Shown: positions 1 through 42,084 of the stretch, piece by piece
Position numbering within the stretch: the first letter of the stretch is position 1
How the letters are laid out: each line of letters starts with the position of its first letter
NCBI GenBank assembly: GCA_012026785.1
Contig: VEOW01000101.1
Location: forward strand, 1 to 42,084
DNA length: 42,084 nucleotides
From: Chloroflexota bacterium
GTDB lineage: Bacteria; Chloroflexota; Limnocylindria; Limnocylindrales; CSP1-4
Direction of reading: 5' to 3'
Made by a program: the position numbers and the translations under genes
Notes under the pieces: model-generated
Databases searched by the model: none
Seen by the model: the letters and a program-made list of their open reading frames with translations, nothing else
What the model was told of the DNA's origin: nothing

Positions 1-357
1 CACATCTCGCGAAATCGCGGCCAATCCCAGGCGTTCGTGATCAGCGCCCGCGCCCGCCAGTCAGCCCCTCAGAACGCGCGTTTCACACCAGCCACCTAGA
101 TCCCGTCCTCCGCGCGGCGGGGCCGCCGGAGCATCGCCATGCGACAACAGCACCGAATGCTCATCGTGGCCGCACTATGCACGATTAGGGGGAGCGACCG
201 CAACCATTTCCGACTCGTGCGACCCGCCTGGATCTTGGATGGCGGCCGCTCGGAAAGCCGAGGAGCGCGGCGACTGTGGCTGCGAGCGGCAGGAAGATCT
301 CGGTCGAGCACTACCACGGGCTGTCGTTCACGCGGGGCGAGCGGGAGAACCGCATTC

Positions 358-1410
358 TCATGGGTGTCGCGCGGGTCGGCTAGTTGACTCGCGAGCGATG
401 AGGCGGGGGGCTAGTACCACCGATTCCGCCGCTTGCCCGGTAAGCCGAGCGAGCAGAAGATCGACCGCCGCGCGGCCCATGTCCCGCAGCGGCAGTGCGA
501 TTGACGTCAGCGGGATCGGTAGCAGCCCTGAGAGGTCAGAGTCGTTATAGCCACATACCGCCAGGTCGTCTGGAAGCCGGATACCAAGATCACGAGCAGC
601 AGCCATGACGCCTACCGCGGTGGCGTCGTTCACGGCGAATACCGCCGTCGGGCGGTCTGGTCTTGCCAGGAGCTGTGTCCCAGCATCGAACCCTCCCTGT
701 GGCTCAAGCGAGGAGGACATGACAAGCCTCGCATCGCTATGGAGGTCATTCTCTGCGAGGGCCCTCTCAAACCCCTGCCGGCGTAAAGCCGTGGTGCTCA
801 GCTCCGGAGGCCCGGCAATGAGCGCGATCCGCCGATGGCCTTTGGCGATGAGATGCCGGGTAGCCAGATAGCCTCCGAGTTCGTCGTCGCCTCTTACGCA
901 TGGGTGATCGCGGCTTGACCGGTTCAGGAGAACGAAGGGAATCCTACGACGCTCCAATTCGTCCGGGTACGGGTCGCCCGTTGTCGACGTCGCCAGAATG
1001 AGGCCATCTACGCGGCGCTCGAGCAGGCCTTCTGCCAGCTTGCGCTCGCTACCAGGCTCGTCACGTGTGCTCGTAGTGATTGCCTGATAGCCAAGCTGGC
1101 GAGCGCGATCTTCTGCACCTTCGAACATTCGGGCCAGCACCACGTCAGCCAGGCGTGGAATGAGCAGACCCACGGTCCGCGTCTTCTTGGTTCGGAGACT
1201 GCTTGCCACGGGGTTGGGCCGAAAGCCGAGCGCCTCAGCCGTCGCGAGGACACGGGCACGTGTAGCTGCGCTGATCTTCCTGGATTCGTCCTCACGCAGA
1301 GCGCGCGAGACGGTCGACGGATGGACCCCAAGCTCGTCGGCGATGGTTCGAATTGTGGTGGACCCTGCCGGTCTGCCACTTGCGCCGTGCTCAGCGTGCT
1401 GCCTTGACAT
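358..1410 (-). CDS. LacI-family transcriptional regulator
   Basis: N-terminal LacI HTH (TTIRTIADELGVHPSTVSRALRED...KISAATRARVLATAEALGFRPNPVASSLRTKKT) followed by periplasmic-binding-like sensor domain (VGLLIPRLAD...). Confidence 0.95.
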   Translation of the reverse strand: MSRQHAEHGASGRPAGSTTIRTIADELGVHPSTVSRALREDESRKISAATRARVLATAEALGFRPNPVASSLRTKKTRTVGLLIPRLADVVLARMFEGAEDRARQLGYQAITTSTRDEPGSERKLAEGLLERRVDGLILATSTTGDPYPDELERRRIPFVLLNRSSRDHPCVRGDDELGGYLATRHLIAKGHRRIALIAGPPELSTTALRRQGFERALAENDLHSDARLVMSSSLEPQGGFDAGTQLLARPDRPTAVFAVNDATAVGVMAAARDLGIRLPDDLAVCGYNDSDLSGLLPIPLTSIALPLRDMGRAAVDLLLARLTGQAAESVVLAPRLIARESTSRPARHP

Positions 1411-1433
1411 CTTGGCTCAGCCTCAGCGATAGT
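1404..1433 (+). promoter_or_regulatory. Candidate promoter for the hyuA operon: -35 TTGACA (1404-1409), -10-like GATAGT (1428-1433), 18-nt spacer
   Basis: Perfect -35 hexamer with a reasonable -10 immediately before the operator; the -35 overlaps the start codon of the divergent lacI-type gene. Confidence 0.45.
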
Positions 1434-1445
1434 GCAAACGATTGC
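1434..1445. promoter_or_regulatory. LacI-type operator copy 1 (GCAAACGATTGC)
   Basis: Near-palindromic core with the CG centre typical of LacI-family sites; same 12-mer recurs at 9544-9555 (reverse complement) and 16876-16887. Confidence 0.75.
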
Positions 1446-1465
1446 CCGACCCCGGAGGATCACGA

Positions 1466-3550
1466 GTGCAGTTTATCGTGGGAGTCGATGTAGGCGGCAC
1501 GTTCACCGATGCGTCCGCGATTCGCATCGAGGATGGAGCGAGCTTCAGCGCCAAGGTGCCGACCACGCCGAGTGACCTCCTCATTGGCCTCCTTGACGCG
1601 CTTGACGGACTGGCGGCGGAAGCCGCCCTTCCGACCCACGATCTCCTGCGCGGGACGGTCAAGTTTGCGCACGGGACGACCCAGACCTCGAATGTGATGT
1701 TCACTTGGTCTGGGTCCAAGGCCGGACTCATCACGACCGAAGGATTTCGTGACGAACTGCTCATGATGAGGGCGCGCGGCCGGGTAGCAGGACTGAGCCT
1801 GTCCGAACGGCGGCACTTGCGTCGCACCCAGAAGCCTCCCGCGATTGTGCCAGCTGAGCGAATCGTTGAGGTCACCGAGCGGATCGACGCAAGAGGCCGT
1901 GTCCTGGTGCGCTTGGACCGTGCCGACGCTGAGCGCGCGGTCGACAGGCTGGTCGGGCTCGGTGTCGAGGCGATCGCGGTGGCCCTCCTATGGTCTCCAC
2001 GGAATCCAGAGCATGAACTGCTTGTAGCGGATGTGATCCGAGCGAAGGCACCGGGTATTCACGTCACTCTCTCGCATGAAATCGCACCCGTCTTGGGGGA
2101 GTACGAACGAGCCTCGACGGCATCGGTAAACGCCTATGTCGCTCCGACTGTGGAGGATTACTTTCGACGCGTCGAGGGAGCGCTCCGTAATCGTGGCCTG
2201 ACCGTCCCCGTCTTGGTCGTGCAAGCGGACGGTGGCGTCGCGCAAGTCGCTCAGTCCGTGCCAATCCGGACCATCGAGTCTGGTCCCGCGGCGGGGATGG
2301 TTGCCGTCCAGGCGCTTGCTCAGACAGTTGGGCTGTCCGACGTCATTGCGACCGATGTCGGCGGGACAACGTTCAAGACCGGCCTGCTGGTCGACGGCAA
2401 ATGGGGATTCTCCCGTGAGACGATTATCAATCAGTACACCTTGCTCATGCCGATGGTGGATTTGGTCTCCATCGGCGCCGGCGGGGGAAGCATTGCGTGG
2501 GTCGACGACTCACGTCTGCGAATAGGACCGATGAGCGCCGGCGCATCGCCTGGGCCGGCGGCATACGGCTGGGGTGGCGAGCAAGCTACTGTCACCGATG
2601 CCGACGTGGCTCTGGGGTTCATCGACCCAGCGCGCTTCCTCGGCGGCAAGCTGCCACTCCGACCGGACTTGGCGAGAAGCGCGCTGCAGCCCATCGCGGA
2701 TCAGCTGTTCGAGGGCGATGTAACTCGCGCTGCTGCCGGTATCCGACAAGTGGTCGACGCTCAGATGGCAGACCTCGTCCGGAAGGCAACATTGGAGCGA
2801 GGTCACGATCCCCGCCGCTTTACGCTGATGGCGTACGGCGGGGCCGGGCCGCTCCACGCAGCCTCCTACGCCCATGGCCTCGGGATCTGCCGCATCGTGA
2901 TTCCGAGAAACGCTACGGTGTACTCGGCCTACGGGGCCGCTGCATCCGATCTTCGCAATACCGTCGAGATCTCCGTCGATGCAGGGTTGATGGCAGACAC
3001 CTCGGCACTAGAATCGGCGTTCGCAGAGATCGAAGAACGCACGGTCGCGCTCCTGCGCCAGCAAGGCGTTGAAGACGGCGATATCGCAATCAGCCGGTCG
3101 GCGGACATGCGATACGAGCGCCAACTCCACGACATCCGTGTTCCACTGCCGGCGAGCATCAGAGACCAGAATCAGGTGATAGGTGCTTTCGAGAATCGCT
3201 ACGTAGCCCTGTACGGGGCTGGGTCTCGCCTCCCACACGCCCGCCTGCAGCTGTTGCGCATTGGCGTCGAGGCTGTTGGTCGGACACGAAGCCCAGATCC
3301 GAGGCCGTCTACCAAACCTCCTCCCCCGCTAACCCCGTCCGTCGACACTCGACGGATCTACTGGCCAGAAGCTGGCGAGTGGATTGAGACCCCGGCCTAT
3401 GACGGGGCGGCACTAAGCCCGGGCCATGTGGTTGCGGGGCCCGCCGTGATTGACGAACCCGGGACAACTGTCTCGCTACCGCGTGGAGCGACCGCGCTCA
3501 TCGATCCCTACGACAACTTCCAAATCACTCTTGACCGAGAAGTGAAGTGA
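1466..3550 (+). CDS. Hydantoinase/oxoprolinase-family subunit A (HyuA-like, ATP-dependent)
   Basis: VGVDVGGTFTDA N-terminus, KFAHGTTQTSNV, DVGGTTFKTGL, SIGAGGGSIAWVD, AYGGAGPLHA motifs; GTG start at 1466 with upstream GGAGGA is more likely than the TTG at 1442, which lies inside the operator. Confidence 0.93.
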   Translation: MQFIVGVDVGGTFTDASAIRIEDGASFSAKVPTTPSDLLIGLLDALDGLAAEAALPTHDLLRGTVKFAHGTTQTSNVMFTWSGSKAGLITTEGFRDELLMMRARGRVAGLSLSERRHLRRTQKPPAIVPAERIVEVTERIDARGRVLVRLDRADAERAVDRLVGLGVEAIAVALLWSPRNPEHELLVADVIRAKAPGIHVTLSHEIAPVLGEYERASTASVNAYVAPTVEDYFRRVEGALRNRGLTVPVLVVQADGGVAQVAQSVPIRTIESGPAAGMVAVQALAQTVGLSDVIATDVGGTTFKTGLLVDGKWGFSRETIINQYTLLMPMVDLVSIGAGGGSIAWVDDSRLRIGPMSAGASPGPAAYGWGGEQATVTDADVALGFIDPARFLGGKLPLRPDLARSALQPIADQLFEGDVTRAAAGIRQVVDAQMADLVRKATLERGHDPRRFTLMAYGGAGPLHAASYAHGLGICRIVIPRNATVYSAYGAAASDLRNTVEISVDAGLMADTSALESAFAEIEERTVALLRQQGVEDGDIAISRSADMRYERQLHDIRVPLPASIRDQNQVIGAFENRYVALYGAGSRLPHARLQLLRIGVEAVGRTRSPDPRPSTKPPPPLTPSVDTRRIYWPEAGEWIETPAYDGAALSPGHVVAGPAVIDEPGTTVSLPRGATALIDPYDNFQITLDREVK

Positions 3551-5763
3551 CAATAGCGCAAGCCATCGACCCAGTGACCTTCGAGGTGATTTGGCACCGC
3601 CTCTTGGATATTACCGAGGAGATGGGAATCAAGTACATGCGCACCTCGGGGTCGCCCGTACTCGTTGGTGCATACGATGCGAGTACGGGCATCACGACCT
3701 CGGATGGCCGGCTCGTCGCCATGGGGCCTTACATCACCACCCAGGCTCACGTTCTACGCCTAATCATCGAATCCACGATTCGGTTGAGGCGTGATGATCC
3801 TGGCTTTCGGGACGGCGACATGTTCATCTGCAACGACCCCTATCTCGGGGCGACTCACCAGCCCGACGTCGCCACCGTCGCGCCCGTCTTCTACAAAGAT
3901 GCGCTGCGGGCTTGGGTTGGATCGTCGGGCCATTGGCTGGACATCGGCGGTCCTGAACCCGGTGGCTTCACCGTGAGTGCGCAGAGCGTGTTTGACGAAG
4001 GGCTTCGGATGCCGCCGACGCGTATCGTCGATGGCGGGCATATTCGCGAAGACCTCGTCGAGCTCATCCTTTCACAAATACGGGAACCACTTGTAGAACT
4101 GGATCTGCGCGGCCAGATCGTCGCCGATCAGTGGGGCAGACAGCGGCTGCTCGAACTGTACGAGGAGTACGGTGCCGATACGGTCGGGAGCGTGATGGAG
4201 CAAGCCATCGAGTACGTGTCGCGTGGCATGAAGGCAAGACTTCGCGACCTCCCCGACGGCATATGGCGTGAGGTACAGTACCTCGACCACGACGGGCACG
4301 GCCCCAGTCTCCGACCGATTGTCTGTACCCTCACCAAGCGGGGCGAGGAGCTGATACTCGACTTCGCCGGCTCCGCTGCCGAGGTTGCGGGTTTCGCCAA
4401 TTGCACGTTCAGTGGACTGCGAGCTGCAGCCCTCAGCGGCATTTGTGTGGCCCTGGCCTACGATTTGCCGTGGAACGACGGCGTGGCTGACGCCGTGAAG
4501 ATCCTCGCACCACCTCGAACCATTGTGACGGCCGAGCACCCGACGCCGGTGTCACTTGCGACAATCTCGGCGATCATCGCGACGCTGAACCTTGTCCTGT
4601 CGGTGGCCTCGAAAATGTTGCTCAGCTCGCCCCGCTATCACGCGGAAGCGATGGCGAACTGGTGCGGATCCTCGCTAGGCATTTCTGTCGTTGGCGTGAA
4701 CGACCGTGGACTTCTGACGGTCCTCCCCGAAGCCAGCCATTTCGCAGCCGGATGCGGAGCCCGGACATACGCCGATGGCGTAGATACCGGCGGCATCATC
4801 ATCAATACGACGGCGAACATTCCCTCTATCGAGCAGACGGAGGCTGAGTATCCTGTTCTTTATCTCTTCCGTCGACAGTTGACCGATTCGGGGGGTCCCG
4901 GAACGTACCGCGGCGGCCGCTCAGCTGGCGTGGGGATGATCCCGTACGGCGGAAGCGGCCATGAAACGACCTTCTCAGGCGTAGGGTCCGACATCCCGAA
5001 CGCCGCAGGTCTGGCCGGCGGCCTTCCTGGATCCACCGTCCGTTATCTGCACTTCACGGGCGCGGGCGACGTCGCAGCCCTCGCGGCTGCCGGCGCACTG
5101 CCAACTCAGGTAGATGATATCCCCGGGCTACGACAGGTTCGGTCCATCAACATGTCTCACGCTCGCTTTCCAACGGATGCAGTCGAGTATCACAACTGGC
5201 AGGGCGGCGGCGGCTATGGTGACCCAATCCTCCGCGATGTGAATCTCGTGGCCCAAGACCTTAAGAACGGGGCCGTAAGTTGCGATGCGGCCTCTTCGGT
5301 GTACGGCGTGGTCGTGAACTCCAGCGGCGAGGTAGACATGCCCGCGACTGACGCCTGTCGGGCACACATTCGGGCGGAGCGGCTAAGAAGGCCTCCTGCA
5401 CGAGATGTGCTCGAGACTGATGAATTATGGAAATCGGCCACGGAGTGGGTCTCGAGGACAGCGGCATCTGGCCGCACGTACTATGGCGACGTGGTCCTCA
5501 TCGACTTCGATTGCGACCGGACTTCCTGTCTAGCGTGTGATTACCAGCTAACGGGTGCCAAAGAAGACTTCCGGCTGGGCACGCTCCTGGAGGCCTCGCC
5601 CGCCTGGGCAGCGGGCCCGGTCCGAGGTGAAGATTACCGTGCGGAGCGGGTGGTGCTTCGGCGGTACTACTGCCCACAGTGCGCGCGGCAGCTTGAAGCC
5701 GAGGTTGGGATCGTAGGTGGGCCGCGAGCCGCATTTGTGATTGCCTCCCGGGGGCCAGCATGA
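3547..5763 (+). CDS. Hydantoinase B/oxoprolinase-family subunit (HyuB-like) with C-terminal acetone carboxylase gamma-like Zn-binding domain
   Basis: HyuB motifs (DPVTFEVIWHRLLDITEEMG, FICNDPYLGATHQPDV, GGGGYGDP); C-terminal ~130 aa with CLAC and YYCPQCARQLEAEV resembling acetone carboxylase gamma; GTG start overlaps HyuA stop. Confidence 0.9.
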   Translation: MTIAQAIDPVTFEVIWHRLLDITEEMGIKYMRTSGSPVLVGAYDASTGITTSDGRLVAMGPYITTQAHVLRLIIESTIRLRRDDPGFRDGDMFICNDPYLGATHQPDVATVAPVFYKDALRAWVGSSGHWLDIGGPEPGGFTVSAQSVFDEGLRMPPTRIVDGGHIREDLVELILSQIREPLVELDLRGQIVADQWGRQRLLELYEEYGADTVGSVMEQAIEYVSRGMKARLRDLPDGIWREVQYLDHDGHGPSLRPIVCTLTKRGEELILDFAGSAAEVAGFANCTFSGLRAAALSGICVALAYDLPWNDGVADAVKILAPPRTIVTAEHPTPVSLATISAIIATLNLVLSVASKMLLSSPRYHAEAMANWCGSSLGISVVGVNDRGLLTVLPEASHFAAGCGARTYADGVDTGGIIINTTANIPSIEQTEAEYPVLYLFRRQLTDSGGPGTYRGGRSAGVGMIPYGGSGHETTFSGVGSDIPNAAGLAGGLPGSTVRYLHFTGAGDVAALAAAGALPTQVDDIPGLRQVRSINMSHARFPTDAVEYHNWQGGGGYGDPILRDVNLVAQDLKNGAVSCDAASSVYGVVVNSSGEVDMPATDACRAHIRAERLRRPPARDVLETDELWKSATEWVSRTAASGRTYYGDVVLIDFDCDRTSCLACDYQLTGAKEDFRLGTLLEASPAWAAGPVRGEDYRAERVVLRRYYCPQCARQLEAEVGIVGGPRAAFVIASRGPA

Positions 5764-6419
5764 ATCCTTGTCTTGATTGGACAGCCTTTCCGACCGGTCT
5801 CATTGCTGACTGCCAGGGCCGACTCGGTGCGATGGCCGGCTACATGCACCGGCTAGCCGGCGACCGCACCGCTGGTCCAGCACTGACGGTCCAAGTCGTT
5901 GCCGGTGAGAACGGCACCATTCATCGAGCACTTCTCTCGACCAGGCCAGGGGATGTGCTCGTTATTGATGCCGGAGGCTATCGCGATCGGGCTGTGTGGG
6001 GTGAGGTTCTGGCCAGGGCTGCCCTCAAGCGCGGAGTGGCAGGTGTGGTCATCGATGGGGCTGTCCGGGACGTAGACCGACTTAGGCAACTGGGGCTCCC
6101 GACATGGGCCTGTGGAGCGACCCCGGCTGGGCCGCATAAGGGATGGACGGGTCGTATCGGTGCCCCAATCGCCTGCGCAGGCGTCAATGTCTCGCGCGGA
6201 GACACCATCGTTGGTGATGCGGACGGGATCGTCGTGATTCCAGCTGCCACGGTCGATGTTGTCTATCGCGGTGCCGTTGAGCGTCGGGACCAAGAAGCAC
6301 AGTGGCTACGGCGAATCGAAGCTGGGGAGTCAACCGTAACGATCTTGGGGATCAACGAGGAGGCTGAACATGCGCATGGGACGGCTCCGCGCGGCAGATC
6401 AATGGGTGCTAGCGGCTGA
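5760..6419 (+). CDS. RraA-like / 4-hydroxy-4-methyl-2-oxoglutarate aldolase-family protein
   Basis: RPGDVLVIDAGG, GVVIDGAVRDVDRLRQLGLPTWA, GDADGIVVIP motifs; ATGA overlap with upstream CDS. Confidence 0.9.
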   Translation: MNPCLDWTAFPTGLIADCQGRLGAMAGYMHRLAGDRTAGPALTVQVVAGENGTIHRALLSTRPGDVLVIDAGGYRDRAVWGEVLARAALKRGVAGVVIDGAVRDVDRLRQLGLPTWACGATPAGPHKGWTGRIGAPIACAGVNVSRGDTIVGDADGIVVIPAATVDVVYRGAVERRDQEAQWLRRIEAGESTVTILGINEEAEHAHGTAPRGRSMGASG

Positions 6420-7203
6420 CGACGGAGGGGGTTGGCGGGCGATCATCGGTGCCAAGGCGACGGACATTAGTGATCTGCTACGCCTGCACGATGGCGCTCC
6501 GGCGCTCGAGTTGGGCGATATCGTTTGCTCAGCGACTCTTGGATCTCCGATTACCCGTCCTGGGAAGATTATCGCTATCGGCCTGAACTACCTGGATCAT
6601 ATTCGAGAGACGGGCGCCACACGTCCTGACCGCCCCGTCGTTTTTGCCAAGTTCTCATCGTCGGTCATTGGACCGTATGACGACATCGTGATCGAGCCGG
6701 ATCTGACCAGCCAAGGTGACTATGAAGCTGAGCTAGCTGTGGTGATTGGGCGGCCCGCGCGCCGTGTCTCCGAGGCGAATGCGCTCCAGCACGTATTCGG
6801 ATACCTCGTTGCTAACGACGTTTCGGCGCGAGATTGGCAGAAGCCTGACGGCCAGCTGTCTCGATCGAAGAGTATGGACACGTTCTGTCCACTCGGTCCG
6901 TGGATCACAGCTGCGGATCAGGTGCCTAATCCTAGCGCTCTCGCGATTCGGTCTTGGGTCAATGGCGAATCCCGTCAGGACTCTTCAACTGCGGAGATGG
7001 TCTTTTCAATCTCACAGCTGATTAGCTTTCTAAGCCAAACCATGACTCTCGAACCCGGCGATGTGATCCTCACTGGGACACCCCACGGTGTTGGCTTTGC
7101 CAGGAATCCCCCAGTATTCCTCGCAGAGGGCGACGTCGTCCGCTGCGAGGTAGAAGGACTGGGATATATCGAGAACAAGGTGGCAAGACCGAAGGCCTCA
7201 TAG
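6370..7203 (+). CDS. Fumarylacetoacetate hydrolase (FAH) family protein
   Basis: KIIAIGLNYLDHIRE, PVVFAKFSSSVIGP, YEAELAVVIGR, DTFCPLGPWI, GDVILTGTPHGVG, GDVVRCEVEGLG motifs. Confidence 0.93.
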   Translation: MRMGRLRAADQWVLAADDGGGWRAIIGAKATDISDLLRLHDGAPALELGDIVCSATLGSPITRPGKIIAIGLNYLDHIRETGATRPDRPVVFAKFSSSVIGPYDDIVIEPDLTSQGDYEAELAVVIGRPARRVSEANALQHVFGYLVANDVSARDWQKPDGQLSRSKSMDTFCPLGPWITAADQVPNPSALAIRSWVNGESRQDSSTAEMVFSISQLISFLSQTMTLEPGDVILTGTPHGVGFARNPPVFLAEGDVVRCEVEGLGYIENKVARPKAS

Positions 7204-7391
7204 GCGAGCGGATCTCCATGACCTGCTGGTCCTCGAGTTACAGCACTCGATATCGTGCGGGGGTAGGGTCAGTAATTGATTGCCTCACCGCTTTCCCGGA
7301 CCGCCCGGCAAGGATCAAGGATGACATCCGTAAGCGGGCGGTGGCCACGCCCCGTCAAGTGGTGTAACTCGTCTTCCATCTTGATCGCTTC

Positions 7392-7563
7392 TCAGACGGC
7401 CACACCCTCCTTAAGCAAGTCACCGAGGGTGGTCGATGGGACGCCGACGATGAGGCGGGTCAGCGAGGCCTGGGTGAGGTAGCGCTTGCCCATCGTCAGC
7501 CACTCGTCGTGTTGCGCGACGAGCAGCGCGGTGCCGAGCCGGAGAAGCGGGTCGCGGTTGGGG
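7392..7563 (-). pseudogene. IS256-family (mutator-type) transposase C-terminal fragment
   Basis: Reverse-strand translation PNRDPLLRLGTALLVAQHDEWLTMGKRYLTQASLTRLIVGVPSTTLGDLLKEGVAV* continues the NDVVGTF end of the fragment at 8846 onward. Confidence 0.7.
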
Positions 7564-8846
7564 CGCCGCTATGTCAAGCGGCGCCGCTCATGTGGGTCGT
7601 GTTGCGGACCTGGGCGTCGGCGACCATCGCCCGGTACGCGACCCCAGCCAAGTGACGCATCAGACAGCGCCGGGCTTCGGGCGGGGTCTTGCCTTCGGCG
7701 CGCTTCCGAGCCAGGTACGCGCTGCCCTGGCCGTCCCACTGTGCCTGGACCATGGCGATCGTGAACAGCGCCCGGTTGAGCTGGCGGTTGCCGCCGCGGT
7801 TGAGGCGATGGCGGATGGTCGTTCCGCTCGAGGCGGGTATCGGTGACACGCCGGCGTGGTCGGAAAGCGGTCGACAGCGTGCGTCTCGCCGAGGATCTTG
7901 GCGGCGACGATGGGACCGACGCCGCAGATCGCCCGGACGCGTGAGGCGCCGCTCGCCTCGACCAGCTCGCCGATCTCCCGCTCGAGCTCGGCGGCCTCCG
8001 CGTCGATCGCCTTGAGCCGACGGATCGCCGAAAGCGCGAGCCACGCCCGGATCGGGTCAGACGCTTCGCCTGCGCGGACGAGGCGGCGAGCGGTCCGCAG
8101 CGCAGCGCCTGAACTCAGCGCGCCGGTCTCGGCGCGATACCCGGGTGCCAAGGCGAGGAGCAGCGCGTGGAGCCGATTGCGGATCCGGGTGCCCTCGGCG
8201 ACGAGCTGATCGCGCGCGTCGACGAGGAGCTTGAGGTCGGCGGCGAGATGCGACACCCGAAGGCGCGGCAGGCCTGGCTCACGCAGGGCCATCCGGGCGA
8301 TCGTCACCGCGTCGGCAGGGTCGTCCTTGCCACGGCTCCGGCTCGCCCGCCGTCCAAGGGCCGTCAGATGCGTGGGAAACGTCCACGACCTCGATGCCCG
8401 CGGCGAGGAGCCGTCGGGTGATCGGCAGCCCGAAGCCCTTCGCGCCTTCGATGGCGACGAGTCGCACCGAACCCAGCTCGCTGATCCATTCGTGGAGGAT
8501 CGACCTCTGCAGGATGCGCGCCCACGGTGACCGTGGCGACATCACGTCCCTGCTCGCGTCGACCGCGGCCGCGGTGTGGCTGCGCGTGTGCGCGTCGATC
8601 CCAACGATGACCACCTGCGTCTCCTCCTCGCTTCGCTCCAGATGGCCTCGGACAATCCTGCCGTCGAGTCGTCACGCCGCTATGAGGTCACTCGGCGATC
8701 TGGCGGCGAGCCGAGGAGACTTGCCCAAACAAGGTCAGAGCCACGAGGGCTCGACAGAAAGATTCCGGGCCACCCTCGGCCCCTCGGCAACGATGGGGCA
8801 CCGACCACTGAACCACTCGGCGCCAGCGTCAAGCAGAACACGCAGA
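7564..8846 (-). mobile_element. IS110-family insertion sequence, inserted in an IS256-type transposase remnant
   Basis: IS110-type transposase pieces flanked on both sides by the two halves of an interrupted IS256-type reading frame; boundaries inferred from that split, accurate to a few bp. Confidence 0.65.
7574..8614 (-). pseudogene. IS110-family transposase, split over at least two frame changes
   Basis: VIVGIDAHTRSHTAAAVD...LVAIEGAKGFGLPITRRLL (8279-8614), then DAVTIARMALREPGLPRLRVSHLAADLKLLVDARDQLVAEGTRIRNRLHALLL...VRAICGVGPIVAAKILGE (8307 down), then GVSPIPASSGTTIRHRLNRGGNRQLNRALFTIAMVQ (frame of 7574-8044). Confidence 0.85.
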
Positions 8847-9140
8847 AAGGTGCCGACGACGTCGTTGCGGCGGGCCAGCTCGCGGTTGACCCGCTCGAGC
8901 GGGTTGGTCGACCAGATCTTCGTCCAGTGCTCGCGTGGGCAGGCCAGATTAGGCGAGCACGTCATCCTGCGCGCCAAGCAGGATCTCGGCCGCCTTCGGG
9001 AACGACGTGGCCAGGCGCTCGGCCACGGCCCGCAGTTGGGCGTGGGCCGCGGCCTCGTCGGGCTGGGCGAAGATCGTCCGGACGAAGGCTGCAACCATCC
9101 CACTGGCGTGCCGCGGGACGTGGGTCAGCAGAGGTCGTCG
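8847..9140 (-). pseudogene. IS256-family transposase internal fragment
   Basis: SGMVAAFVRTIFAQPDEAAAHAQLRAVAERLATSFPKAAEILLGAQDDVLA and, after a frame change, PREHWTKIWSTNPLERVNRELARRNDVVGTF. Confidence 0.75.
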
Positions 9141-9300
9141 GCGAGGCAGGCCATCGCGGCGGGGTAGGCCCGGCCGAAGCGCTCGAGGACGGGCGGCCGG
9201 CGTCGCCTGCCCCGCCTCGTGGTCGGCGCGTCACGGATCGCCCGGATGTGGGCGAGGACGTCGTCGGCGGCCTCCGCCGGCACCTTCGCTCGCAGGTTGC
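9141..9300 (-). pseudogene. Second IS256-like transposase fragment
   Basis: Reverse translation KLGNLRAKVPAEAADDVLAHIRAIRDAPTTRRGRRRRPPVLERFGRAYPAAMACLADDL resembles the HKxxNVLxKLP...RYPKAxxCLxxD region of another mutator-type subgroup. Confidence 0.45.
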
Positions 9301-9309
9301 CGAGCTTGG

Positions 9310-9445
9310 CCGGTCACTCGACCGCCCTCGAACGGCTCACCGTCGAGATGTACGCCAGGGGTCTCTCGACCGCGACGTCGAAGACTGCGTTCGCGACGAG
9401 CACCCCGGGCGAGCTGCTCATCAGCGAACTCGGTGGGGTGACACG
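9310..9445 (+). pseudogene. IS256-like transposase fragment, N-terminal region, opposite orientation
   Basis: TALERLTVEMYARGLSTATSKTAFATSTPGELLISELGGVTRR resembles the VLEMYARGLSTRDVEDAFRDATGELLLS region, degraded. Confidence 0.5.
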
Positions 9446-9543
9446 TCGCCGCAGGCACCGTCGGAGTCGCTCCCGGTTCCGGGAGTCGAGCTGCCGAGCG
9501 CCAGGCCGATGGTCGCTCTTGACGCGACGTGCTACCTTTCGAC

Positions 9544-9555
9544 GCAATCGTTTGC
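9544..9555. promoter_or_regulatory. LacI-type operator copy 2 (GCAATCGTTTGC)
   Basis: Exact reverse complement of the 12-mer at 1434-1445 and 16876-16887; TTGACG -35-like hexamer at 9519-9524. Confidence 0.7.
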
Positions 9556-10009
9556 CCACTGGTGTGCTATGCCCGAATCAGCCTCTTCCTGCGCTTGGAC
9601 GCCGGGTCTTCGCGACGGTACGACATCGCCGCGGCGCGGAGAGGTGCCACTGGGAGACTTGGGGCACGGGATCCAGTCTCAACTTCACCGGGGAACTTCA
9701 CTTCGGCCTCGTTCGGGGGTCGACAGCGGTTCGGCCCCCGTCCTGCGACCCGCCCCGTTTTTTGCATCTGCAACCGACGTGGGCGCTGATAGCCCACGCG
9801 TCGCCATTACAGGTGATTGTTCAGACCTCGCTGGGCTCGCCATGCCCGCCCCAAGGTCACCGCGGTCGCAAGGGCAGCGAACGTTCCCAGCGCACGGAGG
9901 GAGGTGAATGTCTCCGACATTTGGGGGAGTCCTCGCGTGAGACCGTCAATTCGAGCAGACATGAAACGCATGGACCGACATCAAGGAAGATCGATCGGAG
10001 GGCTGATAG

Positions 10010-11356
10010 ATGGAGTTTGAAGACACTGTATCCCGAAGCGACAAAGACAGGGAGCACGCTTTCGCCGCATTGCTTAGCCGGCGCCGCTTCCTCCGCGGCA
10101 TTGGCGCCCTTGGACTCCTGGGTATGAGCGGGCCTGCTCTGGCGGCTTGTGGGGCGTTGGCGCCCCAAAGTCCGACGCCTGGGCCCGGGGCAAGTGGCTC
10201 CCAAGGTCCTGACGAGACCGCCGGCATAGGCCCCATCCATCTCGTGAGTCTGTTCTCCCTCTCCGGCCCATCGGCGGAGACCGGCCAACTCTGCAACGAG
10301 GGCGTGAGGCTGGCAGCCAAGGAGGCTGAATCGAGACACGGCCTTGTCGTGGACATCGAAGAATTGGATGACACTGGGAGTGTAGACGAAGCTGTACGTC
10401 GCTGCCGAGATGCATTAGGCCAAGGCAGTAGGTTCTTCACTGGTTCGACACTATCGAATATTGCGCTCGCGCTTAGCGAGACGATTAACCGCGAAGGAGG
10501 TGTATATACGACAGGTACAGGCGCCGATGCCATCACCGGAGAAGAGTGCCGCACCGCAACGTTCCGGTGGGCAGTCACAACCTACGGGGACGTACGGGAG
10601 TCTGTGGGACCCTTGCTGAAGCTGAAGCCCGAGTTGAAGCGATGGTACACGATTACTACCGACTACGTGTTCGGCGAGGGCCTGCTGACCGCGACCAAGG
10701 ATCTTCTTGCCGAAGCCGGGGCAACGCACGTCGGCAACTCCTACCACAGCCTTGATGAGACCCAATTCTCGTCTTACCTGAACAATGCCAGGGCCGCGAA
10801 CCCAGACGTGCTCCTACTCCTCAACTTCGGCGGACAGTCCACGACCTCGTTGAAGCAGGCGATCAGTTTTGGGTTGCGGGATGAGTTGACGCTCGCGATG
10901 GCAGTATCGTCCGGGTTGGAGCAGTTGCGCGCGCTAGGCCCCGAGGTGCTCGAAGGGGTCTATATGGGCGGCGCATACTGGCACACAGTGGATACGTCGC
11001 GTAATAAGGAGTTCGTCGACGCATTCAGGGGCGAGTACGGACGCACGCCGGGCACCTTGGCTGCACAGGGCTATGAAGGTGCGCGAATGATCCTCGAAGG
11101 TGTTGCCCGAGCTGGTTCTCAGGACCCCGAGGCGGTCATTGAGGCGCTCGAAGGCTATACTTATGATGCTCTCACAGGTCCGTCCGAGATCCGTGCCGAT
11201 GACCACCAACTGCTGAAGGATTATCTGCTTCTCCGCGGCAAGGCTCGTGCCGAAATGGCAGACGAGGATGATCTCGTGGAAGTCCTAAGCAGCGGGCAGA
11301 GCTATAAGTCTCCTTCGGAGGCAGGCTGCGACGCGCTCGTACCGCTGGGCGAGTAG
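10010..11356 (+). CDS. ABC transporter substrate-binding protein, branched-chain-amino-acid type, Tat/lipoprotein signal
   Basis: SRRRFLRGIGALGLLGMSGPALAACG signal/lipobox; IHLVSLFSLSGPSAETG; next to LivHMGF genes. Confidence 0.92.
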   Translation: MEFEDTVSRSDKDREHAFAALLSRRRFLRGIGALGLLGMSGPALAACGALAPQSPTPGPGASGSQGPDETAGIGPIHLVSLFSLSGPSAETGQLCNEGVRLAAKEAESRHGLVVDIEELDDTGSVDEAVRRCRDALGQGSRFFTGSTLSNIALALSETINREGGVYTTGTGADAITGEECRTATFRWAVTTYGDVRESVGPLLKLKPELKRWYTITTDYVFGEGLLTATKDLLAEAGATHVGNSYHSLDETQFSSYLNNARAANPDVLLLLNFGGQSTTSLKQAISFGLRDELTLAMAVSSGLEQLRALGPEVLEGVYMGGAYWHTVDTSRNKEFVDAFRGEYGRTPGTLAAQGYEGARMILEGVARAGSQDPEAVIEALEGYTYDALTGPSEIRADDHQLLKDYLLLRGKARAEMADEDDLVEVLSSGQSYKSPSEAGCDALVPLGE

Positions 11357-11365
11357 TAGTCTCAG

Positions 11366-12226
11366 ATGGACCTGTCGCTATTGTTCGCGCAGTTCCTGAA
11401 TGGCATTGTGATCGGGATGGTGTACTTCCTGCTCGCATTCGGGCTGTCGCTGATCTTTGGCGTACAGAACTTCGTCAACTTCGCTCATGGCAGCCTCTTT
11501 CTGATTGGTGCTTATCTGGGAATCACGATGGCGGGTCGCCTGGGTTGGTTCTGGCCTGCCATCGTGATCGTCCCACTTCTAGTCGGCGGAATAGGAATGG
11601 CGATCGAGTGGCTACTGCTGCGACGGCTCTACGCCGCTGGTCACATTTACCAGATCCTGGGGACGTACGGCCTTGCGCTCGTTATCGTCGAAACGGTGAT
11701 ACTCGTGTGGGGCCCGTTCACGCAATCCGTTGATGCGCCAGACCTTCTGCGTGGTGTCTTTAGGATCGGCAGTGCAGTAGTGCCTGTCTATCGAGTGTTC
11801 GTGGTGGCCGCGACTGGGCTTATCGGGCTAATCCTCTGGTTCATCATCCAGAGGTCACGCTTTGGGTTACAGCTCAAGGCCAGTGCCGAGTCGAGTGAAA
11901 TGAGTGCCGCTCTCGGCGTCAACGTACCCTCAGTCTTCAGACGTACCTTCGCACTCGGCGCCGCTACAGCTGGAATCGCAGGAGTTCTGGCAGCTCCGAT
12001 GCAAGGCGTCACCCCAGGCTCAGGCGATGAGATCATGGGTATCGCCTTTGCAGTGGTCGTAATTGGTGGGTTGACGACCATCTCTGGCGTGTTCCTGGCG
12101 TCCTTAGCAGTAGGCCTCGTACAGAGCATCGGCATCGTTTTCTGGCCAGAGGGAGGCTCTATTCTCGTCTATGTGCTCATGGCTCTCGTGCTACTGACCA
12201 CAAGACATGAGTTGGCTAGCGCCTAG
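11366..12226 (+). CDS. Branched-chain-type ABC transporter permease (LivH-like)
   Basis: FLNGIVIGMVYFLLAFGLSLIFGVQNFVNFAHGSLFLIGAY; VVIGGLTTISGVFLASL. Confidence 0.93.
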   Translation: MDLSLLFAQFLNGIVIGMVYFLLAFGLSLIFGVQNFVNFAHGSLFLIGAYLGITMAGRLGWFWPAIVIVPLLVGGIGMAIEWLLLRRLYAAGHIYQILGTYGLALVIVETVILVWGPFTQSVDAPDLLRGVFRIGSAVVPVYRVFVVAATGLIGLILWFIIQRSRFGLQLKASAESSEMSAALGVNVPSVFRRTFALGAATAGIAGVLAAPMQGVTPGSGDEIMGIAFAVVVIGGLTTISGVFLASLAVGLVQSIGIVFWPEGGSILVYVLMALVLLTTRHELASA

Positions 12227-13297
12227 ATGTACAAGGACGCATCAGCGAGAAACGAGTCCGGCACGGCATTGACCGTTGCTACCAAGGGTATAGCTGTGGG
12301 CCATCTTCGTGATCGACCCCCTCGAGAACAGCGGACAGTATTGCGCCATCTAGTCTTTGCCATTGGTGCTGTTGGTGCGCTCGCCGTGGCTTTGCCACCC
12401 TCGCTAGGCACCCCAATCCTCGTCTTCTCCATGGCCGCCATCGGCTGTAACCTGCTTCTGGGAACGGGCGGTCTCCTCTCCTTTGGACAAGGAGCCTTGT
12501 TCGGGGCGGGCGCATACGCCTTTACACTAGCAACTGTTCGCGGGGGCTCTGAGCCCCTCGTCGCGCTCTTAGTATCGGTCGCAGCCGGCACCGCTGGAGG
12601 CGCCTTTATGGGGACGATTTCGAGCGCTCGGAGGGGTATACCGGGTGTGATGCTGACGTTCGCCCTTGCCCAGCTGGCAGTCTTTTCGGTTTACGCCTTT
12701 AGGCGTATAACCGGCGGTGAAGATGGGATTCGTGGCGTTCCGTCGACGTTACTAGCCCTAGGACCTTTCCAGCTCAACCATGCGCTCTCGACGTATGTGG
12801 TGTCCGCCCTCCTGTTCACGCTCATTGTCGTGACCGCAGCGCGACTCAACGAGTCCCCGCTTGGATACGCGCTCAAAGCCGTCCGTGATAATGAAGATCG
12901 CGTTGCCGCAATTGGCCTGCACGTCCGACAACTCAAGATAACGGCTTTTGCGATCTCCGGCGCAATTACCGCTACAGCTGGCGCAGCCCATACCCTATAC
13001 CTTCAATCCGTGTCTATCGACGCCGTCAGCGTGGGCACGGGAATTGCGATTCTGATGATCTCGATCCTTGGAGGATCTCGCTCAGTCGCTGGAGCGGTCC
13101 TCGGTGCCGTGGTGTTCACGGTTCTTAGTGATCGTCTAGCACTTGTGTGGAGCCGCTGGCCCATGTTGCTTGGCATCGCCCTGATTCTCAGCGCCATTGG
13201 GCTGAGAGGCGGCTTGTGGGGTTTGATTACCGATCTACGCGCATGGTTCCGCCTTCGGATGGCAGCCCTGCGCCACGAGACGCGTGTCGGCACGTGA
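12227..13297 (+). CDS. Branched-chain-type ABC transporter permease (LivM-like)
   Basis: LLLGTGGLLSFGQGALFGAGAYAFTLA; ALKAVRDNEDRVAAIGLHVRQLKITAFAISG. Confidence 0.92.
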   Translation: MYKDASARNESGTALTVATKGIAVGHLRDRPPREQRTVLRHLVFAIGAVGALAVALPPSLGTPILVFSMAAIGCNLLLGTGGLLSFGQGALFGAGAYAFTLATVRGGSEPLVALLVSVAAGTAGGAFMGTISSARRGIPGVMLTFALAQLAVFSVYAFRRITGGEDGIRGVPSTLLALGPFQLNHALSTYVVSALLFTLIVVTAARLNESPLGYALKAVRDNEDRVAAIGLHVRQLKITAFAISGAITATAGAAHTLYLQSVSIDAVSVGTGIAILMISILGGSRSVAGAVLGAVVFTVLSDRLALVWSRWPMLLGIALILSAIGLRGGLWGLITDLRAWFRLRMAALRHETRVGT

Positions 13298-14073
13298 AGA
13301 AGATTGCAGGGCCGCCGGTCAGCCGTACCGCACCCATAATGGAAGTTGTTCGCCTTTCCAAGTCTTACGGTTCGTTCATAGCAGTCGACGGAGTGTCCCT
13401 TACCTTCCAGTCCGGGCTGACCCAGGCGATAATCGGACCGAATGGCGCCGGCAAGACCACCCTATTCAATTTGCTGACCGGAAAACTGCGGCCCTCCGGA
13501 GGACAAGTCCTACTCGATGGTAAAGACATCACTCACACTTCAGCCCGCGAGCGGGTACATATGGGGATCGGCCGATCTTTCCAAGTGACCTCGCTATTCA
13601 CGGAGTTGACGGTTCTCGAGAACGTAGCGTTGGGTCTGGTAGGGTCCACGCGCGGCGCCCTATTCGATATATGGTCAGTCCTCCACAGACGGCACGAGGT
13701 CACGGAAGCTACAGGAATCTTGGAACGTGTCGGGCTTAAGTCTCTCGCGGGTTCATCAGTCTCAACCTTGAGCCATGGACAGCGAAGGCTGGTCGAGGTC
13801 GCCATGGCCCTGAGTTCCCGCTCGAGGCTCATCTTTCTCGACGAGCCGACGTCCGGCATGGGGATCGAGGACGTCGAGAGCATGAACAGCCTCCTCAGCG
13901 CCCTGTCTAGTGACCACACGATAGTCTTCATTGAGCACAATATGGGCCTTACCCTGGAGATCGCCGACCGGATTATCGTGATGTTGGGCGGTTCCGTTAT
14001 CGCAGACGGAAAGCCCGCCGACGTCGTTCATGACGCGGCGGTCCGAAGAGCGTACCTTGGCGGGGTTGCTTGA
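13294..14073 (+). CDS. ABC transporter ATP-binding protein (LivG-like)
   Basis: IIGPNGAGKTTLFNLLTG Walker A, LSHGQRRLVEVAMAL signature, LIFLDEPTSGM Walker B; GTG start overlaps LivM stop. Confidence 0.93.
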   Translation: MKKIAGPPVSRTAPIMEVVRLSKSYGSFIAVDGVSLTFQSGLTQAIIGPNGAGKTTLFNLLTGKLRPSGGQVLLDGKDITHTSARERVHMGIGRSFQVTSLFTELTVLENVALGLVGSTRGALFDIWSVLHRRHEVTEATGILERVGLKSLAGSSVSTLSHGQRRLVEVAMALSSRSRLIFLDEPTSGMGIEDVESMNSLLSALSSDHTIVFIEHNMGLTLEIADRIIVMLGGSVIADGKPADVVHDAAVRRAYLGGVA

Positions 14074-14834
14074 GCATGCCGAGTCTGCTCGAGCTCCAGC
14101 ATCTATCCGGATTCTACGGCGAGAGCGCTGGAGTGAGGGACGTCTCCTTCTCGCTCTCTGATGGCGAATGCTTAGCGCTGATGGGTCGAAATGGAGCAGG
14201 CAAGACTACGACGCTGAAGGCAATCCTGGGAATGGTGTCTCGGACCGGCCAGGTGTCATTTGCCGGGACGGATATCACGTCCCTACGTCCCTTCGAGATT
14301 GTTCGTCTCGGCATCGCGTATGTACCAGAAGGTAGGGGGATACTCGCCAGACTTACGGTCGAGGAGAATTTGACATTGGTGGCTCAGGGGAATAGGGACG
14401 CCATCCGAGAGGTTTTGGCGGAGTTCCCCTGGATCCAGCAGAGACTCAAGAACCGGGGCGATCAGCTCTCTGGCGGTGAGCAGCAGATGCTCGCCATCGC
14501 TCGAGCTATCGCGGTTCGGCCGCGCGTTGCGCTCTTGGACGAACCATCTGAGGGTCTGGCACCTACGATAGTAGAGCAACTGCATCGAAAGGTCGCTCAG
14601 ATGAAGCAAGGCGGTACAGCTCTCGTAATCGTGGGGCAAGATATCGAGTTCTCTCTAACCCTGGCAGACCGGCTCTGTATCCTTGAAGAGGGAAGGGTCC
14701 ACTATGTTGGTGCGATCACGAGTCAGGCAAAGGCAAAGGAACTCGTTGTGGAAGCTCTCGCGCTAAGCACCAAGAGAAGCGATCCCGCGGATGGGTCGTC
14801 TCCGATGAGGATTATGGAGAAGGTAGATGACTAG
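14070..14834 (+). CDS. ABC transporter ATP-binding protein (LivF-like)
   Basis: LMGRNGAGKTTTLKAILG, LSGGEQQMLAIARAI, ALLDEPSEGLAPTIV. Confidence 0.93.
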   Translation: MSMPSLLELQHLSGFYGESAGVRDVSFSLSDGECLALMGRNGAGKTTTLKAILGMVSRTGQVSFAGTDITSLRPFEIVRLGIAYVPEGRGILARLTVEENLTLVAQGNRDAIREVLAEFPWIQQRLKNRGDQLSGGEQQMLAIARAIAVRPRVALLDEPSEGLAPTIVEQLHRKVAQMKQGGTALVIVGQDIEFSLTLADRLCILEEGRVHYVGAITSQAKAKELVVEALALSTKRSDPADGSSPMRIMEKVDD

Positions 14835-16188
14835 GTCCGTCGAAGACACCGTCCTCATCCGTGGAGCACGTCTCGTCGGGGAGCCTGGATCTTGGACGCA
14901 GGGACGTGTATGTGACGTTCTCGTCGTCGGCTCCAAGATTGGCCGCATCGAAGGCGACATTGAGGGCACCTTTGACTTTGTGATTAACGCAGACGGCATG
15001 ATACTCATGCCTGGCATGGTAGACACACACCTTCACCTGTGGGAATCGCTATTCCGTGGGGAAATGGCAGACTCTTGGGGCAACGACTACTTCGGCTCCA
15101 TCCCTCCGTACATCAGCTACATGAGCCCCGAAGATGTGTACATTAGCGTGTATGCTGGCGCAATTGAGTTGCTGCAGAATGGCGTGACGAGCGTCATGGA
15201 CTACGCTCATTGTGCACGATCCCCAGAGCATGTAGACGCGGTACTGGCGGCATTGGACTCGGCAGGGATCCGTGCCGTGCTTGGGTATGATCTGCACAAG
15301 AGGGAACACACGCGATACGACCCCCGATTGATCTCATACAGCAGCAGGCTCAGTGATCTTGAGCGCCTATTCTCGCGCGTCAGCTCAGTCCCGCTGATAT
15401 CGGCCGCAGTATGCCTATCGGAGTTCGTCCCTGGTGACCCCGAGAGCATGACCCGAGCCGCTACTGAGATCGATATAGCGAGGCGACTCAACGCACAGGC
15501 GTTCTTTCACAACAACTATCACGGTGAGATCACTGAATTGGCCCTACGAAATCTACTGGGACCGCATCTGGTTGCCGTGCACGGGAACTACGATAGCGAC
15601 GTAGAGCTAAAGCTTGTGGCCGACTCAGGCACTTGGATAACAACGCAGCCCACCACTGAGATGATGTCGGGTAGACGCTCGATGACAATGATCACGCGAG
15701 GCGTCCGTCTGGGGGTCAAATTCTCCCTCGGGATGGACGTTCCCGCCGTTGGAAAGCTTGGCATTCTTAACGAGATGCGGAGCTTCTATTTGCTTGGTCG
15801 GCTCCAGGACGGAATTGCAGAGCGGAGTGAGGGCCGTGTCCCGGTTCGACGATCGGAGGGTGTTCCGGCAGTGAACCCTGCGATGGCACTGCAGGTCGGC
15901 ACCAGCTACGGTGCCGAAACGATTGGCTTGGGCGGGTCTGTAGGCGAGATCCGCGTCGGAGGCGACGCCGACCTTGTTTTGATCGATACACGTCCTTTTG
16001 GAGAAGCGCCTGATACGGCAGCGCACATCATCATGTGTGCAGGGTATGACGATATCGACACCGTCATGGTTGCTGGAAAGGTGCGGAAGCACGAAAGGAA
16101 GCTGGTCGGGGTGGACTTGCAGGACCTGGCTGCACGCCGGAGCTCTGCTCTTAAGCACGTCCGCGAGCAGAGAGAAACCTCTGGATGA
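14827..16188 (+). CDS. Amidohydrolase-superfamily protein, divergent ATZ/TRZ/cytosine-deaminase-like subgroup (paralogue 1)
   Basis: GMILMPGMVDTHLHLWESLFRGEMADSW (HxH), AFFHNNYHGE, AVHGNYDSD, SLGMDVPA, VGGDADLVLID; overlaps livF end. Confidence 0.88.
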   Translation: MTRSVEDTVLIRGARLVGEPGSWTQGRVCDVLVVGSKIGRIEGDIEGTFDFVINADGMILMPGMVDTHLHLWESLFRGEMADSWGNDYFGSIPPYISYMSPEDVYISVYAGAIELLQNGVTSVMDYAHCARSPEHVDAVLAALDSAGIRAVLGYDLHKREHTRYDPRLISYSSRLSDLERLFSRVSSVPLISAAVCLSEFVPGDPESMTRAATEIDIARRLNAQAFFHNNYHGEITELALRNLLGPHLVAVHGNYDSDVELKLVADSGTWITTQPTTEMMSGRRSMTMITRGVRLGVKFSLGMDVPAVGKLGILNEMRSFYLLGRLQDGIAERSEGRVPVRRSEGVPAVNPAMALQVGTSYGAETIGLGGSVGEIRVGGDADLVLIDTRPFGEAPDTAAHIIMCAGYDDIDTVMVAGKVRKHERKLVGVDLQDLAARRSSALKHVREQRETSG

Positions 16189-16419
16189 CTTCGCGGAATC
16201 GTGGGGGAGCCACTGCCTCGTCACCCCAACCATCAGGGATCGATGCTTGTCTTCGCTAATGCGCGCTTGAGTTCCGGCGACAGCTGCTGAGGCCAGTCCT
16301 GCTGCGTCAATAGGCTCCGGCGCCAGCCGAGTCGTGCGTCACGAGCATCGAGCATGGGACGGGTCTCTCCCAACGGGACGCGCGTTCGGCGGTCGTGCAT
16401 GGCTAACACGCGGAGTGAG

Positions 16420-16436
16420 GCGGGCGAAACGCCCGC
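16420..16436. other. Strong inverted repeat GCGGGCG-AAA-CGCCCGC
   Basis: Perfect 7-bp stem with 3-nt loop in the intergenic region after paralogue 1; no T-run, so terminator role uncertain. Confidence 0.5.
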
Positions 16437-16875
16437 AGCGTTACCTCGCGAGGGGATGGTCGTTCCTCCGCTCCCTCGAGTCCGTCCAAGGGCGAGGCAT
16501 CTAACTGACCTTGATCGCCTTCAGCGGCATGCCCGTCCGCTGGGTTCCGCGATTACTAGAGAGCCCTACTCGCACCCAAAGAGCACAAGCATCTCCGACC
16601 GGCGGCCAACCTACTGCTCGGCCGCACCGAACGCCTGAACCGGCGTGGCTGGCTGGGCTACGACAGCCTCGAAGTCATCGTCTATGACGTGACCCGCCTG
16701 TCCCACGTCGCCCGAGTGCCCGATGAGAGAGCACCCGATCCGCCAGCCAGGGGGCCTTGTTCGACGCCGCTGCCGCTGGGTGGCCGCGGCGTCCGGATCG
16801 AACGCGCCCTGACCGAGAACGCCAAGCGAATCAGAGCTGTGATCGGCGCCTCTTGACAGGGCCAATATGGTGTGG

Positions 16876-16887
16876 GCAAACGATTGC
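16876..16887. promoter_or_regulatory. LacI-type operator copy 3 (GCAAACGATTGC)
   Basis: Identical 12-mer to copy 1; perfect TTGACA at 16853-16858 upstream. Confidence 0.75.
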
Positions 16888-16939
16888 GCGACGTACGCGC
16901 TCGGAGTAGGTGAGATCATGAGCAGGCTGGGGGATACGA

Positions 16940-18406
16940 TTGCACCCCATGGATAAGCCGAGCGCAGGCCCGCAGTTGACGTCGGGCCATCGGGACGACC
17001 CGGGCACGATCCTGTTTCGTGGCGCAGTACTCATTGCCGAGGGCGGGGCTGACGTCGGTTCGGTCGCCGATGTGATGGTGCAAGGCGAGACCATTGCCGA
17101 TGTGGGCAACAACCTCCCAGACGCTGCCATGAGCGTCGATGCATCGGGGATGATCCTGCTGCCGGGTATGGTCGATACCCACAACCATGTGTGGGAAACC
17201 ATGTTTCGCGGTCGAATGTCCGCCTCTTGGGGAGACGACTACTTCCACGAAATCAAGCCGTATGCTGAGGTTCTCGAACCTGACGACGTTTACGCGAGCG
17301 TGGTGGCCGGTGATGTTGAGGCCCTCAACAATGGCGTCACAACCGTCATGGACTACTGCCACTGCGTTCGAACTCCCGAACATGCCGACGCCGCGATAGC
17401 CGCTCACAGGGACACGGGGATTCGCGTCGTCTATGGCTACGACCTCCATGAGCGCATCCATCGGTACACGGACAGGCTGGCGAGCCACGATGGTCGGATG
17501 GCGGACGCCGAGCGTATACACCAACAGCTTGCTGCCCAGGGGCAGGGTCTTGTATCGCTTGCTCTCTGCTTGAGCGAGTTTCGTCCGGGCGACTTGGCAT
17601 TGACGCGTGAAGAGTTGGCTCTTGGCCGTGCACTTGCCGTCCCGTCGGTCTTTCACAATGACGGTCCTGGTGAGCTCACTGCACTTGCTCGTGATGATCT
17701 GCTCTCTGCAGATGTGCTTCCGATTCACGGCAACTACAACACAGAGGATGATCTCATCGCACTAGGCAGGTGCTCTGGGTTTCTGTCGACCCAACCTCAG
17801 ACCGAGATGTTCTCAGGGCGTCGATCCATGTCCACGATAGCCCGCGCGCTCGATCACGGTGTTCGACTAGCGGTCGGTGTCGACGTTCCCGCGTTAACAA
17901 ACCTCGGTGTCCTGCAGGAGATGAGGACGCTGTATCTCTTGCAGCGCTATCTTGACGGAGTCGCAGAGCGCGAAGTAGGACGTGTGCCGGTGGCCCGTCG
18001 CCGCAGCATTCCGCATCTTTCGCCCACCGACGTCGTAGATATCGGTACCGTGAACGGGGCAGTTGCACTGGGTCTGGGAGACAAGGTGGGTCGAGTTCAG
18101 CCGGGTTACGCCGCCGATCTTGTTCTGGTGAAGTTCGCGCCTTTCGGCCTATCGGAGAGGGGCCCTGCCTCGCACGTCGTCATGAATACGTCGTACGCCG
18201 ATGTGGACACCGTGATGGTGGCTGGGCGCTTCATGAAGCTGCACGGTGAGCTCGTGGCTCTTGACCTTGGCCGGCTCGCCTCCGATCGGATTGCGGCACG
18301 TAACAGAGTCGAATCGGCGGTCGCCTCCGTCTCACCCCAGCAGCTGGCCCTCAAGAGCGTGTACGCCTGGGGAGGTCTGAAAGGAGGAGGTGTAGTCGTA
18401 AGCTGA
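16940..18406 (+). CDS. Amidohydrolase-superfamily protein, paralogue 2 (start may be ATG 16949)
   Basis: GMILLPGMVDTHNHVWETMFRGRMSASWGDDYF, VFHNDGPGE, PIHGNYNTED, STQPQTEMFSGRRSM, AVGVDVPA; clear similarity to 14827-16188. Confidence 0.88.
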   Translation: MHPMDKPSAGPQLTSGHRDDPGTILFRGAVLIAEGGADVGSVADVMVQGETIADVGNNLPDAAMSVDASGMILLPGMVDTHNHVWETMFRGRMSASWGDDYFHEIKPYAEVLEPDDVYASVVAGDVEALNNGVTTVMDYCHCVRTPEHADAAIAAHRDTGIRVVYGYDLHERIHRYTDRLASHDGRMADAERIHQQLAAQGQGLVSLALCLSEFRPGDLALTREELALGRALAVPSVFHNDGPGELTALARDDLLSADVLPIHGNYNTEDDLIALGRCSGFLSTQPQTEMFSGRRSMSTIARALDHGVRLAVGVDVPALTNLGVLQEMRTLYLLQRYLDGVAEREVGRVPVARRRSIPHLSPTDVVDIGTVNGAVALGLGDKVGRVQPGYAADLVLVKFAPFGLSERGPASHVVMNTSYADVDTVMVAGRFMKLHGELVALDLGRLASDRIAARNRVESAVASVSPQQLALKSVYAWGGLKGGGVVVS

Positions 18407-18445
18407 AGAATCCAGACTAATCCGGCTAAGGAATCGCTGGCCTGG

Positions 18446-19108
18446 ATGGAGGATGAGGACATCGTGAGCAGAATCGTCCACCACATAACGAAGGACTTTA
18501 CGACTCGTGCCTGGGTGCTGATACCCATCGGTGTGACGATCAACATCGTTGGCGGATTGATTGTCAATCTATTGCACCTTCCCGTCTACCTCGACACGAT
18601 CGGCACGGTGCTCGTCGCGGTGCTGGCCGGCCCGTGGGTAGGTGCGACGACTGGAGCTGCAAGTAACATAATCCTGGGTTTGGTGGTTCGACCGACGTTG
18701 CTTCCATACACGATCACGACAGTCACAGTAGGTCTAGTAGCAGGCTACATGGCGAAAGCCGGGTTTTTCCAGAGATTCTGGAAGGTCGTGGTCGTCGGTA
18801 TCGTCTTGGTGTTTGCAGCGACATTCACAGTCGCACCCACGACCGCGATCTTCTTTGGTGGGGCGACCGGCGGTGGTGCGGATATCATTCGCGGGACGAT
18901 TCTCGCAACGGGCGAGAAGCTCATGGCCGCTATGTTTCGCGCAGAGTTCCTTCTGCAGCCGGTTGACAAGATCACCGTCGTGGTAATCGCTTACCTGGTA
19001 GGTCGTAGCATTCCCCTTAAGTATCGGCCAGAGGTTGGGCGGCACACCTTGCCGCCGCCGGTGGGTGAGACCGCTTCGGTGTCGCCTGCGACCAGGCCGG
19101 CTGACTAG
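18446..19108 (+). CDS. ECF transporter S (substrate-binding) component, specificity unknown
   Basis: ~200-aa polytopic protein (LPVYLDTIGTVLVAVLAGPWVGATTGAASNIILGLVVRPTLLPYTITTVTVGLVAGYMAKAG) directly upstream of EcfT/EcfA/EcfA' genes. Confidence 0.82.
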   Translation: MEDEDIVSRIVHHITKDFTTRAWVLIPIGVTINIVGGLIVNLLHLPVYLDTIGTVLVAVLAGPWVGATTGAASNIILGLVVRPTLLPYTITTVTVGLVAGYMAKAGFFQRFWKVVVVGIVLVFAATFTVAPTTAIFFGGATGGGADIIRGTILATGEKLMAAMFRAEFLLQPVDKITVVVIAYLVGRSIPLKYRPEVGRHTLPPPVGETASVSPATRPAD

Positions 19109-19170
19109 TAGATGGCCTCGCCCCTCGTTGCGCGACGTGAGCCGCATGCGCCGCCCAAGGCGCAGCGGGG

Positions 19171-19193
19171 GGCAGGCCGCCTGCGGGCCTGCC
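19171..19193. other. Intercistronic hairpin GGCAGGCC-GCCTGCG-GGCCTGCC
   Basis: Perfect 8-bp stem, 7-nt loop, ending next to AGGAG ribosome-binding-like sequence of the EcfT gene. Confidence 0.6.
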
Positions 19194-19206
19194 AGGAGAA
19201 CCGAGG

Positions 19207-19980
19207 TTGATTCTCTCATACCGGATCGGTCGCGGGCTCCTATACCGACTGAATCCGACAACTAAGCTCGTTGTTGGATTATGCGCGATCGTCACCGCGT
19301 TCCTGATTCCGCACGTATTGGGCACCGTCGTCTTCGCTGGCGCTGTCTGGCTGCTGGTTGCGCTTGGAGGTGGCGGCTCGCGGATTTCACGCACCGCCCT
19401 CTTGATCGTGGCGCCGGTGTCGATCTCGCTACTCGTTATTCACAGCCTCTTCTACCCTGACCGCCAGACGGTACTGCTCATGATCGGCCCCGTCGCAATC
19501 TGGGCCGAAGGTCTCGCCTTCGCTGTCGCAATGATCAGTCGAATCGCGGTCTTGGTGTTGGTCGTCTTGGCAGTAGTCATGACGATCCCCTCTAAGGTTC
19601 TAGCCGCCACGATGGTCGACAGAGGTTTGTCGCCGAAGTTCGCCTATGTCTTTCTGGCCACACTTCAGATGATCCCGGACGTTCATCGGCGGCTTCAGGC
19701 CACGCTAGAGGCCCAGCAATCGCGTGGCCTGGATGTCAGAGCAAACCTGCGGCGACGAATCCGCTCGTTGTTGGCGATCCTTGGCCCTCTGTTTCAGGGA
19801 ACCCTTGTTGCGGCAGAGACACGTTCCTTGGCTCTCGAGGCTAGGGCATTTGGCCGAAAGGGACCACGTACCTCGATGGTTGAGTCGCCGGCCGATCCCA
19901 AGGTTGAGAGAGTGGTTCGGTACGCTGCTGTCGCTGGGGTGCTTGCGCTAATTGTTGGAACCTTGCTTGGGCCGCGGTGA
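19207..19980 (+). CDS. ecfT: ECF transporter transmembrane T component (EcfT)
   Basis: ILSYRIGRGLLYRLNPTTKLVVGL N-terminus; EAQQSRGLDVRANLRRR and ALEARAFGRKGPRT coupling-helix motifs; followed by two ATPases. Confidence 0.9.
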   Translation: MILSYRIGRGLLYRLNPTTKLVVGLCAIVTAFLIPHVLGTVVFAGAVWLLVALGGGGSRISRTALLIVAPVSISLLVIHSLFYPDRQTVLLMIGPVAIWAEGLAFAVAMISRIAVLVLVVLAVVMTIPSKVLAATMVDRGLSPKFAYVFLATLQMIPDVHRRLQATLEAQQSRGLDVRANLRRRIRSLLAILGPLFQGTLVAAETRSLALEARAFGRKGPRTSMVESPADPKVERVVRYAAVAGVLALIVGTLLGPR

Positions 19981-20831
19981 TGACTTCAGTCCGGTTCGAA
20001 GACGTTTCTTGGACTTATGAACTTGGTGCCGGTCACCGCGCTCTCGCCGACGTCTCGCTGCTGTTGGCGAGTGGTTCGTTCGTGGCTGTAACCGGCGTGA
20101 GTGGCTCAGGGAAGACGACGTTGTTGCGGCTGCTCGCAGGGCACGCGCCCCATTTCTTTGACGGGACGCTCGACGGCCGGGTGCTCGTAGGCGATGTGGA
20201 CACAAGGGCCAGCAGCATCGCTGACCTATCGCAGTCAGTCGGCTTTGTCTTCGAGAATCCGTACGATCAGCTTACTGGGGCCACCTCCTCGGTCTTTGAG
20301 GAAGTCGCCTTCGGCCTCGAGAACCTGGGCTGGCCGGCGTCTGACATTCGGCGCCGAGTGGACGAGGTGCTAGGGCAAGTAGGGGCTATCGACGTTCGCG
20401 ATCGCCATCCGTTCCAGCTGTCCGGCGGTCAGACGCAGCGCGTCGCAATCGCTTCCGTGCTTGCCACTAGTCCAGATGTTCTCGTTCTCGATGAACCCAC
20501 GTCGCAGCTTGACCCTATGGGCAGCGATGAAGTCCTGGACGTGCTCATCGCACTTCAGCGTGCCGGGGCAACGGTGCTCGTCGCAACGCATGACCTGGAT
20601 CGATTCGCTCCGGCCGCCGATCGGCTCATGATTCTCGACGCGGGAAGCGTAGTTGCCGATGGAGCGCCACGAGAGGTGATAGGGCAACTGTTAGAGAGCA
20701 CAATGATCCGCAGCCCGCGAGTCGCGCAGATCTTTCGCCAACTGCAGCTTAGGCGCCGCGTTCCGGAGGATATGCCGTTGGCCCTCGGCATTGATGAAGT
20801 CGTCGCCGCACTACGTGAGGCCGGTGCGTGA
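19977..20831 (+). CDS. ECF transporter ATPase A1
   Basis: GVSGSGKTTLLRLLAG, VFENPYDQLTGATSSVFEEVAFGLENLG, LSGGQTQRVAIASVLA, VLVLDEPTSQLDP. Confidence 0.92.
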   Translation: MMTSVRFEDVSWTYELGAGHRALADVSLLLASGSFVAVTGVSGSGKTTLLRLLAGHAPHFFDGTLDGRVLVGDVDTRASSIADLSQSVGFVFENPYDQLTGATSSVFEEVAFGLENLGWPASDIRRRVDEVLGQVGAIDVRDRHPFQLSGGQTQRVAIASVLATSPDVLVLDEPTSQLDPMGSDEVLDVLIALQRAGATVLVATHDLDRFAPAADRLMILDAGSVVADGAPREVIGQLLESTMIRSPRVAQIFRQLQLRRRVPEDMPLALGIDEVVAALREAGA

Positions 20832-21613
20832 CGATACAGTGTGTTGACATCTACTATTCGTATCCCAATGGCGTTCAGGCACTAAAGGGAGTATCACTCG
20901 ATCTTTCGAGCGGATGCGTGGCGATTGTTGGTGAAAACGGGTCCGGTAAGACCACTCTCGCCAAGACCCTTAATGGACTCTATCGTCCATCTCAAGGACG
21001 CGTTCTGGTGGATGAACGAGACGCCGCGGGACTACGCGTCGCAGCACTAGCGCGACAGGTGGGCATTGCCTTCCAGAATCCGGACGACCAGCTGTTCCAC
21101 TCGTCGGTGCGAGACGAGGTGTGCTTTGGCCCGCGGAATCTCGGATACTCTGAAGCGCGCACCGACGAACTGGCCGCATGGGCGATGAATCTGCTGGGCA
21201 TCGCCAACATCGAAAGGCGCGCGCCCCTCGACCTCGAGCGATCATGGCGGAAGCGGGTCGCCGTCGCATCCGTTGTGGCGATGGATACGCCCCACGTCGT
21301 GCTCGACGAGCCTACCGGAGGGCAGGATGAACCCGGGGTAGCGGCACTGGGTAGAGCAGTCGAAGACCTGAGGAGAAAAGGCAAACTCGTGCTGTTGATC
21401 ACGCACGACATAGAATTCGCAGTAAGCCACGCTGATCGCGTGATCGCTTTGTATGATGGCCGAATCCTGCTTGATGGTGATCCGGAGTCCGTCTTCTGGC
21501 AGTTCGAGCAACTCGCTCAAACCTACGTGACGCCGCCGGTAGCGGCGCAGATCGCAAAGCGGCTCGGTCTCGACAGAGTCATCTCGGTGTCCGAGCTGGT
21601 TGAGCGCGTTTAG
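20828..21613 (+). CDS. ECF transporter ATPase A2, with non-canonical signature motif
   Basis: GENGSGKTTLAKTLNGL, AFQNPDDQLFHSSVRDEVCFGPRNLG, VVLDEPTGGQD; LSGGQ position reads LERSWRKRVAVASV. Confidence 0.9.
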   Translation: MTIQCVDIYYSYPNGVQALKGVSLDLSSGCVAIVGENGSGKTTLAKTLNGLYRPSQGRVLVDERDAAGLRVAALARQVGIAFQNPDDQLFHSSVRDEVCFGPRNLGYSEARTDELAAWAMNLLGIANIERRAPLDLERSWRKRVAVASVVAMDTPHVVLDEPTGGQDEPGVAALGRAVEDLRRKGKLVLLITHDIEFAVSHADRVIALYDGRILLDGDPESVFWQFEQLAQTYVTPPVAAQIAKRLGLDRVISVSELVERV

Positions 21614-21639
21614 CTTCGCTCGTGTCGAGGATAGTCCAC

Positions 21640-21946
21640 GAGGCTGCTAACCCATTTCGGACTCTCCAGGCGCTCGCCGACCTTGCGCTCAGCGTCCGCC
21701 AGGGGGCGCTCGTCGGGTCCTCGGGGCCGGGCCTTTCAAACCCTCCGGTGCCGGCGGCGAGGAACTCGTCGCGCCAGGCGGTGGGCCTCGACCCACGTCT
21801 GGCGGCTCCCGCAACAGCCGCAGGACGGCCTCCATCTTGCGGCGGGCCGACCAGCGGACCTCCCGGATCGGCCGGGCGTTGTCCTCGGCCACTGACACCC
21901 TCCCCAGCGTCATCTCGGACTCCTTCTGGTCTGGTGTCCAAGACAA
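21640..21946 (-). pseudogene. Degraded IS3-type OrfA/HTH transposase remnant
   Basis: Reverse frames RWSARRKMEAVLRLLR and TAWRDEFLAAGTGGF split over frame changes, resembling IS3 OrfA (RWSxxRKxEvVLRLLRG...WRdefLaAG). Confidence 0.55.
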
Positions 21947-22108
21947 CCCGGTGCGGTGGGCTGGTAGCCGCGCGTGACCTCGAGGGCGTGGTGCGGCCGG
22001 CGCGGTCGGACGCTCGCGGAAGGAGTCAGGGTCGCCCGGCGTCAGGCCCCCGGCCCGGGAGACAATAGGGCGGTCTTAGAGTCAACCGGAACGGGGTTCA
22101 GTCAAGCA

Positions 22109-25100
22109 TTGCCGTCATTCGAGGTTGGTCAGCGCGTTCGACTGCCTGGCGATTCCGTCCTCGCGACGGTCGAAGCCGCCTCCGAAACCCCCAGCGGCTG
22201 GCAGTTGTTCGTCGACAACGGGTCGGGAGCCTACCGGAAGGTCCTCCTCACCCCTGAGCTTGCCGAACAGGTCACCGTGGTCGCCGAGGACGGCGCTGCC
22301 GAGCCGAGCGTCGTCCTAGCCGGACTCTGGACTGAGTGGATGCGCGCTGCGACCCTCGAGTCCAAGGCAACGACCCTCGCCACGACACCCCTCCGCCCGT
22401 ACGCGCATCAGACGAATGCGGTCTACGGGTCGATGCTGCCGCAGCCGCGGCTGCGCTTCCTCCTCGCCGACGAGCCTGGCACCGGCAAGACGATCATGGC
22501 CGGGATGTATCTCCGCGAGATGCAGCGGCTCGGCTTCGTGCGCAAGGCGCTCGTGATCTGCCCAGCCCACCTCGTGGAGAAGTGGCGCGCCGACTTCGAG
22601 CGGTTCTTGGGCGGGGGCCTCCGGCGCATCACGGCCGACACCGTCCGCGAGGGCGCCCTCGCCATTGACCACGACTTCTGGGTCACCTCGCTCGACCTGG
22701 CGTCGGTCAATGCGCAGGTGCAGGAGGCCATCCGGCCGGACCGGGTGGGGTGGGACGTCGTCGTCATCGACGAGGCCCACCGCATGACGCTCTCCGCCCA
22801 GTCCTACTACCAGCTCGGCAGGCTAATGAGCGGTGCGCCGCGCGTCCTGCTCATGACCGCAACGCCCCACCGCGGCAAGGAGGCGCTGTTCCGCGGACTC
22901 CTGCACCTCGTAGACCCGGACGTGTTCCCGTCGGTGGAGGAGAGCGACGACCTCGGCCGCCAGCTCAAGCCCGGAGCCGTGCACTTCCTCCGTCGGATGA
23001 AGGAGGACCTGGTCGACTACGACGGCGTGACCAGGCTGTTCAAGGGTCGCCGAGCCCAAAACCTCTCGGTCGCCCTGAACGCGACCGAGGAGGCGTTCTA
23101 CCAGCAGGCGCTAGCGCTCGTGGACCAGTACTTCCCGCCCGCGGCGGTGACGCTGGCGAAGATGGTCTACGGCAAGCGAGCGGCATCGAGCCTGTACGCC
23201 CTGCGGGAGACGCTGAAACGCCGGCGCGATCTCATGGGCAGCGACAGCCCGACGCATGCGGCGATGCTCGCCGACCCCGAGGACGAGGACGAAGCCGGGC
23301 GGGACCTCGCGAAAGTCGTCGTCGAGCAGTCGCTCTCGGCCCGCGCTGAGAAGGAGGACCTCAAGGCGGCGATCCGCCAGCTCGACCAGGTGCTGGAGAA
23401 GCCCGACTTGGCGGTGTCGAAATGGCCGCGCATGGTCGAGGAGTGCCTCTCGGACAACGGCATCCTCCCCGGCAACGGCGAGCAGGTGGTGGTGTTCACC
23501 GAGTTCGCCGACACAGCCGAGTGGCTGGTGGCGCGGTTCCGAGACGCTGGCTACACCGCGGAGCGCTACTCGGGTCGCGACCCCGATCCGGTCCGTGAGT
23601 CCGTCCGGCAGCGGTTCGCCAAGGCTGAGTTCCAGGTCATCGTCTCGACCGATGCCGGCAACGAGGGCATCGACCTGCAGACCGCCCACGTGCTCGTGAA
23701 CTGGGACATCCCGTGGTCCCTCGTCCGACTCGAGCAGCGGATGGGCCGCATCCACCGCGTCGGCCAGACTCGCGACGTCGAGCTCTACAACCTGGTCGCC
23801 ACCGGCACTAATGAGGGCCAAGTCCTCGAGGTCCTCCTGAGCAACTTCGTCGTCGCCGCCAACCAGCTCGACGGGAAGATGTTCGACAGCCTGAGCCTGC
23901 TCGCCGAGCTCGTGAACCTCGACTTTGAGCAGACGCTCGCGCGGACCTACGACTCCCCCGAGCGAGCCAGCGCGGCGCTCGCGACCGCCAAAGCGGCGAC
24001 CGCGGAGCGGCTCGCTGCCGCCGCGAAGCGCGCGGCGGCCGAGGAGGATGCGCTGCGAAGCGCCGTCGACATCGCGAAGGCGGTCGCGGCGCTGCAGGAG
24101 GAGACGCTCGAGCGGATCAACCCACGCATCGTCGAGGCGTTCCTTGAGCGGCTCGACCACGCTGGCCTGTTGAAGGTCGAGGCCCACGCGGCTGGTCCAG
24201 GGATCTTCGTCGTCTCCGGTCTGGAAGGGACCAGCCTCAACCGCGCGTCCGCCCTCGTCGCGACGAGCGGCGCCGCACTGGAGAGCGCTCGGGCAGCAGG
24301 GGCTGATGTCTCTCAGGCCCTCCCACTCGGCCCAAGCGATCCGGCATTCCGCGCGATCGTCGACTCAGCGACTCGGAACGTCCGCCCCGCGCTCTTCGAG
24401 GGCGGCCGCCTCGTCGACCGGACGTCGGTGACCGACTATACGCTGGTCGCCTACGAGGCCGAGGTGGTCGAGTTCGGCGGCCAGCGCCGATCTACATGGC
24501 CGTTTCTGGTGCGGGTCGATGACACGGGCTCCCGGAGCCTACGCTGGGAGTGGCTCGCGAACCTCGAGCCCAGCGCACTCCAGCCGACCGCATTGCACCC
24601 GGGGCGGGTGCTGGACGCTGACCAACGAGCTGCCGATGTCGTCGCAACCGAGCGGTCCAGGCGCGGAGACGTCCTCGACGCGTGGATGACCGGGGCCGTC
24701 GTGGAGTTGGAGCGGCTCCCCTCGGCACTCACCTCGCACATCGACGACGCGACCACCCGTGTCGCGGCGCGCAAGCGGGTCGAGAAGGCCGTCGAGAATC
24801 GGCTCACTGAGCTGCGGCGGATGGCCGTCGTGGATGTTGGCGAGCCGCGACGCCTCGGCTGGGCGGCCGTCACGGCGGCCGGAGCGCCTCTGACGACGAT
24901 CGAGGCAGATAGCGAGGAGATCGCGATGCGCCTTGTCGCGTCGCTCCTTCGCAAAGCGGGCTGGTCTGTCGCCGACGTCCACCTCGAGCCGCGCGGCTAC
25001 GACCTCCTCGCCCGCAAGGGACGCGACCAGCGGAGCATCGAGGTCAAGGGGGTCTGGGACCTGGCTAGCTCTCGCGGCGTGAGGATGACCGGGCACGAGC

Positions 25101-25294
25101 TCCTCATCGCACGTCAGCTCGGCGATGCCTACTGGCTATACGTCGTCGACCAGTGCCAGGACGGCACGGGACGGCTCTTTGGCGTCTACCAGGATCCTGC
25201 CGAGCGGTTCGAGGGCCTGATGAAGGACCTGACCACAGTCGCGCTCCCCGGCAGCGCCCTTGCATCGGCTCGGGCGGGAGATTCGCCGACATGA
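22109..25294 (+). CDS. SNF2/DEAD-like helicase with C-terminal DUF3883-like domain (defence-associated); TTG start proposed
   Basis: FLLADEPGTGKTIMAGMYLREM (motif I), VVIDEAHR (II), LLMTATPHRGKEALF (III), VVVFTEFADTAEWL, VSTDAGNEGIDLQTAHVLVNWDIPWSLVRLEQRMGRIHRVGQ (V/VI); C-terminus AGWSVADVHLEPRGYDLLARKGRDQRSIEVKG. Confidence 0.92.
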   Translation: MPSFEVGQRVRLPGDSVLATVEAASETPSGWQLFVDNGSGAYRKVLLTPELAEQVTVVAEDGAAEPSVVLAGLWTEWMRAATLESKATTLATTPLRPYAHQTNAVYGSMLPQPRLRFLLADEPGTGKTIMAGMYLREMQRLGFVRKALVICPAHLVEKWRADFERFLGGGLRRITADTVREGALAIDHDFWVTSLDLASVNAQVQEAIRPDRVGWDVVVIDEAHRMTLSAQSYYQLGRLMSGAPRVLLMTATPHRGKEALFRGLLHLVDPDVFPSVEESDDLGRQLKPGAVHFLRRMKEDLVDYDGVTRLFKGRRAQNLSVALNATEEAFYQQALALVDQYFPPAAVTLAKMVYGKRAASSLYALRETLKRRRDLMGSDSPTHAAMLADPEDEDEAGRDLAKVVVEQSLSARAEKEDLKAAIRQLDQVLEKPDLAVSKWPRMVEECLSDNGILPGNGEQVVVFTEFADTAEWLVARFRDAGYTAERYSGRDPDPVRESVRQRFAKAEFQVIVSTDAGNEGIDLQTAHVLVNWDIPWSLVRLEQRMGRIHRVGQTRDVELYNLVATGTNEGQVLEVLLSNFVVAANQLDGKMFDSLSLLAELVNLDFEQTLARTYDSPERASAALATAKAATAERLAAAAKRAAAEEDALRSAVDIAKAVAALQEETLERINPRIVEAFLERLDHAGLLKVEAHAAGPGIFVVSGLEGTSLNRASALVATSGAALESARAAGADVSQALPLGPSDPAFRAIVDSATRNVRPALFEGGRLVDRTSVTDYTLVAYEAEVVEFGGQRRSTWPFLVRVDDTGSRSLRWEWLANLEPSALQPTALHPGRVLDADQRAADVVATERSRRGDVLDAWMTGAVVELERLPSALTSHIDDATTRVAARKRVEKAVENRLTELRRMAVVDVGEPRRLGWAAVTAAGAPLTTIEADSEEIAMRLVASLLRKAGWSVADVHLEPRGYDLLARKGRDQRSIEVKGVWDLASSRGVRMTGHELLIARQLGDAYWLYVVDQCQDGTGRLFGVYQDPAERFEGLMKDLTTVALPGSALASARAGDSPT

Positions 25295-28047
25295 GGATGA
25301 TCGAGCGGTGGTTCCCGTGCGCCGAGGTCAGCGACGCCTCCGAAAGCGGATGGGGCAGCGGCAAGAGCGAGAAGGCGCTGTTCATCTGGTTCGCGGCGAG
25401 GCCCCTCGCCCAGGCGAAGGCCGCCGTGATCACTAGCCTCCTGCCGTGGCCGGACGACACGCGGGAGCAGGAGCGACTCAAGGACCTGGTTCGCCGGGCG
25501 ATGACCGACCGGGACGCCGCGCACGATGAGCTCGTCCGGGAGCTTGCGAAGGCATATCCGAACGGCGCCTCGATGCTCGATCCTTTTTCCGGTCGGGCGA
25601 TGATCCCACTGGAGGCGGCTCGACTTGGCGTGAGGGCGTGGGGCATCGACTACGCGCCCGTCGCGACTCTCGCGGGGACCCTCCTCGCCGACTACCCGCT
25701 GCGTGATTGGTCAAGCGAGCCGCCCCTGCCAATCGGACCGCCACTCGGATTCGCGGAAGATCGGCTAACAGGTGATGTCGCGCGCGTCCTCGACGAGATC
25801 GGCCGCCGGTATGAGGCCTCCATGGCGGAGTTCTACCCGAAGATCAACGGTAAACAGCCATGGGGCTACCTGTGGGCGGTCACGCTGCCATGTCAGGAGT
25901 GCGGGCGTCGCTTCCCGGTGACCGGGTCGCTCGTCCTTCGGCACCCGCTACCTGCCAAGAAGGACCTAGGCCAGAGCTACCGCATCGCAGTCGACCGCGG
26001 CTTGGGGACGTTCCGCGCGGTCGTTCATGAGGGGCCGCCGATCGGCCAGCCGACGCTCGTGACGGTGACCCGTGGGGGCAAGGCGCAGCGCGGCAAGGCG
26101 GCCGTGTGTCCGTTCTGCGAGCACGTGCACCCCAAGGACGTGCACACTCGCCTCGCGGCCGAAGGCCTTGGCAATGACGCACTCCTTGTCGCCGCTGACC
26201 TTGACGACGTGATTGGCAAGGTATTCCGAGAGCCGACCTTCGAAGAGCGAGCCGCCGCTGAGGCCGCCACTGCCGCGCTCCGGAACGAATTGCCGTTCGG
26301 CTCCGGATTGCCGGCTGTTCCTGACGAGGCAATTCCCGACGGCGATTACGACACCGTGCGGCCATCGCTCTATGGGGCCGCTAGCTACGGCGAACTCTGC
26401 AACGACCGCCAGAGTCTGGGGTTCGTGCGACTATGCCGCGTTATCAACGGCTTCGCGGACGAGATGGGCGCGGCCGGGCTTAGTCAGGATTACCTAGCCG
26501 CTCTGGCGGGCTATGCGGCGGCCGGTTTCTGTCGGAAGCTCAAACGATCGACTCGAGGTGCCGCACTTCTGCCGATGCTCTATCCCACGAGTAACAGGGT
26601 TGCCGTCAACCACATCTTCGTCAATGAAGCCAGCATCGCCTTCAGTTACGACTACTTCGAGACAGGGCTCGGAGACGGACCTGGTTCCTGGCCGTCGATT
26701 GTTCACGACACGGTCGCTGTGCTTCGGAATCAGAGCATTCGCCGAGCGGGACGACCAGCGGTCGTACAGCGTGGAAGCTCCGTAGCGCTCCCACTCCCCA
26801 CCGCAGCTATCGATGTCGTGGTCACCGACCCGCCATATGACGACATGATCGACTACTCCGACGCCTCCGACCTCTTCTACGTCTGGCTAAAGCGCGCGCT
26901 CGTGTCCACGCATCCGGAGTTCGGGATGACAGCGGATCCGCGCGGGGTCCAGGAGAAGAGCGAGGAGATCATCGTCAAGCGGGGTGGGGCCGGCGTAGGT
27001 GACCACCGGACCCGCGAGTTTTATGACTCCATGCTCGCGAAGTCGTTCGCCGAGGCGCGGCGGGTAGTCCGCGACGATGGCGTAGTCACGATCGTCTTCG
27101 GTCACGGGGACCCCGAAGTCTGGCATCGGCTACTCGGAGCGATCACGGCTGGTGGCCTGTACCTGACCGGATCCTGGCCGGCCAAGACGGAGGCGGGCGG
27201 AAAGGCAGGCTCAGCGAACATCGTCACCACGCTGACGCTTTCTTGTCGACCCGCGTCGGCGAACCGCTCGGCTGGTCGGGTCGACGACGTCGACGACGAG
27301 GTTCGGCGCGAGGTCCGCGCACGCGTCCCCGAGTGGGAGCGAGCCAACCTCGCCTTGACCGACCAGCTCATGGCCTCGGCGGGGCCTGCCATGGAGGTTG
27401 TCGGCCGGTACTCTGCTGTGCTCGACCAGCTCGGCGAGCCGATCGACACAACTCGGTATCTCGTGCTGGCGCGCCGAGCCGTCGAGGAGGCAGCCGCGAT
27501 TAGGATCGAGGACCTGCCGCTCGAGACATTCGATGCCCGCACCCGCTTCGCGCTGTTCTGGGTTCGCCTATACGGCCGGGGAGTAGCTCCGAAGTCTGAG
27601 GCGCGTTGGCAGGCCATGGTCTCGGACATCGCATTGCCCGAGATCAATGACATCCTCCGAGATGGAGACGGCGGCAAGGGAGTGCGGATCGGGTTCGGGC
27701 GAGAGATGAGGGCTCCGATCGATGAGACCTCCGCCGTGATCGACGTCGCCCTCGCGATGGCTCGAGCCTGGCCGGAGGGACTCGCCGCTGTTGCCGAGGT
27801 CCTGGCCGCGAGTGGACGCGACGGCGAGGACCCGCACCTGTGGGCGGCGGTGGGGTTCTTGTCCGCGCGACTGCCTGACGCGGACGCAGATGTCCAAGCA
27901 TGGAATGGCATCGTGCGGGGACGGCGAACCGTCGCGTCTGCCACTCTAGGCGTCGTCAAGGAGCGCTCGATCAAGCTGGCCAGGCAGAAGCAAGCGGACG
28001 ATCAGATGCGACTCTTCGACCCGGTCGACGGAGGAGGCGAGGGATGA
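25291..28047 (+). CDS. DUF1156-type adenine-specific DNA methyltransferase with Zn-ribbon
   Basis: MLDPFSGRAMIPLEAARLGVRAWGIDYAP, VVTDPPYDDMIDYSDASDLFYVWLKR (DPPY), CQECGRRF...CPFCEHVHP zinc ligands; ATGA overlap with helicase gene. Confidence 0.92.
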   Translation: MRMIERWFPCAEVSDASESGWGSGKSEKALFIWFAARPLAQAKAAVITSLLPWPDDTREQERLKDLVRRAMTDRDAAHDELVRELAKAYPNGASMLDPFSGRAMIPLEAARLGVRAWGIDYAPVATLAGTLLADYPLRDWSSEPPLPIGPPLGFAEDRLTGDVARVLDEIGRRYEASMAEFYPKINGKQPWGYLWAVTLPCQECGRRFPVTGSLVLRHPLPAKKDLGQSYRIAVDRGLGTFRAVVHEGPPIGQPTLVTVTRGGKAQRGKAAVCPFCEHVHPKDVHTRLAAEGLGNDALLVAADLDDVIGKVFREPTFEERAAAEAATAALRNELPFGSGLPAVPDEAIPDGDYDTVRPSLYGAASYGELCNDRQSLGFVRLCRVINGFADEMGAAGLSQDYLAALAGYAAAGFCRKLKRSTRGAALLPMLYPTSNRVAVNHIFVNEASIAFSYDYFETGLGDGPGSWPSIVHDTVAVLRNQSIRRAGRPAVVQRGSSVALPLPTAAIDVVVTDPPYDDMIDYSDASDLFYVWLKRALVSTHPEFGMTADPRGVQEKSEEIIVKRGGAGVGDHRTREFYDSMLAKSFAEARRVVRDDGVVTIVFGHGDPEVWHRLLGAITAGGLYLTGSWPAKTEAGGKAGSANIVTTLTLSCRPASANRSAGRVDDVDDEVRREVRARVPEWERANLALTDQLMASAGPAMEVVGRYSAVLDQLGEPIDTTRYLVLARRAVEEAAAIRIEDLPLETFDARTRFALFWVRLYGRGVAPKSEARWQAMVSDIALPEINDILRDGDGGKGVRIGFGREMRAPIDETSAVIDVALAMARAWPEGLAAVAEVLAASGRDGEDPHLWAAVGFLSARLPDADADVQAWNGIVRGRRTVASATLGVVKERSIKLARQKQADDQMRLFDPVDGGGEG

Positions 28048-30941
28048 CCGCGGCGGTGACGCCCTGGTGGAACGCGATGCGGTTGCGACGCGAGATCGTG
28101 GCCGGCTCCGGCGTCATCGACGATGTCCAGATGTCGCTCTTCAACGCCGTCCAGGGGACCGCAGGAGAGCGCCCGCCCTACGCGGACGCCTCCTACTACG
28201 GCGAGATCACGCACCCGAGCCCGAACCTCGTCGAGTTCGTCGCGCGGGTGGCCGTCCGCCTCGGGGGTAGGGGGCGATACACAGCAGCCCCGGCGCTCTG
28301 GCGACTCGACCAAGCGATGGGCGGCGGCAAGTCGCACGCCATGATCGGCCTCTGGCACCTCGCCGCCCACCCTGTGGAGTTCCGGGCCACTGACATCGGC
28401 GGCGCGGCGTGGGCGACGGCGTCGAGGATCATCGGCGGGCAGCTTCCCGCCGACCTCGACAACCCTCAAGTTGTCGTTCTCTCGTGCGACAACATGACAG
28501 CCGGGCGGGGGGACCCGTCGATCGACGGTCCCGCGGCGACGCTCTACGAGCGCTTCCTCTGGCGGCTGTTCGGTGGCGACCACTCGCTGTTCAAGCGCTA
28601 CCAGCCGCACTTCGCTGACAAGTCGAAGATTGCCGAGGCGATCGGCGCGATCGGACGGCCCGTGCTGATCCTCGTCGACGAAGTGCTCGACTACGTGCGG
28701 CAGCTCTCGCTGGCCGAGCACGGCGACCTCGCGACTCGGGACATGGCCTTCCTGCGTGCACTGACCGACACGGTCAACGACATCCCGCACGTCGCGATGG
28801 TGGTCGTGATGATCCGCTCCGAGGATGACTCGATCGTCCTCGACGCCGCCGGTCTGGCTCGTCGCCAGGAGATCGAGGACCTGCTCGTCCGCAACGGCAG
28901 GAAGACCACGGTCACGTCGAACACCGACTTTGCCGAGATCATTCGCCGGCGGCTTTTCGAGACGAGCGCGCCCGCGGAGGTGGTCGGCGCGACCAGCGAC
29001 CTATACGAGCGGACCATGAAGGGCACATGGGCCGAGCGAGTCTTCGCCCACCTGCCACGTCCGGCGAGTGGCGAGTTCGCAAGCGAGGTGGCCAGGTGCT
29101 ACCCGTTCCACCCTGCACTGATCCACCTCGCCGAGCAGGAGTGGGCGCCGGTCTCGGGCTTCCAGAAGGTTCGGTCGACCATACTCATCTTCGCGGCGAC
29201 GGCGTATGCGCAGTCTGAGCGCGGCCGGGCGGACGAGTGGGCACCGCCCCTCGTCGGGCCTGGCGACCTTCCGCTGTCCTCTCCCCAGGTCCGCGAGGCG
29301 ATCATCGGGTCCGGCCTCATCGCCGACGACAAGACCGCCGCCAACTATCGTCAGCTCGCCGCGACGGACATCGTCAGCGACGACGGTGATCGCGGCGCCG
29401 CGCGGCTGCTCGACATCCATCGGGCCAAGGCACCGTTTGCGGCCGCGAATCCGCGCGCCGCCGAGCGCATGGCCACGGCGCTCTTCCTGCTCTCCATCGT
29501 CGGCGCCCGGGCGCAGGGCCGGCAGGGGGCGACGGAGGGCGAGCTGAAGGCCGCCGGGTTCGTCCCGGACGTTTCGTTCGACGTGGCGCAGGCTGAATCC
29601 GTCCTCGCCGAGCTGGGCGACCCGGATGCCGGCCTGGCCGCGCTCGAGAAGATCGAGGGCCGAGGTGGGCAGCCGGCGCGCTGGTTCCTGTCGACCAGGC
29701 AGACGCTCAACATGCTGTTCCGGGCCGCTCGCTCGAGCGTCACGGACGATGAGCGCGACGAGGAGTTCGTGCGCGTCGTCGATCGGCTTGCCACGACTGG
29801 ACCCTTCAAGACGAAGCTGGTTGTCGAGGCCAAGGCCGAAGAGCAGGACCCGAGGCCGCTCCGCACGATCCTTGAGACGGCGAGCATCGACGATGCCCGC
29901 AACACGCGGCTTGTCGTCCTCGATCCGCGACGGTTCAGCTTCCTGAACGGGATCGACCACGAGACGCGCAGCGCGATCCGGGCAGCGATGGGCGTCGGAT
30001 CGGACAAGTTGCCGGTGCAGTGGGCGTCGTCGGCCGTGTTCGCGGTCGTCAACACTCAGCGGCGCCGCAACGCGCGAGCCGCGGTCACCGACTACGTCGC
30101 CTGGAGCCGCGTCGTGGACAACGCCGCAGTCAAGGCCGACGACGACATGAAGGTGGAGGGGGCGGAGAAGCGATCCGCGGCCCGCAAGGTCATGGACGAC
30201 GCGGTCCGCCGTGCGTACCAGCACATCGTCTACCTCGGCCGCGGCGACGGCGGCGAGGGCAGGGCCGACAAGGAGTTCCGGTTCGAGCAGGACAATCAGT
30301 CCGCTCTCGATGGCAGCATCGTCTGGGCCAAGTTGAAGGACCTCGGCAAGACGGTCGGCGTCGGCGAGTTCACAGCCAAGGCCCTCCTTCACAACTTGGC
30401 GGATGCCGACTACTCGCGCCCGCTGGACGAGGTGCGAGACCTCTTCTGGAACGCACCGCGGATGCCCCTGCTACCGGGTGGTGATGCCGACCTGCAGCGC
30501 GCGATCTTCGAGGCCGTACTCTCCGGCCAGCTGACCTTGGTGGGCGACGACGGGACCGAGCGCGTGGTCACGAAGGCGAGTGAGATCGGCGTCGGCTCCG
30601 CGTCGCTTCGACTCGCTCACCCTTCTGAGGTAGGGCCCGAGCCTTCCGAGGGACTGGAGTCAGGACCTCAGCCGGGTCCGGAGCTAGGGCCTGAGCCGGG
30701 CGGTTACGGCTCGACCCCGGATGTGCAACTGAAGGTCTCGCTGAACACGAACCTGGAGGACGTCGGTCGGAGATCGGCGGTGTTCAAGCTCCTCGACGAC
30801 CTTGCAGCCGCGGTCGACGGCCAGGAGGCGTCCCACATCCAGATATCGGTCAGCGTCGTGGTCCCCGAAAAGAGGGCCGAGCGCCTCTCGGGTCGTGCTG
30901 AGGCAGCGGGCGGATCGACAAGTTCGACGCCACTCGACTAA
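28044..30941 (+). CDS. DUF499-type AAA+ ATPase
   Basis: ALWRLDQAMGGGKSHAMIGLWHLA Walker A, VLILVDEVLDYVRQL Walker B; QVVVLSCDNMTAG; adjacent DUF1156 methylase; ATGA overlap. Confidence 0.88.
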   Translation: MTAAVTPWWNAMRLRREIVAGSGVIDDVQMSLFNAVQGTAGERPPYADASYYGEITHPSPNLVEFVARVAVRLGGRGRYTAAPALWRLDQAMGGGKSHAMIGLWHLAAHPVEFRATDIGGAAWATASRIIGGQLPADLDNPQVVVLSCDNMTAGRGDPSIDGPAATLYERFLWRLFGGDHSLFKRYQPHFADKSKIAEAIGAIGRPVLILVDEVLDYVRQLSLAEHGDLATRDMAFLRALTDTVNDIPHVAMVVVMIRSEDDSIVLDAAGLARRQEIEDLLVRNGRKTTVTSNTDFAEIIRRRLFETSAPAEVVGATSDLYERTMKGTWAERVFAHLPRPASGEFASEVARCYPFHPALIHLAEQEWAPVSGFQKVRSTILIFAATAYAQSERGRADEWAPPLVGPGDLPLSSPQVREAIIGSGLIADDKTAANYRQLAATDIVSDDGDRGAARLLDIHRAKAPFAAANPRAAERMATALFLLSIVGARAQGRQGATEGELKAAGFVPDVSFDVAQAESVLAELGDPDAGLAALEKIEGRGGQPARWFLSTRQTLNMLFRAARSSVTDDERDEEFVRVVDRLATTGPFKTKLVVEAKAEEQDPRPLRTILETASIDDARNTRLVVLDPRRFSFLNGIDHETRSAIRAAMGVGSDKLPVQWASSAVFAVVNTQRRRNARAAVTDYVAWSRVVDNAAVKADDDMKVEGAEKRSAARKVMDDAVRRAYQHIVYLGRGDGGEGRADKEFRFEQDNQSALDGSIVWAKLKDLGKTVGVGEFTAKALLHNLADADYSRPLDEVRDLFWNAPRMPLLPGGDADLQRAIFEAVLSGQLTLVGDDGTERVVTKASEIGVGSASLRLAHPSEVGPEPSEGLESGPQPGPELGPEPGGYGSTPDVQLKVSLNTNLEDVGRRSAVFKLLDDLAAAVDGQEASHIQISVSVVVPEKRAERLSGRAEAAGGSTSSTPLD

Positions 30942-31126
30942 TGTTCCCCGCCGAATTCGCCTTAAGCCTCACGGACGTAGCAAGGGTTCCGTCTGCGGTC
31001 TGGATCCAGGTGAACAGGCTGGCACATGCGTTCCTCCCGCGCGTGAGGCCTCGATCGCGGCGGAGGCGCCCGGCCGTTCTCGCAGCCGCCGTCTCCGATC
31101 GCGTGAGGTTGGACCCCGGCCAATGA
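30941..31126 (+). CDS. Small ORF overlapping the ATPase stop (TAATG), unknown or remnant
   Basis: ATG overlaps upstream TAA; product MFPAEFALSLTDVARVPSAVWIQVNRLAHAFLPRV... no recognised domain. Confidence 0.35.
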   Translation: MFPAEFALSLTDVARVPSAVWIQVNRLAHAFLPRVRPRSRRRRPAVLAAAVSDRVRLDPGQ

Positions 31127-31157
31127 CGACGGACGCGAGGAAAGTGGCGGGCTTCAC

Positions 31158-31517
31158 GTGAGGTCGTTGGCTGAGAAGCTCCACCCCGACCACTTCTCAG
31201 CGATGAGCGGCAAGATGGCCGCGATCATCGGATATGTCCTCGGCGAGTCCTGGACCGAGCCCGAGATCAAGGCAATGTCGGTGACGTCGGACGGCTACGT
31301 CACGTCGGAGAGCGAGTTCCTTGGCGAAGCGGCAGACCTTGATAGGAACATCCTGAACTTGCTCGTTGCGGCGGACCTGAGCGATGAGGAGCGGTCGGAG
31401 TTCGAGCGGCTGTACCGGGACCGCGTGGACGACTGGCGACCCGTGCTCTCGGGTCCCGCGCCTGCGACCGGCCGACTCATTCGGCCAGACTTCGGGGCAC
31501 CGGCCGCCCGCGCCTGA
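31158..31517 (+). CDS. Hypothetical small acidic protein at the end of the defence operon
   Basis: 119 aa, GTG start, plausible codon usage and acidic helical content (DLDRNILNLLVAADLSDEERSEFERLYRDRVDDW). Confidence 0.6.
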   Translation: MRSLAEKLHPDHFSAMSGKMAAIIGYVLGESWTEPEIKAMSVTSDGYVTSESEFLGEAADLDRNILNLLVAADLSDEERSEFERLYRDRVDDWRPVLSGPAPATGRLIRPDFGAPAARA

Positions 31518-31697
31518 CTCCTGGCGAAGACCTCGTCTCGCAGCCTTCGATGGAGCGGGACGCATTCGGGCGTTTCGCCTCGATCTCAACCGTCACGTCG
31601 CCGTCCGATCGGACGCAAACAAGGGAAAGCCGGTGGACTTATGAGTTGGGTGCCCGCCCGAACCCCCCGTCCACTCCTCTCGCCCCTCTGCTGCCGG

Positions 31698-31714
31698 TAC
31701 ACTAAACAATACAC
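31698..31714. repeat. TACAC direct repeats, 12-nt period (TACACTAAACAATACAC), upstream of Phd-like gene
   Basis: AT-rich island with two TACAC boxes at 31698 and 31710, just upstream of TTGAAC at 31724. Confidence 0.4.
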
Positions 31715-31759
31715 AAGACTCTCTTGAACACCGGCGACGCCGATGCTACGGTCGCTGGT

Positions 31760-32053
31760 ATGGAGCACGTCATCCCAAGCGGCGCACTTCGGCGACAACC
31801 CGGTATCTGCCTCGCCCGCGCCGCACAGGGCGAGACGTTCGTGGTCCTCCGGCACGGCCGCCCGATCGCCATCCTTCGGCCACCGCGAGACGAGGACGTC
31901 ACCGAGCGGCGCTCCGCCACGCTGCTTTGGCGGAACCTGCGGGAGTTGCTTTCCGAGGGACAGCGGAAGGCGCTGCTGATCACCTGGTACGGCATGGGAA
32001 CGGCCGTCCTTGAGCCGCTTCCGTCCAACTGGGAGGAGGGAGACGAGCTGTGA
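31760..32053 (+). CDS. Phd/YefM-family antitoxin-like protein
   Basis: GICLARAAQGETFVVLRHGRPIAILRPP matches the Phd-fold pattern; ATG at 31760 preferred over TTG 31724. Confidence 0.7.
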   Translation: MEHVIPSGALRRQPGICLARAAQGETFVVLRHGRPIAILRPPRDEDVTERRSATLLWRNLRELLSEGQRKALLITWYGMGTAVLEPLPSNWEEGDEL

Positions 32054-32646
32054 TCGCTGCCGAGCTGCGGACGATGCCGATGCACAAGCTCCGGGACAAG
32101 GCCAGTCTGGCCATCGCCTACGCCGCGGCTGGCACACCGGTGATGGTTTTCACCCATGGCGACCCCTCGGCCGTCCTGATCTCGCCGGAAGAGACCGAAC
32201 GCTGGATCGCGATCGAACGTTCGCTCTCGGCGCTGCACGGGCTCGACGTGTACCCAGAGCTCGCCGATGACACCGCGAGCCTCGCTGCGGTCGTTGCCGG
32301 TCGCGAGCGTCCCAACGCGACCGCCATCAGGAGGCTCGCGCGCGAGGAGCGCCAGATCCTCGACATCCCGCGGACGATCGGGATCACCCACATCCAGCGC
32401 CGCCTTGCGTCGATCCTCGACGAGGTGGCCGAGGGTCGGCCGACGACGATCTACTCGTCGGGAGAGTTCGTCGGTGTCCTCATCACGCCCGCCGAGTACT
32501 ACCGCCTTCGCAAGCTCTCGCGGGTCGTGGCGTGGTTCCGGACCGCCGGGCTCGAGCTCGCGACTGCCGACGAAGCGGCGATCGCCGACTTCGTCCGCCG
32601 CTTCCGCGAGGGCCGCTCCTCGGCCGCCGAATCCGCGGCCGGCTGA
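32050..32646 (+). CDS. Tandem-domain Phd/YefM-like protein (two antitoxin-like domains)
   Basis: MHKLRDKASLAIAYAAAGTPVMVFTHGDPSAVLISPEE and ITHIQRRLASILDEVAEGRPTTIYSSGEFVGVLITPAEYYRLRKL; overlaps upstream gene. Confidence 0.72.
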   Translation: MIAAELRTMPMHKLRDKASLAIAYAAAGTPVMVFTHGDPSAVLISPEETERWIAIERSLSALHGLDVYPELADDTASLAAVVAGRERPNATAIRRLAREERQILDIPRTIGITHIQRRLASILDEVAEGRPTTIYSSGEFVGVLITPAEYYRLRKLSRVVAWFRTAGLELATADEAAIADFVRRFREGRSSAAESAAG

Positions 32647-32659
32647 GGAAGGCGACCGA

Positions 32660-33052
32660 ATGCGTCCTCGCGCCCGCGGCTTTGCGGCCGCTTACCTGCC
32701 GCTTATCGCCGGCTTCGCGGCGGCTCTCCTCCTGCTCACCTGGGCCGACCCCGCCCTCGCGGCCGACACCGTTCCGTCTGGCGCCCAGAAGGCGCTCGCC
32801 CCGGTCACCAAGATGATCGCGACGCTCGTCGCGATCGCGATCGGGCTCGGTATCGCGATCTGTGGTGCGGTCATCGTCTGGGGTGGCGTGGAAAAGACCC
32901 TCGCGGGCGCGAACACCGACGCCGAGCACCGCGCCCAGAAGCGCATCGCCAACGGCATCATGGGCCTCGTCTGGATGGTGCTCGCGGGCGTCATCGTCAG
33001 CACGATCACCGCGATCGCCGTCGCGTACGGCCTCATCGAGCAGCCGTTCTAG
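32660..33052 (+). CDS. TrbC/VirB2-like small membrane protein (pilin-like)
   Basis: Signal peptide ending ADPALAA, two hydrophobic segments (MIATLVAIAIGLGIAICGAVIVWGGVEKTLAG; IMGLVWMVLAGVIVSTITAIAV). Confidence 0.65.
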   Translation: MRPRARGFAAAYLPLIAGFAAALLLLTWADPALAADTVPSGAQKALAPVTKMIATLVAIAIGLGIAICGAVIVWGGVEKTLAGANTDAEHRAQKRIANGIMGLVWMVLAGVIVSTITAIAVAYGLIEQPF

Positions 33053-33065
33053 CGGTGTCGGCTCG

Positions 33066-34160
33066 ATGGTCACCCTCGCGCGACCCAGGCGGCCCGTACC
33101 ACAGGTAATCCTCCGGCTGACCGCGCCGGCGCCCATCGCGCCGCTCGCGCTGCTCCTCCTGGCCATGGCGCTCGGTGGCCTCGGTCTCACCGTTCTGGGC
33201 CGTTCGCCCAGCATGCCGGCGACCCCGGCGACCGTGATCGAGACCGAGGCCGCCCATGATCCGCACGGCGACGTGCCGCTCATCGGCGACCCGATCCGCG
33301 AATTGACGATCTGGTGGTCCGACCGGCTGGCCGACGCCAACAAGGGCGCCCTCGACAGCATGCGCGGCCGGGCGTTGACGCCGATCGACCCCTTGGAAGA
33401 CGCGGTCGTGCAGGACCTCTACGGCAAGATCCTGCTCGTCACGATCCCTTTGCTGACGCTCGGCGGGATGATCCTCGGCTACCTGATCATGACCAGCCGG
33501 ACGTCCGGCGAGTCGGCCTACACGGCGCGTGCTGTCACGCCGCGCTTTGTCGTCGGGGCAACGCTCTCGATCCTGGGGCTGTTCCTCGTGTCGGTCCTCG
33601 CCCAGTTCGTTATTGCGACCGATCTCGCGATGGTCGGCGTCTCGCTCCCCGATGGCGCCGTGGGCGATCCGCATGACTGGCCGGCCTCCGGCGGCGTGTT
33701 CACGGTGCTCCAGCACGCGTCCTTCGACCCGCGAGTTCCGGAGGGGCCCGGCAACTGGAACACCGGTGCCTGGCTGTCCGCGGGCCTCTCAGCGGCCGTG
33801 CTGCTGAACTTCGTTCAGATCCTGAACTCGGCGCTCGGGGGGTACGAGCGGCTGCTCGTTCTCGTCGGCCCGATCTGCCTCGCCGCCTACGCCCTGCCGG
33901 CCACCCAGCGGATCACGAACCTGTGGCTGCGGCTCCTGCTGGCGATCCTCTCGGTGCGCTTCGCCTGGACGATCGTCTTCGTCCTGTTCAGCGTCGAGTC
34001 GCTGGGTTACATCGGCTCCGACGGCAACCCGCCCACCGTCGCCGACACCAACTACCTCCTCGGGCTCGCGACCGGCGCGGCATTCCTCATGGTGCTGCTG
34101 GTCATCGTGCTCATCCCGCTGGCGCTGTCCCGATCGGGTCCGCTGCGGACCGAATCGTGA
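33066..34160 (+). CDS. Polytopic membrane protein, TrbL/VirB6-like
   Basis: 364 aa with multiple TM segments, between VirB2-like and PrgI-like genes. Confidence 0.55.
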   Translation: MVTLARPRRPVPQVILRLTAPAPIAPLALLLLAMALGGLGLTVLGRSPSMPATPATVIETEAAHDPHGDVPLIGDPIRELTIWWSDRLADANKGALDSMRGRALTPIDPLEDAVVQDLYGKILLVTIPLLTLGGMILGYLIMTSRTSGESAYTARAVTPRFVVGATLSILGLFLVSVLAQFVIATDLAMVGVSLPDGAVGDPHDWPASGGVFTVLQHASFDPRVPEGPGNWNTGAWLSAGLSAAVLLNFVQILNSALGGYERLLVLVGPICLAAYALPATQRITNLWLRLLLAILSVRFAWTIVFVLFSVESLGYIGSDGNPPTVADTNYLLGLATGAAFLMVLLVIVLIPLALSRSGPLRTES

Positions 34161-35569
34161 ACGAGCGCGGGATGGTCGACGTTCCCGAGAACGCCGTCCG
34201 CGACGAACCGATCGCGTTCGGCATGACCGGAGTCCAGCTCGGCATCTGCGGCGTCGCCGTCCTGGTGGCCGCGATCCTCAATCTCCTGCCGATCTGGGAG
34301 CCGATCCGCGTGATCGTGATGGTCCTCGGCGCGGGACCGTTGGTGATCGTCGCCGCCCTCCCGATTCGGGGGGAGCCCGCCTACCGCTGGCTCGTGCGCT
34401 GGATCCGTTTCCTTCGGGGCCGCCGCGTCTGGCGCGCCGAACTCGTCGCGTCAAATAAGCCGCAGATAAGTGGCGGTGAATACGGTAGTGGCGACGGGCT
34501 GGCGTCCGGGGTAGGGGATAGGGAATCCGTCCCATTGGCCGGAGCCGCCCCGATGGAGGACGATGCGACGGAGAGGATCGGCGACGCTCAGGGCGCCCAG
34601 GAGCGTGCGGACATGCAGGACCGGCCTCCGCGGCTTCGGTTGGTCAGAACCCAAGCCCCGACGGATGCCATCGACGAGCGCGACGGAGCCGCCACGCCGG
34701 AGAGCGGCGCGGTGCCGCACCTACTCGGTGGTCTGCGGATCGTCTGCTTCACGTCGTTCGTCGGCGGCGTCGGCAAGACGACCCTGGCGGTCGAGGCCGC
34801 GTCGCGCGTCGGTTCCCGGGCCCGCTACCGCACGCTCGACGGCGAGCTTCGGCCGCTTCGCGTCCTCCTCCTCGATGCCGCGCGGACCAATCCGGCAGCC
34901 GCGTTGCGGCTGGGCCTCGATGCGGCCACCGTCTCGCGGAGCCTCACCCGCTACGACTGGCCGGATCCAATCACGTTCGAGAGGCAAGCGGTGGACACGG
35001 CCCGCGGCGTAACGCTGCTGACGCTGCCGCAGCTGCCGATGCAGGGTCTCGGCCCGGAGCTGCCGTTCGGCCCGATCGAGGCGGCCGGCCTCCTCGACGC
35101 AGCGGAGCAGGCCGGCTTCCAGCTCCTGGTCGCCGACCTGGGCAACCAGATCGAGGAGGGTCATCGCCATCTCATCGGCCAGGCGGCGACCGTGCTAGGC
35201 GTCGTGACCCCGCGGGTCGAGGCACTGCCCGACGTCATCCGGATCACCTCATACGTCCGCGCCATGGGCGCGGGTCGCAAGCTCGCCTTCGTGGCCAACC
35301 GGTCGGCCGATCTCGGCTCGCTGCCGGCGCTGGTCGACGGCGAGCAGGTGCCTCTCGTCGCGACGATCGACGACCTCGGGGCCTTCGACATCGCGGGCGA
35401 CCGGGGCGTCCCGGCGTGGACCGACGACCCCGGGGTGGAGGTCAGCCTCCAGCCGCTGGCGACGGCCGTCTGGCCGCTGTTCTCGGGTGTCCCCGCCTCG
35501 AGCGAGCACCGCTTCCGGAGCGTCCTTGCCGGCGTCCGTCGGCTGCTGCACGCGGAGGAGCGGCGATGA
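34157..35569 (+). CDS. PrgI-like membrane domain fused to CpaE/MinD/ParA-like ATPase
   Basis: N-terminus VPENAVRDEPIAFGMTGVQLGICGVAVLVAAILNLLPIW...PAYRWLVRWIRFLRGRRVWRAEL (PrgI-like); C-terminus GLRIVCFTSFVGGVGKTTLAVEAASRV...VLLLDAARTNPAAALRLGL; GTG overlaps upstream TGA. Confidence 0.75.
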   Translation: MNERGMVDVPENAVRDEPIAFGMTGVQLGICGVAVLVAAILNLLPIWEPIRVIVMVLGAGPLVIVAALPIRGEPAYRWLVRWIRFLRGRRVWRAELVASNKPQISGGEYGSGDGLASGVGDRESVPLAGAAPMEDDATERIGDAQGAQERADMQDRPPRLRLVRTQAPTDAIDERDGAATPESGAVPHLLGGLRIVCFTSFVGGVGKTTLAVEAASRVGSRARYRTLDGELRPLRVLLLDAARTNPAAALRLGLDAATVSRSLTRYDWPDPITFERQAVDTARGVTLLTLPQLPMQGLGPELPFGPIEAAGLLDAAEQAGFQLLVADLGNQIEEGHRHLIGQAATVLGVVTPRVEALPDVIRITSYVRAMGAGRKLAFVANRSADLGSLPALVDGEQVPLVATIDDLGAFDIAGDRGVPAWTDDPGVEVSLQPLATAVWPLFSGVPASSEHRFRSVLAGVRRLLHAEERR

Positions 35570-36858
35570 GCGAGCTGCCGGCGGAGTTCCGCGACCGGCC
35601 ACCGGTGAGCGCGAAGACGCTGGGTTCGATCCGCAGCCGCCTCGTCGCGCGCCTGGCGCCGGAGGTGCTCAACCCGTTCGACCGGACGCCCGAGCGCGAG
35701 GCGACGCTCAAGGCGGCGATCGGCGACATCCTCGCCGATCCGGAGCTCGCCCTCGCCGCGACCCCGGCGCTGGTGGCCTCTGTCGAGGCGGCGGTGTGCG
35801 GGCTCGGGCCGTTGCAGCCGCTCGTCGACGACCCGCGCGTCTCCGACATTCTCGTCAACGCCCCAGACGCGGTCTTCGCCGAGCGGGCGGGCCGGCTCGA
35901 GGAGACGGCCGTCGCCCTCGGGTCGGCCGAGGCCCTGGTCGACATCGCCCCGCGTATCGCCGCGCTCGCGGGGCGCGAGCTCTCGGTCGCCCACCCGATC
36001 GTCGACGCCCGCATGCCCGACGGCTCTCGCGTCAACGCCGTCATCCCGCCCGTCGGCGGGCCGTACCTCGCGATCCGTAAGTTCAACCGGCTCCGGCTGG
36101 ACCTCGCTCCCGGTGGTCGTCACGGACGCGATTGGGTGACCGAGGGCGGAATGAGTCCCGAGATGGCTGACTTCCTCGCCCGGATGGTCCGGGCCAAGGC
36201 CAACATCCTCGTCGCCGGCGAGACGGGCGCCGGCAAGACGACGCTCCTGCGCTCGCTGACCGACCTGTTCGATCCGGCCGAGCGCGTCGGCGTCGTCGAG
36301 GACACCGCGGAGCTGGCACTCGAGAACCCTGACCGGTTCAACCTCGAGACGATCCACCCGCACGACCTCGCCACAGGCGAGGCTGAGAGCCGGCTGCTGG
36401 ACGTCGGCGATCTCGTCGCAAATGCGCTCAGGATGCGCCCGGACCGGCTGATCGTCGGCGAGATCCGCCTGCCGAAAGAGGCCTTCTACACGCTCCAGGC
36501 TCTCCATTCCGGACACGACGGCTCGGCGACGACGATCCACGCCTCTTCTGCCGAGGACGCATTGTTCCGTTTGGAGCTCCTCGCCCGCCAGTCGATGCGC
36601 GACCTGACAGTGGCCGACCTACGGACGTACATCGCCCGGGTCTTCGACCTAATCCTCGTCCTGCGCCGGCTGCGCTCCGGGCGCCGTGTCCTTCGCCAGG
36701 TCGCCGCCCTCGATGGCATCGGTACCGATGCCGCGTACCGCATCGTCGACGTCTTCCGAAGCGTTCGGGCAGACGGGCCCGACGCTGTGACCTGGGTCAC
36801 GACCGACGGTTGGGAACCCTCCGACCGCCTGGCGACGAGGATGGAGCTCGAAGCGTAG
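35566..36858 (+). CDS. tadA: TadA/CpaF-type secretion ATPase
   Basis: LQPLVDDPRVSDILVN, PIVDARMPDGSRVNAVIPPV, NILVAGETGAGKTTLLRSL, RPDRLIVGEIR, LHSGHDGSATTIHA. Confidence 0.95.
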   Translation: MSELPAEFRDRPPVSAKTLGSIRSRLVARLAPEVLNPFDRTPEREATLKAAIGDILADPELALAATPALVASVEAAVCGLGPLQPLVDDPRVSDILVNAPDAVFAERAGRLEETAVALGSAEALVDIAPRIAALAGRELSVAHPIVDARMPDGSRVNAVIPPVGGPYLAIRKFNRLRLDLAPGGRHGRDWVTEGGMSPEMADFLARMVRAKANILVAGETGAGKTTLLRSLTDLFDPAERVGVVEDTAELALENPDRFNLETIHPHDLATGEAESRLLDVGDLVANALRMRPDRLIVGEIRLPKEAFYTLQALHSGHDGSATTIHASSAEDALFRLELLARQSMRDLTVADLRTYIARVFDLILVLRRLRSGRRVLRQVAALDGIGTDAAYRIVDVFRSVRADGPDAVTWVTTDGWEPSDRLATRMELEA

Positions 36859-36860
36859 TG

Positions 36861-37742
36861 ATGGATACGAGGCTCCTCTCCGCTGTCCTGGCCGGCCTCG
36901 CGGTTCTCTTCGGCCTGCTCGCGTTGTTTCCAGGCAAGGCGAACGATGAGTCAGGGGTCGGCGAGTCAATCCGTGGCTGGTGGGGGAGGCGGGTGGCCGG
37001 GGCCGCCGAGCTGATTGCCAAGGCCCGCCTCGAGATGGCGCCGCGAACGCTGATCGCGCTCGCCATCGCCGGCCCGCTCGTCCTCGGTTCGTTCGGGCTC
37101 CTGCTGTCGCCGATCGTCGCGCTCGTCGGGGTCGCCATCGGCCTGCTCCTGCCCCGGGCATATCTCGACTACCTCGTCCGCGGGGAGGCTCAGGCGGCCG
37201 ACGAGGATGCGCCGCGGATCCTGCGGGCGATGGTCAACAGGGCCGCGGCCGGCGGCACGTACCCCGACCTCTTCGCCGCGGCGGCCGAGACGGCGCGCCA
37301 TCGCTGGGTCCGCTCGGACTTCGAGGAGGCGCAGTCACGCTACTACGCCGCCGAGCCGCCGGCCGAGATCCTCCTCGCCCTTCGTGGTCGGCAGGCCAGT
37401 CGCAACTTGCGCCTCGTGGTCGATGCCCTCTCGGTCGCGATCCGGACCCAGCAGCCGACGTCGGCAGCGGGTCAGGTCCTCGCCTCACTCGGCGAGGCGG
37501 CGCGGGCCAACCGCGCGATCGCCCGCCAGGCGGCAGCCGAGAGCCGGGGTCTGCGCATGCAGGCGGCGATCCTCGCGATCGTCATCCCCGCGATGTTCCT
37601 GTATCTGTCGGCGGTCAACCCCGAGCTCGTCGGACCGGTTACCTCGACGGCACTCGGCCAATACGTCCTGCTGCCGGCGGCGGTGCTGCTCGAGATCACG
37701 GGCGTCGTGCTGTCGTGGCGGGTCACGAGGCTCGAGGCGTAG
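36861..37742 (+). CDS. tadB: TadB-like type II/IV secretion inner-membrane protein
   Basis: DAPRILRAMVNRAAAGGTYPDLFAAAAE...LRMQAAILAIVIPAMFLYLSAVNPE, position after TadA. Confidence 0.85.
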   Translation: MDTRLLSAVLAGLAVLFGLLALFPGKANDESGVGESIRGWWGRRVAGAAELIAKARLEMAPRTLIALAIAGPLVLGSFGLLLSPIVALVGVAIGLLLPRAYLDYLVRGEAQAADEDAPRILRAMVNRAAAGGTYPDLFAAAAETARHRWVRSDFEEAQSRYYAAEPPAEILLALRGRQASRNLRLVVDALSVAIRTQQPTSAAGQVLASLGEAARANRAIARQAAAESRGLRMQAAILAIVIPAMFLYLSAVNPELVGPVTSTALGQYVLLPAAVLLEITGVVLSWRVTRLEA

Positions 37743-37745
37743 CCG

Positions 37746-38654
37746 ATGGTCGAGACGAGCGCCCTCCTCACCGGCATCGCCGTCTTCAGCCTGCTGATGT
37801 TCATCTTCGATCCCTGGCTGTTCCCGGCCCAGCCGAAGCTCGACGCGGTCCGGGCGAGCGTCCTGTCGCGTGAGCGGTACGAGCGGCTCGTGACGGCGGA
37901 GCGACCGTGGTGGGAGCGGCTGCTCGCTCCGGTTGCGGCGCGACTCGGCACGGCGACGCCGGCCCTCGCCAGCCAGGTCAGCGAGCGCGACATCGTGCGG
38001 GCCGGGTTCGACCCGGCGACCCTGACGCCGGCCGAGATCTATGCCGCGAAGCTCGTCCTCGGCGCCGCGGCCCTGGGGGCCGGGCTTGCGCTCACGCCGC
38101 TCTTCGAGCCCGCGCTCATCGTTGCCCTGCCGGTGGCCTTCGTCGGCTACGTCTTCCCGACCGAGTACCTGGCGTCGATGAGCCGACGCCGCAAGGCCCA
38201 GCTCCTCCGCGAGCTGCCCGACTTCCTGGCGCTCGTGCGACCCCTGTCGGAGAGCCCGGGCCTCGAGATGGCGATGTCGAGAGTCGCCGACGAGCTCCAC
38301 CCCGCTTCGGTGGGCCAGAACCTGCTCGCCAGCCAGATCCGCTCGGCGATCGCGGCTTACGGGGCCGGCGTCAACTTCTACGCCGCCCTCGCCGACGTCG
38401 CCGCCGCGGCCGATCTGGAGGAGCTCGACGACCTGGCGGTGGGGCTCGGCCAGGCCCGCAAGACGGGCAAGGGCGTGCCGGATGTCCTCGCCGAGCACGA
38501 GCGTTCCCTGCGCGAGGCCGAGCGCAACCGTCTCTTCGGAGCCGCCTCGACAGTCCAGCCGAAGCTGGCAGGCATCCTCGCGGCGGTCTATCTGCCGATG
38601 TTCATCGTCCTGATCGTCGTACCCCTGTTCATCTCGACGCTCGGGCGGATTTGA
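37746..38654 (+). CDS. tadC: TadC-like type II/IV secretion inner-membrane protein
   Basis: AQLLRELPDFLALVRPLSESPGLEMAMSRVADEL...LAEHERSLREAERNRLFGAASTVQPKLAGILAAVYLPMFIVLIVVPLF. Confidence 0.87.
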   Translation: MVETSALLTGIAVFSLLMFIFDPWLFPAQPKLDAVRASVLSRERYERLVTAERPWWERLLAPVAARLGTATPALASQVSERDIVRAGFDPATLTPAEIYAAKLVLGAAALGAGLALTPLFEPALIVALPVAFVGYVFPTEYLASMSRRRKAQLLRELPDFLALVRPLSESPGLEMAMSRVADELHPASVGQNLLASQIRSAIAAYGAGVNFYAALADVAAAADLEELDDLAVGLGQARKTGKGVPDVLAEHERSLREAERNRLFGAASTVQPKLAGILAAVYLPMFIVLIVVPLFISTLGRI

Positions 38655-38668
38655 AGGGAGGCCGGACC

Positions 38669-38860
38669 ATGCTGAGAACCCTCGCGACATTCGTGCGCCG
38701 GGCGTGGCGCGCGCTCCGCGCCGACCAGCGCGGCCTGACGACGCTGGAATACGTCATCGCCGCCGGGATCATCCTCGTCGTCCTCTCGGCCGCGATCCTT
38801 GCCTGGAACAACGGGCTCGCCCAGCGGATTGGCGACCTCGTTGGCCAGCTTCTGGCCTAG
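38669..38860 (+). CDS. Flp-type pilin
   Basis: 63 aa; DQRGLTTLEYVIAAGIILVVLSAAILAWNNGL matches class IVb prepilin G/xxxxEY + hydrophobic stretch. Confidence 0.82.
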   Translation: MLRTLATFVRRAWRALRADQRGLTTLEYVIAAGIILVVLSAAILAWNNGLAQRIGDLVGQLLA

Positions 38861-38874
38861 GGACGGGCGGGCGA

Positions 38875-39300
38875 GTGACGGTGGCGACGCGACCAGCTGG
38901 CCGGGCGGACCAGCGCGGCGGCGAGCGCGGATTGGCGACCGTCGAGGCCGTCCTCGTCGTGCCGCTCGTTCTCGTTCCGATCCTGGTCGCGGTGGTGGTC
39001 TTCGGCCGGCTCGCGCACGCCCGTCTCGTGCTCGACGCCGCAGCAGCAGCAGGGGCGCGGCAGGCGGCGGTCGTCGGGGGCGACGGATCGCTGGTCCGGA
39101 CACGGATCGCCAGCGAGCTGGCCGACGGCGGTCTCGACGCCAACCGGGTTCGAGTCATCGTCGAGCCGGCAGTCGCTGACTGGGGCGAGCCTATCCGCGT
39201 CCAGCTCTCGCTCGATGAGGAGGCCGAGATCCCGTTTGCCGGCTCTTGGGCGGTGCCACTCGAGGCCGAGTTCGTGACCCGGAGCGAGGTGACCCGGTGA
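38875..39300 (+). CDS. TadE-like pseudopilin
   Basis: ERGLATVEAVLVVPLVLVPILVAVVVFGRLAHARLVLDAAAAAGARQAAV; GTG start. Confidence 0.82.
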   Translation: MTVATRPAGRADQRGGERGLATVEAVLVVPLVLVPILVAVVVFGRLAHARLVLDAAAAAGARQAAVVGGDGSLVRTRIASELADGGLDANRVRVIVEPAVADWGEPIRVQLSLDEEAEIPFAGSWAVPLEAEFVTRSEVTR

Positions 39301-39788
39301 CAGCCTATCGAGGCGGCGAGCAAGGCCAGGTCGCGGTGTACGCCGTCCTGCTCTTCCCGGTGCTCATGCTCGTTCTCGCTCTGGTCCTGGCAGTCGGAAC
39401 GATCGAGGGGCTGCGAACGCGCCTGCGGGCGCAGCTCGACATGGCTGCCCTCGTCGCGCCCCAGGCGCTCGATCCCGACCCCCTTGCGGCGGGCGAGCCA
39501 CCCAGGCTGGACGTGGCCGAGGCCGAGCGCCTGGCCCGCGAGTACCTCGCCCGAAACCTCGCCGCGACGGGCGACGTGCTTGTCGGCTCGCCCGACGAGA
39601 TCGCCGCGGGCGCGCAGGTCGCCGTCTCCAACGAGCCGGGGCGTGATCCGATCACGGGCGCCTCGAACTCCGCCCCGACCGTCAGCATCCAGATTGCCGT
39701 CCCAGCCCGGATCCCGCTTCTCGGACTGGCCGGGATCGCGCCCGTCGTGACCATCACGATCGACGGGTCCGCAGCCGCGAGGACGTGA
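39297..39788 (+). CDS. TadE/TadG-like pseudopilin
   Basis: GEQGQVAVYAVLLFPVLMLVLALVLAVGTIEGLRTRLRAQLDMAALVAPQAL; GTG overlaps upstream TGA. Confidence 0.72.
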   Translation: MTAYRGGEQGQVAVYAVLLFPVLMLVLALVLAVGTIEGLRTRLRAQLDMAALVAPQALDPDPLAAGEPPRLDVAEAERLAREYLARNLAATGDVLVGSPDEIAAGAQVAVSNEPGRDPITGASNSAPTVSIQIAVPARIPLLGLAGIAPVVTITIDGSAAART

Positions 39789-39789
39789 C

Positions 39790-40344
39790 GTGAACCGCAT
39801 TCCGGAGAGCAACCGCCCGCTCGTCGTCGTGGCGATGGCCGTCGTCGTGCTGGTTCTCGTCGCGGTCGGCGTCCTCCTTGTCGGGCAGCTCGGTCCGTCT
39901 CCCGCTCCCCCGACTTCGCTCCCGCCCACGGCGACGGCCGCTCCCTCGGTCGATGCGTCCACGCCAGAGGGAGCGACCCGCGCGTTCTTCGATGCCGTCG
40001 TGGCCGCGCGCCGGACCAACAATCCCGAGTTGATCGAGCCGTTCGTCACGAGCCGCGATTCGTCGGCATACCTCACCGTCGCCGGCTTCCTGGCAGGTCA
40101 GCAGGAGGCGGGTAAGGCGTCGATCACGACGCTTCACGACCTCACGGATATCAACGTTGAGCAGACCGGCGACAGCGCGCGCCTCACGGCATCGCTGTTG
40201 GAGGCTGGCTACGACATCGACCTGGACACCGGCCAGCCGCTCGAGTCGCCCGTGACGCTCGATCCCCGACGACTCACGGTGGAGCTCCGACGGACGGCGG
40301 GCGTCTGGAAGGTCGAGAGCTTCGAGACCGGGGCGGCCCCATGA
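39790..40344 (+). CDS. Membrane-anchored extracytoplasmic protein, unknown function
   Basis: Single N-terminal TM (LVVVAMAVVVLVLVAVGVLLVGQL), Pro/Thr linker, then ~130-aa domain (ATRAFFDAVVAARRTNNPELIEPFVT...VWKVESFETG). Confidence 0.75.
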   Translation: MNRIPESNRPLVVVAMAVVVLVLVAVGVLLVGQLGPSPAPPTSLPPTATAAPSVDASTPEGATRAFFDAVVAARRTNNPELIEPFVTSRDSSAYLTVAGFLAGQQEAGKASITTLHDLTDINVEQTGDSARLTASLLEAGYDIDLDTGQPLESPVTLDPRRLTVELRRTAGVWKVESFETGAAP

Positions 40345-41537
40345 TCAAGGCCGCACTCGCTGCCGTACGAGCGGTAGCGCTCCTTCTCGTTATGGCGTCG
40401 GCCGCAGATGCCTACGACGGCATCGACGTTCAAGTCGAGACCTGGACCTCGGACGGCGGTCGCGGCTACGTCGGCGTCCAGACGGCAGGGCAGTGGGCTC
40501 CGCCCGACACCAGGGCTTGCCTGCGGTACTACTCATCGTGGCGTCACATCGCATGGATCGGCACGGAGCCAATCCGAGACGAGTGGTTCGTCACCGTCTT
40601 CACCTGTGACGGGAGCGCGGTCAATCCGCTCGAGCCGACGATGGTACTCACCAGCCGGACCCGTCCCGGCATCGGCGTCCGTCGCGAGGCATCTGGGCTA
40701 CTCCGCCTCGATCTCGGAGTCGCGGTCGAACCGGCGATCGCGCCGGCCGGCTCAGTCCGCACTGTCACCGCCGCGCTGTCAGGGAGCTGGTGGGACGCCA
40801 TCGGCGATGAGATCAGCGCCTACGTCATCCGCAATTCGCTGCGCGTCCGACGCTGGACGGTCGACTTCGGGGACGGCACCGTCGCCAGCGTCCCACCCGA
40901 ACCCACTATGCCGTTCCGGCTTGCCACGACGCACGTCTACGGCCCTGGCTCGTTCGAGGTGATCGTCACGGCCCACGTCACAGGGCAGGCCTACGGAGCG
41001 TTCTTCTCGCCTGCCGGCATCCCATACGAGGATGTCATCCCGTTCGCGATCGACATCACCAACGCAGCCGCGGGCATCTCGGGGCTGCCGATCGAGTACC
41101 TGCCGCCGGTCGTCGTGCCCGGTGGCAGTCCGTCGGGCACGCTGCCAGGTGGCGTGGCGATCCCTGCTGACGCCGCGGGTCACACCCAGATCTGGTGGCC
41201 GCGCGGACTGCCGTGCGACCTGTTCATCCGTGCGCTCGTAGAAGAGGAGGGCGTGATGCGCTCGGGCGGCGTCGTCATCGGCGGCGCGACCACCCGCCTC
41301 GTGAGCTACCGCTATCTCGGCGGCGGAAACGGCGCGTCGCGCGCCTCGCCACAGGGCGAGTACGAGGCCGACGAGCCGATCCGGATCCAGTGGAATACGC
41401 CACTGCCGGACAAACGCTCGTACCCCGTCCGCGTCCAGCTCACCGTCGAGACGACGTACGACGACGGGACGGTCCGGACGTTCGAGTTCTCGCGCTCGAT
41501 CGCCGCGACCGTCGTCTTCTCCGCGATCAGCCACTGA
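40341..41537 (+). CDS. Secreted protein with PKD-like domain
   Basis: Signal-like N-terminus; VDFGDGTVASVPPEPTMPFRLATTHVYGPGSFEVIVTAHVTG PKD-like signature; ATG overlaps upstream TGA. Confidence 0.75.
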   Translation: MIKAALAAVRAVALLLVMASAADAYDGIDVQVETWTSDGGRGYVGVQTAGQWAPPDTRACLRYYSSWRHIAWIGTEPIRDEWFVTVFTCDGSAVNPLEPTMVLTSRTRPGIGVRREASGLLRLDLGVAVEPAIAPAGSVRTVTAALSGSWWDAIGDEISAYVIRNSLRVRRWTVDFGDGTVASVPPEPTMPFRLATTHVYGPGSFEVIVTAHVTGQAYGAFFSPAGIPYEDVIPFAIDITNAAAGISGLPIEYLPPVVVPGGSPSGTLPGGVAIPADAAGHTQIWWPRGLPCDLFIRALVEEEGVMRSGGVVIGGATTRLVSYRYLGGGNGASRASPQGEYEADEPIRIQWNTPLPDKRSYPVRVQLTVETTYDDGTVRTFEFSRSIAATVVFSAISH

Positions 41538-41555
41538 CAGCGAAGGAGGATCGAG

Positions 41556-42084
41556 ATGAGAGCGCCACGCGGCATCTACCTCGCCCTCTTCCTCGTCGCC
41601 GCCCTCGGCGCGAGCGCGCTCGTCTACCTCGGCCAGCCGCGCAACGGCATCGTTCGGGCGACGACCGACATCGCCGTGCTCACGCCGATCACGGCCGACA
41701 TGGTCGAGATCGTCAGCGTCGGTCCGGCCGATGCGCCGCCGAACGCCGCGCGCAGTCTGGATGCCGTCATCGGTCGATACGCGTCAGTCCCGATCCTGGC
41801 CGGCCAGGATGTCGACGTCCGGATCCTCGAGACGAACCCGGGCCAGCTGGCGTTCGGGTTTGGCGCGCCGCTCGAGGCCGGCCAGGTCGCGTTCGCCGTC
41901 CCCGTCGAGCCCGGCCAGGCCGTCGGCGGCGCGCTCGTTCCCGGGGCGCGGGTGGACGTCGTCGCCGTCCCGAACGCGCTCAAGACGCAGGTCTCCGGCA
42001 CCGACTCGCCGGCGGCGGTCGTCCTCGGTCTGGGGCTGGTGGTCCTGACGATCCGGACACCCGAGGGCCAGCAGCTGAGCGACG
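41556..42084 (+). CDS. cpaB: CpaB/RcpC-like Flp pilus assembly protein (SAF domain), truncated by window end
   Basis: MRAPRGIYLALFLVAALGASALVYLGQP...TDIAVLTPITADMVEIVSV...VPILAGQDV...VAFAVPVEPGQAVGGALVPGARVDVVAV; open to window end. Confidence 0.82.
   Translation, partial: MRAPRGIYLALFLVAALGASALVYLGQPRNGIVRATTDIAVLTPITADMVEIVSVGPADAPPNAARSLDAVIGRYASVPILAGQDVDVRILETNPGQLAFGFGAPLEAGQVAFAVPVEPGQAVGGALVPGARVDVVAVPNALKTQVSGTDSPAAVVLGLGLVVLTIRTPEGQQLSD

Follow-up and report, generated by a model that had tools for sequence, protein, structure and literature searches.

The locus considered here raises the question of how an operon that seems to contain a helicase, a methylase and an ATPase could restrict DNA. 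The first-pass annotation of the window (contig C3 in full, 42,084 bp, from a MAG of 3.77 Mb and 260 contigs) described an Hma-like trio of three co-directional genes joined by ATGA overlaps; it found no nuclease among them and left the restriction activity unexplained. Trios of DUF499, DUF1156 and SNF2 proteins have been classified as Type-1 BREX-related (BR) systems, identical to "Hma" (Rakesh & Krishnan 2026, PMC12839542). In the present study, the three proteins were compared with known families, structures and related loci, and the missing restriction enzyme was located, as a predicted nuclease domain, at the C-terminal end of the helicase itself.

The operon consists of three long open reading frames in one direction, all intact over 8.8 kb (Table 1). 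Both overlaps proposed earlier are exact, and the helicase stop codon occupies positions 25292-25294. The Hma assignment is made from individual PADLOC model scores on adjacent overlapping genes: the HmaA, HmaB and HmaC models match the three adjoining genes in this order, as the annotation had suggested, the HmaB and HmaC scores being moderate. A Pfam search assigned Helicase_C, SNF2-rel_dom and NOV_C (51 bits; cut-off 22) to the helicase and DUF499 (46 bits; cut-off 23) to the ATPase. The methylase matched DUF1156 barely above the cut-off (24.2 bits; cut-off 24.0) and N6_N4_Mtase slightly below it (25.8 bits; cut-off 26.7). These matches bear out the families named earlier, DUF499, DUF1156 and a DUF3883-like helicase end. 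Rfam, promoter and terminator scans yielded nothing usable.

Table 1. Positions of the genes, domains and motifs of the operon in the window.
Feature	Position	Strand	Evidence
HmaA / Type-1 BR helicase-nuclease, 1061 aa from the probable start TTG 22109	22109..25294	+	PADLOC 286 bits, Pfam, RapA match
Small N-terminal beta domain, residues ~6-60	22124..22288	+	Five strands in AlphaFold2 model; TUDOR-like by position and strand count
Swi2/Snf2 helicase core, residues ~85-600	22361..23908	+	Pfam, alignment, fold match
RapA-like alpha+beta region with two long helices, residues ~689-923	24173..24877	+	Model secondary structure and RapA match
Predicted fused PD-(D/E)XK nuclease domain (NOV_C, presumably ex-DUF3883), residues ~930-1056	24896..25276	+	Pfam, AlphaFold2 model, Foldseek, conserved residues
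Putative active-site residues D965; E978; K980	25001-25003; 25040-25042; 25046-25048	+	Alignments
ATGA stop/start overlap, helicase to methylase	25291..25294	+	Frames and sequence
HmaB, DUF1156 adenine-type DNA methyltransferase, 918 aa	25291..28047	+	PADLOC 136 bits, DUF1156 24.2 bits, homologues
SAM motif I variant DPFSGRAM	25579..25602	+	Alignments
CxxC...CxxC zinc-ribbon region (C201, C204, C273, C276), putative target-recognition insert	25891..26118	+	Invariant in clade
Catalytic motif DPPY	26827..26838	+	Nearly invariant among homologues, invariant in clade
ATGA stop/start overlap, methylase to ATPase	28044..28047	+	Frames and sequence
HmaC, DUF499 AAA+ ATPase without N-terminal HEPN, 965 aa	28044..30941	+	PADLOC 121 bits, DUF499 46 bits, alignments
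Walker A GGGKS	28320..28334	+	Invariant in both ATPase alignments
Walker B D212-E213	28677-28682	+	Kept in alignments
Fast-evolving C-terminal beta-alpha-beta segment, in the place of the published RRM-like domain	30732..30938	+	Alignment only

NOV_C matches the C-terminal 130 residues of the helicase. NOV_C (PF13020) is a family that we take to be DUF3883 under a new name. The residues E936, D965 and E978-x-K980 are kept in nearly all of 21 aligned BR-type helicases, a single Type-2 helicase lacking the whole domain, and the same pattern persists in 19 divergent NOV_C copies. In the AlphaFold2 model the domain has a pLDDT of 88, and its top Foldseek matches in the PDB are all PD-(D/E)XK enzymes: Hjc Holliday-junction resolvases (E 4e-4), I-Ssp6803I, EcoRV and PvuII. 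The TM-scores of these matches are moderate (0.4-0.6) and support the fold, not activity. The model and the alignments confidently predict that the helicase C-terminus is a PD-(D/E)XK-fold nuclease domain. With this fold and a conserved acidic/lysine site on the helicase, the system therefore carries its own predicted restriction enzyme. The earlier statement that no nuclease was present does not hold, the apparent puzzle of the missing enzyme is resolved, and the trio appears self-sufficient. DUF3883 on SNF2 helicases of DUF499 operons was already named a novel restriction enzyme by Anantharaman et al. 2013 (PMC3710099).

The remainder of the helicase resembles RapA, which is its best solved relative by sequence and also its best fold match, over ~1050 columns of a model of moderate confidence (pLDDT 76). 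After the helicase core, the model contains a beta sheet broken by two long helices (831-905). A beta sheet with a two-helix interruption has been described for BrxHII and the BR helicases (PMC12839542), and as modelled the region after the core has, taken as a whole, the RapA-like architecture of Type-1 BR, which is defined by an inactive REase and an alpha+beta domain. The helicase frame is open from GTG 21974; its start is uncertain and most likely lies at TTG 22109, because homologues begin there (MQLEVGQ in the phage copy).

The two partner proteins retain most of their signature residues. In HmaB, the DPPY motif and the four cysteines are in place, which agrees with the earlier reading of a zinc-ribbon adenine-type methylase; by its sequence, DPPY predicts N6-adenine or N4-cytosine methylation. 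HmaB was called an m5C enzyme by Payne et al. 2021 (PMC8565338). Motif I reads FSGRA here, FxGGG in most relatives and FSGRG in plasmid members of the clade described below, and because of this alteration catalysis by HmaB is not certain. Inactivation of the methylase at motif I was considered and set aside: FSGRG and FSGRA both occur in the clade, so a lineage feature is likelier than decay. The ATPase has a short C-terminal domain. A frameshifted or truncated DUF499 C-terminus was considered and rejected, since the other frames offer no RRM continuation and the phage protein stops at the same position.

The closest relatives of the trio form a divergent clade found on plasmids and in a phage. 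HEL-DUF1156-DUF499 trios are encoded by plasmids of Rhodococcus and Mycolicibacterium (pRJH2 (NZ_CP050180), NZ_CP130955, NZ_CP054211 and NZ_CP126902). Members of the clade are 48-62% identical to the window proteins over nearly the full length and keep the gene order and the nuclease residues; the plasmid methylases are 53-54% identical to that of the window, and the Rhodococcus pRJH2 proteins range from about 48 to 55% each. The contig IMGVR_UViG_3300047586_000254 (L102/L182/L302) carries a trio with 54/62/57% identity to the window proteins, occupying ~9 kb of 38 kb. A replication-initiation gene on one side and ParB-methylase, terminase and portal genes on the other place this trio inside a phage. 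A gene order shared with plasmid and phage loci at this level of identity, together with the PADLOC and Pfam scores, excludes chance. No fourth gene is conserved with the trio across the plasmid and phage copies. These copies reside on plasmids or in a phage, whereas the trio of the window lies in a chromosomal-looking island.

Within the phylum, most DUF499 relatives show just 20-30% identity; genome G100, from the same family, contains a further relative. In the DUF499 tree, the window groups with the phage copy on a long stem, in the region occupied by NOV_C-type systems; helicase-nuclease labels on this tree are incomplete, and counts of them were left aside. Among INPHARED phages only methylase matches were found, with 16% coverage. 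One candidate (L001) was not counted as an independent relative, since it represents this locus again, at 99% and with indels, in a second MAG from the same organism. BR trios are also carried by more than 15 other IMG/VR contigs (L102-L235), arranged either as HEL-MT-ATP with the NOV_C nuclease or as ATP-MT-HEL without NOV_C. The helicase of the Mycolicibacterium vanbaalenii plasmid (NZ_CP126902/L308, 6392-8992) is annotated without the N-terminal part that bears Walker A; R-M genes, TIR-domain genes and a GIY-YIG nuclease share its island. A divergent Type-1 BR/Hma clade common to plasmids, a phage and a MAG helps to choose compact systems for testing.

It is likely, with a probability of about 80%, that the operon is an RM-like defence of the Type-1 BR (Hma) kind, in which the methylase marks self and the helicase-nuclease attacks unmarked DNA. 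HmaB would mark host adenines in a target motif, and a scanning complex would be formed or loaded by the DUF499 ATPase, whose C-terminal part would bind DNA. HmaC and the helicase would survey incoming DNA; on unmarked DNA the RapA-like SNF2 motor would move, and the fused C-terminal PD-(D/E)XK domain would nick or cut. This model builds on features established above, namely gene content, domain architecture, nuclease fold, conserved residues and portability as exactly three genes. From them we infer adenine methylation, the self/non-self logic, the role of the ATPase and the activity of the window copy. Antiphage activity would follow by analogy from the literature on a nuclease-fused HmaA relative: PMC12839542 cites Liu et al. 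2024 (as ref. 112) for such activity of a nuclease-fused Snf2 helicase. PMC12839542 argues for an RM-like module, and a list in PMC11890865 includes Hma among nickase-based systems.

The nuclease might instead be mainly an abortive-infection effector which, once a phage is sensed, nicks host and phage DNA and stops growth, the methylase and the ATPase acting as regulators. A weaker or regulatory methylase would fit the altered SAM motif I, but DPPY, the zinc ribbon and the target-recognition region are conserved across the clade, and the RM-like module is the reading favoured in PMC12839542; we consider the abortive-infection role possible but rather unlikely. The same departure of motif I from FxGGG, the short C-terminal domain of the ATPase and the origin in a fragmented MAG could also point to a degenerate or inactive copy that persists by hitch-hiking. 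Such decay is improbable, given three frames intact over 8.8 kb with conserved catalytic residues and a phage copy, at 54-62% identity, with an identical motif I variant and an equally short ATPase C-terminus.

The least credible alternative, which we judge highly improbable, is that the operon belongs to DISARM, which has DrmA, DrmB and DrmC with a DrmMI or DrmMII methylase, or to Type-3 BREX. Its helicase does score with DrmD (228 bits) and BrxHI/BrxHII (230 bits), but the HmaA score is higher (286 bits), and the methylase and the ATPase score best with HmaB and HmaC. No DrmA, DrmB, DrmC, PglZ, BrxA or BrxF was detected among the proteins scanned around the operon, the likeness to DISARM being limited to SNF2-level similarity to DrmD, and DrmABC or BREX core genes have so far never been seen linked to the clade. 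The RM-like Type-1 BR reading is preferred to all three.

The GC content of the window rises from ~0.57-0.63 over 10-22 kb to 0.66-0.72 at the operon start (~22000), a step from about 0.60 to about 0.68, and remains high as far as the end of the contig, which could mark the beginning of an island. The left half of the window (358-21613) is metabolic, with a LacI regulator, hydantoinase/oxoprolinase A and B, RraA-like and FAA hydrolase genes, a branched-chain-type ABC transporter, two amidohydrolases and an ECF-type transporter with CbiQ and two ATPases. Downstream of the trio (31690-39800) lies a cluster of PhdYefM (32050), a VirB2-like pilin, a VirB6-like protein, PrgI, TadA/B/C and TadE/G, the VirB2 and VirB6 names being our own reading of the sequences.

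This cluster occurs three times in the genome (in the window and on contigs C177 and C55) and also in several relatives (loci: window, L286, L287, L289, L290, L291, L294, L297, L298, L032). In all ten informative copies, a small sample chosen by similarity to PhdYefM, a defence system lies within ~10 kb upstream of PhdYefM, and it is usually a different one. The copies of this genome are preceded by Type-1 BR (window), Type I R-M (C177) and Type III R-M (C55). Elsewhere the position is taken by Type-2 BR (G051), HEPN-type Type-1 BR (G090 C64), Type III R-M with a ThsB-like TIR (G090 C13), Type III R-M (G090 C92), Type IIG with HerA (G084) and Druantia DruE (G067; also G019, ~9 kb away). In a small control set of ten large ORFs, taken downstream or at arbitrary places, PADLOC matched a single protein, which resembles topoisomerase I. 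The downstream flanks in G090 encode TraG/VirB4-type and HerA-type ATPases. These neighbourhoods point to an element that combines a secretion or conjugation apparatus with an exchangeable defence slot, but element ends, an integrase and a relaxase were not found around the T4SS/Tad cluster. We see an even chance that the operon is exchangeable cargo of such a slot directly upstream of PhdYefM-VirB2/VirB6/PrgI-TadABCEG, a cluster with several copies per genome in this family that is perhaps part of a conjugative-type element, each copy having its own restriction or BREX-related system. The apparent recurrent slot is a place to seek further defence systems in this lineage.

A 119-aa gene (31158-31517) downstream of the trio has no Pfam, PADLOC or PHROGs match. 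Its relatives, at 71-78% identity, adjoin SNF2-helicase defence genes in three genomes (G051, G040 and G025), with no fixed side or strand, and weaker fragments occur in three others (G057, G029 and G026). It was rejected as a fourth core part, being absent from the phage and plasmid trios and variable in side and strand elsewhere. Beside this gene in G025 (L097, 1806-9049), a Type IIG R-M protein (1333 aa) adjoins an HKD-Snf2 helicase (PADLOC C3a139).

Among known systems, the operon is a Type-1 BR (Hma) of the variant without HEPN, an ordinary though divergent member of the family. It fits Type-1 BR in every clearly testable feature: the three-gene core, the C-terminal PD-(D/E)XK domain by fold and residues, and the RapA-like architecture. 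Where Type-1 BR proteins have an N-terminal TUDOR on the helicase and a C-terminal RRM fold on DUF499, the helicase model has a small five-stranded domain and the ATPase alignments show a short beta-alpha-beta-like segment, each a candidate for the respective fold. Type-2 BR adds DUF3780 and has an HKD nuclease instead of the restriction enzyme, and Type 3 adds PglZ (PMC12839542). Neither a standalone DUF3780, whose absence had been remarked on earlier, nor HKD at the helicase N-terminus gave a Pfam match in the helicase or its neighbours, and the marks of Type-3 BR/Type-3 BREX (PglZ, iSTAND/BrxA/BrxF) gave none among the window proteins scanned. Because the operon is of Type 1, the absence of DUF3780, HKD and PglZ is expected, and that of DUF3780 marks the subtype, not a loss.

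Like the published Type-1 BR systems (PMC12839542), the operon comprises three genes, without DUF3780 or PglZ, for an SNF2 helicase with RapA-like domains and a C-terminal PD-(D/E)XK domain, a zinc-finger DUF1156 N6-methyltransferase and a DUF499 AAA+ ATPase. It differs in belonging to the HEPN-less DUF499 subset, in the FSGRA form of motif I and in the distance of its clade, which is ~20-30% identical to the other members compared. The Hma models of Payne et al. 2021 (PMC8565338) for helicase, methylase and ATPase are matched in order. The HmaB and HmaC matches reach moderate scores, and DPPY indicates an amino-methyltransferase in place of the m5C enzyme. The recognition of the operon as Hma was right, and this operon type has been in print since 2013; the system is real and complete but expected. 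It shares with the HEPN-DUF499 R-M operons (PMC3710099) an SNF2 helicase fused to DUF3883, together with a methylase and a DUF499 ATPase, and is distinguished from them by having no HEPN domain.

Follow-up and report, generated by a model that had tools for sequence, protein, structure and literature searches.

The window, 42084 bp of DNA, corresponds to the entire contig C3 of a 3.77-Mb Chloroflexota genome assembled in 260 contigs. Every gene from 31724 to 42084 lies on the plus strand; neighbouring genes overlap by 4 bp or are at most 18 bp apart, and the 3' edge of the contig falls inside cpaB. The operon starts with two Phd/YefM-type genes (31724-32646). The first (31724..32053), a probable operon regulator, has a Pfam PhdYeFM match below cut-off (3e-4) and keeps its position in most loci; the second (32050..32646) contains two Phd stretches (Pfam, 4.6e-13; NCBIfam phd_fam, 1.8e-11). 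They are followed by genes for a type IV secretion system (T4SS) pilin, a TrbL/VirB6-like protein, a PrgI::MinD-like fusion, TadA, TadB, TadC and Flp, and then by TadE, TadE/G, an NTF2-like protein, a PKD protein and CpaB. The co-directional string from a VirB2/TrbC-like gene to cpaB announced by the original prediction is thus present with all its listed genes. The prediction also placed the operon beside a defence system, and PADLOC identified HmaABC upstream on the plus strand, probably as cargo: an HmaA-like helicase (21974..25294, 2.7e-85), an HmaB-like DUF1156 methylase (25153..28047, 4.4e-40) and an HmaC-like DUF499 ATPase (27900..30941, 1.7e-35; Pfam DUF499, 2e-12). A 119-aa protein is encoded between HmaC and the Phd pair (31158..31517, plus strand) and was detected by tblastn upstream of some other copies (G059, L058 and L066).

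The first gene after the Phd pair (32660..33052) encodes a VirB2/TrbC-like T4SS pilin, with a match to T4SS_pilin PF18895 over cut-off (2.2e-6). The next (33066..34160) encodes a TrbL/VirB6-like polytopic membrane protein. The window protein alone has no Pfam match; TrbL/VirB6 PF04610 is matched by 7 of the 11 members of its alignment (best 2.3e-4), and the profile aligned by HHalign to a TrbL_4-like protein of a Streptomycetaceae plasmid (94%, 1.8e-7), unrelated membrane proteins used as controls scoring 1% or less. HHalign of the window TrbL against the Sulfobacillus TrbL returned nothing, and the structure model (pLDDT 50) was too poor for a structure search. Together with the PrgI part of the third protein, these two leading proteins fall, by family and profile matches, in T4SS families, as had been predicted. 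Further downstream, the 'SnoaL-like' gene (39790..40344) encodes a membrane-anchored protein that was modelled by AlphaFold2 as a transmembrane helix followed by an NTF2-like fold (pLDDT 81). Foldseek matched this model to NTF2-like folds; VirB8 was not among the listed matches, and the predicted topology is compatible with a VirB8 role.

The third protein (34157..35569, 470 aa) combines domains of both systems. PrgI, the counterpart of VirB3, occupies residues 9-86 (PF12666, 2.2e-6, over the curated cut-off), and residues ~194-430 form a MinD-superfamily ATPase, detected by CbiA and by a match to the MinD structure 4v02 (3.5e-8). The ATPase motif reads SFAGGVGKTT and lacks the lysine that opens the usual KGGVGKT. 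PrgI was found in 10/10 fusion homologues scanned and CbiA/MinD in 9/10. A PrgI-like fusion had been foreseen at 34157-34450; PrgI is confirmed, but this interval is too short for the protein and the MinD-like partner had been overlooked. tadA is usually accompanied by a CpaE/TadZ-type ATPase; the partner of PrgI is a putative ATPase of this CpaE/TadZ-like kind. The fusion had no match in a plasmid collection, a phage collection or viral contigs, and we therefore rejected a phage or plasmid origin.

The Tad genes follow directly. TadA (35566..36858), an ATPase of the VirB11 superfamily, matched T2SSE (3e-40); its best NCBIfam model was TIGR03819, 'TadA family conjugal transfer-associated ATPase', below its cut-off (1.8e-69). 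TadB (36861..37742) and TadC (37746..38654) matched T2SSF (9.5e-6 and 6.7e-7, respectively). The Flp pilin (38669..38860) has a weak Pfam match (Flp_Fap, 0.024, below cut-off), a conserved position and the expected prepilin site G/LTTLEY, read directly in QRG/LTTLEYVIAAG. Two pseudopilins over the cut-offs of their families come next, a TadE-like protein whose start codon is not fixed (38857..39300; PF07811, 9e-10) and a TadE/TadG-like protein (39297..39788; Tad PF13400, 1e-5). Behind the NTF2-fold gene lie the gene for an exported PKD-domain protein (40341..41537; PKD, 0.0013, below cut-off; conserved position) and cpaB/rcpC, cut by the contig end (41556..42084; SAF, 1e-7; RcpC, 2e-7; TIGR03177, 2e-14). 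No CpaC secretin was seen within the operon. A prepilin peptidase, which the original prediction suggested looking for, exists as one PF01478 gene per genome, located on a contig other than that of the operon. The host genome also contains a separate, ordinary Tad locus on contig C202, where a receiver-domain (REC)::CpaE protein is encoded beside a CpaB, TadA, TadB and TadC sharing just 25-38% identity with their window counterparts. This divergence and the REC::CpaE protein indicate that the window operon represents a second, specialised type of Tad system.

An assembly chimera was rejected: an independent assembly, FR_1, matches the window at 98.8% over 17.7 kb, a stretch that extends from the Hma genes to inside cpaB. 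FR_1 is an indel-rich MAG titled Acidimicrobiia and holds two operon copies, one on the contig matching the window; the MAG carrying this contig is presumably misbinned. We found identical gene order in 17 distinct loci of Limnocylindria-type Chloroflexota (Chloroflexi/Limnocylindrales MAGs), three of them in the host genome itself; several loci in this count are cut by contig ends and the two FR_1 copies are counted apart. The same order in 17 loci and in an independent assembly places the arrangement beyond chance. Among 83 genomes of the class, 10 contain the fusion at a threshold of E<=1e-30, and the set of genomes with VirB4 is identical. Identical sets would arise by chance with a probability of 1/C(83,10) = 4e-13 if genomes were independent, which they are not fully. 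Carriers have a scattered distribution that spans seven genera and two families, with up to 4 fusion copies per genome, and in several of them the two halves of the system lie on separate contigs yet co-occur. Comparison of the C3 and C177 copies gave dN/dS values of 0.12-0.52 for the genes compared, indicative of purifying selection. The sequence evidence supports a real operon, conserved in uncultured soil and water Chloroflexota, in which T4SS and Tad sets are kept together as originally proposed. Neither outcome that the prediction had named as refuting it was thus obtained, the leading proteins matching T4SS families and the two sets being conserved jointly.

The original prediction noted that VirB4, VirD4 and relaxase genes are absent from the window and may lie downstream. 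In six loci (G059, G019, C29 of the host genome, L057, L061 and L069), cpaB is followed directly by virB4. The Tad genes come after virB3 and virB4 after cpaB, so that a complete Tad set is wedged between virB3 and virB4. A virB1-like gene for a wall hydrolase with SLT and M23 domains then follows in G059, C29, L057, L061 and L069, whereas ~4.6 kb of other genes separate it from virB4 in G019. Genes for a coupling protein and for a Replic_Relax protein come next, and were found with VirB4 in each copy examined. VirB4 matched P-loop_TraG (3e-14) and, as best NCBIfam model, conjugal CD1110 (4e-55); the coupling protein matched DUF87 and TrwB_AAD_bind (9e-5, over cut-off). The suggestion was borne out in relatives for VirB4 and the coupling protein, with Replic_Relax PF13814 as a candidate nickase; neither a MOBP (PF03432) nor a MOBF (PF08751) relaxase was found in three host genomes.

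In the host genome, the Tad half is present on C3, C177 and C55, and the VirB4 half on C29, C82 and C70. On C177, C82 and C70 one half does not adjoin the other, the C177 pilus half having no VirB4 alongside, and the window end shared no words with C82 or C29 that would join the contigs. Tad copies are 89% identical between C3 and C177 and 80% for C55; VirB4 copies are 80% identical between C70 and C82 and 67% for C29. These divergence patterns suggest that C3/C177 correspond with C70/C82 and C55 with C29. C55 stops at about residue 169 of TadC and C29 begins at about residue 184, so an assembly gap has probably divided a single element between the two contigs. Elsewhere, IS elements or cargo can separate the halves: contig C64 of G064 has ~32 kb between cpaB and virB4, beginning with a large serine recombinase. 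In G019, the 3' end of virB4 recurs as a 31-bp copy, 87% identical, bordering the ~4.6 kb of other genes just behind virB4.

Several features point to mobility. The G059 region ends with PRTRC-like genes and a tyrosine integrase, 300 bp from a tRNA-Glu gene whose 3' end faces the element. No att repeat or second att copy was found in G059, because its contig begins inside the element and the other end is lost. The PRTRC-like genes are of A, B and ThiF type, and similar genes end C29 and the G064 region. Defence genes (restriction-modification, Hma or similar) adjoin 9 of the 12 loci with at least 2 kb of readable upstream sequence. Besides HmaABC in the window, these are a type I restriction-modification system (C177), type III systems (C55, L061 and L069), HmaC (L065), HmaC with HEC-05 (L063), a DUF499/DUF1156 pair (L066) and ShosA (G059); among the remaining loci, the PADLOC scan covered L067, which had no match, but not G019 or L068. 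Nine MinD-like loci of relatives, a weak background control made of partly short loci that are not Tad loci, had no match to these defence proteins. The patchy distribution, multiple copies, integrase beside tRNA-Glu, PRTRC-like genes and defence cargo together favour a mobile element over a fixed organelle, in line with one of the two options that had been proposed, a mobile element with a hybrid transfer/adhesion apparatus.

We consider it probable that the operon is the pilus and mating-pair half of a chimeric T4SS-Tad conjugation machine of Chloroflexota, presumed to be monoderm, carried on integrative elements that bring defence genes with them. TadA would power TadB and TadC to assemble a Flp pilus, from prepilins processed by the host's single prepilin peptidase, which the machine must then borrow, and this pilus would hold the recipient cell. 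The MinD-like part of the fusion could position Tad assembly at the T4SS base, because the PrgI/VirB3 half is proposed to dock on VirB4. Forming the channel and opening the wall would be the task of the VirB6-like, VirB2-like, NTF2-fold and SLT/M23 proteins. Element DNA would be fed through by the coupling protein, working with the Replic_Relax protein, and would be landed by the tyrosine recombinase, whose gene lies near tRNA-Glu in one relative. Repression of the operon is the probable role of the Phd-type pair. A stricter version, in which the fusion unites T4SS and Tad pilus as a single physical machine, with Tad assembly anchored where VirB3 meets VirB4 and DNA transfer strictly dependent on the Flp pilus, is more tentative and in our judgement falls somewhat short of an even chance. 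If true, it would be the first described chimera of a T4SS and a type IVc pilus, and a vehicle spreading defence islands in Limnocylindria. As VirB3 is fused to a putative Tad-type localisation ATPase, the coupling of both machines is testable via one protein.

The same parts could instead form a contact-dependent machine for adhesion or protein delivery that has lost DNA transfer, its copies spreading passively in defence islands. The missing canonical relaxase in three genomes, the C177 pilus half standing without VirB4 beside it and the exported PKD protein that is always present would all suit such a machine. We nevertheless regard it as unlikely, given that every copy examined has, alongside VirB4, a coupling protein and a gene for Replic_Relax, and that integrase, PRTRC-like genes and patchy distribution argue against it.

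A DNA-import machine like the archaeal Ced system, which is assisted by type IV pili (PMC12102498), appears less probable still: CedD is the best NCBIfam match of the coupling-type ATPase, although far below its cut-off (2.5e-11), whereas VirB4 is far closer to conjugal CD1110 and the genes, mobile and patchily distributed, are accompanied by an integrase and Replic_Relax. That two unrelated operons became neighbours by chance is barely credible. The halves can indeed be separated by IS elements or cargo, but the PrgI and MinD-like domains share one reading frame, with PrgI matched in all 10 homologues scanned and CbiA/MinD in 9, and we rejected chance neighbourhood on the conservation of gene order in 17 loci and the 10/10 co-occurrence in genomes. 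The chimeric conjugation machine remains the reading that we prefer. It bears on how monoderm bacteria might establish contact for mating when they lack a classical conjugative pilus, and such a machine would provide the defence islands of an abundant, uncultured phylum with a vehicle.

A literature search found no Tad-T4SS chimera in Chloroflexota; related combinations exist elsewhere. The Sulfobacillus thermotolerans plasmids pY0017 and pL15 are described as carrying a nonpheromone conjugation system with T4SS and T2SS homologues, sharing with our loci MinD-like, TadA, TadB/TadC-like, TraG-like and VirB4 proteins and a lytic transglycosylase (PMC6803676; region also seen here). Unlike in these loci, their genes are scattered over ~25 kb and the relaxase is typed MOBP; TadA and VirB4 are 34% and 27% identical, respectively, and the fusion is unmatched in the plasmid collection. 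The actinomycetotal plasmid NZ_CP108778 of Embleya sp. NBC_00896 encodes, all within ~35 kb, PrgI, TrbL-like, VirB4, coupling, Replic_Relax and SLT/NlpC proteins together with SAF/CpaB, TadA, TadB, TadC, TadE and TadG. However, PrgI and a weak MinD/TadZ-like candidate are separate genes there, the Tad genes come after the T4SS genes, and TadA is 34-37% and VirB4 34% identical. A common origin with the Tad genes of Embleya or Sulfobacillus is unsupported, the window TadA being no closer to theirs than to the host's own ordinary Tad ATPase. The shared gene sets suggest that both deserve reading as one functional class with these loci.

Cutibacterium acnes plasmids p15.1.R1 and p09-9 have a tad locus together with conjugation-related genes (PMC5696575); these are separate neighbouring loci, their functional link is left open by the authors and we found no VirB3 fusion reported for them. 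IncI/R64 and PAPI-1 combine a T4SS with a type IV pilus, which aids transfer in liquid in the former and is essential in the latter, and mycobacterial plasmids combine a T4SS with a T7SS (PMC12857230). The hosts of R64 and PAPI-1 are diderm, their pilus is of another class than Tad/Flp, and a VirB3::TadZ fusion is not described there (PMC12857230). In pCF10-type monoderm T4SS (MPF FATA), virB6 precedes prgI(virB3), which normally adjoins virB4 (PMC12857230). Our loci share VirB6, PrgI(VirB3), then VirB4 and a VirB1-like protein, with VirB7, 9 and 10 not recognised, but differ in having nine Tad-type genes between virB3 and virB4 as well as a VirB2-like pilin. The hybrid thus has precedents, chimeras of a T4SS and another pilus being already known; its new feature is the VirB3 fusion, which, by sequence search and among the collections and systems compared, is found only in these Chloroflexota loci.

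Tandem Phd/YefM antitoxin-like genes stand at the start of the operon (31724-32646 in the window) and are likely to encode repressors; the pair comes first in most loci, and a recognised toxin partner is absent.

Directly past cpaB, contig C177 of the same genome carries (L007, 15912-17375) a short ORF rich in TFTEVRDERTDEER-type repeats that adjoins the gene for an ATP-grasp protein, in which an MvdD pre-ATP-grasp domain was found. The two genes may form a graspetide (RiPP) cluster where the VirB4 half would stand. The genes separating the two halves in the related genome G064 (C64) include one (L095, 5105-8356) whose product unites N6/N4 methylase domains and ResIII/DEAD helicase domains in one polypeptide, possibly a single-chain R-M enzyme. 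In G019, about 4.6 kb is inserted at the virB4 3' end (C4, about 32000-36590; L037/L031), and beyond the insert the virB4 end recurs as an imperfect 31-bp repeat, which looks as though this end had served as an integration site.

Two JAOSJK01 contigs titled Acidimicrobiia are probably misbinned and indel-rich: L058 shares 98.8% identity with C3 of this Chloroflexota genome, and L062 is similar to C177, a type I R-M neighbour being common to both.

The right arm of the elements carries PRTRC-like genes (those for proteins A and B and a ThiF-like protein) in G059 (L036, 1911-4999), G064 (L096, 18994-19839) and own contig C29 (L054, 8784-11386), the last with an additional short ORF of ubiquitin-like appearance.
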